NCBI GenBank assembly: GCA_002118135.1
Contig: BDIU01000136.1
Location: 1 to 64,000 of the forward strand
Source: Trebouxia sp. TZW2008
Taxonomy: Eukaryota; Chlorophyta; Trebouxiophyceae; Trebouxiales; Trebouxiaceae
Reading direction: 5' to 3'
DNA: 64,000 nt
Of this stretch, positions 1-64,000 are shown piece after piece. Every line of letters begins with the position of its first letter. The first letter of the stretch is position 1. The notes under the pieces were generated by a model, which worked only from the letters and a program-made list of their open reading frames with translations, made no database searches and was not told where the DNA came from. A program made the translations under genes and the position numbers.

Positions 1-422
1 AATGATGCATGTTTGACCCTTTCGCGAGCAATCGGCTGTCGGCTTTCGCCCATTCGCCATTCGGCTCGGGCTCGTGACCTTTCTGCTCTCTCACTGCAGC
101 CAGCACAGGTGAGCTTGCTGCCTTACTGTGTTCAGTGGGTCTGCACACATGAATGCCACTAGACAACACAAGGGCCGCAATCTGGACCTGTTGGATGAGT
201 GAAGCACTGCATGGCCTACAGATCAATTTTGCTCCACAGCTTCATGTTGCACATCCCTGATCAGGAAGTCTGCAGACAAATACCCATTGACAGTCAACAG
301 AAATGCAATTTCAATACAAAGCATCCGCATGTAGCAAAAGAAGACAAAGCCTCAATGTACAGCATCCCTACGTTGTCAAGCAAGCGTCAACATTGACATG
401 CTGTGTTTTGTCATTGATGCAG

Positions 423-3400
423 TATAAGGGCCCCAGTGATGAGGCTCAAGTCCTACGCCAAATCCGCGTGCTCCTGTTTGTGTACATCTTTGACAGTCAG
501 GAGAACACCTTTAAGACATGCCAGACGGCATACCTCTTCAGCTTCACAATGCTATGCTGGCACTAGATTCCATCGATGAAGGTCAGTGCAGCACTTTTTG
601 CCTGACGCACTGTATGCCTGACTGTATACCTGACGCAAACAACACTCCGTCTGCCATACTTCTGTCTTGCAGATCTGCCCACTGCATGGGTCTCGCTAGT
701 GCATTGCTCACTGCGCTGTGATGCAAGGCTGGAGACTGAAGCATATCAGGTGGTACAGCCTAGCACTGTCCTCAAGAAACACAGCATGGCATTGTGTTCC
801 AGGCCACAAAGCACTGCCTTGACTATAATGTGAACAAGCTTAGGCAGCAATGCCGGTGAAGTTGATTTCCTGCTGGCAGATCTCATAGCTCAAAAGATGA
901 CAGGCCGTGACTGATGTGCTTAATGGTGGCACATGAACATGCATGCTCTTCTGTGTTTGGAATCGTCTCATTGAGTCACACAACGCCAGAAGGTAAAGAG
1001 GTTCAAGCTCACCTGAAATTTTGTATTCGAGCTGTCACTGTACCGCTGCAGAGCTTTGAGGGCTGTTGCAATCGAAGCTGTTGAGAATCAAGACCTTGGC
1101 TGCTGTTTGTTACCGCTGTTTTGTAATCATTTGAGCACTGGAGCAATAAGATGTGCACATTGTCAACAGCTTTTGCGTCTGAATCTCCTTTTGAAGCTGT
1201 TAATCCAGCTTGTTGCATACTGCAAGCACAAGGGCTGGGAATATCGCAAATTTCAATGCAGTCTGATACAAGTCCAGCATATATCACTTTCCATTAAGTT
1301 AGTGATAGTGCTGAAACAGTTACGGTAATAATGGTAGTGGTAGTGTTAGTAATGGTCACAATGACAATAATCATAACAATGATAATGATAATGATAATGA
1401 TAATGATGATGATAATGTTAATGATAATGTTAACAATAATAAAAATAATAACAATAATAATAATAATAATAACAATAATATTGTTTACATCAATAATAAC
1501 AATAAAAGTAACAACAACAATGATGATGATGACGATAGTAAATTAACAGTAACAGTGGTAATAATAATAATAACAGCAATAGTAGTAGATTTCATGTGCT
1601 CATACAAGCATTTGCTTAGGTGGTGTGTATTTGGCCACAGGTGCTGACTGGTCTGTTTTGAACACATCTGGCAGCAGGCGACGCTGGCAGACTCAACAGG
1701 TGTATGGCATCAATGACATCTCTGAAGGGCAGCCAAACCTGTTCAAGATGGCGGGCAATGTGCTGGCTGACCCCACGCACATTGTGCAGGTGTCTTCTTC
1801 ACCCTCAAAGTGTTTTGCACGCGAAACAGTTCCCGTCTCTTCCCGTCTCTTTTTTTTATTACAATGTTGCGCCTCTTTGCTTTGCGTATTTTTCCAAAGT
1901 CACTTTGAACTTGAAGCAGCCAGCTAATGTCTATGATGTGTGTGCTTCTGTTTGGCCATCCATCTGCGGTGCAAGTGATCCCCTCAGAATGCAATGACAT
2001 CAACATTGGCAGCAGTGGCAGTTGCAATTGTAGCAGTGGCAGCATTGCCAGAGACAGACAGCGCAACTTTGAAGCAATGGCAGCATGAATATTGGCAGCA
2101 ATGACAATGACGTTCAAGGCTGTAACAACATTCAGGTTGCGGTGATAACGGCACTAATGCAGACAGACAGCAAGAGACAGTGACAGCCACAGTGCTGCCA
2201 GCAGCAACAGGAGCAGCAGTAAATGTGACAGCAAAGTCAGCAATGACCCACGGACAGACGCTGATGCTACCAAGTTGGACTCATGAGCCGCGTTTTGAGT
2301 CTCACAAATCCACATGCTATGCACACAATAAGCTCCAGCCAGATCAATGTCTGCTAAGCCATGTCATGCATTTGGTTGTGGGGCTGACTCGTACACAGCA
2401 CACAAATCAAGAGTGATTGCTTGTAGTTGCCATGAACCTGTACATGCAGCCATGTTTTTGCACCATTATAGCTGATTGCCAACCTTCTTGACGGCTGTGG
2501 CCTGCATGCTGCGCAGTTCTACGAGCTGGTGTTCCTCATCTGCACAGGCTATTTTGTGCTGGCATCCATTCTGCTGCTGGTCACAATGGTTTCAGCCTTC
2601 ATTGCCACCAGCACACTGTACACCAAAAGCACAGAGCTGTTCCAGTCTGTGAGACAGCCCCGCCTCATACCCTTAGTGCAAAAGGGCCGGGTCAGGTGTG
2701 CCTCCCCACCCCACACCTCAACTGCTTGCTTGCTTGCTAGCTCACTGACTCACTCACCCAATCACTCACCCAATCACTCACCCAACCACCCACCCACTTG
2801 CCCACCCATCCACCCACCCATCACTCATTCACTCACTCACTCACTCACTCACTCACTCACTCACTCACTCACTCACTCACTCACTCCCTCAGGTGTACAC
2901 TGAAGCAGTGCACGTCTAGAGCCGTTTGTGTCAAGAGTTTCATGGCTCACCTGATTGCTGAATCATTGTCTGTCATCGTCTGATGATTGTCAGCACTCAG
3001 TACTCAACAAAGTAGACTTCTTGTCCTCGTCTTCTACATCTTCTTGCTCTTCTTGATCTTCTTATCCTTCTTGTTCTTCTCCATTTTTGTGACGATGATA
3101 GTAATGATATAAACAACAATAAAATTAACACCAACAGTAATAACGATAAATTTAACATCAATCCCAATCACAATTGAGCCAAAGAAATGACAATAACAAT
3201 GATAGTCATGATGACAATAGTAATGATGATGATCATAGTAACCATAACATGAAAACTATAACATAAAATGAACTTGATAGACATACTTTGATTGCCATCT
3301 TATGGCAAACGCAATCAGACTTGTTATGTGGCTAAAGCATGTAAATAGTCTCCTCCTCCTCCTCCTCCTCCTCCTGATCATAATAACATATCAAGAGAAG

Positions 3401-6400
3401 TACTGCTGTTCTTGATGCAGGGCAGCATCGTCTCGCCAGTTGGTGCCTGGCGACATCGTTGTGGTGCTGCCGGGGCGGGCTCCCTGCGACCTGGTTCTGC
3501 TGCAAGGCAACTGCCTGGTGGAGCAGTCCACCCTCACTGGCGAGGTGACGTTGCAACATTGTGTAAATCTCATATTTGGGGCCTTTCCAGTATGTCATAG
3601 GCTGGCTGAACTTGATGAACGTGTACATTGTGTTAAACTCACATCTAGGGTCTTTCCAGTATGTCATAGACTGGCTGAACTTGATGAGCCTATACTCATT
3701 GCTACTGTTGCTCACACATCTGGGGTCTTTCCAGTATGTCATAGACTGGCCAGACTTGATGAGCCTTCACTCATTGCCACTGTTGCACACACATCTGGGG
3801 TCTTTCCAGTATGTCATACACTGGCTGAACTTGATGAGCCTATACTCATTGCCACTGTTGCACACGCAATCCGCCTTGTTTTCTGGCTAAAGCATGTGAA
3901 CCATTCCCCTCCTCAGCCAAACCTATGTCAAGCTCCAAAAGCACTATAGGCTGGCTTTGACTTGATTTCACATTTAAAGCCCTGGCTTTGCAGCCCATCT
4001 CTATGCCAAGATTCAGCAGTGCCAAATTTTGGATCACAATTCTACTGCATTTGTGAAACTTGACTCCAAAATCTGGCTGCTGTGCCCTGCCATGCATAGA
4101 CAGCCAGACAAAATTCAAAGCAGCTGTTTTGCGTGAGACCTTTGGCTGCTTTGACTCCTCGTGACGGTCTGCAAGCCTGCAGAGCAAAACGGACTCCTGA
4201 CCTATGCACTTGTCGTATATAAATTACACAAGTGGAGTTTGCAGGAGCATATAAGAGCAGCTATATGCGGGCTGGGGTACAGCCCGTCTTTGCTGTGCCA
4301 GTCCGTGTTGTAACGCCTGACGTCACACTCTCTGCAAGCATCTGCAAAATCTGGTGCATGCCAGATACATATTGTCGATGGTGAAGACAGTGCGATGCTG
4401 ATGGTGTTGCTGCCGCTTGCAGGCGGCTCAAGTGCGAAAATGCAGCTATGTGGCAGGACGCAAAGCAGACAATGCTGCATATGATCCAGACACTAATCAT
4501 GCGTGCACTGTCTATGCTGGCACTATAGTGCATCAGGTTGGTCATTCCTGCTTCTGCCATGACTCAAGCACTTGCACCAGCGAAACATCTCAGCCCTGTC
4601 AGATTTAGCATGCCTTTTCTGACTTTGCACCTGCGTCTGGGCCTTTGATGCCGAGTGACACTTGTGGTTTGCAAGTCAAGTCAGGTTGAGCATGCCTTTC
4701 CTGACTTTGCACACAAGTCTGGGCCTTTGACGACGAGTGGCGCTTGTGGTTTGCAAGTCAATTCAGATTTAGCATGCCTTTCCTGACTTTGCACCTGAGT
4801 CTGGGCCATTGACGACGAGTGGCACTTGTGTTTTGCTAGTCAAGGCTTGTTGCTATCAAAAGGAGTTGTTTTTGCCCACACACGCTTTGAGTCGCCAGAA
4901 TCCTTTTCATGTATTCTTATTGTCATTCTCATTTCGTTCTAGACGCATGCTAGGCAGGCTCAGCAGGCTCAGCTAGGTATGTACTGGAGCGATTAACTGT
5001 CTTCACCAGTTTGGTCCTGTGCTATCCTAAACTATGTAAGTGTGCATGTTGGAGATGTGTTCTGTCCTGCTGTCATGTTTGTCAAGCAACTGCAAGCTCG
5101 TTACCTGGCCTGCTGAACTCTCCTTTGATGTAAATGGCAGCCTTCATGCAGGCTGAGTGCAAGCATCACGTGAACCAATCAGTCATGGACCACTCATGGT
5201 TCAAGTGTGCGTGACAGCGTGCTGGTGGCTACTGACCCTTGCACATGATCTGAACTTTTTGACTGAACATTATGGTATGGAACTTGAAGGACATATTTTG
5301 ATTGCCATTTTATGGCATATGCAATCAGACTCGTCGTCTGGCTGAAGCATGTGAAAATCTCCTCCCCCTCCCTCCTCCTAACGTCAGTTGCACAATGACA
5401 CCTGCCCTTATCTGATCATCACATGTGAGCAAGCGTATGATTGGCTGTTGATCCATGCCCTGTTGCGATGGTGCAGCTTGCTCCTGTTATTTGTGATGCT
5501 CGGATAGACGCGCGGGTAGGATGTGTCTACAGGGCACTTGACTTGTTCATTCCTTCATTTACGCGCTGTCTAGGCAGGCACATGGACCCAACTAGGTATA
5601 TAGAGGAACAATCAGCTGTCATCATCTACTTGTATTTTTAGGTAGTTTGAGCCGTTCGAAGTGAATATGAATCTGATAGCTCATGGTACACAAATGTTTG
5701 CCAAGTGTCCCTGTGTTTACTCTTAGCTTGACTATACTTGGCTGTTGCGGATGTAGGTATGGAGCAATGACAACACAGATGAAGAGGTGCTTGGTATGGT
5801 GGTCAGAACCGGTGAGAGCTGCAATTGTGGTACATAGATATGCTTTGATGGCGCTGGTTGAGCTATTTTCATGTTGTCTAGTGTTTGCAGCATCAGAAAG
5901 GCCTGACTCATACTTGTCAGCTTGTCTACACTAATGCGCATTCTGTTAATGCAGTCCGTCGCTCTGACTGTTGACTGGCAAATGGACAGTTTCGGTTGAT
6001 TTGTCTGTGCAGTTATCTGTCTGTCTCTCTGTTTATCTGGTCATTCTTTCAGTCATCCTCATCTTCTTTCTGGGGCATCTGCCCACCTGTGTGCACATTT
6101 GACTCAGCCTTGCAGCTCACATGTTCTGATTCACATGCAACATCATCTGACCTATCGAGGTTTAGTCCCAAAGTTTTTCTATGTGTATGAGATTGTTGAC
6201 AACAAAAAAGAAACAATTACTGTCAACCTGTGCCTGGTCACAGGAAGTTTGATGAGCCTATCAGGCTTCAGGTCTTGGACATGGACTATAAATGTAATTG
6301 ATTGCTTGATTGATGTTGTTAGGGCTCAGATCTACTGTGGGAAGCATGCTGCGTCAGATTTTGGCGCCGGACAGTGATGGAGACCAGGCCCACGAGTTGC

Positions 6401-9400
6401 GCCTATTGGTGAACATGCCCACTTGAAAGCCCAGTGCAAATGTATTCCTCAAGCAGTCACCTACTAAACCGGTCATGCGAACTGAACATCTGGATCTTTT
6501 GCTCCTCAGCTCTGCTGCAGTTGATTGCAGTGGACATTTGGAGTTCCCTCAGCACCGCTTTACTTCAGCTTTTCAGCGTTGTTCTCCTTTCAGGGTTGCA
6601 TAAGTCATGACGTTGCCACGCCATCACCAGTTGTGCTCAAATTGGCAGTTGCTGTCTGTCAGATCCTGCTGCAGCTGTCTTTAGGGCTGAACCATCCTGC
6701 CTGAAAATCACACCGTAATCTAGCACTCTTGGACCAATCAGTTTCTTACAGCACCAGCACACAGTCACTCATCCATACTGGCAAGAGACAAGCTCATCAA
6801 TGCCTGCTCTTTCCAAAGTTGTATTGACTATCATGATTGGAAGCTTTTCCCCACTATCATTGCAATACTGTCATTACACTAGACATGACATGGTTGTCAT
6901 CACACTATGCATATATGATACTATACAGACATGATACCGTTGTCATCATACTGGTGTTGTTGACCTTGCCACAGCTACCAAGCATCTTTGTCATTCCTCA
7001 TCATCAGTCACATGCTGCAAATGCACAACCTCACTGCTGCATTGACTAATTGCAGGACTTATGGCGCTTCTATGGCTTTGCCCTCATCCTTCACCTCTTC
7101 ATCTTCCTGTTGGCAGTGGTACTGCAGAGGCTCACTGGCATGGGCACTCACCGCCAGACTGTGAAAGACATGGTGACGAGGGTTGGAGGAACCCTAATCG
7201 CTGCAGCCCCAATAGGAGGCCCCACTGTAGTCATCTTTGCCAATGCAGCCTGTGTCTCAAAGCTGAAGAAGAAGGGCATTGACGTGTTGCACATGGCGAA
7301 GCTGAGATTGGCGGCGGCTGTCAGCATTGTGTGCTTCGACAAGACTGGCACCTTGACAGGCAGTCAGGTATGCAGTCTGCTCTGATGAGCCACAGCTCTG
7401 GTCCATGGGGAAGGTCAGCCAAGCCTGCTGAGCCTGACTGCAGCCTGTCAGCATTGTGTGCTTTGACAAGACTGGCACCTTGACAGGCAGTCAGGTATGC
7501 AGTCTGCCCTGATGAGCCACAGCTCTGGTCCATGGGGAAGGTCAGCCAAGCCTGCTGAGCCTGACTGCAGCCTGTCAGCATTGTGTGCTTTGACAAGACT
7601 GGCACCTTGACAAGCAGTCAGGTATGCAGTCTGCTCTGATGAGCCACAGCTATTTTGACTCTGGTACATGGGCAAAGTCAGCCAAGCCTGCTGAGCCTGA
7701 CTGCAGCCTGTCAGCATTGTGTGCTTTGACAGGACTGGCAGCTTGACAGGCAGTCAGGTATGCAGTCTGCTCTGATGAGCCACAGCTATTTTCACTCTGG
7801 TACATGGGGAAAGTCAGCCAAGCCTGCTGAGCCTGACTTGAACCTGTCAGCAATCTGTCCTTTGACAAGACTGGCACCTTGACAGGGAGTCAGGTATGCA
7901 GTCTGCTATGATGAGCCACAGCTCTGGTCCATGGGGAAGGTCAGCCAAGCCTGCTGAGCCTGACTGCAGCCTGTCAGCATTGTGTGCTTTGACAAGACTG
8001 GCACCTTGACAGGCAGTCAGGTATGCAGTCTGCTCTGATGAGCCACAGCTATTTTGACTCTGGTACATGGGGAAAGTCAGCCAAGCCTGCTGAGCCTGAC
8101 TTCAACCTGCCAGCATTGTGTGCTTCGACAAGACCGGCACCTTGACGGGCAGTCAGGTATGCAGTCTGCTCTGATTAGCCACAGCTATCGTGACTCTTGG
8201 TACATGGGGAAGGTCAGGCAAGCCTGCTGAGCCTGACTGCAACCTGTCAGCAGTTTGTGCTTCGACAAGACTGGCACCTTGACAGGCAGTCAGGTATGCA
8301 CTCAGCTCTGATGAGCCACAGCTATCGTGACTCTGGTACATGGGGAAGGTCAGCCAAGCCTGCTGAGCCTAACCGCCATCTGTCAGCATTTTGTGCTTTG
8401 ACAAGACTGGCACCTTTGCAGGCAGTCAAAAGCAAGCTTTGCCCCTGTCGGAGACGATCAACGCGCACCCTGGGTATGCAATAGTGGCAAGGACTGCCAA
8501 GCACAAGCAACATTCACAGCGTGTTCTGACAATTTTGACGTATTGACAGGTCAATTGGTTAAGATTAGCACATGACCAAACTGGTTGGAGACAATTGCTT
8601 GCTTCTGTACATACCTAGCTGGGCCTGCTGAGCCTGCCTAGCCCATATTTATCATGAAATGAGTGAATGACAGTTCATCAGTGCGGGTACTGCATGGATT
8701 GAAGTGTTCTGCATGCAGCCTGAGTTTCATGGGATGGTACCAGTCGAAGGCGGCATGCTGGGCAACTGTCAGCGCACAGCTGTGCAATGGCCGATGCGAC
8801 TGAAGCAGGCAGCTGCTCTGTGCCACAGCCTGAATCTGGTGGCCAAACGTCAGGTGGCTGGAGACTTGGCGGATCAACAGGCCTTCCAAGCTGTTGAGGC
8901 TCAATTTCTGGTGATGTCTGCTCTTATCATTTGTCATGCAGCATCATGACATCATGCATTATGCATGATAATGACTTCACTCGCTGTTGACCGTGCCAAG
9001 TCACAGGCCTTCCAAGCTGTTGAGGCCCAACTCCTGGTCAAGATTGCACTTGCGACACATCATCACGAAAATCGTCAACTCAATAACAACAATAACAGTT
9101 GTGATTACACATTCCAGCATATGCTGCTAGGTGTGTGTGGCACAAGTCCTATCTCGCCAGGCAGGCTTGTCTTGAGCGTCGCAGCAAGGACGCCTGATGT
9201 CTGACTCAATGCTTCATAGGATGCAGATCTTCATCAGCTGTTGACACCATGTTGATCGTGCCAAGTCACAGGCCTTCCAAGCTGATGAGGCCCAACTCCT
9301 GGTCAAGATTGCACTCACGACACATCGTCATGAAAGTAAATTCAATGGTCCATAGGATGCAGATCTTTATCAGCATCTGACATGGTGTCAGCATTCACAG

Positions 9401-12400
9401 GAGCGAGATCTTGTGTCGCTGCCACTTCGGCGGAGGTCAGGCATTCAGACTATCAAGGTGGTGAAGCGATTTGAGTTTGATGCCAGTCTGATGAGGTCAG
9501 GCGTGGTGGCTTTTGACAGAGACAGACCAGGCAGTCCGCTCCTGCTGTTTGTCAGGGGGGCACCATCCAGAGTTCAGAGCTTAGTCAGGACGGGTTTCCT
9601 GCCCCCCAACACTGATAAGGTATGTGGGAACCGTGACTGTCAAGATACGAAGAATCAGTCACAGCAGGACTCCTGCAATTTTGTCACCATCTAGACTTCA
9701 CGGTCGTCTTAGAAGCATACTTTCTGCCTCCGACACTCTCAGGAGCATTGCCATTGTCACCATCCAGAGTCCAATCGCGACAGGCTTTTTGCCTCAGTGT
9801 GATCAGGTGCACAGTTGTCAGCATCCAGAATCTGAGGCCTAGTAAGGGCAGGTCTCCTGCTGTTCAACAGAGTTGCGCAATACGCTGATTTCTTGTTGCC
9901 AATACGTAAACATGCGCCGTATCGTGCTCCAATGGAACATTGCTTTCCAACACTGATCAGGCCCGACACCATTGTCACGTTCCAGAGAGTCAAGTCAGAG
10001 CAGGTTTCTTGTCTTGCAATGCTGATAGGTGCACTGCCATTGTCATTTCGATGATTGTGAATGTCTGTGACTGATTGTTGTGGTGACTCACCTGAAAGCA
10101 TGTTGATGACCTTGGTCAAGCTCAAGAATATGGGGCCCTCAGTCAATCTATTGGGCAACTACCACAAGACTTGCTCACCTAGCAAACATTGGCTGCAGGT
10201 CATAGCAGAGTATGCTAGTCAGAGCTTCAGGCTAATGGCTGTAGCGGTGGGCATGCTGAAAGGCATGGGGCCCTCCGAGTTGCGTGCTGTGAGCCAGCAA
10301 CAGGCCGAGGCTTGCTGCAGCCACATGGACTTTTTGGGGCTGGTTGTGCTGTCCAATCAGCTGCATCCAGCCTCTGCAGACACCATCCGGGAGCTTCAGG
10401 AAAGGTGTGCAAGGCTTGTGCAAAACCTCATCCTGCACTGCTTTGCTGTTGACTGTTACTCCACCATGCTTGCTCACAAGCTTGTTTCAGCGCCCTGTGC
10501 ATAGGCTCTTTTCCTCATGTCTTGAGACGTTCCCGAGCTGCTGCACAGCTTTCACAAATTACGCATCAGGTGCAATCAATTGTACGACAAGCTCGGACTC
10601 TTTGAGATTCAGGGGGGGAAAACCTTTGGACAGGTCTGAAGATGACTCCTCAAACCGGATTCGAACCAGCGACCTGCTTACGAGCACCACATGCGCAACC
10701 CCCCCCTCCCCCCCAAGGTTTGTGGGTGCTGAAGTCTGCTTAAAAGTCTGCTTGTTGCAGAGGGGGCAACAGGACAATGATGGTAACAGGGGATCAGCAC
10801 CACACAGCCATTGCAGTCGCCAAGGCTGTCGGCATCATCCCTAAAGACAGGCCAATCCTTGTGATCCAAGCCAATTCAGAGAAGAGCGCGCATTCTCCAG
10901 GCATCCAAACGCATCCTGGAGCACGACAAGAGCAAATTCCTCTGATGCTGACTGCTGCTCCTGGCTTTTGCATGCGTGGGTCGTCCCTCCCAAACACAAG
11001 CAGTAGGGCATACGGTGAAGGACAGACTGTGAAAGACAGCCACGGCCTCTCAGGGCCACTGCCAGCCCAACTGCCTGAGCTCTCCTGGCCGTTGTTGACT
11101 CAAAGCACAGCGCCAGTGTCACATGTCCCTGCCTATGGAGATGAAGACAATGATGCCAGTAGCGGCAGCGGGTTGCAAAGGGCCAGTCTGGAGTGTGAGC
11201 TGAGCTTTGAGCTGGGTTCTGAAGCGCAACCAGAGCAATGCAGCGCGCAGCAAGCTCTCACGCATCTGGCACAGGTGACTGATCCTTTCTACTTAGGGTA
11301 CAGTGATCTCTTGATATAATGACTGCATTGGTTCCCAAGAAAAATGTCCTTACATAGAAATGTCCTTACTCAGAAGTACCACTCTAGTCAGAGTGCAGTG
11401 CTTGGTTCCCAGTTGCACTGTCCTTATACAGAGAATCCTTATATCAAGAGATTACTGTACTACCTGTATTGGTTGTTGCAAATCACTGCAGTATGTCTGG
11501 CAACCGCAATCATTGCAAATTCTTTCTGCCAGAGCAGCACAGGAGTATCCCACTTTGATAGTTGCAATGCATTGTAGCTGGCAGCTCTGCTCACTTTACC
11601 GCCCCTTGCCCATTTAGAACAGGCTTTCACCATTTCTGGTTGTCGTAAGGCGATGCATTGTGTCCAACTGCTACAGTCTCTGTGTCTTTTGTCCTGCCAC
11701 TGCAGCACCAAACCGTCACCCTCTGGGGCATTGTTGCAACGCAGTATATCTGGCAGCCAGCTTTGACGTCTGCTCTGTCTGTCTTCTGTCTGTCACTTTA
11801 GCAAGAAGTTTTATAGCCAAGCAGGAGCTTGTATATAGGGTTAAACAGACATGCGCTTATGCATTGCCCTTGGGCTGCCTCTGTGGACAGAGGCTCCCAT
11901 TATGATGCCTATCGGCGTAGACTTTTTCCCCCAATTGGCACATGCCGGTGTCAGACTTGAAGACTGGTGACCAGTTGCGAGAGTGTAGTCTCATTCTGCC
12001 TACCTATGCTGTACAGGGTTTAGCTGCATGCTGTGAGACTGGTCCAGCCTACAAGCAGATGTTGACAGCTGCTGACTAGCGAATATCTTATTCTGCCTAC
12101 CTGTGCTGTACAGGGTCCAGCTACATGTTGTGTGACTGGTCCAGCCTTCCAGCAGATCTGAAGACTGGTGACCGATTGCGAGAGTGTAGTCTCATTCTGC
12201 CTACCTATGTTGTACAGGGTCCAGCTACATGTTGTGTGACTGGTCCAGCCTTCCAGCAGATCTGAAGACTGGTGACCAATTGCGAGAGTGTAGTCTCATT
12301 CTGCCTGCCTATGTTGTACAGGGTTCAGCCACATGCTGTGTGACTGGTCCAGCCTTTGAGCAGATGTTGAAAGCTGGTGATGAAGTCATGTTGGAGGCAG

Positions 12401-15008
12401 TGATGGGCAGTGTGGCGGTGTTTGCTCGCATGCGCAGCCAGCAGAAGGCTGAAGTCATGGACCTGCTGGGCCACAGGGGGCTGTACCAGTTGGCAGGCCA
12501 TACACGCCGCCATATTCAAGTACGTCTGTGTCCACCTCCCTCCCACATTCAATATTATTCATGTAAAACATCACTGTGTCAATGCCAGCATGAATGCCAG
12601 GTGTGCATGGCCTTAAGCCCTTATCCGCCAGATAAAACCACCCCCCCCCCCCCCACCCCCCCNNCCCCCAAAAAAACCCCCCCCCCCCCCCCCAGCCCCA
12701 ACTGAAAACCAGATCCTTCACAGCACCTGCACCAGCTGGCTGGTCATCAGTGCAGACACATTCTTCCAAGGCCCAACCTCCAAACCCCTTGCCCCTCCTT
12801 CAACTCCATGTGTTGTGCTGCACTGTCATATTCCTGTAAGGCCCATACCCCCCCACCGCCAAACATGCTAGATGTTTTGCTGCAGCTATAACTGACAAGC
12901 CATGAGCGCTGATTCCAAGACTCATGCCTCTCCCAACCCTCCTCACATCAATTTCCCTTCCCATCATGCTGCATGGTTTGCTGACCTTCAGTGCTGACAT
13001 TCCTGTGCTAGCCCCTGCCCGCTTCCCACACCCATAAGAATTGATACATCACGATCACACATGCTGTGCTGTATGCCCGCTTCCCACATCCAACAGGATC
13101 TATTCATCCTCATGATACTTATCCCTGCTGAAGATGCTACATCATCATCATAGCCATTATTACATCGTGATGATTACATATGCCAGCTTAGATGCTAAAT
13201 GTGTCTGGTACAACACCTTGTTTGCCAGGCCACCCAAATCGCCCCCCCCCCCCCCCCNNTTGGCAGGCCACCCAAATCGCCCCCCCCCCCCTCCGTCCTG
13301 CTGCCATATGTGTTGCTGACTTGTACCAGCTGGCAGGCCATGAGCGCCAACACCCCCCTGTGAGGCCCAACACCACTCAACATACAATTGCAGAGGAATG
13401 CGGCCAAAAGCTGAGACAAGAGTTACTGGGCAAGATCGCAGATGCGCAAAAATGAGCTCATTAGAAATCAGACATCAACCGCTCACTGTGGTCTGCGTGT
13501 GGCAAATGCTGATGCCAACTACTGCCTTGTCCTGATGACACGACGCTTGATGTGCTGCTCTAGTCTTGAAGCCTGTGCAGCCTTGCCTCATGGGACAATA
13601 CCACCTTTGAGGCCTAGCAGAGCAAGCTGGCCTGTCAAGTCAGTACTTGTGCTGAACACTATGCAGGAAGCTGTGTCTGTGTTGCGACTGTCACTGCATT
13701 TCATTTGTCCAGTGGCTCTTGTTTGCTACATGGTGATTGACATTGCCTAACGCAACAATTCTGGTGGCACTGCCGTTGTCATTGTCTGTGCTGTGATCTT
13801 TTGACAACACCCACTGTCATGGTTGCTGCTGTTTTTGTTGCTGTCGTCAGCGTCACCAACATCATCAAAAGCATGATCAAGGTCACTGGGCATGAGCACC
13901 TTGCATGTGATTGCTGCTGCCCGCCACTGACATTTGCGCGTCAGCAATGACACCTAGCCATGCTTGCAGGGCCTAGGTGCTACCTGCATGTACTGTGGTG
14001 ATGGGCTGAATGATCTGCTAGCATTGGCAGCAGCGGATGTGGGTATGGCAGTGGGCCACAGTCATGCATCAGCGGCTGCCGCCATCTGCGACGTGCACTC
14101 ATCTGCTGCAGGTAAACACAATATCAGTCATAAGTAACTGCAATGGCTAATTACTAAATGTGATTACCAATGTAATTGCCAAATGTAATTACTAATTTCT
14201 CATTGTGGTCAGGTGTATGTCATGATGTACAATAACAATGATGGCCTCATATGATTATGAATGCATGTTGAAGGGCAACTGTCAGGTGTGAGTAGCTCAG
14301 GGTGTTGCTTGCTGAGCCTGGTTGCCTCAGGTGTCATTGCTGCAGGTGGTATGCGTTCTGTTTGATTGCCCATTCGACAGTGTCATCAGAGGTCAACACG
14401 TTCCTTTGTTTAGTCCCAGACATCAGCGGGACAATCGCCTTTTCTACAAGGCAAACACTGATCAGCTGCCTTTGGTTGCCAGACACATGTACCTGTGCTT
14501 TCGAGCCAGAAAGTCCGATGAGTCACATCTGGCTCCCCACCCCGGACGGTAAATTCTATTGATTGATTGATATGCTGCTGTCTGGTCAGAATGTAAATGC
14601 TAGCACAATTGACATGAGAGTAGTAGCCTGGTGTAAAGGACACCATCTGGAGGTAGCGATGGTGCGATTTACAGCAGTTGCAAAACACTCGGTCTTGTCA
14701 TGCAGAGTGCTAGACAATGCAAACCATGCGAACTTGACTGGCTCATCAAAATGTGGGTCAGCATGCTGCGTATCCTGGAGAAGCAGTCAACAAGCATGAG
14801 GCACCTGTCAGAAGCACAGTCCTGCAACTTGTGCTTGTTTCCGGGGCATTTGCTGAGGTCATGTCGCTGCAGGCGTTGTGAGTGTGCTGCGTGAGGCGCG
14901 CGCAACCCAAGCCATCAAGCTGTCAGCTATCAAGGTGCAGTGTGTGCATGCGTGCTTGCATGCATGCATGCGTGGGTATATGTATGTGTACATGTATATG
15001 TGTATGTG

Positions 15009-15067
<59 letters not shown>

Positions 15068-17412
15068 GATACGTATGTGTATCAACACTGCTGCATGGAT
15101 GTCAAATGTCGTCTGCATTGATGCCAGATGTCAAATGTCGTCTTGACTGACGCCTGCGGCTTGGCGCTCTCTAGCTGCTTACCTGCACGCCAGGATGCCA
15201 TGACTGCCTTGAGCGTTGAGCCCATCTGGCTGTGCACAACAGGTTCCAGCATATCCTGTTCCAATTGTGACGCTCAGTATATGCACCTTCTAGAGTAGCA
15301 TGTGGGCACCTTTGAAGAAAGATGGGGCCGCCTGACAGATTTTTGGAATCAGGCAGCAGCACTGTTGCAAATGCACTGTGCGCTGCAAGGCAACATCAAG
15401 CTGATGAAGCTTGCTACATAACACGATTGCCTTGTGATGTGACTTGCCAAGACGCATTGCTAAGTGGCATAGTAATCTGCATCTGTCACAATGATTTGGC
15501 TGTTTGCTGTATGCCATGTCATATGACTTGATAGTTGATACCCAGTGCTAGATGACACAGAACTCCTGAAGTTTCAAGATGATTTGGCTGCTTGCAGTAC
15601 ATGGTGGCGTATACGCTGTTGGTGGCTGTTGCTGTGAACAGCCTGTGGGTTCGTCAAGGAGTCAACTTTTCGGTGGTGCAGGTCGGGCTCTCAATCCAGT
15701 TGCTGCATATGACTTGACTGGTCCAACTGCATTGTGATCCTGGCCCCTCTGCATTTGGCATGGAATTTCTGGCGTTAAGAATGGTATGGAGCCAAATGAC
15801 GATGTTCAAGAAAGCAATGATGACAATACTGTTGATGAGCATGCCCGTCCCACAGGGTCTTCCTTAAATGCACAATAGTGGCCATACGATCTAAACCTTA
15901 CAATTGCTGCCCTAATGTCAAAAACTCCATCCCCCCCAATACAAAAGATTCAGACAAGTTTGAGTGTGAAACTGCTGAATTCCTAACCCACAACCTAGCG
16001 TTCACAAGTACACTACTTATAAGGAAGAACGTCTTGCAGCTGGCGTCAAGTCTAGCGGAAGATTTGGCCTGACTCAAGACTGTCTCTGCAACACATATGC
16101 CATGTGTTTGCAGCAGAGACTTGTCTCTGCATCCTGCATTGCTGTCTTCTGATCTCTGTTGGGGCGCCTTTGGTTCCTCTGCTGCAGAGTTTGTGAAGCT
16201 TGGCTGTCAAACTGCTGGTAAATATATGACAGCTAGACAGCAGGATTGTGACTATGGCTGGCAGTGCCATTGCCTGCTACACAAGTGTCAAGCAACATGA
16301 CCCAACTAAGCTATCTGAGTGCAGGCAAGCCTGCCAGACTGGCAGGCTCGACACTTGTTTCATGTGCGGTGAAGCGGTATTTCTGGCCACAAAGTGTTGA
16401 CATCAAGCTGGCGCTGAGCCTGACTTTGCCCACCTGTACATATGTGCGCATGTTGCCTGTGTTTGTGTGTATCATTCATGGCTTCATCGAACGACTATAA
16501 TTCAGGAATTGAACCCTATGTCATTAAACAGTAAGCCCTCAATATAGGAACCTTACTGATTGCTCGTTACTGCAGAGATCATCAGTAGAGATTGTGGCGA
16601 TCACCATTGGTATTGTGGTGAGCGTAAGACCAGCAGCATCAAGTTTGACCCCGTTTCGGCCTGCACAGGACTTGTGCACCCTTCAAAATTATCTCACCAC
16701 CGCCTTCAGTGCAGTCGTGGCCTTTGCAGCATACTGTTTTGCCATTTTCTTCATTGAGCATCAGCGGTGGTACTCTGGTGGTAACACCAGCAATGTCAAG
16801 GTACGCATGCAGGCCACTGCAGCATGCCTTGCACATTGCCATTCTATCTGTGACCTAAGCTTAGAGCTACAGCTTCAATATGCAGATTGCTTGGCACACA
16901 GCACTCAGCATGTTGGTGCGCGTCTGCACACCACCCAACATGAACAGTAAGCTGTGAAGCGGATTATATGCATGTATCACCAAGCTGCAGCCCCCCAACA
17001 TGGCACGCTAATCAGCTGCTTGTTACTGCATGGCTACTGATACCCACGTGATACTGATGTGCAGAATCCCTTGGTGACGATGATGTGGGTGGGCATCCTG
17101 AACAGCACCTTGCTACCTACAGTCAACTTTGCCATCGACAAATATGGGTTTTGTCAGAAGTACAGCTGGGCAGAAGTGGCATTGTTCTCAGTGTATAGTA
17201 TCTTCTGTATGCTGTGCTGTATGCTCAGCCCAGCTTGGTTTGACGTATTGGATGTCTTTCAATTCTATGCTCTACCATTCTCATTTGGGTGGAAGCTGTA
17301 CTTGCTGGGCGTGGCGGGTATGATGGGCTACTGGAACGTGCAGATCCTTGGTGTTACGTGGGCAAGGTCTCGTCAACGGCGCCGACTTCGCCCAACAAAC
17401 GTCCTTGTGTAA
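423..17412 (+). CDS. P5-type (P5B-like) cation-transporting ATPase, multi-exon gene
   Basis: P-type ATPase of the P5 family; known P5B members (ATP13A2, Ypk9) sit in lysosome or vacuole membranes and move polyamines or cations. Exons whose phases join cleanly: about 1641-1789, 2472-2695, 3421-3544, 4423-4536, 5757-5811, 6323-6408, 7056-7367, 8719-8910, 9401-9619, 10199-10404, 10761-11274, 12322-12519, 13970-14111, 14873-14934, 15598-15681, 16576-16800, 17065-17412. Landmarks in order: a YGIND segment (N-terminal domain), LVPGDIVVV and STLTGE (actuator), FDKTGTLTGSQ (phosphorylation site), MMVTGDQ, YCGDGLND (hinge), and C-terminal membrane helices ending at the 17412 stop. An earlier exon at about 423 (YKGPSDEAQVLRQIRV) is plausible, but its donor is unclear because the frame meets a stop near 564. 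The link between 3544 and 4423 lacks the expected PVxK segment, so an exon may be missing. The true start is not resolved. The TM4 motif is atypical (see findings). Confidence 0.88.
1330..1590. repeat. AT-rich (AATGAT/AATAAC)n simple-sequence tract
   Basis: About 260 bp of imperfect TAATGATAATGATAATG and AATAATAATAACAAT repeats in an early ATPase intron. Reading frames through it are artefacts of the repeat. Confidence 0.95.
2745..2892. repeat. (CACT)n / (CCCA)n microsatellite
   Basis: Imperfect CACC(C/A)AAT units pass into a long pure CACT run at about 2824-2886, within the ATPase intron after the exon ending 2695. Apparent Thr-His-Ser-Leu repeat peptides are products of the microsatellite. 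Confidence 0.95.
3578..3865. repeat. Four-unit intronic tandem repeat (about 69-75 bp)
   Basis: Units starting CTTTCCAGTATGTCATA recur at about 3581, 3650, 3725 and 3800, each followed by GACTGGCTGAACTTGATGAG and TCATTGCCACTGTTGCACAC. The array starts about 35 bp after donor 3545. Unlike other arrays in the gene, it does not contain recognisable exon sequence. A TTCCAG acceptor-like core is repeated in each unit. Confidence 0.9.
7056..7367 (+). other. ATPase exon carrying TM4 and the phosphorylation motif
   Basis: Phase-0 exon of 104 codons between acceptor TGCAG (ends 7055) and donor GTATGC (7368). It begins DLWRFYGFALILH, crosses two hydrophobic segments and reaches VCFDKTGTLTGSQ; the aspartyl-phosphate residue is encoded at 7338-7340. 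The TM4 unwinding motif, PPALP in P5B and PPELP in P5A pumps, is PIGGP here (7209-7223), in a same-length alignment leading to KLKKKGI. The exon joins in phase to 8719 (PEFHGMVPVEGG), giving a P5-like order around the phosphorylation site. Its last 51 nt are the founder-like copy of the tandem array that follows. Confidence 0.85.
7317..8430 (+). repeat. Nine-copy tandem array of the DKTGTLT exon end with splice sites
   Basis: Units of 127-137 bp repeat the last 51 nt of the phosphorylation exon plus intron sequence. The 51-nt segments are at 7317-7367 (functional exon end), 7444-7494, 7571-7621, 7707-7757, 7843-7893, 7970-8020, 8106-8156, 8243-8293 and 8379-8429. Copies 2, 3, 4 and 6 keep a CTGCAG acceptor; copies 1 to 8 keep the GGTATGC donor. 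Each intact cassette is 17 codons, phase 0 at both ends, reading PVSIVCFDKTGTLTGSQ. Copy 4 encodes DRTGSLTGSQ, copy 3 DKTGTLTSSQ, and copy 9 DKTGTFAGSQ with no donor directly after it. The spacer also repeats (CTCTGATGAGCCACAGCT and GGTCAGCCAAGCCTGCTGAG). Confidence 0.95.
8719..9310 (+). repeat. Nucleotide-binding-domain exon 8719-8910 with two downstream partial copies
   Basis: The exon 8719-8910 encodes PEFHGMVPVEGG through AAALCHSLNLVAKRQVAGD and ends QAFQAVEAQFL before donor GTGATG. Its 3' edge with donor-like GTCAAG recurs at about 8998-9046 (QAFQAVEAQLL) and about 9263-9311 (QAFQADEAQLL), each preceded by related intron sequence. Phase 0 joins the real exon to the next at 9401 (ERDLVSLPLRRRSG). 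The copies lack an obvious function and look like duplications of the exon-intron junction. Confidence 0.85.
9550..10050 (+). repeat. Degenerate tandem copies of an ATPase exon 3' edge
   Basis: The exon 9401-9619 ends with GCACCATCCAGAGTTCAGAG...CTGATAAG and donor GTATGT. Diverged versions of this edge follow in the intron at about 9681-9745, 9757-9815, 9818-9880 and 9940-10035. They share CACCATCCAGAG-like and ACTGATCAGGT-like blocks. The copies have stops and frameshifts. The next real exon starts at 10199 (VIAEYASQSFRLMAVAVG), in phase 0. Confidence 0.7.
10761..11274 (+). other. ATPase exon with MMVTGD motif and low-complexity insertion
   Basis: The junction codon is split AG|A between donor 10405 and acceptor CAG ending 10760, giving ELQERGGNRTMMVTGDQ. 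That is the conserved TVMVTGDN segment of the P domain, continuing AIAVAKAVGIIP. After about residue 35 the exon runs into some 130 residues rich in Ser, Pro, Gln and Glu with no recognisable fold, ending HLAQ at donor GTGACT. The insertion lies where P5 ATPases vary in length between TGD and the TGPAFE segment of the next exon (12322). Confidence 0.85.
11301..11457. mobile_element. 157-bp pogo/Tc1-mariner-like MITE with TA target duplications
   Basis: The element is flanked by TA on both sides (11299-11300 and 11458-11459). The left end reads CAGTGATCTCTTGATATAAT and the right end, read in reverse complement, CAGTAATCTCTTGATATAAG, so the terminal inverted repeats match over about 20 bp with one or two differences. 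Internal sequence has subrepeats (TGTCCTTA, GGTTCCCA) and no coding capacity. CAGT ends, TA duplication and a GATATAA-type inner repeat are typical of pogo/Tigger-type MITEs. It lies in the ATPase intron after 11274. Confidence 0.82.
11883..11932. repeat. Dispersed repeat family D, copy 1
   Basis: GGACAGAGGCTCCCATTATG, then ATGCCTATCGGCGTAGACTT, matches 48680-48730 (GAGACAGAGGCTCCTGCTAT, then GATGCCTGACACCGCAGACT). Both copies lie in introns of different genes. They are too short and diverged to classify. Confidence 0.6.
11990..12330 (+). repeat. Four-copy tandem repeat of an exon 5' edge and its acceptor
   Basis: The acceptor TTGTACAG of exon 12322-12519 and the following coding bases (GSATCCVTGPAFEQ) are preceded by diverged copies whose GTACAGGG motifs start at 12011, 12108 and 12212, with the true one at 12318. 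Spacing is 97-106 bp. Upstream copies read CCxTGPAF-like but soon meet stops. Here the acceptor side is duplicated, whereas most arrays in this gene copy the donor side. Confidence 0.88.
12322..12519 (+). other. ATPase exon, P-domain TGPAFE to FARM segment
   Basis: Phase-0 exon encoding CCVTGPAFEQMLKAG, then GSVAVFARMRSQQKAEVMDLL, corresponding to the conserved TG-x-x-F and VFARM-P-x-QK segments before the hinge. It ends HTRRHIQ at donor GTACGT, about 13 residues longer than expected before the GLGATCMYCGDG exon (13970). An earlier donor cannot be excluded. A diverged copy of its 3' edge (TTGTACCAGCTGGCAGGCCA) lies near 13320. Confidence 0.8.
12638..13292. other. Poly-C tracts with two 2-base unknowns (NN)
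   Basis: Unknown bases occur at 12663-12664 and 13258-13259, both inside long homopolymer C tracts. The second is flanked on both sides by near-identical sequence (CAGGCCACCCAAATCGCC), so the gap may be a collapsed or duplicated assembly join. The intron between 12519 and 13970 otherwise holds diverged exon-edge copies and no coding sequence I recognise. Confidence 0.8.
13970..14111 (+). other. ATPase hinge exon with GDGLND motif
   Basis: Exon of 142 nt from acceptor CTTGCAG to donor GTAAAC, phase 0 in and phase 1 out. It encodes GLGATCMYCGDGLNDLLAL followed by AAADVGMAVGHSHASAAAA, the universal P-type hinge motif GDGxND with its downstream helix. The split glycine codon G|GC joins it to 14873 (VVSVLREARATQAIKLSAIK), equivalent to the VPNVIREGRAALVTS segment entering TM5 in P5B pumps. 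Confidence 0.9.
14500..14562. repeat. Dispersed repeat family C, copy 1
   Basis: CCTGTGCTTTCGAGCC-AGAAAGTCCGATGAGTCACATCTGGCT...AAATTCT is closely matched at 47243-47306 (CCTGTGCTTTCAGCCTGAAAG, then CCGATGAGTCACATCTGGCT). The two copies sit in introns of different genes in the same orientation. No terminal repeats were recognised. Confidence 0.75.
14960..15068. repeat. (GTATAT)n microsatellite
   Basis: Alternating TGCATGCA/TGTATG sequence passes into a nearly pure GTATAT hexamer run at about 15008-15066, in the ATPase intron after donor 14935. Confidence 0.95.
16576..17412 (+). other. Last two ATPase exons: TM7-TM10 and stop
   Basis: Exon 16576-16800 encodes RSSVEIVAITIGIVVSVRP, then a hydrophobic helix and HQRWYSGG, which parallels the QPWY loop of P5B ATPases. 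It joins in phase 0 to 17065-17412 (NPLVTMMWVGILNSTLLPTV onward). That final exon contains three hydrophobic segments and ends in a basic tail RSRQRRRLRPTNVLV with a TAA stop. Confidence 0.85.
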
Positions 17413-18299
17413 ATGGCCTGCGTCATCAGAGCCATGCCCATCAGTTGCAAATCACACATGTCTGGACTGCAATCAGAGCACAGTAGGGTATTTGAGTTTC
17501 ACTGGCAATGTCAGGCTGTCAATGTAGATATTGCGCTTCTTGCTTTGCTGCAAAGCCACAGTTGTGTCAGAAGGGTCTTTGCATGTGTGTTTGTGATTAT
17601 ATGGTTGCTTTTTTGTATTAGCCAAGCATGCTCTTGCTTGCTGTCCTGGGTCAGACTGATTTTCTGAGATGCAGCAAGTGGGTGCAGAAAGGCAGAAACA
17701 ATGCAGCAGGTCTCGATTCCCAATGTTCACAGAGGTTTTGCGCTGTGGCTTGCAAAATTGACTATGTCACACACACACACGCACTCACACAGTTCTCTTC
17801 ATGTACTTGTTGAAGGATTACGCATGATCGGGTGATTGTTATTTCACACGTTCTTAGGACATGGGGCATAGCAAGCTTGGCTGTCACACATGATACATGA
17901 AGTAATTCAACAAACCATTCTTGGGGAGCATCTTGAGCCTATTTGACCATGTTTATATAGCGCCCTGTTGGGTCCTCTGAAGCATGAAGGAATTATATAC
18001 GTTATGATTCTTTCACAGCGCTAAGTGTTAGAGACTCTGCCTTCTATAAGTTTCTACTTTGAGGTTTCCACAGGTATCAAGGGTGGCTGTCACACTGTGA
18101 CAATCAAAGTGCTACACATTGTAACAGTAGTGATGAAAAGGCCTGATTACTATACAAATTCATCACGTTTGCAATGCAAAATCATGACATAATCACAGTC
18201 TTTTTACCATGTTACATTAGTACAGTAGATGACATGAACACTCACAATCCACTGGGTTTGCAGAACCTTCTGCAGAACCTTCTGCAGAACCTCACAGAT
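17413..18299. other. Gene-free interval downstream of the ATPase
   Basis: About 890 bp with a short (CA)n tract near 17768-17790 and AT-rich sequence. I see no exon, RNA gene or classified repeat here. Confidence 0.6.
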
Positions 18300-18415
18300 G
18301 ACTCACAGATCACGTGACATGACGTAATCAGGACAATCCTCAATGATGCGGCAAACTGGATCAGAGTCAGCAGTCAGCAAGGTACTTATATATAGATCCT
18401 GTGAACAGCCAGCTG
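18296..18415 (+). promoter_or_regulatory. Promoter-like block with G-box, CRE-like site and TATA box
   Basis: CACGTG (in GATCACGTGACATGACGTAA, about 18310-18330) overlaps a TGACGTAA bZIP-type site. A TATATATAG box lies at about 18387-18395, 22-30 bp upstream of the first ATG at 18416. Motif presence and spacing are seen; activity is inferred. Confidence 0.45.
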
Positions 18416-20160
18416 ATGCAAAAGGTCAGAAGCCTGACCGAGCAGCTCCAGCAAGCACAGGCTGTTGTGCCGCAGCTTTCAAGTAGCAAACCAGCGTACT
18501 ATGCTATTGGCAGGCACAGCGTGCACAGCAGATAGATGCATCTTCCATATGGCTGTCACAAGGGTGACGCGCCGTAAATCAGAGCAAACTCAGCATGATG
18601 TGACAGAGAAGCAGCTACTGCAGACAGCACAACACGCACAGCAGGCAGCAGCCTGCCATGTCTACTGACCTCAACTAGATGCATAGACAGCTGCAGGAGC
18701 ACACATGCAAGCTCAAGCAGGAATTTCTTCTTTCGTGGCGGGCTCATGTGTACACATGTAGTCTCACTGCTAGCAAGCTTGCTAGCTAGCAGCACCAGCA
18801 CCATTGTTGACTATGCTCAGGTGCTGCACCTGCGTTCAAATCAGAACGCACTCTAAGATAGAGAGAAAGAGAGAGAGAGAGAGAGAAATTGATTGAAATG
18901 TGTGATTGTACCATTGTAAGTCATGAGCGACAACAAGTCCTGTTGTACAGAAGTAACCGGAAAGCAACCTCAAGTGTTAGCATTGGAATCAACAGCCATT
19001 GAAGTAGACCCAGCAGCATCTACAATTGAGGCAGCAACGTTGCTTGGTGCCTCTGGCAAAATGGTAACCCCAGCCTGCCTGCCATGCCAAATGTCAGCTA
19101 TTCCAAGGAAGTTGCTCGAGCTGGACCAGACAAACGAAGCGTGTCACAGACGAACAAGGTGCAGTTCTTCTCCAGTGCAATGCAAGCTGTAGTTTGATGC
19201 AAATGAACCAGAGTAATCATTTTCGAGATGACTTCTTTGAGCGGTACGTAGCCAGGCATGTGACACTGTTTAGCCACATTGCACACACCTGAACAGACTT
19301 ACTTGCTAGCCAAAACAGGCTTTGACACCTCTCTGACTTGCGATCAGTCTTGTTGGCTAAAGCGTGTAATATCTTTTTCTGTCAGCCAGTGGTCTCCAAA
19401 TCTATTAATATTGGCTGTGTGCTTGCCTATCAGTGATCAACAACGATAGTGCCCGCTTCCAAGATGACACACTTGACTGTGAAGGCGCGTACGGTTGTGT
19501 GCGCCTTTGTCAATCATGACACAACAAAGTCATGGTCTTGTAACCAAAGCATCTTGGCAACTCAAATGTGCATTCATATCTGTCATCCCGTTGCATGCCA
19601 GACTTGGGTGTGTCCCGTGTGTCTGCTCACACAGTGTCCAGAGTTGCCAGCTTGTTTGAAGGCAACTACAATGCTGAAGGCTCATCACAGCGTCGTCTTG
19701 CAATGCATCATCATGTGCTGTAACAATCAGTCAAACAGCCTGCTAGTCCTGTGTTGCTTGCTGTCATCAGGACGGCTTGATTCTGATATCAGGCATGCAA
19801 GGTTACAGCTAACCAAGAAGTTTTACAGTTAGCCTGCAAGTCCACATGCTCATTGCAGCAGCTAAGCAAAGTGCTGCATTTGTGATGCTGGCTATAGAAG
19901 CCATAACAGCAACCTCTGCAGCCAGGCAGATTGCGCACATTCCAGAAGTCAACTGTCAAAAGCAGACACCTGGTCATGACCTAGACACACATGTTTCAAG
20001 CTGTGTCACCAGCCACATAGCTGATCAGGTCAATTGGCAACCTATGGTGCACCAGACTATGCTATATATTAGGCATTCTGTAAGCTCAAAGCAAAGCACA
20101 AGAACCATCGGAAAGGGTAGGGCGGTGGTGGCTCAAGAAGATGCCAGCTGTTCATATTAG
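18416..20160 (+). CDS. Candidate coiled-coil protein gene (weak)
   Basis: I do not recognise this gene. From the ATG at 18416 the frame encodes MQKVRSLTEQLQQAQAVVPQ. Further open segments in the same direction read QHDVTEKQLLQTAQHAQQAA (near 18589-18650), RQLQEHTCKLKQEFLLSWRA (near 18683-18745) and EVTGKQPQVLALESTAIEVD (near 18950), with possible GT donors and AG acceptors between them. A final open segment, 19846-20160, includes AAAKQSAAFVMLAIEAITAT and ends in TAG. The first three look like heptad-rich coiled coil. A TATA box just upstream supports a gene, but exon joins are unproven and the locus could be a decayed copy. Confidence 0.28.
18858..18890. repeat. (GA)n microsatellite
   Basis: Short GAGAGA tract (AGAGAGAAAGAGAGAGAGAG). 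Confidence 0.9.
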
Positions 20161-20775
20161 GAGTTCTTGTCATGATGTATAATACTTCAAAAAACCTGGT
20201 GATGTCTTGGTATTGTACTTAACAATAAGTTCAGACAACGAGTGGTACACAAATGATAACAGGTGGACATCATCGCCGGGAAATGATGCACAAATCCCTT
20301 GACTCAGCCCACCATCAGACCAAAAGTGATGCCATTTGACGTCTCAGTACAGTACCAAAGTCAACTCACAGCAGAAACCAGATACGTGAAGCGCATATAG
20401 AGATGAAGGTGTGAAATTTTAAAACTGTCACCCGACAAGCACAAATTCTATCGTATCACGCCCTCCTCTTTGAGATGCCAGGGGTTCAACAAATGAGGAC
20501 AACGGCAACCCTGTGCTGTGCTTGAGCGCTTCAGAAGCTGCTGAAGAAGGGAAAGAAGCTGTAATGCGCTGATAGCCAGAGTGCAATGCCTGAATATGAG
20601 AGTGCCCTTGACACTGATCTGGTGCAACTGTGAAACACAAAATGAATGCTGTATAGGCTAGTTGCTGGCAGCATGCATGCACAAACAGAACGCATGTTGA
20701 CAGATGCGGAACAAGACTTGGTGGTCATTATTTGCCCCAGCAGTGTAGGCAAAAGGCTCTTACATTACACGACCA
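20161..20775. other. Interval 3' of the ABM-fold gene, with a possible extra exon on the minus strand
   Basis: Two TTACA motifs at 20760-20769 read TGTAA on the minus strand, 6-16 bp past the ABM gene stop, matching the chlorophyte poly(A) signal. Further on, minus-strand 20428-20541 is open after a pyrimidine-rich TTCTTCAG acceptor and reads ASEALKHSTGLPLSSFVEPL before a stop at 20428. It resembles coding sequence and may be an alternative or relic 3' exon. The rest is unassigned. Confidence 0.4.
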
Positions 20776-21886
20776 TCAGTCTACAATCAGAAAAGGCTGA
20801 ATGTAGAAGACAATGCCTTTGTTAGTGTCAAACTCCAGAAGCCTTTTGGTATAGTCAGCTTGAAAGTGTGCTGTGTATGCCTCTGCGCTGGACCACCTGC
20901 CAATGATATAGTATGTGATATTGTCTGTGATTGGCTTCAACAAGTAGTAGTCTTCGCAGCCCTCTTCCTTCTTGGTCTCTGCAATGCATGGCTCCTTTCA
21001 GCAACGAGTTTCTCCTTCATTGCCTTAGCATGGCGCTGTCAAAATTGCCAGTGCACAAAGTATGTAGTGTGCAGCATGCGGTGCACATTTACAGTATGCA
21101 ATGGCAGCAAGCACAGATGTGTAAGGTGCCCTTCGCAATGCACATCCAGCTGAATTGTCTGATTAGTTGTCCTAACACAATCCTGGTGCCAACACACAAT
21201 ACAGTCTCGGTAAATGCTGCTATGCTGCAACATGATAAGCAGCAGACGCAGCATGCCACTTTTTGCAGCTGAATGGGGAGTGCATCAAAGGGAGTGTGTT
21301 GTCTACCATCTTTGACATTCTGAAAGACCTCTATAAACTCTTGTTGCACTGGTGGTGGTACAAGATACTTGATCAGCACATTGGCGGCGTCGGCATTTGC
21401 TTGTTGCTGGACGTTATGCGAGGTGAAGCGAGCCTGTGGCAGAACGGGCAAGGTCAGACCTGACAGTCGCCGGCGCGGTCAACGCTGCGAAATTAGTCCT
21501 GATATATGGCATCACCGGCTATCAAGACGCAGACTTGTCGTGCATTCACGTGTGCCATTGGGTCTAGACAAGACCAAGCGAAACGCAACGCTTGACAAGA
21601 GCTTCAAGGCCAAGCTGTTTTGCAACGCCTCTTGATCCTGCACTGGCTATGTAGATCCATGCATACGCGCGTCATCAAATTGCTCATGCGGTGACACAAG
21701 GGCCGATGCGCACAGATGTACCGCAGCGTTGCTAACAAGTCGCCTGGAGACAGGTACCTGCAACGACGCGGCTACTTCTTCAGCTTCTCCCTGTTGCAAA
21801 CCTACGATGTTGCTTGGCGTAGCAGCGCGTGCGGGCATCGCCAGCGCGAAGCATATTGCAAGCAGCAGCAGCGTTGTGCAACGCAT
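20776..21886 (-). CDS. Secreted ABM-fold (antibiotic biosynthesis monooxygenase-like) protein, 152 aa
   Basis: Three exons with exact phase agreement: 21758-21886 (43 codons, phase 0), 21307-21433 (phase 1 at its end) and 20776-20978 (stop TGA). Introns begin GTACCT and GTAGAC and end CCACAG and TTGCAG. Residues 1-21 form a signal peptide (hydrophobic LLLLAICFALAM, then an ARA cleavage site). The mature part contains VLIKYLVPPPVQQEFIEVFQ, EEGCEDYYLLKPITDNITYY, IIGRWSSAEAYTAHF and FYIQPFLIVD. This is the beta-alpha-beta order of ABM/dimeric alpha-beta barrel domains, with the characteristic E-G-C-x-x-Y-x-L and W-x-S-x-E-A-Y-x-x-H motifs. Family members are monooxygenases or heme or quinol-binding proteins; the substrate cannot be told. 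A secretory signal is unusual for the family. Confidence 0.85.
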
Positions 21887-22583
21887 TCTAGACTGATGAT
21901 CTAGCTAAATCGGTGATACTCATAGGTTGACGTCGATCGGAAGTTCGTGGAAATGCGCGAGATCAATGCTTAAACTGGGGGTTTTGACAAAACAAAGGCT
22001 TGATCAGCCAATGACAAAGCGTATGTCAGGGGTTAGGACTGTTCACGTGGGGCGGTACAGTTGCACGTGGGGGCAGCCACATCCATTCCATTTCCAACGT
22101 AACAACATTTTGCTGGATGATGACATGTGATCAGCCTTGTTGGCTGGCTAAAGCATGTAAGATTATTCTCTCTCTTCTCTCTGAGAAAGTCTTTGGCACT
22201 GCCAATGGTGTGTGCTCGCTGCTTGCTGTTGATTGTAAAGATGGCATTCATGTAAGGCAGGTACCTGCACCTGTCTTTTTGATTCCTTGCTTTAAACCAT
22301 AAGCGCCAGAAGAACTGCATCGCCCCTTAAGGCTTTCACAACAAACAATGATGAGTAGAGTAGCCCTGGGTTCCTGTATGACACTCCACAAAGCTTCAAG
22401 TGCTTGCTTTCAAACATCATTAGACTCTACATTGTGCACGATAGCTGCATACCAGGAGCCAGAGGAGCAAACCAGTCTTGACAGACAATGTGCTGAAATG
22501 CAGTTGTACGCCACATCCGGATCCAAGTCATTGTCTGTAAACTCTCACAGAATCTCATTTGTTCACCAGTTCTGCCAGTCTAC
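21887..22583. other. Interval upstream of the ABM-fold gene, downstream of the RME-8 gene
   Basis: About 700 bp. It must contain the minus-strand promoter of the ABM-fold gene near 21890-22100, but I see no TATA box. A family A repeat copy sits at 22122-22165 (GATCAGCCTTGTTGGCTGGC). No further exon is recognised. Confidence 0.5.
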
Positions 22584-24608
22584 CTAGCCTAGAGGATTGA
22601 ACAAGGTCTGCTGCCTCTTCAATTCAGCAGGTTGCCTTGCCTTTGCTGCAGGCTTCTGCGGAGACGCAAGCGCCTTTCTATCTGTCTGATTTCTGCTGGG
22701 TTCGTTAACAGATTGCTCTAAATGCTCTTTCTCATTGGGCTGTGTCAATGGGCTTTTCTCCTTGCTAGCAGCGCTGGATTCTTGGCCAGACCTTGAATCT
22801 TTGTGAGTGACTGTAGGCTTGTCTGCCAAAGCTACAGGCTGTGGCGCCAGCCTTGACTCAGAAACTGCTGCTGGCTTTTGGACGGGACTTGAACCCTGGA
22901 CCTCAGTTTTAGACTCGCCTATTTTGCCAGTATCGACTGTTTGCGGGTCAGATGATGGCACTGCTGGCTGTTGAAGGGCAATTGAACCCTGGACCTGAGG
23001 CCGAGACACATCTCCTATAACACTGTCACCTGTGTGCTTCTCTGACAATGGAATTGGCTCAGAACTGGCACTGGCTTGTGAGCAATCAGTGACTGCAGGA
23101 CCGGGAGAGACTTGACTCACATCTTGCATCTTGCCTGATGCGGTGTCTGTCAGTGGGTCTCTGCCACTGACAGTCGTCTCGCTGTCAGCTGGTGCAACAG
23201 CAGGAGTGCTTGTCTGCACCGCTTCAGAGCTCAGCATGCCTTCATGCCTAGTCTCACTCTGTGACAAGGGTGATGCTGCGAGTGACTGTTGACCCTCAGC
23301 CTGTTGTTGTCTCTGTTCTTGCGCTGCCTCCTGTCGTCTACTGCCAACAGCAAGAGTCTGGGTTGACGATCTTGCTGACAACTCCCTGTTGTTGCTGCCA
23401 CTGGCTTCCTGTGTTGAGACAGGCCACTGCAAAAGAGACCCAGCGGCTGCAGCAGCAGTTAGGACCTTGCTGCTTTCTGGGACTGTGTGATGCTGGCCCT
23501 GGTCAGGAACAGATTCAGCAGAGTTGCTGTCACTGAGCTGATCACTGCCACTGGGCGATGTGGCAGACGCTTGCAATCCAGCTGATGCAGCAGTATGAGG
23601 CTGATGCTCACTGGAGATATCTACTGCTGAAGCAGTGATTCTTGGGGGGGGTGGTGGCGGCGCCGCAGCTGTGGCAGGTGATGATCCACTATTACTATAA
23701 CCAGCAACGCTGTCAGCAGTGGCATCAGTATCAGCATCTGTAGGAGCTGCTTGATGTGCTTCCGCTGAACCTGAACTCTGCTGGGAACTTGAGGGTGCAG
23801 CAGCTGTGTTGAGCTGTGTAGTGAAGGCATCTTTGGGCGCATCAACATCGCCTGATGTGGCCGCCCCTGATGAGGTTCTGACATCTGCCACGCTTTCAGA
23901 AGCCTGCAGCTGATTAGCAGACTGCTCCTCACCTGCTTCAGTGTGCCTAGTGGACTCAGGGGCAGCAGCAGCGTCCTGATCTGCACTCCTTCGGGTGGGG
24001 GTTTCACTCTGACTGGCAGGGGCATCAGCAGCACTATACACGGCTTCTGCAGACTGCCTAGTGTGTGGCGCAGCATCTGGTTGCTGTGCTGGCGCTTGAG
24101 CTTGACCACTTTTTGTATGGGCCTGAGTGTGGGAACTCTGATCTAGTGCTGGCTGAGGTGCTGCTGATGCTGTTGGCAGTGCTTGCCTAGGCAAGTCCTT
24201 GCCTGTCCTGACTGACGTTTGTGAAGATACAGATGCCTGTGGTGACGCTAGAAGCTGTGCAGGCTCAGAGGCTTCTTCAGAGGGATGAGCTTTGTCCATC
24301 TCGTGCCCAGACTGAGTCGTCTTGCTGCGTATGCTTGGCTTAGCAGTTGGCTGCTGACTGAGCTCAGGTTGCTGTTGGGTGCCAGAGGCAGGGTTGTTGG
24401 GGCTTGAGGGGGCGGCAGGGGGGTGAGAGGGGGTTGGGGCTGCCAGCACAATCGGTGTTGAGGAAGTGGAAGGGGTGGCTGATGACGCCCCTGGGATGGA
24501 GGAAGGTGCTGCTGCTGCAGCTTTTGTAGAAGGTGCAGCAGCAGCTGGTGGGGCAGGAAGGGCAAAGCGAGCCACCTGACTGCCCTTCAGCAGCCCTACC
24601 ATGCCAGC
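22584..24608 (-). other. Long Ser/Ala/Gln/Pro-rich C-terminal exon of the RME-8/GRV2 gene
   Basis: Single open exon of about 675 codons. Acceptor ATATAG (24609-24610) gives AGMVGLLKGSQVARFALPAP, which matches the AGVAGLIE...LTYALTAPPP end of plant GRV2. Joining it after FLPAGADRL/S restores the family C-terminus in phase 0. The remaining 640 or so residues are low-complexity Ser, Ala, Gln, Thr and Pro with no predicted fold and probably disordered. The residues before the stop are basic (KARQPAELKRQQTLFNPLG). Viewed alone it looks like an independent gene starting at 24602; the homology at its start argues it is an exon. Confidence 0.85.
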
Positions 24609-27600
24609 CTATATCACACAAAGCAAACAGTCTGAAGTACTCCGCTTGCAAGCATGTAGGGTACTGCGCAATGTGTGACAGTCAATGGGTCTTGTGCTGA
24701 AGCTGCTAGCTCGTCCGGACATTTCCTGCTGCATGACAAGACAGCTGTTTTCATGGAGCTGAGATGATGTCCTGAATGCTTCAGGCCACAGTACTTGACT
24801 GCTTCTGTGGCCAGCCGAACCAACAATGACATCATTGTTTATGCATGTAGCTAATGCAACCCATGATGCGCATGCAACTTGAAAAGAAACAGGACTTGAA
24901 CAGGAATGCATGCATGGACTGGCAAGCACAGCGCTTGTTGTGCATTGTCTGACATAGACCACATTGCCACAGATACCACAAATTTGGTTCTCAATTCATC
25001 TGTATACATAACGACAAGTCAACCCACAGCAGGCAGCAGGGGTTGTTGCTTACAATTGCACACATACCACACATTTATTTGCTTTGACTGCAACTGATCC
25101 TTGACTAAGCAAATGTACGCACAACACTTTACCTGGCAGCTGCAACAGCTATTACTTGGTGAGTGATGTTTTGAACACATTCTCTACTAAGCAGATGCAC
25201 ACATGACAACCAGTCAAAGAGGCTGCTGCAAGCGCTACTGCTCACCAAGCGGTCTGCGCCAGCTGGCAGGAAGAGGTCATGTCTCTGGTGCTTGTAGGCT
25301 TGCCACACCTCAGAGGCGCCAAGAGTGTCACCAATACACACCAAGTATAAGAAAACAACCTTAAGCATGCTGTGAAACACCTATAACGAACTGATTGCAA
25401 GGGCCATTGCTTACCGAGCGGTCTGCGCCAGCTGGCAGGAAGAGGTCATGTCTCTGGTGCTTGTAGGCTTGCCACACCTCAGAGGCTCCCAGGGTGTCAT
25501 TGACGGACACTGAGTAGGCTCCAGGGGCTCTCAGCAGGTGCAGCACCTCCACTGCAAGCACTCTCTCCACTGCCTCATCCCCTTCCTGTGTGCGATCATG
25601 CACAAAGTCACCAAAAGTGTAGCTCATTCAGCAAATTGCTGACACCTTATCAACTGCCTCTTTCTTATCCTGTATGCAGTCATGTCAAATGACTGTCATG
25701 CAGGCTCCTAGAGTGTCATTGACGCCCACTGAGTAGGCTCCAGGGCTCTCAGCAGGTGCAGCACCTCCACTGCAAGCAACCTCTCAACTGCCTCATCCCC
25801 TTCCTGTGTGCGTGTACACAAGGATGAGATAACCTTCATGCTGCCACATGACACGTCGGCCGAGCGGTACAAGACATGATCAATGTGTGTTGCCTAGCAC
25901 CTTGTTGAGTGCATTGCTCCATGACATCAAATGACATCTACCGACTTTGATGGCATGGGCAACAGAGTGTCTACAGACATTTCTTTGATGCCAAGCTCAG
26001 TGCATATGTACAGGATGTGTACCACCTTGCATCTTGTTGAGTGCATTGCTCCGTGTGACATCAGGTGATCATTTAGCAACTTTGATGTCACAGGCAAGAA
26101 ATTGTCTGCAAACATTGTGTGATGCCAGGGTCAGTGCATGTGTACAGGACTGCAGCATTCCACCAGCTTTGCGCTGTGTGCAATTATACCGACAGGCTGG
26201 TCATGCTCTTGAGCCACAGCACTGTGGTGAAATGTGTAACATGGTGTCAGTGTTATTGTGACTCCTATGAAACATGCCTGACCTGATTGTCAGCATCTGC
26301 ACCATTGCCTGATCTCCAGTCAAGCCGCTTTAGCAAAATCTGCACCAGCCCTGCCCCAAGGGCGCTTCCAACCAGGCTGTCCCTGGCCCTGTTAGCTAAT
26401 GACAGTGCCCTCTGCAAGGTTTCCAGCCCTAGGGCGCTTCCAGCCATGCCCCAACCCATAGCTGCCATTAGGGTAGGCGCAGCAGGAGGGCTGGTGCGCG
26501 CAAGTGCCTCAGATGCTGAGGTGGCAAGGGCCAATTGGTGCAACAGCCTCAATGCACTTCCACCCAGCTCATCTGGGGCTTCAAGTCCAACAGACTGTGC
26601 ACCTGCTGAAACAGCTTTCTTGTCATAGTGTGTTGCAGGGTTTAAAATTGAACCATGTCAGTGATAAGGCTTGTTGTCCACAATGAGTCAAACAAAAGGA
26701 CAGCTTCGGGCCAAGCTACAGCTCAGTACGGATCCAGCAATATCAGCAGTGAGTGCTGCAAGTGCTGACCTGGCATTCAGCTACTGCTTTGAGGCATCTG
26801 AACCTTTGAAAGGCTGAGCGTGCAAGTGGAAAACTCATAGCTTTGAGTAAGCAGTTCTGCTGCTCTGACTGGGTACATGCCATGCAGCTTGTTGTCTCAC
26901 CCTCTCACCACGCAGAAAGGTCTCACCTGGAAGTGTTGTTGGCACGCGCGCAGCTAGCAGCTTGAGCAGGCGGTCAACATAGCCCAGGCTAACTGCGTGG
27001 TCAGCCAGTAGCGGGTGACCTCGTACCAGCTCGACTGCGGCAGCAGCCAACAGTAGCGCTCTCTCACTGTTCTTCCTGCCCCCCATCTCTGTGCAGTACG
27101 CCTCCATCAGCCCCTCCAAGAAAACCTGGTCACAATAGCGATATGTCAGTGCTGTTGTTCATACTCACAATGGGGAAGTTGTATCAGCAAAACATTCCCC
27201 TTATCTCTGTGCAGTACGCCTCTAGCAGCCCTTCCAAGCAAGCCCGGGCACAAAAGAGATATTGTTACATATACATTGATAGAAACTTGTTTGAAGCATT
27301 GCTATAGATATGTTTTTAGCAACATTGACATATGTAGATACATTGCTACAGAAAGAGCACGCTTCAAACTGCAATGTCCTGTGCATCATATTGTGATACA
27401 TTATGCAGTCAAGCTTCAAGCACTTGGCACTAGCCTTTTTTTGGTTGTTTTGTTGCCTTTTGCTGTCATTGCAGAAGCACAGTCATACTCTCTCAACTTT
27501 AAATAGTTGTTGTCACAGACAACATTGTAATGCAAGATCCTTTGGAATGTGTGTTGCCTTCACATGAGCTTGAGCAGCACATGTTGTAAGTAGCATGCAG

Positions 27601-30600
27601 CTCACGCAGATGAGGCACAGTACCACCACCATGCTGCCGTGGTGGCAAAGTAGCCTTGCTAGAAAGATTTACTCGTACCTATTAGCTTGAGACTCACAGA
27701 CAGAATGATGCAGCACAGCTACCAGGGGGTACCTTGGGGTTGCGTAGGGGGAAGTGGGGGTCTTTGAGGAAGATGTGCACATGCACCCCTCCCACATATA
27801 GCTCCCTATCTCCCTCTGCCTGCAGCTGATGGCTGTCTGGCAGTGCCCAGTCCCGCTGACCAGCTGCCTGCACAAAATGGCATCAATCATCACTTACGCA
27901 ATGCCATGCACAATCCACGCTCTTCACTTATGCCACGCCATGCCATGCCATGCATAAGTCATGCATATGCCATGACCCTTGTGTCATGCTCTCATGCACC
28001 TGTCAGAACTTTTGCCATGTGCTGCATGCTGCCTGTTCCTCCTTATAATGCTTTTATCTTACTAGAATGGAATGTGTGTAGAGAATCTCGTGTACACAGA
28101 CTTGACCAGACTTGTATAAACAACAGCCGGCAATACCTGAGCAGCATGAGCTTGTGCAGCTAAGTGAGCAACTTCCTCAGCATTTTGAGCTCTCATGCCA
28201 GCTGTACACAGCCGCTCTGGGGTCTCAGTGGCTTTGCCCACCGCTGCCACCGCTGCCTCACACAGAAGTCAAGTGGGCCACATCAATGCAGCCTTGAAAC
28301 AAAACGACTCAAGCAGCATGGAATGTTTGACAACAGAAGTGACTGAATACCTGCGCAGCATATGCCTGAGCAGCTAAGTGGGCAACTTCCTCAGCAGTTT
28401 GCGCTCTCATGCCAGCTGTCCACAGCCGCTCTGGACTCTCAATGGCTTCGCCCACCGCTGCCACCGCTACCTCACCAGGGCCTTCCTGAATAGCCGCCAC
28501 CAGGCCAGGGGGCAGCAAGCGCCCTAGGGTGAGGGTGACCCTAGGGCCGTGCAGGGCCTGCCCTTGCAATCGCCCCAGCAGGGAGGCTGCTGCTGACTGT
28601 ATCGTGCTACTCATCTCCTAAACAACAGACAGCTGTTGAGCCCCTGATCCACAATGTAGTCATTGGCTCAAGACAACACAGTAGCAACACAGACAACGTT
28701 GACGCAAATCAATCTGGAAGGCCAGGGTGACAGTGAAGTCGGCCAGCAGCACAGTCAGAACTTCCTGAGCTCCTGTGCATAGACAACAGCAAGGCAAGCC
28801 GACCTTGAAGGCAGGGGTGGGGACTGCGGTGGGTAGCAGCACAGTGATGAGGTGCATGATCCTTGTCAACACACAGTGGACAATCACCGGTGCCGCAACC
28901 CCACCTTGAAGGCAGGGTTGGGGATAGTCATAGGTAGCAGCACAGTCAGCAGTCACTGGGGACCTCTCAGACATAACATCCACAAGCAGGCGACAGTGCA
29001 GCAACCCCGCCTCAAAAGTAGGGGTCGGGGGAAACAGGGTGGCACCACCATCAGCGGTCACAGGGCTCCTCTCGACGCAATGCACAGACAAACACTGGAT
29101 CAGCAACCCTGCCTCAAATCGGGTGGGAGCAGGGGTGGGAAAGAATGGCAGCACAAACAGCACTTGCTACAATCACACAGCGGTCAGAGCAAGGTACAGC
29201 TTCCCCACCTTGAAAGCAGGGGTGGGGCTGGAGGTTGGTAGCAGCACAGTCAGTAAATACACAACCCCCCCTTGGGCTGCGGCGGCCCAGGCTGCAGGGG
29301 GGGTGGGAGCCAGGGCATGCAGCAGACGCAAGGCCAGCAGCAGTGGGGTGGGAGTGGGTCCAGGGGGCCGGTGCACCAGCCAGAAACATAGCAATAGTGC
29401 GCGCTCCTCAGCAAGTGCATCTACACAGCCTGTATGACAACAACAGCTGTTTGCAGCAGTTCGTCATGAACAATGGCACAGGCAACAGTCATAGTGAAAT
29501 GGTTGGTGCAGGTTGACTGAATCCTACGTGTCATAACGGATTCTTGCCTGCTTGTACTGCTGCAGAATCCTGATCAAGACAAAGAAGTGACAATGATGTA
29601 CAATCCACACCACCTGATGTGAATCTGCATTATAGTTATGCATGCAACAGGAGCTGTAGACTTGCTGAATCTCTGCAGCTGCAGTATGGGTGGCAGCACT
29701 GTACCTTTGCTGTAGCATTGGCTGTGAGGGGCACTAGCATCTCTCAACTTATATGTAGGATTGTACAATCAAGGACAAAATGCTCCGCTTGCTTGTGACT
29801 TTCCGTCATGCTAGAACACGTACTGATGATGATTCTGTTACGGGCAAGTCGGCAGCACTGTACCTGCTTTGGCTGTGAGCCCACCAGTATCTCCAAAGTT
29901 TATTCGTAGAATTGTACGATCAAGGACGAAATGTTCCACTTCCTTGTGGCTTTGCCCCCATGCTGGAACATGTACTAACGATGATTCTTGTCATGGGCAA
30001 GTTGGCGGTGCTTTACCTGCATTGGCTGTGAGGCGCACTAGCACAGCCAGGGCCATTGAAGCCATTTCGGTCTCATGCGTCTGCTCAGCACTGCCCTGCC
30101 CCTGCAAGTCTGTCTGTGAGTCTGATTGCAACTCTGTCTGTGAGTCTGCATGCGATGCCTCAAGCCTCTGAGCTGTCTCTTGCATGCGCCTGCAAAGGCA
30201 AGACATTGATCATGAGGTTGACCGGAGCCTGGCTAGGATGCTTCAAGCCTCTGAGCAGCCTGTTGCATGCGCCTGCAAAGGCAGAGCATCAACAGTGGGT
30301 CTGTCTGTGAGTCTGGCGGTGATGCCTCAAGCCTCTGAGCTGTCTCTTACATGCGCCTGCAATGGCAAGGCGTTATTGCAGCTGGCATGAAAGCTACCCT
30401 GACGTCGACACACACCGAATGTGAGCGCGCAGGATTCGCAAAAACCCTAGGAAATTTTGACCTTTCACTTTTTTTATGGGAGTTAAGTAGGCTATAGGGT
30501 TTAGCGTTTAGGGTGCTTTTGCGGTTTACATGGGAGGGTTTCAAAATCCGGTGTGAATCAATGGGTGAAAGCTACTGAGCTTGTGTGTCAGCAGGGGAGC

Positions 30601-33600
30601 AGCAGCAGTTGAGTAGCGGGGCAAGAGCGGCAGGAATGAATGCAGCGCCTAGACCCGCAGATGGGCTCAGTGGTTTTGAGCAGCGGGCTGACAGCAGCAA
30701 GTGTGATTCAGAAGTGCATACAACGCTTCGCAATCAATCTCTTGTACAGCAGGTAATGCATGATCAGTGCCTTCTCGATCAGCAGGCAGGGACTCTCAGG
30801 GGGACGAAAACCTGCAGGCGGGTTCGATGCAGTTGAGCGGCATTGCGAGCGCAGATCTGGATGCCATGAGAGCCATTGGCTCAGGTACAGAAACAGTGGC
30901 ATTCTGCAAAATTGAAAGTCTCAACTCAGCAAAAGTGCCTGTACCTGCAGATGGGCTCAATGCAGTTGAGCAGTGGTGTGACAGCAGATCTGGAGGCCAT
31001 GAGGGCTGCCAGCTTGGGTGCAGCCTGCAGGATATTGCTCAAGGCCTGCAACGCCTGTATCACATCAGCTTGCCCCTTCTGCCGTTGCTTCTGCGCCTGT
31101 GACTCCTGCCCCTGCTTGCCTTGCTTCCCTTCTTCCTCTTGTACTGCTGCTGATGGTGGTGGTGATGCTGCTGGTGGTGATGATGCTGCTGACTCTGCCT
31201 GAGACTGAGTATTGTTTGTCTGTTCAAGCTGAGCGTCATCAGTGTCAGTTGAGCTTGGCTGAGACAAGGTTGCATGGTACACCTGTGCAGCAGATACCAG
31301 CACACATTCTCAGCAAACAATAACACCTGCGTCAGTGATTTGAATGGTGTGCATTGTACACGCAGCTCTCCAGCGCCAACACTCCACTGCAGTATTGATG
31401 CTGCTCCTGTTTATGCCAGCGATGTACCAACAAGTCACCCAAGTGATAAAGGAAGCAGGGCTGGCACAATTGCAATGATGCAAGAGTGCGCACTGTGATT
31501 GCTTGGGCACAGTCAGGGTCACAGTAAGATTTGTCAAATGTTGCTACTCAGTGTGAATGCGGAGTTCCTGTTGACCATAGACCTTCACACACGCATTGTA
31601 CATACAGAGTGTCCACACGAACACATACAGAGTCACCACACGAACAGCACAAGGACATCACGCAGACTGACCTCAGGTTTCATGCGTGCGTGGAGAAAGG
31701 TGACTAAGCCCTTGCAGAAGGCAGCTGGGTCAGATACAGGAAAGTTGGGTTGCTCATTATACACTCGTACAAACACCCCAGCCACCACTAGCTCCTGCCC
31801 TAGCGCAGCAAATCTGAAGCCAGAAGCGGTGGTGGCGCTGCCATCAGCGGTGGCAGGACTGCCTGGCTCTTCTCCTGGGCGGTGGCTGGGCAGGGTGCTG
31901 GCAGCGCCAGCTGTGGCCTCCTTGCGCTCCACCTCCATTTGCCGCAAGACCTCTTCCCTCATCTTGCTGTTCCAGATCACCTGAGAAGGCATTGATCATA
32001 TGTGAATTCAGTTGCTCTGTCAGCACAACATTGTTTGCAGAAGGATGACTTCAGCACAAGCCAGTGAGACTACTTCATACTGCAGAACATGTATGGAGCA
32101 TGCCTGAGAAAGGCTCCTTGACAGTCCATACGTGTGGCGTATGCTCAAGTCAGCCCAGGTGAGGGCTAGGTATACATCCTGTCGACAACTGCACAGCCAT
32201 GTACAAGTGCCCTGCTAGCCCACCAGCATGCTGTGCCTGCCAACACTCACCCCGCTACAACAATTTCTGTTTGTGAGGACACTCAAAGTAGGGGCCATTC
32301 TTGATGTAAATTGTAATTAGCCACTGCATCCTGACTGTAATGGCACCCTTGCGTAAGGAGACTTTGATACGAGGATGACTTTCTTGGAAACCAAAGCAGT
32401 CGATATAAAGAGAACTCACTGTAGCATGCTGAGCAGTCAGCCACACACTGCCAGTCAGCAGTCATGTTCATGCTGGGGTTGGGAAAGAGGGTTACCTGGG
32501 GGGTGCACACGCTGCCAGTCAGCTGCTGCAGGAGGTCCTTGGGGTCTTGCTCAGCTAGCCGGTGGGCTAAGCGGGGCGTCAGTAAGGCTGCCAGGGCCTG
32601 GCGAGCTGCAGTGCAAGGGGGGGTGCCTAGCCGACCCCCCATCACCCCTGCCAGTCGCCCTAATGCCCGAGCTGCCAGCATTGCATGATGGTTGCGAGCA
32701 GCCTACATGCACATTGTGACTGACTGATATCAGCACTGGATCTGCACCAGGCTGACTGCACTATAGCTATGTTTAGTATACTGAATCACTATACATTTAT
32801 ATCTCTCTGCCTGACTGATGCTCATCTGTGCCTGTGTTTGCTGGTTTCTCAGGCTGGTAACCGCAGTTTCAAGATCAAAAGCCAGATGCATAGGCAGATA
32901 CTGAGATACAGTTTTGCGCAGTTGGCAGCTTCTGAGGGCACCACATAAGCTGAGCTGTGTCAATAAGGCACATTGGACTGCAGCTGTAAACCCTTGATAC
33001 AAAATCCAAGCCCATAGATGTGTTACCTGCATGTTGGGGCGCTGAATGCCTAGAGCTAGAAAGGCAGGCCCCTGTGCCTTGTGACTGCCGCTGTAGTCAA
33101 AGTGGTCAGCTTCAGAGCCAGCATCGTGTGTGGAGTCATAGCCAAACAGCAGAGGCATGACATGCCCTAGCACCCCGCACCGTAACAGCAGCTCCTGCAT
33201 GCCATCTTGCTGTCAGTCAGTCGAATAGCCGGTCAAGCAGGCAGGCAGGTAAGCAGGCCGTAACAGTAGCTCCTGAATACTGTATTGCTGTCATTCAGTC
33301 AGTCACTCAATGAGCCAGTCAGGCATGCAGGCAGGCAGGCAGACAGGCAGGCAGGCAGGCAGGCAGGAAGCGGCAGCAACAGCAGCAGCAGCAGCGCAAA
33401 CATGACAGAAGACAGCATGCACATACGGTCAAGGCAGATAGGGGAGGATGTTGGCGTGGGGATGTGCATGCGAGGGATTGGGGCAAGAGAGGGGGGAGTT
33501 TGGGGGGCCAGGGGGGGGCGGGGTCACCTGAAGGGCAGAGGAGGCCGCCATCTGGACGATACACTGGAGAGCAGCGTCCACAGCAGCTGGTGCCCTCTCC

Positions 33601-35070
33601 AGAGAGCAGCATCCCACAATGTCGCCCACCTGCTCCCGCCTGACACACCACAGCACCACAAGTTGTGGAGTTCCTACAGTAATGTTGTTACAGGATAGCA
33701 CCAACACATGTGGTTCATCTCCTGTAGTATATTTTGTCAGAGGTGGAAGAACAGCATTTGAAGATGGTGTAAGTTATGGGGGTGCTTGACTCACAACAAG
33801 GGGAGGGTAGGGGAGGCAAAGAAGGAGTACAAGAACAAGATGCAGAAGCAAAAGGACCAGCAGAAGATGAACACAAGACAAGAATCAAAGAGTCAGCCAG
33901 GCTGGCATGAATCTGCTAGCGAGCTCAGCCTGGGAATTGGAAAAGGCAGCCATACCAGCCAGATTGCGCAGAGCGTATGTAGAGATGACAGCAGCAGGCC
34001 TGGCTGAATGAATAATGAAAGGAGAAACAGAACAAGTTGGACAGGAGAGATGCAGGTCAGAGGCCGAGCCAGATATTCCTTCATAATGCGTGCTAAACGC
34101 GTGCTAGACAGGCTCAGCAGGCCCAGCTAGGTACGTACTGGAGCAATCAACTGTTTCAAACCAGTTCGGTCCTTTGCTGACTGAACCACTTGTATTCGAC
34201 ACAAAAGGAGGACATGTCCTTGCACATACCTGCCAGCAAGCTCAGCCTGGGCATTGGCAAATGCAGCCATGCCAGCCAGAGTGCGCAGAGCGTGTGCAGA
34301 GATGACAGCAGCGGGCTGGGTGGGAGGCACATCCTTAGGCATGATAGCGCAGCAGCGGCCCAGCAGTGACCCCAGGATGTTGATGCCGCCTGACCGTGTG
34401 AGCTCCTCCCCATTCAGCTCTGAGGAGACACAGGTCAGCCAGCACAGCTCCACTGCTGCCTACATTGCATCAACTATGTTGGTGGTATGTAACAGATTTC
34501 TTGGGTTTGCTATGTAGGCACTGGCTTTGGCAATGCCAAGTGTGTAAAAGAAATACACTTGCCAAAGGCACGAAACTGCTGGAGGCAACAGCAAAGCAGT
34601 CAGCACTGCAGCTCAGAATGATCTTGGCTGCAGTTGGGTTGATGTGCACTCTATTTTGCCGAGGGATTGAAGCATTTGCAGAACATGCTAGGACACCATC
34701 ATCAAACTGATGGAAAGTGTACTTGCCTGCAAGCGAGGGGCTTGTTGGATTCCCAAGAAGTGGGATGCAGGGCCCTGCCCTTCCTCAGATTCCTGCTGGG
34801 GTCGGGCTACAGCTTGCAGCAGCATGGGGTACCCTGCATACTTGAAGGGCTCCAGCACCTCAGGATACCGCCTGAAAAGGATGCATTGCGCCTACACGAG
34901 CACAGACAGACTCAGCAGCAGTAGCGACATGCGCTCGGCAGACTGAAAGGCTCTTGACCCCAGGAAGACATGCTTGAGAAGCATACATTGTGCCTGCATG
35001 CCCATGTGCAGACAGTTGGGTGATCAGCACCAGCAGTGTCAAGCAGCAGCAGCAGCAGCAGCAGCAGCAT

Positions 35071-35107
<37 letters not shown>

Positions 35108-38100
35108 TCAAGCGCCCTTGGCACAAGCACATCAAATTCAGATGCAGACAAATGCAGAGGGCCACTACACCATGTGCATTTATATCATCAGTAAAGACCA
35201 ATGGTACAGCTCAGATGTGACGAGCAGCTGTATGTCACCTTGAGTAGCAGCAGGAGCCTCCAGGGCTGGGGTCCCCCCTGACCCCCCTGGGACCCCACCT
35301 GCAGCCTCTCATAAGCCTTCTGCACTGCCAGGAATTTATCTCTGCCCTGTGGGTTCTTGTCAGGGTGATACTTGCGCGCTAGCTTTCTGCACACAGTCCA
35401 CAGCCTCCATGAGCCTTTTCAACCAATGAGGCCTTTCATAGAGAAAACACAAAATGAAGCCTTCATCTTCTATGTTTGGTAAAATGGTGACTGCACTCTG
35501 AGCGCTGTGCACAGTCAAATGTTGCTATATAGCACTTGGATGACCTTGTTCAAATTTGTCCTTGCTAGCAAACTGCAGAAGCAGGAAGCATGGGTCACGT
35601 ACGTCCTCCTTCTGCTATTTGCTGGCAAGCCACCGCACGACAATGGCAGTTGGGGCCTGCTTCATGACAGTTAAATAGCTGTTGACATTCAGTAGCGCAT
35701 TCTATTGCCGCGCAAGTTCGTTGCAGTTTGCTTGCTCTAGGTCGAATTCTGGCAAATTGTACATTGGCTTCTAAAGCATATTTTTCATGATAAGCTGCCA
35801 TTCTTGATTGCATGCATGCATGACATGTTGTTCCAATTCTACATGCTGCTGTGACCTGTAACGCAATAGCAGCAGCAGGAGCAACCCTGTGGGCAGCTCT
35901 ACGGTCGTCGTCAGCAATGTACACTTTCTGAGCAATATCTCAAAAATGTCTTATGTGAGGAGAAGCAGCAGAAGCAAACCTATAGGCAGCCTTGAGGGCA
36001 TCTTCAGAGACGTGCACCATCTGAAAACCCTATTCACCCATATCTATGCTTTCTGCCACTGTACAACTCAACATCCTCTCAGCACAGCACAGGAATGGTG
36101 TAAACAGACGGCAGCAGGAGCAACCCTGTGAGCCACCTTCAGGGCATGTTTAGACACAAGCAGTTCCTGAGAGTCCTCTTCATCCATATCAATGCTTTCT
36201 GCCACTGTAGAACTTGAGGTCCTCTCAGCACAGCACAGGAATGATGTAAGCTGAAACAGGGAGCAGCAGGAGCAAACCTGTAGGCAGCCTTGAGGGCGTC
36301 TTCAGAGACATGCACCTCCTGGGAATCCTCCTCACCCACATCTACGCCCAGCACAGCGCAGGCCTCCTTCTGACTCATGGCCAGCGGCTTGCGCGCCAAC
36401 TCATTGCGCCACTCTTCCAACAACGCCTGCACAATGGCTCAAGTTTCAACACCGCTCCTCCCATGCATGACAAGAAGAAGCAGCTGAGAAGAAGAGACTG
36501 ACCAGAAGAGACTGAGACGATACAGAAGCTGAGAAAAAGGAAAAGACAGAGCACTTGCCCCGCTGGCTCATGGCTAGCGGCTTGCGCGCCAGCTCATTGC
36601 GCCGCTCCTCCAACAATGCCTGCTCTCTAGCAGTAATTCCTTTCCACAACAACACGTCATCAAACCAGGAAGGACAAGAACACAAGAGTAACATCCTGCT
36701 TGGCGAGTGCATACAATGTATAGCAAACCATTGCTTCTGCTGTCATGCAAACAGCGCACTACTGTACGCTGAAGGGGACACCAGTCACAGGCTGTTCATT
36801 CTTCTGAAATAATTCAGATTTGGGACCATGCCTACCAGATTGCTGCAGGACACAGTCCTGATTGACTGAGTGCTAGGTTAGCATACTTCAAGAGCTTGTG
36901 TATGCCTTACAGGTCAAGTCAAGGTAACAGTACATACGGGGACCGGTCAAGCCCAATCTGAAGCATCTGCGCTGATCAAGTCAAACAACTAAACATCTTG
37001 AATTCTCAGGCTGCTTCAACTCACAAAGACTCGCATGATGGCTTTCAGCCGCACACACTTCTCTGTCATCCATTTCTGTGATTTCTGAATTTGCTGGGAA
37101 AATGTACCTGGAGGAATTGCACGTGATCCACAATTGGCCAGTTGGGAAATATGTCCTCATTGCACAGGTTCCTCAGGTAGTAGCGATGACACCACATCTC
37201 TTCCGCCAACTCAGGATAGCTCATAGGCGGGCATGCCACGTACTCCCAAATCTTATGGCAGAACTGGCCTAACCTCTGGCTTAACTCCCCGACATGCTGA
37301 TGCATCTGGGGGACTAACCGCTGCGCCCTCATGCGGTGTGTCCAAACCAGTTCGGGATTGTCGGAGTCCCCAACCATTGCAGCAGCAAAAGCTTGAGGGC
37401 CAGAGGTGGTAAGTACGTAGAGCAGGCTCTCTGGCAGGAAACTGCCAAGGAAACTTCTGGCTGCTAGGGAGCCCAACCCGGTAGAGGGGCTGCCCCCAAA
37501 ATGCTGCACCAGGTGAGATTCCTGCCAAACCCATGACTTTTAGAATCAATGGTTGCTCGTTATTGCATGATGACCGATTCACATTCTAAACACAAGTCAT
37601 AGTCTACCTTCTGGGCTGACCCAGTATCAGTTGCATGTGTTGCGTGCTGCATCTCCTGTTTGATGTTCTTCACACTGCATATTGTTGCATATTGCAGTTG
37701 CATATTCCATTATGCAATGGTAGCTTGCATAACACTGTACATTGATTAAGTGATAAAAGAAGTGCAGCACCTGGAAGAGAGCAGCCATCTCCAGCAGGTT
37801 GGAGCCACAGTAGGCCAGGGCGAAGAAGAAGAGGCCAGTCTGGTACAGGCGGGGCAGGGCATCCCCATTGTGGCGCAGGGCCTTTTGCAGCAGGCTGCAG
37901 GCTGACGCCACCAGGCCTGGCTCTCCTGTCAGCAAAACCTGCAAGGACAGAAGTTTCAGTCCAAAGAAGAGGAAGAGCAGGAAGAAGAGGGAGAGCGGGA
38001 TCAAGAGATGCTCTTCTTGACATGCTCAGGTGTTGCTCAAGTGACTACTATCCCATTGACAACATAGCGTGCTGAGTCAGCAAATGGGCGGACGAATGAC

Positions 38101-41100
38101 TGATTGATAGCTGGTATGAGTGAACATGGGTGACACCTGTGCAAGGCGGGGCACGTGGTGGACTAGGGGAAGGGAATACAGGGTACGGGCCCCTCAACCC
38201 CTGCTGTCTGCAGCTGCAAAAGCTGATGCAGCAAACTTTAATCAGTGATGGATCAAATGACATCAAGGCACAAGCCATGAACAGATATTGAACTGAATGA
38301 GTGTGAAAAGAAGCAACACCTGTGCAAGGTGAGGCAGGCAGGTGGGCCCAGCAATCTGACGGTGCACTAGGGGGAGAGGGTGCAGGGTGCGGCCCCCCTC
38401 TCCCCCTGCCGTCTGCAGCCCCACTAGCTGATGCAGCACCTTCAAGGCAACTTCTGCCATGGCGAATGGCCCCAGATCCCCTGCAAGAATCAACAATATT
38501 CGACAACATTCACAAGTGGAATGATTGAAACATGTGCTGCAGCTGCCAGTCATGTGCTGTTGTAGCTTGCATTGTCAAAGGCCGACAGCAGGAAGCGCGA
38601 ACTGCTGCCTTTGGGGCAGCTTTGGCACTATCTAGGCGGCAACAGGTGAGCCAGCGCAACTTGCTGATTCATACTAAGGCCTGAGGTTCAGCCAGACCTG
38701 CTGCCAACACTGAAGCAGCCACAAGGATGATCATCAGTAGACAGCGCACTTGGTGCCACTCAAACAGTTGTGGCATTACCTAGGCGGCAAGAGGTGAGCC
38801 AACGCAGCGTCTTCATTTGTAGTTGGAGCTGAGGTTCAGCCATTGCTGCTACCCACATCAGCCTTGCACTGCTGATACTGATGCCACCAACAGAGAGCAT
38901 TCTGGGTGACATGAAGGCGCTTTTGGCATTACCTAGGCGGCGAGAGGTGAGCCAGCGCAGCTCCCTGATTTGTACTAGGGCCTGAGGCTCAGTCATGCCT
39001 GCTGCCCACATCGGTGTTGCGCTGCTGATCTGACCGCGAGCAAAGGCCTGCTTCAGCTCTGCCTTGCTGATAGGACCCTCACGCCCCTCTGCAGCAGTGG
39101 CAAGCATAGAATTTGAATACCTGTAGCAGTGGCTAGCATGGGTCGCTGCATACATTGTGATTATGCTGCTGGTACGGCCATAAGCAAAGGCCTGCTTCAG
39201 TTCTGCCTTGCTGATAGGACCCACACGCCCCTCTGCATCAGTGACAAGCACAACATTGATGTTCATGCTTGCTGCTTCAGGCCCTTGTCAATTCCTAACC
39301 TGAATTTCTGATGTGTCCATGAGCAAAGACTTGCTTCAGTTCTGCCTTGTTGATAGGACCCTCACGCCCCTCTGCATCAGTGACAAGCACAACGTTGATG
39401 TTCATGCTTGCTGCTTCAGGCCCTTGTCAATTCCTGTCCTGAATTTCTGATGTGTCCATGAGCAAAGACTTGCTTCAGTTCTGCCTTGTTGATAGGACTC
39501 TCACGCCCTTCTGCAGCAATGTCAAGCACAATGTTGATGTTCATGCTTGCTGCTTCAGGCCCTTGTCAATTTCTGTCCTGAATTTCTGATGTGTCCATGA
39601 GCAAAGACTTGCTTCAGTTCTGCTTTGTTGATAGGACCCTCACGCCCTTCTGCAGCAATGTCAAGCACAATGTTGATGTTCATGCTTGCTGCTTCAGGCC
39701 CTTGTCAATTTCTGTCCTGAACTTCTGATCTGTCCATGAGCAAAGACTTGCTTCAGCTCTGCCTTGCTGATGAGACCCTCACGCCCTTCTGTGTCAGTGA
39801 CAAGCACGGAGTTTTAGTACCCTGTGGCAGTGGCTTGCACAAACGACTATGTACATTGTGGTCATGCTGTTGATCTGGATCACAAGCAAAGGCTTGCTTC
39901 AGGTCTGCCTTATCGATACGACCCTCACGCCCCTCTGCAGCAGTGGCAATTACACCCCTTGCTACTCCTGCTGTAAGTACTGGTACAGGAAACCCTCTTT
40001 GTAGGGAAACTCAATGTACGGACAATCTCGATGTAAGGACAACGCCATCGGTAATCAACCACTGCATTCTGACTGCAGTGGTTCCTCTGAGCACAGATAA
40101 TCTGATGTGAGGACAAATTTATTGGTGACCAGAGCAGTCGTTACAAAAGTTTAATGTAAATGCTTCGACTTGACAATGCACAGCCTGCCTTGTTGTGCAA
40201 TGTTTCAATATCTGACTCAACAGTATACCTGCAACCAGCATCAAACGTGAAGGCATGAGAAAGCTTCCTGCAGTGCCTGGACAACTTGTGAAATGCCTCA
40301 ATATCTGACTTGTCAGACAAGCACTCATCATTGCAATACACAGGCATGAGAAGTGCTTGCTGTTGGGACTTAAGCAGGGGTTTCATACCTTCTGTGGGGT
40401 TGGGTGGGGATGGGGTGGCGTTGGGGTAGCAGTACCACTCCTTGGGGGTCTCAGCATGGCTGGAGTAGGCAATGAGATTGGTTTGCAGGGGTGCCTGTGT
40501 GCGCTCCTGTGCCTCATGAGCCCCTGCAAACAAATTAGATTCAGCAGGGTTCAACAGGTAGGGCAATACAAGTTTCATCCCAGGTGTGATGGTCAGGTCA
40601 CTTTGCCATGCATTTCGCTGATCACTGCTTGTTGCTTGTCTGATTGTTGCTCACCCTTTTAGCCATTGTGTGGTAACAGACTCGCTGAGCGACAAAGCTA
40701 TCGTGGGGTTTCAAAAAGCTTGCGTGATGGCACGGTGTCACCCCTGCCATGCATTCAAGCATTTGTGACAGTCACCCCAACGACGATTTTGTGTAGGCAA
40801 AACCTGCCACCAATTCCACTGCAAGCTGCAGTCCTCCATGATCCGCTGCTTTTGTATCCATAAAAGCCAAATATACATCATTTCAGCATGAATTTGACCG
40901 TTTTGTGGTGTGAGAAAACACACCTGCCACCAGATCCACTGCAAGCTGCACTCCACCAGAGTCCACAAAGACGCGTCCGTTGGTGCCTGCCGCTCTGCCG
41001 GCGCGTTCATCAGCTTTGCCAGCTTCAGGGGCCAGCAGGGCTTCTAGCAGCCTCAGAAGGCTGCACCGTAGAGCCCTATCCATGCTCAAGTCCAGTAGCC

Positions 41101-44100
41101 TTGCTATATGCCCCACTCCATCAAATGCCCCTGCATCACCATGCGTTGTCATCAGCATCAGCATCAGCATCAGCTGCCTGTTCATCATCTTTGCCAGCTT
41201 GAGGGGCCAGCAGGGCTTCTAGCAGCCTCAAAAGGCTGCATTGTGGAGCCCTACCGAGGCTCAAGTCCAATCATGTGCCCCACCCCATGAAATGCTCCTA
41301 CATCATCACGCATTCATTCCTGATGATTATTGTTATTGTTACATAACAATGTGTTGTTACATGTTTTAGCACAGGTGCTAGGTGTGTGACTTCCCTCCTG
41401 TCTAGCCAGGCCAGTTGTTTTGAGCATCCTTGTGAGGACATCTGTTGTCCAAAGGATGAAAGTCGTCATCATAAACATCAATTACATACTTTCTCACAAG
41501 GATGAATGACCCTGCTACATAGCATATATGTGCACAGGCGTCCAAACAAGTCTGTGCAGGGTACACTTCAGTTACATGCGTTCCGATTGACCCAAACAGT
41601 ACTGAGTGTGCTGACAGCTGGCTTTTGCAATGAGTATATCACCATGCCTGGCAGAGTGGCTCCAGGTACCCGTTGCAGGAACTTCTGGCAGCCCCTGTTT
41701 GTCAACAGCCGGAGCAATTACGTCATCACCTACAGATCTATCCGGTAAGTCCAGATGATTGAGTTCACAGCAAAAGTGCAAAAAGCAATCAGCCAATCGA
41801 ATTTGCATATGAGCACACCTATGATCCCAGCATGCTTGGAGTAGACAGCAGTCATGGCCCGAATGCACAGCACCCTCTCCCCCTCCACATCCCCCTGCAA
41901 CCCGCCCTGTACCCCTGCTGCCGCAGAGGGGCTGCTTGGGCCTGCCCCTGCAGGGCTGGTCTGCAGGTCCCTGTCTGCCAGGCACAGGAAGTGGTGATAC
42001 AGGGCTTGGAAAAGATCCTTTGGTCCTGCTACCTTTTCCACCGCTCCCTGCATGCACAAATTCGATCAGATGGGTTGCGTTTCCAAAGGGTTTGTTGCCT
42101 TGCCACTGCACGTGACGTAGAGGATCGCCTCACTTATTGTATAAAGCAGGGACCCTTTTAAAGAAATTCCAAGGAAAAGCCTTACGAAACAAAGGTTGTA
42201 GACCGTATGCACAAGACAACCCACTGCACTTGATGCTTGCACTGCAAGAGGCAGCCGATCATGGCTAAAGCAGGGTGAAAATGTTGCAATTTTCCAGCCA
42301 AATGCAGGAAGGCAATTTCATGTGTGATTCACCTAATCAACGCCATCCAGCACCAGTTGGACATACACTCCAGCAATGCCCAGCTAGGAGCCAAACACCT
42401 CTGCCAATGGGTTGCAGCAAGTTCAAAAAGGCTTCTTGTCTCAGCAATGAGGCGGTAAGAAGGTCACCTGATCAACACTATCTAGCAGCAGTCATACATA
42501 CACCCCACCAATGTTCAGCTGGGATGTCAGCCTAGGGTGGGATATCCTGGACTCTGCACTGTTCCTGTCAAGCTCAGGAAGGCGAAGTAACGTGCAAGTC
42601 ACCTGATCAACGCCATCCAGCAGCAGCCGGACATACACCCCACCAATGCTCAGCTGGGAGGCCAAGCTAGGATAGGACACCCTGAACTCTGCACTGTTCC
42701 AGCTGAGCTTTTGGCCAGCCCCCTCGGCCACCCTCATGCGGCCCTGCCTCAACAGTGCCTCCTCATTCTGTGAAACAGCATTTATCTCTGAGGCAGGCAA
42801 GTGCCTCTTTGTCTAATAGTCAAGCGCAACAAAGTTGGACTGGCACTACAAAAGCAGCTTTTGACAAGGTGAGCGATTGCATTTTATTTTACGCACTTGG
42901 ATGTTGCAAAACTTGCACAGGCGCTCAGATAGCTCTCACTCAGCAGCGCCTCCTCACTTTGTGCATACAGCCAACATTGCACAAAGTGACCCTGGAGCCA
43001 GAACAAAATTTGCATGGCTATATCCGATCATACCTGAAGAGCTTCTCTGAGCTCAGCCCTAGTGCCCTCGTTCCAAATCAGGCCTGCATGGCAGTGGTCC
43101 CTCATGACTGCCCCCCACCACAGTGCCCAGTTGCCCTTCAAACCCCCTGCAGTTCTGCCTATTGGAGGGGGAACATTCAGGGAAGGTCCCCTTTGCATGC
43201 TGCCTTCTAAAGCACCAATGCCCGCCTCTGGCTGTTGCTGCACACCTGCGCCATGGACACCTTGTCGCAATAGTTGAGCAGCTTGAGTAGTTGACGCCAT
43301 GCAGTGACTTAAAGTGACAGCACCTTTGATGGCCAGTGACATTGCAGCACAGCATTCACACATTGATTCTGAATGTTTTGTGAACAAGATCAAGTTCATG
43401 CCTGTGTTGTACATTATCTGGAAAAAGGCCTTCAATGTCTGACATTTCCACCTGTGAATGGCAGCTGTCATGTATCACCTGCAGGGCTCTGCTTGGCTGC
43501 ACCCATCTGCGAAGTATGTGGCTGCCGCTGCTGTGCAGCAGACTGGGACTGTGGAAGCAGCGCTCCAGGGTCTGTATTGCTGGGGACAGCAGCATCTGTA
43601 GGGCTGGCAGAATTGACATCTGCCGTTAGACCTTTGGCTGTTGGGGCCGGGGGCTGCTGGGTAGGTGACAGGGGGATAGGGTTGGGCTGAGATGGGGGAC
43701 CCCTGTTTGTTGCCAGGGGTGGCAGTCCCTGTCAAAAGTGAGTTGCAGTCTCAGCATGGAATCCGCTGGTTGCAGATGTGCTTAGTGCTCACATGCATTC
43801 AATCTCAGCAAAAGCCTCAGCGACTGTTGCACTGCAATGCAATCGGCATCCATCAAGCTTGATAATGCATGCAATTACGGCAAAAGTCTCAGCAGGAGTT
43901 ACACTGGGCACTGTGAGAGGAACGTATTGAAGTTTATACGGGAGCAGGTGGTGCTGTGCGCTTATGACAAGTTGTGCGCTCGGATGCCTTGCATGCAGCA
44001 TGCCACCTCCTCATGAGGTTCTGTGCGCATCCCTGAGACCCTCAATCTTCAACAAAATGTCCTTAATTTCAATTCAATGCAAGAACATTGGCACCCATGA

Positions 44101-47100
44101 CTTCTAAGTTTCTGAGTACGCTTTTCCAAGAAATGACACCAAAAGCTGCTGTGTGAAGCACAGCCAACCTGCTGTAGGTACAGTCTGGATGGTCACACTT
44201 GGCTGTTGACCACAAACTTTTTGCTATGGAGCTCTCCCTACTTTGTCTTTTATGTTGTTCTCTGTCCATGTAGCAGGGTTGAACAGCATGCATGCATGTA
44301 TCTCCTTGCAAGTCTTCTCCTTGAACATGCGGTCAGAAGCCTAGAGCATTTACACTATATCAACACCACATGTAACAATGACACGCTTGTACAACCCACA
44401 CAGCATGAGGGTGCACACGCTTGTATACATGCGGCGCATAGGGAGGATCTGTGTTGTGTGGCCTGCAGTTTAATCAAATTTGCAGGGCTTGTGGCAGAGC
44501 TTCAAATACTGAAGTTCTTTATCATGACAATGAGAATGCATGACATGCCATCAACAATAGCATTTGTGCAACCCATGCTCCTGTGAGAAATCTGTGATTG
44601 TTGGCCTGCAAGGACAGGGCAGTACTGTTCCACCAAGGTAGCATAAATGCAGTTTTACATGCTTTTACAGTTTGCATGGCATGATGCCACGCACGCACAT
44701 ACAAAAGTGCAGATCTTGGACAGCACCTGTGATGCTTGGCCTGTGGGCTGGAGTGGGGTAGGGGTGGGGCTTGGCTTCCTGACACTGAGGTAGCGCATGA
44801 GACCAGCAGGGAAGATACGGCACACAAGGGCAAGGGCAAGGGCAGGGCATTACTGTTCCACCAAGGTAGCACAAATGCAGGTGTACACGCTGTTACAGTT
44901 TGCATGGCATGGCATCACATACACATACAAAAGTGCAGATCTTGAACAGCACCTGTGATGCTTGGCCTGTGGGCTGGGATGGGGTAGGGGTGGGGCTTGG
45001 CTTCCTGACACTGAGGTAGCGCATGAGACCAGCAGGGAAGATACGGCGCATGAGAGCAAGGGCAGGGCCGTACTCGTCCACCCACAGGGCCACTAGATCC
45101 TGACTCAAACGGCCCCGAGGTCCCTGCACAAACCAGAGCTTTGCTTGCTAGTCCGCACAGCGTGCGCGACAGCCATGTTGACTTTACTTGCAGTGCAGCA
45201 GTTGCCAGAAGGGCAGAACTGTACTCATTCATCCATAGGGCTACTAGGTCCTGACTCAAACGACCACGAGGGCCCTGCACATTCCAAAAGAATCTTTGGC
45301 AGTTCCATACAGCTCACATAACAGGCATAGTCACATCACTTGAAGTGCACCAGTTGCCAGAAGGGCAGGGCCGTACTTATTCACCGACAGGGCCACTGGG
45401 TCCTGACTCAAACGGCCCCGAGGTCCATGCACAAGCCAGAGCATTGCTTGCTAGTCCATGCAGCGTGCACGACAGCCATATCAACTTTACTTGAAACGCA
45501 GCAGTTGCCAGAAGGGCAGAATTGTACTCTTCATCCATGAGGCTACTAGATCCTGACTCAAGCAGGCCCAAGGCCCCTGCGCATGCCAAGCAATGAGACA
45601 ATGTTTGCACAGCACACATGAGCACCATAGTCACTTCACATGCAGAGTAGCAGCCTTCATACCTTGGCATCAATACAATCACCACAATGACGGCAAAGCG
45701 CTACTTAGGACACTATGATGGTGTAATTGGAGCAGCAGAGTTTTAGCTAAGATGCTGCTAGGAACAAACATTGCACATCTTGTCTCAGGGTGAGAAGAGC
45801 AAGGGGCTTGTGATGATACAAATGTCATTGGAAAGCAATGGCGCAACTACAGCTAGCCTGAGCAGCAAATCTGTACTGGCTGACCTGGTGAGGGCCAGCA
45901 GCAGGTTGATCCAGACACTGCAGCACTATACTTAGCAACACAGTTGGTATTACACTTGATAGTACTGCACTGAGGAATAACATACTTATTATTACTGCGC
46001 TTCATACAGTACCGCACTTAGCAGTACTGCTGGCTCACCTGTTGAGTGAGGGCCAGTAGGACGTGAGACAGAAGGGCTCCTTCAGCCAGGGCTGCTTCGC
46101 GCATGGGGGCGGCGGCCTGCACCCCCCCTTCAGCCACCGCCCGCATCAGCAGAGCCACCCCCTCCACCATCCGGGGGGCCGCCCCCTCAAACAGCCCAAA
46201 CAGTGGCGCTCCCAGGCTTGCCACCTCCTACAGCATGAGAAAGGACCGTCGGCTCCGTTCACTTTCAGCCTGGTTCATTTTGGATTCTAAGTTTAGTCTA
46301 TGTAGTTGCCTGCTGCCTAGAGCATGAGGCACAATTTTTAGCTTGCCCGCATCAGCAGGGCCAACCCCTCCACGAACCAGGGGGCGGCCACTCGCATAGC
46401 CAAAGCAATGGCGCTCACAGGCTGGCAACCTCTTGAAACGTGAGACAAGCTCAAGTCATGATGCGATTTCCACCGTTTCAGTCTGCGTTGCAAAAGACTG
46501 GTTCTTCCATGCTAGGCAACTTCTACAGCATGAAATGATGATTTTTTCTTCGTTCATTTTCAGCTTGTTTGATTTTGCTGACTCAAGCATACTTTGTGTC
46601 ACTTCTCTTCTCCTATGGCATGAGGGTCAGCTTTGATTTCAGCTCACTTTTGGCCTAATCTGTTGTCTTGTACTCAAGCCCAATTTGATTTGATCCTGGG
46701 CTTTGCTACAAGTTGGAGTTTCATGGAAAGCATGTTACCGGCAACATGGTGTTATCAGCAGCTTCCTTGTCATAGCCACGGCAGGATGCAGAGTGGAGCC
46801 TTGCAACTGAACCACGTGGATGAACTTGTCAGGGTCCACCCTGTCTCCTGCGATGGCCTTTAACAAGATGCTGCTGATGTCAACATACGATGAGGCATGA
46901 CAGCCAGCTGCACCACAGCCTGGACTTGCCATTTAGACATTGACTTTGCCAAAAGTAGCAGCAACAGGGTCACATGTGTATCTGCAAAGAGGCTCTTGGA
47001 AGTGTGGGCTCACCTGACACTGAAGCAACGGCTGCTACAATATGCAACGGAGATTGACAATGCTCAGTCCTACAGTGACTTCTGTGTGTAGCGACTGCAT

Positions 47101-50100
47101 TTGGTCCTAGGATGCTGTCCTCACATCAAATGCTGCTCATTCAGAAGTGCCACTGAAGCCACAACGCGGTGGTTGGTAGCCAACTGCACCGTGATTACAG
47201 CAAGAACCTTCTGATATTGAGTTTCTTGATACTCTACACCTGTGCTTTCAGCCTGAAAGCCCGATGAGTCACATCTGGCTGCCTAATCCCAACTGCAAAT
47301 TCTGTAGACTAATCGGTTGACACCAAAAACTAATGTACCTGCAAGGTGGCTGTTAGTATGAGGGGGTCTGTTGTGTGAACACCAGGCTCGCACACCACAG
47401 CGGCAGTGGCTTCAACAAGGGCCATTGTGGCCAAGGGCCCCACAGACCTCTCACCCCGCAGTGGGCCCATCAACAGAACTGGCCTGCAGCAGAATGTAAA
47501 AATGTGTTTGTAATATACAGACACTACAAATATTGATTTGTTTCACAATAGCAATGCAAGGTGCGATGCTCTTCACTGTTCACAACAAGATCTGCATGTC
47601 AAATACAGATTGCTGCATGTAAGATCAGGCTCTGCAATTGTTGACAACACTTCTTGTTGAGACATGAGTCTGCTTCACCATTCGCCTTTGCTTTCAAACA
47701 TGCAACAGGTATAGCAAGGCATCATTGCAATCAGAAGTAGGGTCAACAATATGCCACGCTCTGGTGTGGACAAGACACAGAGCAAGAGAGTATTACTGCG
47801 AACAGAACCTAGGCAGGCGGCTTTGGCTTGCTTAGTAGTGACAGGATGATCAGTACCATTGTGTGGTGGAGTCGAGAGAATATGTCGCACCCTTGGGTCC
47901 AGAAGACGGAGAGAGACGGAGGGCACACCTGCCCACAGGACCTAGGCAGATGCCTTTTGCCTGTTTGGCGATGACGGGGTCCTCAATACAATTGAGCTGA
48001 CCCACATCTGCAAAAGGGAGCGAGGTAGGCTGGTCTAAGCGTGTGAGCGTCCAGGTGGGTCCCCCCCTGCGACCCCCCCAGGGCGCCCACAGTCTAGTCA
48101 GCAGCCGGCCAGCCTCTGCTGCCACGTGCTCATGACCACACGTTAGGGCTGCAAAAACCCTAGCTGCGCTGCCTGTCACACCGTAGCTCAGTCTCAGTGG
48201 CAGGGCTCAATATGCTTCTCTATACTGCTGAGCTTGGCTGCCTGATCAGGCTTTTGCACACTATACCTGCTTTGCGAAACTTAACAGGATGAACAGGTTG
48301 AGGCGACTTACATCTTCAGCTCTGATGGTCATGCCCACGTGCTCAGGACGTAATCGCGCTGATCAAAGTAGCAATGATAACAGTCACGTAACTCAGCATA
48401 AGTGTTGAAATTTTGTGGACAAAGTTTTGCCTTGATGCTCAAGATATAAGGCTAGCTTATTAACAGTGGAGAGCATGGCTGTAGCCAGGGTTTGGTATGA
48501 CCACATGGTCAAGATAACATCTACTGTTACACAATTGATCACAAACCAGGGCAGTGTTAACTACATCTTGAGCCTGGCTTATGACAATGTGCCCCAAATC
48601 GTAGACGCAAAAGCCAAAGGGCTGACTCCTCACAGGTCAAGGTTTTCGCTGTTTGCCGCTTTTAAGCAGCAATCCCACCTGTTGAGACAGAGGCTCCTGC
48701 TATGATGCCTGACACCGCAGACTTTTTGTTTCTTTTTTACATATAGTGAAGATGGAAAGCTGGCTTACCAACAGTGGATAGCATGACTGTAGCCAGGGCA
48801 GGAGCAGAAACCAGGCGTTGCAAGCACTGCAGCACTGCAATGTACTGCAGGGCCTCTGGGGTGTGCGGGGGCGGGGGCTTGGCTGAGGGCCCCACTGGGG
48901 TGGGTAATAGCCCCAGCAGGCTAGTCATCCAGACCCCTGCTTCCTCAGCTCGGGTCCCCACTGACACCCCTGCAAGACCCCACACTGCTTACATGAGGCA
49001 CTGCGGCACTGCAGCACTGCAATGTATTGCAGGGCCTCTAGATTGTGTGTGCTGGGGGCCGGGGGCTTGGCTGAGGGCCCCACTGGGGCGGTTAACAGCC
49101 CCAGCAGGTTAGTCATGTAAGGCCCTGCTTCGTCAGCTCGGGTCCCCACTGATACCCTGGCAAGACCCCACAATGCTTACACCAGGCACTGCAGCACTGC
49201 AATGTACTGCATTGTCCCAGGGGAATAGGGGGCAGGGGCTTTGCTAAGGGCCCTTTTGGGGCGTTTAAACAGCCCCGCTACTCATCCTGACCCTTGCCTC
49301 CTCAGCGTGGCTGCATGTAGCATGACAGAGCACGCAGGAATGAGACGTTGAATGAAGAAGCAAAAGAGACATGACAAAACCACACAAAAAGGTCAAACAA
49401 CTCTCAGAAAAACTACCTGTATAAGGGAGGCAAGCATTGCACTCCTGGATGCGCTGGTGCAGGAAATGGATGCTGTCTTCTACTTGTAGAGGCCGCTGCA
49501 GCACCGGCCCTCTGGCCTGCTCCAGAATGGATGACCCAGAACCCCTGCTTCTTGCCACCCCCGCTGCCGCGATGGGAGACCCTGCACCACCCAAAAATTT
49601 GCATACTAAACAAATTGACATCAGGCTGCAAGCAATGACAAAGCGCTTGCTGCCTGCTATAGCAATAACTTGGGAGATTGCAAAGCTTGGCTTCAACTAT
49701 ACAGGTGTCATTCAGCAGCCTGTGGCAAGCTTCTGGTTTGTCTGCTTCACACAGAGGACAGACAACAGGAGACAATGCAAAGTCTGACTTCAGCCACACC
49801 TGGTGTCATGCAGCAAGTTGTCGTCAGAACCTGAGCTATGCTGTCTCCTGTAAAGACAGCTCAGGAGAGTACCTTGGCTGCTGCATGACACACAAGCTGA
49901 TACTTTGCATCAGGCAGGGTACGTGTAGTATAACTGAAAACTGCCGACTGCCAACTGCCAACTGTCAACGGCAGCAAAAGCAGCAGCTCTAGTCAGAGGG
50001 TCATTTGATGAGTCAGTGATGACTAAGCTTGATACAACTTGAATATGCACAGGTCTTGAAATGTGGCTGTCAACAGCAGCAAAAGCAGCGTGTCAAGTAG

Positions 50101-53100
50101 CAAGATGTTTGATGATCAGCAATGATCACCTTGTTGACTAGCGCTTGCTTCAGCATTACTGTCAAAGCTGCCATGTGATCCCTCAGGGCTGATGTGTGCC
50201 TCTTCTTCAAGAGCATGCTGGGCAATGCCCTGGCCGCCGCTGGGCCCCACCACCGCAGCCAGGGCTTCTCTGCAAGCTGCTCCAAGATGAGCCAGGCTGA
50301 GCTTCTCTAACTCTGGATCCCAGTGAACTGGTGGCGATAATCCTGAGGACGCTTTGCTGGACAGTATTACATCGCCTGGGGCAGTGTGCTGGGGCAGAAC
50401 CGGAATGGCCCTGCCAGAAGACACCTGTAGGGCAATAGCCAGACTTCCATCCAGACTACATTAACATGACCAACATTCACTCATTCAATGCATGGACAGG
50501 TGCACACAGATAATCATATTCTTGCGTGTGCTGCAGTTTCTTAGTGATATCAGTGCAAAAGAAACATTTGCTCTGTTATATGTCAAGGGCAGGAGGTGAC
50601 TTGGGGGGAAGGAGAGGTGGATGGGGAGTCACAGACAGGACTCAAAATGCCTGAGCAGTCTCCAGCAGAGCAAGGCCTCCCTGGCAGCAACATCAGGGTT
50701 GGGGACGGGAGTCTGTGGTCAGGGGCCAAGACGGTGAGTGGGAACAAGAGGCTCAGCTGACAGACAGAGCCAAGAGCTCACTTGAGCAGTGTCCAGCAGA
50801 GCAGTCGGCCGGGCCTCCATGGATTCAAAGTCAGGCAGAAGGGGCTATGGGGAAGGGGGTGAGCTGAAAGCAAGAGGATGAGCAGAAAGCAAGAGGGTGA
50901 CCTCAAATGCAGGCCCACGGCTTACCTGAGCAGTGTCAAGCAGAGCAGTGAGCAGGTTCTCTCTGGCAGGGGTGATGTACATGCTGGGAGGCGCACCATC
51001 GCTCCACTCCAGCGCCAGCCACTGGGGCTGGTCGACGAAGCGCACCAGGGCCGCCAGCAGCGGCAGCTGCCGCCGCTCGGCTACCTCGTACGTATCGGTG
51101 CGTCGCTCCAGCAGCGCCGCGGAGGTAAGCACTAGCCGCCGACTGCTGCCTTGTGCCGCTGTTCCTGCACCCTCGCCCTGGACGGCCAGGATCTTAACTT
51201 GGCCAGATACTCACAAGGCAGACACAGAGTGTTGGGAGGTAGGCTGTGCCAGCTGCCGTGGTGGTGAAGTAGAATGTGGCACAAGCAAAAGTGCTCATAA
51301 ATTGATGTCCATCATGCATAACAAGATCAGTTGCGCTTTTCATGCTGTCATGAGGTTGAGATAGCTATTGCATGAATCATTGAGCTGAAGGTTTCACCAA
51401 CCTCATCAGTAGAGGCTGCCACGTTGGGCAGCTGCAGCTGAGAGGTGAGGGACAGACTGCTGTCAATCAGCACAAGATCACCTGTACTTGCATGCTGTCC
51501 AACTCATTTCATGGGTTTGTCGAGCTGGAAGTTGTGACCAACCTGTTCAGTAGAGGCCGCCACATCTGATACCTGCAGCTGAGAGGCAAGGGACTGATTG
51601 CTAGTACTGGGTTTGACTCTGAAGGCTGCCCACTCGCCAAGTGGCACTTCATCAGGGGCTGCAGCTCTCTCCCTCTCTGCATTGCTGACTGCCTCTAGCA
51701 GTTCCCCAGCTCTCAGCTGAGCTTTTGTCACCACTGCAAGTCACAAATCTCATGGTTGTGCAGGTGTCAATTTGAAGGGCCAGACATGATTAGTCTGAGC
51801 AAGTCTTTGTAGCGCAGCTGTTGACGACTCTCCCTGCTTGCAGCTAAGCTCTGGTCATCACTGCACATCAGAGACATTGTATTGCAGAGGGCGTGCAAGA
51901 CTGGCACAAGGATCATGATTGCTAGTACTGGGCTTGACTCTGAAAGCGGCCCACTCCCCCCAGGGGCACTTCATCAGGGCTGCAGCTCTCTCCCTCTCTG
52001 CATTGCTCACAGCTTCCAACAGCTCCACAGCCCTCAGCTGAGCTTTTGTCACCACTGTACATATCACAAAGCACTGTGATGGCATTGTATATCTTGTGGC
52101 CTGATGTCACAGGTCTTCACTTCTTAATGAAACAGTGCTTGTGAGCTGAAAACGATATGTCAGGCACAGCAGTAGAGCAGTAGAGTTGATGATCATTCTC
52201 ATACTTTGAAAAACCTGCCAAATTTGCAAAACAAACTGGGCCAGAATGTTGTGAGTGACATGGTACAGCACAGCCTCAAAAAGCTATCCAGCCTTCAGCT
52301 GAGCTATTGTCACCATTGCACATCACACGTCTTGCTCTTCAGCAACACTGCCAGACAGTGAGTCACCATACTCTTCCTTCCAATGACTGATACTGTAAGA
52401 TACTTGCGTATTGGGTATCACGTATTGACTCAAACATTTTGCGTATTTCCCACTTTGCACTGGATATTAGCGTTTGACACTCTGAGATACTGCGTATTGC
52501 GTAAAAGGTATTGCAAATTACGTCTGGTGATTCACTGCTGCCAAACATCTTTGACTATACCTGCAAGGGTGAGACCAAGCTTCTTGTAGGCTACAGTCTG
52601 CAGCTGCTTGATTATAGCACCTCTCTGGGGGCTGGCATACACCCTTGGGGACCTCCCCACCTTACCAAGCAGGGCAAAGACTCCATGCCCAGGAGGAGTG
52701 TCACTATCTCCCACTAGCAGCCTTGCCACTGGAGAAGCTGCATGACGGAACTCCAATCGCCATTTGACCTGCCCTGTAAGCAGAGACAACTGTCCCCTTT
52801 GGACTGGTTGGACTAATAAGTCACAGATGTATGCAGTCAAAGCAGTGTGAAACAGGGCAACCACTTCATGCCCATGAGGGGTGTCACTATCCCCACCAGC
52901 AGCCTTGCCACTGGAGAAGCTGCATGACAGAACTCAAGCCTCCCCTTCACCTGACCTGTAAGCACAGACAGCAGTGCCACCTTGGCTCAATTGCTTTGGC
53001 ATCCAGCATACGTGCTATGTGAACGTTGTAGCAATCGGGTGCTGCTGAGTCCAGCCAAAGAATGTGCATTTGATAGCAGTAAGGCATGTCTGATGCTCTC

Positions 53101-54216
53101 ACAAGTCTGTGTCAGCTGCAGGCACAGCTGTGTCCTGCCTTACAAAGGTCCTTTTGGTGGCAGCATGTGTATATTGCTGTGGCCCCTGTATGTTGCTGAG
53201 CCTTGCACCTTCGTAGCTTGTGTTGTATCGTATTTAGAGTAGCTGCGACATGAGCAGGCAATGCAGATGTTTCACGTCTGCCAGACAGCTCCCAAGTGAC
53301 TTCTGTTGAAGCTGCATTTGTTACTATAATTTGTGGCTATGCTGACGGGGTGCGCGGTGTCATTTTGCAACACATGAGTCAAACACAGCCCTGGCATTGG
53401 TCAAGACTGTATGTCACCATGCAAAGTCTTGCACAATATGTGATTTTGACAAAGCATGTCAAGTAATGACCATATCTATGTTCCAGAGCGTTGGCAGTGC
53501 CTCACCGTTGGCAGCAAGACGCTCAATGGCAAAAGCAGTGATGCGCAGCCTGACTGGTACCCATGTCTTCTTCTTCAGCTTCATGGCTGTGTACACATCT
53601 GAGTTCCTGCATCAAAGCCACTGTGCCTCGATTGCAGAGTTTGGTGCATCTTGATGGTTCTAGCAAAACCTTTGAGATGCACAATGCACAGCAGCCAGAT
53701 GCCATGCATGCATAAGTGTGCAGACTGCAGTGCTTACCCCAGTATCTTCTGGGCAACTGGGCACTGACCATGCGTGGCTGCAGAAGCCATGGTTTGGTAC
53801 AACAAGCTCAGCAGTGAACTGCGTTGCTTGCATGAGAACTTCACTGCCTTGAATTTGCTCTGCATGGCACAACGCATTGTCAAGTGTGGGAACTTAGGCA
53901 ACAAGCAGTGACTGTGCAGAAGATTGCTTGATACCTTCTTGTCCTGCCGTACGGAAAGTGCGAAATCCTGCTCTTCACTTGTGCTGGAGGGCGCCGACAC
54001 GCCATCGATGTCGGTGTCGCCCACAAAGTCCCACTTGTTGGTGATGGTGAGCGAGTCCGGATGCTGGGTTGTCACGCAGGTCGTGGTGACACACATGATC
54101 CGTCGATATTTGCCACGCCATGACGCTTTGGTGCAAAGGAACCTGGCTATGCACCCGGGAGGCGTTTGCCCATCTGCGGCTTGCCGAAAGTGCAGTAAGT
54201 GATCCATCGCAGCCAT
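22584..54216 (-). CDS. GRV2: RME-8/GRV2-type DnaJ endosomal protein, about 40 exons
   Basis: Orthologue of plant GRV2/KAM2 and animal RME-8 (DNAJC13), a peripheral endosomal J-protein that recruits Hsp70 for sorting and vacuolar/endosomal trafficking. From the ATG at 54216 the exons encode, in order: a PH-like N-terminal region (ARFLCTKASWRGKYRRIM); armadillo-like repeats; a WNEGTRAELREAL segment; the GYF-like EGREGPISKAELKQAF; DIRELRW-like RELRWLTSRRLG; EEMWCHRYYLRNLCNEDIFP; a J domain with HPDKN split by an intron; QPWRLLLLLK; EPFKYAGYPMLLQAV; repeated IWNS and VGGV segments; and HQRHDLFLPAGAD before a last exon of about 675 codons. Precisely read exons include 53935-54216, 53738-53859, 53506-53606, 52561-52773, 51543-51733, 50926-51177, 38933-39088, 35239-35386, 34727-34891 and 22584-24608. 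I estimate about 3,300 codons against roughly 2,550 residues in Arabidopsis, the excess being mainly the C-terminal tail. Confidence 0.93.
25240..25815 (-). repeat. Duplicated penultimate exon of the RME-8/GRV2 gene
   Basis: Minus-strand exon 25412 to about 25610 encodes ERVLAVEVLHLLRAPGAYSV and SEVWQAYKHQRHDLFLPAGA, ending RS before donor GTAAGC. A second copy of its 3' half, 25245 to about 25330, encodes the same 25 or so residues ending RL before donor GTGAGC. A third partial copy (5' half) lies at about 25700-25810. Both complete donors join the last exon in phase 0, so either could supply the junction. The downstream copy lacks a clear acceptor of its own. Confidence 0.85.
26890..27245 (-). 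repeat. RME-8/GRV2 exon (LADHAVSLGYVDRLL) with upstream partial copy
   Basis: The exon at about 26890-27122 encodes FLEGLMEAYCTEMGG, HPLLADHAVSLGYVDRLLKL and ERVRQQ, matching the plant FLEGLLDQYLSAM and HPALADHIGHLGYVPKLVAA segments. A partial copy of its 5' edge (CTCTGTGCAGTACGCCTC, then CAGCCCTTCCAAG) lies at 27204-27242. Confidence 0.85.
28060..28620 (-). repeat. RME-8/GRV2 ARM-like exon and a downstream copy
   Basis: The main exon at about 28350-28617 encodes AAASLLGRLQGQALHGPRVT, PGEVAVAAVGEAIESPERLW and TAEEVAHLAAQAYAAQ. A copy of its second half (AAVGKATETPERLCTAGMRA, then NAEEVAHLAAQAHAAQ) occupies about 28138-28250 with a GTA-type donor (GTATTG). About 210 bp separate corresponding points. 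Confidence 0.88.
28700..29395 (-). repeat. Six-copy array of an RME-8/GRV2 exon 3' edge
   Basis: Exon 29209 to about 29390 encodes LALRLLHALAPTPPAAWAAA and QGGVVYLLTVLLPTSSPTPAFK. On the minus strand, its final TLLPTxxPTPAFK segment with donor recurs downstream with edges near 29112, 29008, 28902, 28802 and (diverged) 28707, a 95-106 bp period. Peptide traces are LLPTAVPTPAFK, ATYDYPQPCLQ, TLFPPTPTFEA and LPFFPTPAPTRFEA. All copies are donor-side. Confidence 0.9.
30016..30385 (-). repeat. RME-8/GRV2 exon with upstream partial copies
   Basis: The exon near 30016-30190 encodes EMASMALAVLVRLTANAG after a Gln/Ser-rich stretch, matching the LCLNVLSRLTAYAP segment of plant GRV2. The 5' part (GCCTCAAGCCTCTGAGCTGT, then TGCATGCGCCTGCAAAGGCA) is repeated at about 30240-30285 and 30322-30370. 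Confidence 0.75.
30433..30552. repeat. Foldback-like element with telomere-like AAACCCTA blocks
   Basis: CGCAAAAACCCTAGGAAA near 30438 is partly inverted at about 30499-30528 (TTTAGCGTTTAGGG, TGCTTTTGCG). GGATT-type ends face each other (CAGGATTCGC and TTTCAAAATCCGG). It lies in an RME-8/GRV2 intron. A foldback or MITE-like element is the likeliest explanation. Confidence 0.45.
32262..32430. mobile_element. Diverged pogo-like MITE, copy 2
   Basis: The right end, read in reverse complement, begins CAGTGAGTTCTCTTTATATC, close to the ends of the intact element at 11301. Internal CCACTGCATCCTGACTGTAA parallels CCACTGCATTCTGACTGCAG in the third copy near 40050. The left end is decayed (TGTTTGTGAGGACACTC). 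Confidence 0.55.
33325..33392. repeat. (CAGG)n tract and adjacent (CAG)n
   Basis: CAGGCAGGCAGGCAGG units followed by AGCAGCAGCAGCAGCAG in an RME-8/GRV2 intron. Confidence 0.95.
34228..34446 (-). other. RME-8/GRV2 exon SSELNGEEL, with decayed copy at 33893-34020
   Basis: After acceptor GTAG the frame reads AAVELCWLTCVSSELNGEEL and later PAAVISAHALRTLAGMAAFA, equivalent to LVSLTCAASSLNGEELV and PAAIIVTNVMRTFSVI in plant GRV2. A diverged copy of its 3' part lies at about 33895-34010, between the exon and its downstream neighbour at 33528. Confidence 0.88.
34727..34891 (-). other. RME-8/GRV2 exon EPFKYAGYPMLL with a GC donor
   Basis: Phase-0 exon of 55 codons (AQCILFRRYPEVLEPFKYAG through QQAPRLQ). 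It ends CTTGCAG and is followed by GCAAGT, the consensus for a GC-AG intron. The next exon begins in phase 0 at AAVELCWLTC. I find no GT donor near this point that keeps the frame. Confidence 0.82.
35045..35105. repeat. (CAG)n microsatellite
   Basis: About 20 CAG units with one CAT interruption in the intron between the J-domain exon and the exon at 34727. It is not part of the reading frame. Confidence 0.95.
35239..35386 (-). other. J-domain core exon of the RME-8/GRV2 gene
   Basis: The acceptor CAG ending at 35387 and split codon AG|A yield AAYRKLARKYHPDKNPQGRD across the junction with the upstream exon. The HPD tripeptide that stimulates Hsp70 ATPase is intact. The exon continues KFLAVQKAYERLQ and PQPWRLLLLLK, the family signature after the J domain, and ends at donor GTGACA. 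Confidence 0.93.
35860..36645 (-). repeat. J-domain helix I/II exon with serial copies on both sides
   Basis: The main exon at about 36281-36430 encodes LLEEWRNELARKPLAMSQKE, ACAVLGVDVGEE and SEDALKAAYR. Donor-side copies of EDALKAAYR lie near 36124-36190, 35975-36030 and 35880-35915. An acceptor-side copy (LLEERRNELARKPLAMSQ) lies at about 36560-36625. Spacing among the donor-side copies is about 95-150 bp. Confidence 0.88.
37105..37515 (-). other. Large RME-8/GRV2 exon: SFLPESLLYVL to FPNWPIVDHV
   Basis: The longest internal exon, about 136 codons, encoding LAARSFLGSFLPESLLYVLT, DNPELVWTHRMRAQRLVPQM and EEMWCHRYYLRNLCNEDIFP, ending WPIVDHVQFLQ before donor GTACAT. Nearly every landmark of the plant GRV2 segment is present, which makes this the single best exon for identifying the gene. 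Confidence 0.95.
38050..38500 (-). repeat. RME-8/GRV2 exon (CLPHLAQ) and downstream partial copy
   Basis: The main exon at about 38320-38480 encodes LGPFAMAEVALKVLHQLVGL and PLPLVHRQIAGPTCLPHLAQ. A partial copy of the 3' half (GGTACGGGCCCCTC, then GACACCTGTGCAAGGCGGGG) occupies about 38130-38215 and is frameshifted relative to the exon. Confidence 0.8.
38760..39945 (-). repeat. GYF-domain exon with seven-unit tandem array
   Basis: The true exon is 38933-39088 (phase 2 in, phase 1 out): EGREGPISKAELKQAFARGQ, MWAAGM, IRELRWLTSRRLG. Its 5' half with acceptor repeats upstream on the minus strand; the conserved AGCAAAG (plus strand) anchors at 39039 (true), 39183, 39322, 39461, 39600, 39739 and 39885, spacing 139-146 bp. 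A copy of the 3' half lies at about 38770-38860. Several copies remain open (for example AEGRVGPISKAELKQAFAYG). Confidence 0.93.
39983..40150. mobile_element. Diverged pogo-like MITE, copy 3
   Basis: Contains ACTCAATGTACGGACAATCT, CGATGTAAGGACAAC and CCACTGCATTCTGACTGCAG. Its right end shares CGACTGCTCTGGT (reverse complement) with copy 2. The ends start TACAGGAAACCCTC and TACATTAAACTTTT, so terminal repeats are decayed. Confidence 0.5.
40738..41260 (-). repeat. RME-8/GRV2 exon (FDGVGHIARLLD) with flanking partial copies
   Basis: The exon at about 40922-41135 encodes GAFDGVGHIARLLDLSMDRA, LLRLLEALLAPEAG and GGVQLAVDLVAG, equivalent to FDGTAHITALIDRTNDRALR and CVLAVDLL. An acceptor-side copy lies at about 41190-41260 and donor-side copies (CTGCCACCA...TCCACTGCAAGCTGCA) at about 40804-40845. 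Confidence 0.85.
42330..42780 (-). repeat. RME-8/GRV2 exon (SYPSLASQL) and two downstream copies
   Basis: The exon at about 42603-42772 encodes NEEALLRQGRMRVAEGAGQK, SWNSAEFRVSYPSLASQLSI and GGVYVRLLLDGVDQ. Diverged copies of the second half occupy about 42473-42560 (RNSAESRISHPRLTSQLNIG) and about 42335-42390. Confidence 0.85.
43035..43735 (-). other. RME-8/GRV2 linker and WNEGTRAELREAL exons
   Basis: Two adjacent exons: a Pro/Ala/Gln-rich linker (about 43480-43735, PLSPTQQPPAPTAKG) and about 43037-43270. The second encodes RQGVHGAGVQQQPEAGIGAL, GNWALWWGAVMRDHCHAGLI and WNEGTRAELREALQ, matching NWPEFWRAF...ADLIWNERTRQELREALQ in plant GRV2. Confidence 0.88.
44735..45690 (-). repeat. RME-8/GRV2 exon (SQDLVALWVDEYGPAL) with five partial copies
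   Basis: The exon at about 44958-45125 encodes QGPRGRLSQDLVALWVDEYG, RRIFPAGLMRYLSVRKPSP and PSQPTGQASQ. A 3'-half copy lies at about 44728-44830. 5'-half copies with GGCCCTGCAC-type acceptor sides lie at about 45195-45278, 45358-45432 and 45505-45580. Copies carry nonsynonymous changes and one lost acceptor. Confidence 0.9.
46018..46440 (-). repeat. RME-8/GRV2 exon (LFGLFEGAAPRMVEGVALLM) with decayed copies
   Basis: The exon at about 46037-46228 encodes VASLGAPLFGLFEGAAPRMV, EGVALLMRAVAEGGVQ and MREAALAEGALLSHVLLALT, equivalent to LFALFGHPAESVRETVAVIM and AALRDGALLRHLL. A frameshifted copy lies at about 46340-46435. Confidence 0.85.
47800..48185 (-). repeat. RME-8/GRV2 exon (VAAEAGRLLTRLW) and partial copy
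   Basis: The exon at about 47937-48180 encodes TGSAARVFAALTCGHEHVAA, EAGRLLTRLWAPWGG and EDPVIAKQAKGICLGP. Its 3' edge is copied at about 47805-47860 (DHPVTTKQAKAACLG). Confidence 0.82.
48770..49310 (-). repeat. Three tandem copies of an RME-8/GRV2 exon
   Basis: The 3'-most copy (about 48768-48970) is complete: GVSVGTRAEEAGVWMTSLLG, LLPTPVGPSAKPP, PEALQYIAVLQCLQRLVSAP. A second copy at about 48998-49158 keeps GVSVGTRADEAGPYMTNLLG and EALQYIAVLQC. A third at about 49190-49305 is decayed. Spacing is about 180-190 bp. Confidence 0.88.
50640..51180 (-). repeat. RME-8/GRV2 exon 50926-51177 with donor-side copies
   Basis: The phase-0 exon of 84 codons encodes SSRRLVLTSAALLERRTDTY, PLLAALVRFVDQPQWLALEW and ENLLTALLDTAQ. 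The plant counterpart reads SRQLILTKASLVERRPENYE and SALVRFAEEPQMFAIEF. Donor-side fragments (CTTGAGCAGTGTCCAGCAGA) lie at about 50782-50815 and 50651-50690. Confidence 0.92.
51390..52330 (-). repeat. RME-8/GRV2 exon 51543-51733 with copies on both sides
   Basis: The exon encodes VVTKAQLRAGELLEAVSNAE, PLGEWAAFRVKPSTSNQSLA and VSDVAASTEQ. A nearly full copy at about 51895-52055 (VVTKAQLRAVELLEAVSNAE) is frameshifted before GEWAAFRVK. Shorter copies lie at about 51397-51455 and 52290-52325. Confidence 0.88.
52561..52975 (-). repeat. RME-8/GRV2 exon 52561-52773 and an upstream partial copy
   Basis: The exon encodes GQVKWRLEFRHAASPVARLL, DTPPGHGVFALLGKVGR and GAIIKQLQTVAYKKLGLTLA. A copy of its 5' half including the acceptor (GACACCCCTCATGGGCATGA in minus orientation) occupies about 52866-52962. 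Confidence 0.9.
53506..54216 (-). other. First three RME-8/GRV2 exons: PH-like N-terminus
   Basis: Exon 53935-54216 (94 codons) has FLCTKASWRGKYRRIMCVTT and SLTITNKWDF, the family N-terminus that binds endosomal phosphoinositide in animal RME-8. Exon 53738-53859 has FKAVKFSCKQRSSLLSLLYQ. Exon 53506-53606 has KKKTWVPVRLRITAFAIERL. Phases 0, 2 and 1 match across all junctions. The ATG at 54216 (MAAMDHLLHF) is the most upstream in-frame start I see. Confidence 0.92.
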
Positions 54217-54663
54217 GTCGACGGTCGCGCGTCAGCGCCTGGAACCCACTTCCCTCATCGCAAGCAATCAAGCGCTCGTGCTGCGCCGAGGTGCGTGCGC
54301 GCACATGGCTTCTACTCGCACCTTGGTCCGGTCAACGTCCTTTCGGTGCGCTTGCTGCACGACACCCGGCAAATTTCTGCTTGCACTTCTCACGTGAGCG
54401 CTCCTTTAGTCACCCGGTCAAGCTATGAGTTTGGTCAAGTGCTATCTGTTGCAAGCTTGCGTTCGCAGCTGTCGGCAGCAAACCACGAGATGCAAGCTAA
54501 GCAACGTCACATCTGTTTCACGCAGACTCACGTGTGGATTGCACAGTCTGATCACTCAATCGCGCACACACGAAGCTGATCTGGCTGAACGGGCATACCC
54601 CACCCGCTGCCAAGCTGACGCTGCAGCAGACGATGTAGCCTTTGGCTCGTGTATCAGCCTCAG
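54217..54663. promoter_or_regulatory. Divergent promoter interval between GRV2 and the SMP-C2 gene
   Basis: About 447 bp separate the start codons of two divergently transcribed genes, so both promoters and 5' leaders must lie here unless the SMP-C2 gene has a further upstream exon. The segment is locally CpG-rich (GACGGTCGCGCGTCAGCGCC, GTGCGTGCGCGCACATGG). I see no convincing TATA box on either strand. Confidence 0.55.
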
Positions 54664-57600
54664 ATGATGCAGGCCCCTCCAGGCGTTTCAGCGACGGTGA
54701 CAGATGCAGCAAAATCGTGCTGTAGAGTTGGTCGCTCAAACCACAGACTCAGAGGACCAAGGCAGAGTGCACAGGTGCATACAAGTTCTTGCTTCGTATC
54801 AAGGTTCAGCAATCTGTGTCTCATGTTGTGCAATGATAAGCTCATCTGGAAGCCCTGGTGGCGTCAATGCAGTTTTCCCCAAGGCATGGTCAGAAGGTCA
54901 TTCACAGGCGTCATGGCCATTCCAAAATCATAGCAAAAGTCAGCACACAGCATGCTGAGCAGGTTGCAACTTGGCATCAAGGAGCAGCACCAGACATGCT
55001 TGAGGTCTGCTGTCTTTGTCATGCAAACCACCATGCAACTGGGTCTTGACCCAACACATCAAACTACACATGCCAATATCCACATTAATGATTGTGCATG
55101 CAGTCCTCTAGCACACATGATGCAGTACAGCAAGCCCAGCTTTGGAGCCAGAATGATGCATCTGATCATTCAGACAGCCTTGCAAGTTTGCGCCAGGATG
55201 GGTACAACATGCAAGCCAGATTGCAACCAGTAGCAGACATTGCTGATTCAGCCTCACACACAGAGCATGACAGATATCTTCACACAGCCCAACAGAAAGA
55301 TTTCGCAGAGTCTCAAACACACGCACAGACACAGGCTCAGTCAACAGGGTTTCCATCCAGCGCCCCCATGCCGCCTCCTAGAAGTTATGGCTGGAAGATA
55401 TTTGGTTTGGGAGCCGTCTGTGCAATCATACTTCAATTTGTTGTGGGCTGGCTGTCTGTCTCTCCTGTCTGGGAATGGTTCTTTGGCCGGTTTGTGTGGA
55501 ACAGGGGTCAGCGTGAGACCCCACCCCCTGACCCCCCTGCCTTCAAGCCAAACAGCAAAAGCACAGCCTTGGTGCTTTACTCTGACAGCGCAGAAAGCGT
55601 TGAGTGGGTCAATCAGTGCTGGCGTAAGGCAAGCCTCTTTCAGCATTTATTATTTATTGTGACCATATCATGCAGCTCTGATGCACTGCTGCAAGCAAAA
55701 TCAGCATCATAGAGCTGCAGCAGTGCATGATGTCAATCACTATGAATGTTTTGCGCAGCACTGTCAAGAAGTTACATTTGAGCTCATCTTACCCATGTTC
55801 GGTTGCATTTCAAGGCATGCTTCTCTTGGTGACGGGGTATTGCTAGCAAAGTCTGTGACAGCGCAGTGTAGCCAGCGTCGTCAAGTCGTATTTGTTTACC
55901 TCTTGAGTGTCCGAGCATGCCTGTATTGCTTTCTGTCTCTGAGCCGAACCTGCCTTTTCCAAAGCATACTGCCTGCTTCATCAATCTAAAACTTGATACA
56001 GACAATGCCGCCTGCAACCCCAATACCGGCTACGCAATTACAATATGTTTCTGTAAATATCATGTACAGGCGCCACGCCTGGGGTTCAAGGGGCCTAGAA
56101 AGATGGCCAGTAGACCTACTGCAGCCTGTCCTTGACAAAATCATCTCAGACAAGGCCATCCCAACGCCTACCGTGTCTCAGCTGCACCTGCCATTGTGTG
56201 CAGGCGTGGCGTGTGTATCAGAGGGGTCTAGAAAGATGGCTAGCAGACCTGCTGCAGCCCGTCTTTGACAATCTCATTTCAGACAAGGCAGTCCCACGCT
56301 TTGTGCAACGGCTACGCATCCTAGAGTTCACTCTGGACCACGAGGCGCCCTACTTTGACAACATGCGGCGGCGTAGCAGCCGCAAGGACTCTGACCTGAA
56401 TGGTGTGGTGGACGTACGGTACACTGGTGGTGCCAGATTGCTGCTGCAACTTGAAGTAGGGCAGGGCAGGTGGCGCCTGAAGGCAAGTTGACCGAGCTGC
56501 TCAATCTTACATGCATCGTTGGTGATGCACCTTATGCACTTGGCTGGGTCATGCACTCACCTGCTCAGCTGTGGGCTTCAGGCTTGACTCATGTGCCTCG
56601 CATTTATGCATAAGCTGTTTCTTGTTTTCTTCCTTGCTCAATCAGCCACTGAACGAACTCACTCACTCCTTCACTCACTCACTCCTTCACTCACTCACTC
56701 ACCCACCCACCCACCCACCCACCCACCCACCACCCACTCACTCACGCACAGCCCCACCCACCCACTCTGACTTTGTCACGTACTGACTGCTTCTTTGATG
56801 TGTGCAGATCCCAGTGCTGGTGTCAGATCTGGATCTGGAATGTCAGCTATGGCTGAAGATAAGGTTGGCACCCATGACGCCTTACTTTGGCACCATCTCC
56901 CTGGCCTTTGTGGGGCCGCCAACCATCAAAGTCCAGCTGCTGCCTTACAACCGAGTGCGCCTTATGCAAGTTCCCATTGTCCAGGCAAGCTACTTTTCTA
57001 CTCTCAGCTTGTGGGCAAATGTTCTGATATGTGCAGTCCATGCAAGCTTACACTGATTGAGTGGTGATCCCCCTACCTCAACCATCAAAGTGCAGCTGCT
57101 GCCCTACAACCAAGTCCGACTTGTGCAATCCCAACTGTCCAGGTGAGCTGCTTTGCACCTGTTACCCGGTCAACGTAGCCTGTTTGAGCAGTGTCCGCTG
57201 TCTCACGCTATGCAAGCCCAGCTGCAAATGCTGCATTTCAGGCAAGTCTAGACGAGCTGCTTTGCACCTCTCAGCATTATAGTCACGCCTTGGATGCAGT
57301 TTGTGTGATATGCTAGCATACAGTGATGCAGCAATCGTCCCCTGTACCCAATCATACAAGTACAACTGCAGATGAGTGCGCCTCCTGCAAGTCCATGCTA
57401 TCCAGGTGACCTGCAGCAAACGAGGCGAAACCTTGGACTGCTCAGTGCTGCCCAACTGTCCCCACATGATTGTTGCACGCCGTGTTACAGGCGTTCATCA
57501 GTCACCTGCTGACAGTGGACTTACCCAAGCTCATGGTTTTGCCAAAGCGGCTTGAGATCAACATTCCACCAGCAGTCACAGCAGTGGCAGAAGCTGCAGT

Positions 57601-60600
57601 GGGGCGGGACGCAGTCATGAGGGCAGTCGCCAGTGCAGTGCTGCAGGCTGATGCCCTGGAAAATGCCCTCATTGCTGCCCTGCCCTTGGGACCCCAGAGC
57701 GCTGCTGGAGGGGTATCTCTACCTGAATCTTTCCAGGGTGAACTGCAGGTATGAGTCAAGCTGCCATCACATGCGACACTGTAGCTTGCATAAGGCAGCC
57801 TGCCATCTGCCATATGTAATGTTGTTGTGTGTCTGTCAACAACGTCTCTGAGAGACACGCCCTCATTGCTGCCCTGCCCTTGGGCCCCCAGAGTGCTGCT
57901 GGGGGGGTGTTCCTAGCTGAATCTTTCCACGCTGAACTGCAGGTATGGGTTGTCTTTTTGTGCTATTATGTGTCAGTCAACGCTGCTTCTATGGAATGCC
58001 CTCACTGCTGCCCTGCGCTCAGGCCCTGATATCCCTGATATCCCTGATATCTTGCAGGGCAATCTGCAGGGCATGATCCTCTGCCTTCTGTCTGAGCTGT
58101 GGTTTGATAGCAACACTGATGTTGCCTTGCGGTGGTGCAGGTCAATTTGGTGGAGGCTCGCAACCTGGCGGTGTGGGGCTTTCCCTGGCAGAGCAACCCA
58201 TACTGCCGGCTGAGCCTAGGGCCCCAGGTCATGCGCAGCCGTCGTGATCATGCTACCAGCCACCGCGGCAGCCACAAAGCCCCTGTCTGGAACCAGGAGT
58301 TCCATTTTCTGGTCACTGACACTGCCACCCAGGTCAGCAGTTGTGGTCACCTGTTTGGCAGCTGCAGTTCTTGCATGTCCAGTGGACCAGCTTGGATACA
58401 GCTGATGCCATCTGCAGCCCTTCCACATCATGTGGCTGCGCATGCGCTCTGTCTGACTGCTGATTCACCAACCAATGCCAATGCCATCCACCAGGCGCAT
58501 CTGTGCTGACGTCTCCCCTTCTCTGGCCTACTGTCTATGCTGCATACATCGCAAGTAATGCTTACAGCCTTCACTGCGCTGTCATCTTGACGGTGTCATG
58601 CAGTCATGACATGCTGATACATCAAATTGGGGAAGACGCAGCTAGGTACTTACATAAACTTATCCCATGCTTGAATGTCTGTGATGCACAGGTGTTGGAG
58701 ATTGCAATCAGGGACTTTCACATGACAGGGCGGGCGGAGGTGGGAGTGGTGAGGGTACCTCTGCGCAGCTTGCCCCTGCGGGGGTCAGCAGGACATGTGG
58801 CTTCCTGTTCTGCCTTCCTCCCTTGGCTTAATGTTCATTGCTCTTGGTCAATGCCAAATGTCTGTGATGATGATGATGCAGGTGTTGGAGATTGCCATCA
58901 GAGATTCTCACATGACAGGGCGAGCAGGGGTGGGGGTGGTGAGGGTACCCCTGCGCAGCTTACCCCTGGGGGGTCAGCAGGACATGTGGCTTCCTGTACA
59001 GCCTTCTGCCTCTGGCATCAAGGTTTGTTGCTGTGGACACTGTTGTTATCTTTGCATTGTCTGAAGCGCCACACGCATTGAAATGCTGGCTGATGTCAGC
59101 CTCGCCCTTGTTGTGTGTTCCTTTGGGGTTCTGTGAAGAAAACAGTGTTGTGGGCAGGTGGTTGGCTGCCTCATTCTTTCAAAGCCTTTCTGGTAATTGG
59201 TCGGTTGGTTGGTTTGTGCATCCATCAAGTCATCCATCCTGAGTTGTGGGCCAGTCGCAAGCTTGGATTGGCAAGTTTAGCACTGATCTAACTCGGTGCT
59301 CAATTCCTTTGGTAGCGCTTTGGGAAATGACTCAACATGTATCCGCACCAGCCGTTCAATGGGTAGATGGCAGAATGCATCCACAAATTGTTTGTGCTGG
59401 AAGGCGAGCCAAGAAATGCACGTCCAAGAGTTCCAAAAACTGATGACAAACTTGCATGTGCAGGCTAGTGGAGATTTGCACCTGGAGGTAACGTACAAGC
59501 CTTTTGAGGATGATGACCTTGACACAGGGTACCGAGAAGCGGAGGCCTATGCCCTCCTGCTGCAGCAGCAAGCCATCACTGATGTCAAGGTATGTGCTCA
59601 CATACTTGCAAGCCATTGCCTGCTACAGCAATCTCCCAATGCAACAACATACGATATCCAGGCATTTCCATTGTCAAGATGATGCAGGTTGGAACCAACC
59701 AATGCATTCTAGCCGCAATCTACCTTCAAGTAGGGGATTTAGTTGGTAGTAAAAGCAATTGCTACAAAAATAACCTACTGTATCTGCTAAGTGGCTCAGG
59801 CTTGTCAACACAGGGTGTGCTACTGCCCATGCAGCCTTCTGCTGCACCTTTGCTAATTCCTGTATTGTTGACTGAATGACAGATGACTCACAGTTGCTTA
59901 TTGATGCAGAGCGCTGCAGATGCGTCGTCAAGGGCGGCAGTGGCTGCCTCAGCAGCTGCGGCAGCAGTTGCAGTGACTAAGGCAGCAGCTGCCAGGGCAG
60001 CTACCAAGGCAGCTGTTGCCACCAGGGCTGCAGCAGGAAGGCACAGACAGACAGGAGGCAGCACAGTTTCAGGCAGAAGTGCATCTCAGCATAGCAGCAG
60101 CAAAAGTGAGGCTAGCAAGGGGAACAGGGCCCCAGCTGCAAGGGGGGGCAAGGGGGGTGACCCTACGGGGGTTGGCAGGGGGACTGTGAGCGCTGAGGAC
60201 CTGCAGGGACTGGAGCAGATAGAAGAAGAGCTGCTGTCTGGTACACCTTGATGAGCTTTTGCCGAGTGCCTTCTTGAAGCAGTTGTTGCATTCATCATAT
60301 GGCGAAACACCTCACCTCATGTGAATATGATGTCTGAAAGGGCTCCCAGGAAAATTTCCAGACAGCCAATGAAGATAAGTAATGCTTGAATACAAGCTGC
60401 CATGGCAACACCATTGTTAGTTAATGTGTATCACATGCGACGTGTTGCGTCTTGAGACTTGCATATGATGATTCACTACTGTGCAGAGGTGAAAGCAGAG
60501 ATGGCTGGTGGGGGTGAAGGAGAGGAGGGGGCCAGCAGCAGCAGCAGTGAGCTGAATCTGAAGGATAGGGAGACAGCTCGCCGTAACTTCAAGAGGGTCA

Positions 60601-62903
60601 GCAGCATGCAGAGGGAGCAGTTGGGGCTGGGGGGCTCACCCCTGCCTGACCCCGCTCTCCCTGAGGGCATCACCCCAGACCAGCTATTCCCAGGTGAAAT
60701 GCCCAGCCCTCATTTGTTGTGCGCAAAGGTCTTCAACGCTGTTTCCTTCACGACTTATTTCACATGGCCCCCCCTCAGCGCATGTACACTGTCAACACAA
60801 TACTCAAAAACGATATGCTCTAACGTAGGAAAGTAAGCGTTGTATACTTGATGCTCCTGGCAGCAGCAAAACATGCAAGGGGTTGATGGTATGCTTCTTT
60901 GTTTACAGCGCAGCCTGATTTTGCCTGACATAGGCTTCTTCTCTGCACTAGGCCTTGTCAGTTGCCTGCCCTGTCTCATATGTTTGTGAGGCAGGCCAGG
61001 TCACTGTCTCCCCTATGTTTGATGATTCCCAAGGCTGCCACTCACAACAGCCCCTCACATACTGCTTGTCCCTGCCATTTCAGGACCAGCAGGCAATCAG
61101 AATCGCATGCCATGCTTAACATCGTGCATCAGCATTTCATTCAATGTGGCTGAGTACCAAAAACAATCCTGTCCCGTACACTCACTCAGCCACATCAGGC
61201 TTGTACTTTGAACCAGAATCATAAGATTGACTCAACTGCCCTACAGGTGTGGAGTTCAGGGTGACTGAAGAGTATGATGAAGACTCGCCCTTCTCACGGC
61301 CGCCCAAGGTGCAACTGCCTAAGCCAGAGAAGCAGACAGCCGACACCAGTCACCGCGCAAACAGCAGCACTCCTGACAGTCACAGTCAATCCCCTAGCGT
61401 CAGTACAGACACAGCCACAGTCAATGATCAGCACAGAACAGGCAGCACAGGCAACGGTTCTCAACCGGCCAGTGCTGACAACTCTGATGCTGAACAGTCG
61501 ACGTCAGATGCTCAACAGCATGGCACGAAGGCACGAGACGCCCTTAGACAGGTCATGGTTTCGGAGCAGCATTTACAGAGCCCCAGTGTGGGGCGGGGTC
61601 AGGTTAACTCAGACGCAGACATGCCAGACAGACTGCCAGTGAGCATTGAGGTGTCGGATGAGCCTGACTCAGATCATCCAATCTCGACTGGACATCTAGA
61701 TCCAGTGAGGCAGAAACCGGGGATCCACAGGAAGCTAGACAGCATGGGCAGTTTGGCGCCAGAGAGGGATTCTGAAGAGCGGGGGTTGTCACCACCCCAG
61801 CTCCAGGGGAAATCATTCGCTGAGCATGACTCAACTGGTGGGTCCAAGAAGGATGTCCCGTGGTGGGAGGCAGCTGCTGCTGCAGCGTCTGGCGCAGCGT
61901 CTGGCGCAGTTGACTCAGTGAAAGCTGCTGTGACAGCTGGGCTACAGGCATTCCAGAGCCCGCCTGAAAGTCAACAGTCAGGTCTGGGCTTGCTCAATGT
62001 GATATCTGGATTTGCTTGCGGCACTTTGAGCCTGTTCAAGTGCTGCTTGATAGCGTGTCTGGCCTGCTGAGAAGATGCACTCTGTGCAGCGTGCTGTGCA
62101 AAGGCTCTGACCATGCCTTCAAACGGTATGTGAATGGCAACCTGCTATTGTGTGAGACTTGTGTGCACAGACCATCAGATCTGGCTTTGATTAGACCCAA
62201 CGCAATTGCGCAGACATCTGCCCACAAAGCTATGTTGGCTTATCATAAGAGAGCACAGCGCAAACAAGCAACACGACAGCTGTGATCAATGTGACAGGTA
62301 GCAAGGGCAAAGCTAAGACCAAGAGTGAAGATGAAGCGCTGAATGATGTCGTCATGCCAGCTGACTTGCCTTTGGAAGCCATTGCTGAAGAAGTGCAGAA
62401 CAGCTGGCACCTCAAGGTCTGCTTACCCAAGTGCACTCATCACTCTCTCACTCACTTCACTCACTCACTCACTCCCTCACTCACTCACTGACTCACCCGT
62501 CCCCGCAGACCCACTCGCTCACATGCTTGCCCACTCACCTGCTTGCTTTTTCACTCTCGTCTCACTCACTCGTCACGCACTCACTTACTTGACTGCTCGC
62601 TCTCTTGCTCCCTCATTGACTCACTCACTCACTACTTCATTCATTCACTCATTCACTCTCTCATTCACTCATTTGCTTGCTCCCCCCCTCACTCACTCAC
62701 TTACTCACTCGCTCACTCACCCACCCACCCACCCACTCATCGCTGTGGCGCTGCACTGAATGGATCTGCTTGACCTGCCATGCTGAAGCTGCACTCCCCG
62801 GGCGCTTTACTCACAAAGCTGCTAGCATTGCATGTTTTGACAACTCTGAATGCATGCACAGGACAAGGCAGCTGTGCTGAGCTTGCTGCATAGAATTGCC
62901 TAG
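54664..62903 (+). CDS. Membrane-anchored SMP-C2 domain protein (synaptotagmin/tricalbin-like), 13 exons, about 1,080 aa
   Basis: Resembles extended synaptotagmins, tricalbins and plant NTMC2 proteins, which tether the ER to other membranes and move lipids through an SMP barrel. Exons, all in phase: 54664-54774, 55104-55628, 56204-56482, 56808-56984, 57491-57748, 58141-58332, 58882-59022, 59464-59589, 59910-60240, 60487-60693, 61247-61981, 62298-62416, 62862-62903. There is one N-terminal membrane helix (GLGAVCAIILQFVVGWLSV, about residues 136-158). The SMP domain runs from SAESVEWVNQCWRKAW to LPKRLEINIPP. One C2 domain follows (VNLVEARNLAVWGFPW, then WNQEFHFLV and VLEIAIRD). Its Ca-binding loops lack most aspartates (SNPY for SDPY). 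The remainder is Ala-rich, Ser-rich and acidic low complexity, ending DKAAVLSLLHRIA. The first exon is the least certain. Confidence 0.88.
55629..56203 (+). other. GC-AG intron in the SMP-C2 gene, with a decayed exon copy
   Basis: The donor is AAG|GCAAGC. Splicing to CAG|GCG at 56204 gives VEWVNQCWRKAWRVYQRGLE, an unbroken SMP start. A GTAAGG 4 bp upstream would break the frame at this acceptor. Within the intron, 56069-56165 is a diverged copy of the next exon start (GGCCTAGAAAGATGGCCAGT, then CTGCAGCCTGTCCTTGACAA). Confidence 0.8.
56650..56757. repeat. (CACT)n / (CCCA)n microsatellite
   Basis: CACTCACT and ACCCACCC tracts in the SMP-C2 intron before exon 56808. Same composition as the tracts at 2745 and 62430. 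Confidence 0.95.
57070..57410 (+). repeat. Two partial copies of SMP exon 56808-56984
   Basis: Copies of the exon 3' half (ACCATCAAAGTGCAGCTGCT, then CCTACAAC and CCGACTTGTGCAA) lie at about 57079-57142 and, more diverged, 57335-57406. Both end TCCAG followed by GTGAGC or GTGACC, whereas the true exon ends GTCCAG followed by GCAAGC. Confidence 0.85.
57845..58070 (+). repeat. Two partial copies of SMP exon 57491-57748
   Basis: The exon end (ALIAALPLGPQSAAGGVSLP, then GELQ and donor GTATGA) is copied at about 57858-57942 with donor GTATGG, and again, diverged, at about 57996-58067. The second contains a CCCTGATAT triplication. Confidence 0.88.
58692..59022 (+). repeat. Duplicated C2 exon; upstream copy frameshifted
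   Basis: The functional exon is 58882-59022 (VLEIAIRDSHMTGRAGVGVV through QPSASGIK). An upstream copy at 58692-58806 retains the acceptor and VLEIAIRDFHMTGRAEVGVV but has an extra base near 58780 (RGSAGHV instead of GGQQDMW) and no donor. It would disrupt the protein if included. Confidence 0.9.
61247..61981 (+). other. Long low-complexity exon of the SMP-C2 gene
   Basis: 245 codons: VEFRVTEEYDEDSPFSRPPK, then Ser/Gln/Asp-rich sequence, then PWWEAAAAAASGAASGAVDS and SVKAAVTAGLQAFQSPPESQ. Phase 2 in (GT after the split G) and phase 1 out at donor GTCTGG. The reading frame continues open past the donor to 62070, but the split glycine codon joined to 62298 (SKGKAKTKSEDEALNDVVMP) gives a consistent continuation. 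Confidence 0.75.
62430..62745. repeat. (CACT)n-rich microsatellite region
   Basis: Interrupted CACTCACT, CACTCATT and CCACCCAC tracts in the SMP-C2 intron after donor 62417. Thr-His-Ser-Leu repeat frames here are not genes. Confidence 0.95.
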
Positions 62904-63131
62904 TCTGCATGTTCCTTACTCAAGTTGGGGCGCATGCAGAAGTTGCCTACTGTTTTGGGCTGCCTTGAAGTCATGTTGTGAACATTTATGGCTGCAGAAG
63001 CGGATCATGTAGGCACCACGTTTTCTGCAACTGCCCTGACACGTCTGCTCAGCATGTGGAGTGCCAGTGCTGTGAGAATATTTGTTAGTCAGCTTCAAAG
63101 TATATTCTCAAGATCATCATTGTGACTACAG
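62904..63131. other. Interval after the SMP-C2 stop
   Basis: No exon or repeat recognised. It holds the 3' UTR of the shorter SMP-C2 form or the last intron of the longer form. Confidence 0.5.
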
Positions 63132-63278
63132 GAGGTGCAAGTGGAACGGCTGATGGAGAAAGCAGTAGCCCAAAGCGAGCGGCCTTGGCTCATTCTACTA
63201 ACTACAATGTCTTGCATCTCTGTCATACTGCTTGGCCTCGTTCTGCTCAGACTGCAACAGGGCGGCCATCTCTGGTGA
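63132..63278 (+). other. Possible alternative last exon encoding a C-terminal membrane anchor
   Basis: After acceptor GACTACAG, a phase-0 frame of 48 codons reads EVQVERLMEKAVAQSERPWL, then LTTMSCISVILLGLVLLRLQ and a TGA stop at 63276. The donor at 62417 (CTCAAG|GTCTGC, phase 0) could join here instead of to 62862. This isoform would end in a tail-anchor-like helix, about 1,115 residues in total. The helix and phase are visible; use of the exon is inferred. Confidence 0.45.
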
Positions 63279-64000
63279 TCTTGCCAAATGGGCATTTGTT
63301 GATTTTCATTCACAACACATGCTAGACAGGTTCAGCAGGCTTAGTCAGATACGTACAGGAGCAATCAACTATCTGAAAATGGGCGTACTGTGCTTGTATA
63401 TAGCTGCACTACACAATACCTGGTGTTGGCGAATTTTCAAAGCTCGCCAATGCAGTTTTGGGAGTCTGCTTCAAGAGTACCAACCAAGTGAATAGGCACG
63501 CTATGACAGCAACTGTTATTCTGTTGCCAAACGCTAGCAGGCACTTACTACTTTGTTGAATGCAACTTTTCGTGGTGAGGTGCAATTTCGGACTTGGCAG
63601 TCAGCCATTTGTTTGAGCGCACGACTAGTACTTATAACTAATTAGTAGTCTACGTATGTCCAAAGCAATACTTATCCTGCAAACGCGGCCTTTTGTAGGA
63701 TCAAAGATAGCAAAACTACAGATGTGAACATGTACGTTGAATGGGGCCATGACTAGTGAGTCACACAAGCGGCTAAAGTCTGCAAAGAATTATGGATATT
63801 CAAATATAAACTTTTGAGAAGCCAAAAACAGCATGTTGTCTACATTATGTTGCTTGAACGAGAGAAGCTCACCAGAACATCGAGTAGTGACAGCTTGTGC
63901 ATGCATTTAGTGCTGCAGATTATAATTGCAGAGAAATGCTGAGGCCATCCTTATCCGTCATACCATTGCATGCATAGCTTTCAGAGAACACACATCGGAG
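63279..64000. other. Unassigned right end of the window
   Basis: A diverged family B repeat at about 63319-63378; the remainder is AT-rich and shows no recognisable exon, RNA or element. Confidence 0.5.

Follow-up and report, generated by a model that had tools for sequence, protein, structure and literature searches.

The question raised by this locus is why a P-type ATPase gene of the green alga Trebouxia sp. TZW2008 holds nine copies of the segment encoding its catalytic motif DKTGTLT, and whether the additional copies are read into protein or lie as decoys inside an intron. The window, by which we mean the whole 64,000-nucleotide stretch of DNA analysed, contains the repeats as the original prediction described them: nine 51-nt copies were found at 7317-8429, in register and head to tail, with successive spacings of 127, 127, 136, 136, 127, 136, 137 and 136, and none of the segments has an insertion or deletion. 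The TRF scores of the array (1439-1777, with 87 and 90% matches in two rows spanning 1.1 kb) are far above chance, and the segments encode (A/P)VSIVCFDKTGTLTGSQ and variants of it. It had further been claimed that copies 2, 3, 4 and 6 have both an AG and a GT, 51 nt and phase 0, and that copy 4 supplies DRTGSLT; these sites are indeed intact and the translation agrees. Along the array, the donor GT is kept in copies 1-8 and gone in copy 9, and AG is missing before copies 5, 7, 8 and 9. In the following lines, a slash marks a splice site.

7056 to 7367, plus strand: exon whose last part is the catalytic segment AVSIVCFDKTGTLTGSQ; copy 1 is this real exon end (spliced alignment).
7317 to 8429, plus strand: tandem array in which nine 51-nt segments derived from the exon alternate with eight 76-86-nt spacers (self-comparison, TRF).
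7368 to 8718, plus strand: modelled intron of 1351 nt containing copies 2-9, CAG/GTATGC ... TGCATGCAG/CCTG.
8719 to 8910, plus strand: next exon, beginning PEFHGMVPVEGG... (spliced alignment).
Starting at 7317, plus strand: copy 1, GT present, real exon end (51-nt segment listing, from which copies 2-9 also come, together with splice-site scoring).
7444 to 7494, plus strand: copy 2, AG and GT present.
7571 to 7621, plus strand: copy 3, AG and GT present, one residue altered (G to S).
7707 to 7757, plus strand: copy 4, AG and GT present, DRTGSLT.
7843 to 7893, plus strand: copy 5, without AG, GT present.
7970 to 8020, plus strand: copy 6, AG and GT present, cassette exactly that of copy 2.
8106 to 8156, plus strand: copy 7, without AG, GT present.
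8243 to 8293, plus strand: copy 8, without AG, GT present.
8379 to 8429, plus strand: copy 9, without AG and without GT.
8623 to 8639, plus strand: candidate degenerate spacer remnant (GCCTGCTGAGCCTGCCT) in the otherwise unique intron tail (local score 29; none of 200 mononucleotide shuffles scored as high).

After copy 9, an open frame continues over 8429-8480 (GSQKQALPLSETINAHPG) up to a GGGTATGC, which looks like an insertion within the last repeat or could be a further exon-like piece.

Donor and acceptor use was assigned from homology by spliced alignment, using the genome sequence alone, and the gene hosting the array was modelled in this way.

518 to 15684, plus strand: P5B-type (ATP13A2-like) P-type ATPase gene, modelled part, 16 exons, 901 aa (spliced model, domain and structure matches).

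The model starts at 518, with the 5' end of the gene before that position outside it, and the contig begins at base 1. The spliced protein matched PF00122 (E 8e-20) and PF00702 (E 4e-11), the E1-E2 ATPase and haloacid-dehalogenase-like domains, and its closest solved structures were P5B pumps (P5B-ATPase 7op5, E 3e-51; ATP13A2, E 2e-50). It also contains DKTGTLT, VTGD and GDGLND, and we take DKTGTLT, TGD and GDGxND to be the catalytic motifs expected of a P-type ATPase. Domains, nearest structures and motifs all agree, and judged by them the host gene is a P5B-type P-type ATPase. Its real junction at the array, as placed by alignment to homologues, joins 7367 to 8719 in phase 0, and the joined exons of the model read without a stop across all 901 codons when 7368-8718 is spliced out together with the array. 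Two further observations concern the surrounding sequence: a poly-C run with undetermined bases (X in the translations) makes the assembly uncertain at 12640-12700, and an open frame of 674 aa with a high content of Ala, Ser, Gln and Pro lies on the minus strand at 22584-24608.

The homologues of the concatenated exons carry a single motif. The best 29 of the 120 listed were Trebouxia predicted proteins, followed by Chlamydomonas and Volvox, and the top one had 47% identity over 98% of the query. Exactly one DKTGTL-like motif was present in 33 of the 34 homologous proteins examined and none in the other, with a second motif in 0 of 34; among the Trebouxia proteins, 28 of 29 had exactly one and one had none. 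In 26 of these 28 motif-bearing proteins, the motif is directly joined to the PELHGM-like next conserved segment. The other two, P0016 and P0025, have different sequence after the motif and are probably unspliced predictions running on past it. Because the 16-exon model without the array is free of stops and the homologues have one motif, copies 2-9 most likely lie in one 1351-nt intron as leftover duplicates.

The best surviving alternative is that copies 2, 3, 4 and 6 are in-frame alternative micro-exons, used singly or in series, and would give pumps with at least two DKTG motifs. Their intact AG and GT, their 51-nt length and their phase 0 speak for this, as does the fact that the sequence at their start is that of the true acceptor which this intron has in paralogues on contigs C23 and C50. 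Judged by sequence the cassettes appear usable, since their donors and acceptors score within the range of real sites: the donors of copies 2-7 equal the real donor (71st percentile of real donors), the donor of copy 8 scores higher (87th), and the acceptors of copies 2, 3, 4 and 6 stand at the 21st percentile of real sites, with the true acceptor at the 50th. However, AG is missing before four of the eight additional copies, no homologue of the 34 has two motifs, and reading past the donors of copies 1-8 meets a stop at the sixth codon. Serial use would require 76-85-nt introns between neighbouring cassettes, whereas the shortest of 70 modelled introns has 199 nt, in a set that introns short enough to sit within one homology match would escape. 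Nor was purifying selection on the cassettes detected, either in cassette-versus-spacer divergence (mismatch of 0.075 in the cassette part and 0.076 in the spacer part of copies 2-8) or in the ratio of nonsynonymous to synonymous changes in copies 2-9, which was 13:6 against 118:35 (3.4:1) for random mutation (P 0.26, with 19 changes in all). The coding constraint on copies that would mark an array of alternative or mutually exclusive exons was thus not found. On this evidence, micro-exons seem unlikely, and we prefer the reading of copies 2-9 as decoys, which appears far more likely than isoforms. The original prediction had offered both a decoy array driving intron growth and a source of pump isoforms with more than one phosphorylation motif. 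The first gained ground through the lack of detectable constraint, the stop-free model without the array, and the longer echo-bearing introns and similar cases in other genes described below; the second lost it through the same lack of constraint, the 34 homologues and the short inter-cassette introns. What speaks against the decoy reading is that several of the decoys seem hardly inferior to real sites, and yet splicing would have to ignore them.

How the decoys may have arisen is suggested by the array itself. We consider it very probable that the nine-fold array is a tandem amplification of one exon's 3' end with the adjoining intron, and part of a widespread process in which duplications across junctions are hidden by splicing. 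In a first step, a local duplication would have taken the exon tail, the donor and intron sequence, and probably reached past the acceptor of this intron into the beginning of the next exon, to judge from a 12-nt match. The starts of copies 2, 3, 4 and 6 read GACTGCAG/CCTG, and outside the cassettes this 12-mer turned up in the loci scanned just at the true acceptor of this intron, in C23, in C50 and in C432, which duplicates C50; TGCAG by itself is found at 0.45% of intron positions. As the 12-mer is the acceptor of this very intron in paralogues, the founding unit was likeliest the exon tail, a short form of the intron and the first bases of the next exon. It counts against this explanation that such a unit implies an intron of 76-86 nt, below every one of the 70 modelled.

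Enlargement by unequal exchange or slippage would have followed, including one duplication of a three-unit block. The unit lengths of copies 2-4 (127, 136, 136) recur in copies 5-7 (127, 136, 137), and 7396-7695 is 96% identical to 7795-8094 over 300 nt, so that copies 2-4 and 5-7 look like a block duplicated as a whole. The outer donor would still have been spliced to the outer acceptor, leaving the protein unchanged while the copies drifted, in line with the lack of constraint, and the intron would have grown. A selective loss of the cassette acceptors was considered and rejected: the G/A column of the acceptor is among the most variable and splits 4:4 between G and A, the copies share their history, and the direction of change is ambiguous, with either AG or AA as the original. 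No counterpart of the spacer was found in the C119 or C23 intron, where scores fell within the shuffle range, and an Rfam scan gave no match.

The same intron could be compared across P5B loci. This Trebouxia genome has a greatly expanded set of P5B-like ATPase genes, with 49 matches on 21 contigs, although the weakest matches could come from P-type ATPases of another kind. Contigs C50 and C432 (loci L020, L021, L023 and L024) share an identical stretch of 3,755 bases and probably represent a duplicated or haplotype contig. The comparison covered 11 of the 20 distinct P5B loci, namely those with both exons in the retrieved DNA. Because the intron occupies the same place in the readable paralogues, the focal case is, on this comparison, one of intron growth and not of intron gain. 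Arrays were present at six of the 11 loci and differed in kind or sequence: donor copies in C132, acceptor copies in C119 (two), C23 (four), C338 (one) and C392 (six, counted with the acceptor placed a few bases off), and both kinds in C39 (two donor and two acceptor copies). The intron was free of arrays in the other five (C144, C275, C50, C369 and C191). It measured 489-1351 nt with arrays and 269-503 nt without (P 0.004). Contigs C428, C40 and C169 show extra partial P5B matches beside the main exons, which may be further exon echoes, a term we use for copies of an exon's own ends.

Echoes were then counted at the 70 introns of four genes modelled by spliced alignment to homologues: 29 in a homologue of RME-8/DNAJC13, 15 in the focal P5B gene, and 11 and 15 in its paralogues on C119 and C23. 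Junctions with a score below 30 or a margin below 2.5 had been excluded before this number was reached, and very short introns may have been missed; lengths ranged from 199 to 1450 nt, with a median of 594. Windows of 60 nt at each junction were compared with 1500 nt on each side, the opposite directions serving as control. Copies of acceptor junctions numbered 42 upstream (at 19 of 70 acceptors) and two downstream, and copies of donor junctions 22 downstream (at 12 of 70 donors) and none upstream. The copies thus span both sides of an existing splice junction, with 5'-end copies upstream and 3'-end copies downstream of the real exon. The two copies in the wrong direction seem to come from exons where two copies compete for exon status, and choosing the second copy would remove both. 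At least one junction-spanning copy of the intron's own exon ends is carried by 29 of the 70 introns. Outside the focal intron, the window contains the following examples:

9003 to 9051 and 9268 to 9303, plus strand: two echoes of the 3' end of exon 8719-8910 (junction and duplication scan).
11987 to 12247, plus strand: three echoes, all lying upstream of exon 12322-12519, whose 5' end they copy, AG intact in 3/3 (junction scan).
25249 to 54216, minus strand: RME-8/DNAJC13 (GRV2) homologue, an ordinary conserved gene with echoes at many exons (tblastn, spliced alignment, scan).
35871 to 36154, minus strand: three downstream echoes of the RME-8 exon end at 36278, GT intact in 1/3 (junction scan).
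39203 to 39949, minus strand: six upstream echoes of the RME-8 exon starting at 39088 (GYF region), AG intact in 6/6 (junction scan, tblastn, TRF).
45245 to 45591, minus strand: three upstream echoes of the RME-8 exon starting at 45123, AG intact in 2/3 (junction scan, tblastn).

Searches by tblastn with the RME-8 proteins of Trebouxia and Myrmecia gave the same picture of one exon piece repeated side by side, and at the exon at about 39089 four extra upstream copies were visible at the protein level and six at the DNA level. Large tandem repeats reported by TRF (139, 226, 151 and 188 bp units) overlap or adjoin RME-8 exons at 39178-39807, 44608-45580 and 48810-49201. At 58464-59081, a stretch resembling part of a C2-domain exon, labelled by eye, appears twice in the list of open reading frames, apparently another exon echo. 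Introns with echoes were longer than those without (median 697 versus 531, P 0.011), and intron length correlated with the number of echoes over the 70 introns (rho 0.37, P 0.0015). In the four genes, 17-24% of intron bases fall in local duplicates. The focal array is contiguous, but many of the exon-touching duplications do not appear to be textbook contiguous tandem copies, because the aligned part reaches 80% of the offset in just 13 of 36, which counts against a simple account. Two exon-exon rows had been set aside in the scan that listed the window's echoes.

The process does not seem confined to P5B genes or to the window, as judged from kinesin and chaperonin samples that rest on HMM matches and not on spliced models. 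The kinesin sample comprised loci on 20 contigs (78,899 bases), with 59 of 146 matches used and 43 stop-free HMM exons, and omits at least two matches inside the retrieved loci. It has 37 local duplications, 15 of which touch a stop-free exon (12 exons in total); nine are 5'-end copies upstream, five are 3'-end copies downstream, and one classed as internal also lies downstream. The chaperonin sample comprised four genes (22,759 bases) and 29 of 77 matches, six with an internal stop. Six of eight local duplications touch one of these 29 HMM exons, and three of eight do so, one by just 16 nt, when the six stop-containing matches are excluded. The kinesins behave in the same way and the chaperonins do so more weakly, and duplication across splice junctions appears pervasive in the genes sampled. 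In general terms, duplications that cross a junction would survive under the cover of splicing and be seen as echoes, those of exon starts lying upstream and those of exon ends downstream; the splice dinucleotides of these echoes would decay at about the neutral rate.

These counts also bear on the remaining explanations. An ordinary minisatellite might overlap one exon end by chance, with no general process behind it, and the window does hold many other tandem repeats. However, chance overlap fits poorly with junction copies of the intron's own exon ends in 29 of 70 introns and with exon-touching copies in kinesin and chaperonin genes as well, and we consider it very unlikely. An assembly artefact made by collapsed or mis-joined long reads is less probable again: tandem arrays are error-prone and C50 and C432 share an identical stretch, but the copies differ from each other at many sites, and arrays that vary in unit and sequence are found at many loci on different contigs, almost always on the side expected from duplication. 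The least credible explanation is a mobile intron-like element, since, although introners have been reported in green algae (PMC9860276), the arrays are built from their own host gene's sequence, and outside this locus, among the candidates listed by the search, only the exon part of the query (1-48 of 144) was matched, at the paralogues' own exons. In the genome of 68.5 Mb and 527 contigs, the spacer had no match outside this locus among the candidates listed, and a dispersed repeat or introner was rejected, with no near-identical copies at unrelated loci among these candidates.

If amplification hidden by splicing is accepted as the most probable account, it may be asked whether duplication is tolerated at junctions or directed to them. 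The survival of decoy sites is about neutral: AG is intact in 37 of 42 acceptor copies (simulated P 0.07 for an excess) and GT in 18 of 22 donor copies (P 0.49), where the remaining dinucleotides of these alignments give 0.78 and 0.79, respectively. Preferential removal or keeping of decoy sites by selection was rejected on these figures. Junctions were crossed more often than by chance, by 36 of 63 duplications against 10.9 expected when the unit is taken as the aligned length or 18.3 when it is taken as the offset; among duplications at least 85% identical, 12 of 22 did so, where 4.0 (P 0.00015) or 6.5 (P 0.009) were expected. This excess was computed on the present-day map and may be inflated by conserved exon copies and masked low-complexity intron sequence. 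Simple duplication anywhere followed by hiding through splicing does not predict it. It is conceivable, although we find it rather doubtful, that local duplication is directed to splice junctions and not just tolerated there, so that introns repeatedly copy their own exon borders and the spliceosome must choose the true sites among near-identical decoys. Transcription- or splicing-linked breakage and RNA-templated repair are examples of routes by which this might happen.

Related events are known one at a time. In the potato RdRp gene, a single tandem genomic duplication across an intron-exon boundary made a new, RNA-verified intron (PMC4974935). As far as the available text of that paper goes, the likeness is that the duplicated block spans one intron-exon boundary and carries splice signals; the Trebouxia copies, known here from the genome, differ in being multiple, in lying within an existing intron and in occurring at 29 of 70 introns. 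Intron gain of the Rogers type, by duplication of an AGGT exonic segment, is described in the accessible portions of three sources for ATP2A1 and fission yeast genes (PMC4974935, PMC3443670, PMC3629103), and a review and a fission yeast paper treat tandem duplication as a route of intron gain (PMC3443670, PMC3629103). There too an exonic tandem repeat gives splice sites and turns intronic, and the protein can remain unchanged. However, those segments consist of exon sequence alone and give rise to a new intron, whereas the Trebouxia unit contains a junction that was already there and lengthens an intron already present. In Chlamydomonas and Volvox, tandem repeats are enriched around the junctions of introns and exons (PMC3887541), which fits the Trebouxia pattern of repeats concentrated near junctions of green-algal introns, but the accessible part of that paper treats repeat density and motifs and mentions neither copied exon ends nor copied splice sites. 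Mutually exclusive exon arrays (PMC6071210) resemble the focal array in having near-identical exon-like segments in one gene; as presented in the available text, those are whole coding exons from tandem exon duplication, whereas the Trebouxia copies are exon fragments with no detectable coding constraint. Among the open-licence papers listed by literature searches, none was found to describe copies of exon ends with decoy splice sites across a genome. For Trebouxia nuclear introns, the listings consisted chiefly of papers on organelle genomes and the Asterochloris genome paper, whose main text contains 0 occurrences of the word tandem. The array therefore appears to be a striking member of a kind of event known singly, and apparently pervasive here.

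Junction-crossing duplications have so far been single cases in the literature seen, and here they are found at 29 of 70 introns, in ordinary genes and with most decoy sites intact. For gene prediction in lichen algae, this is a warning that an echo can be taken as an exon, which has apparently happened twice in the present model. The echoes amount to many natural competition experiments between real and decoy sites that have nearly the same flanks and differ mainly in position. They would allow a test of whether the spliceosome chooses its sites by exon definition, by outermost position or by kinetics, and they would also allow the growth of introns to be measured.
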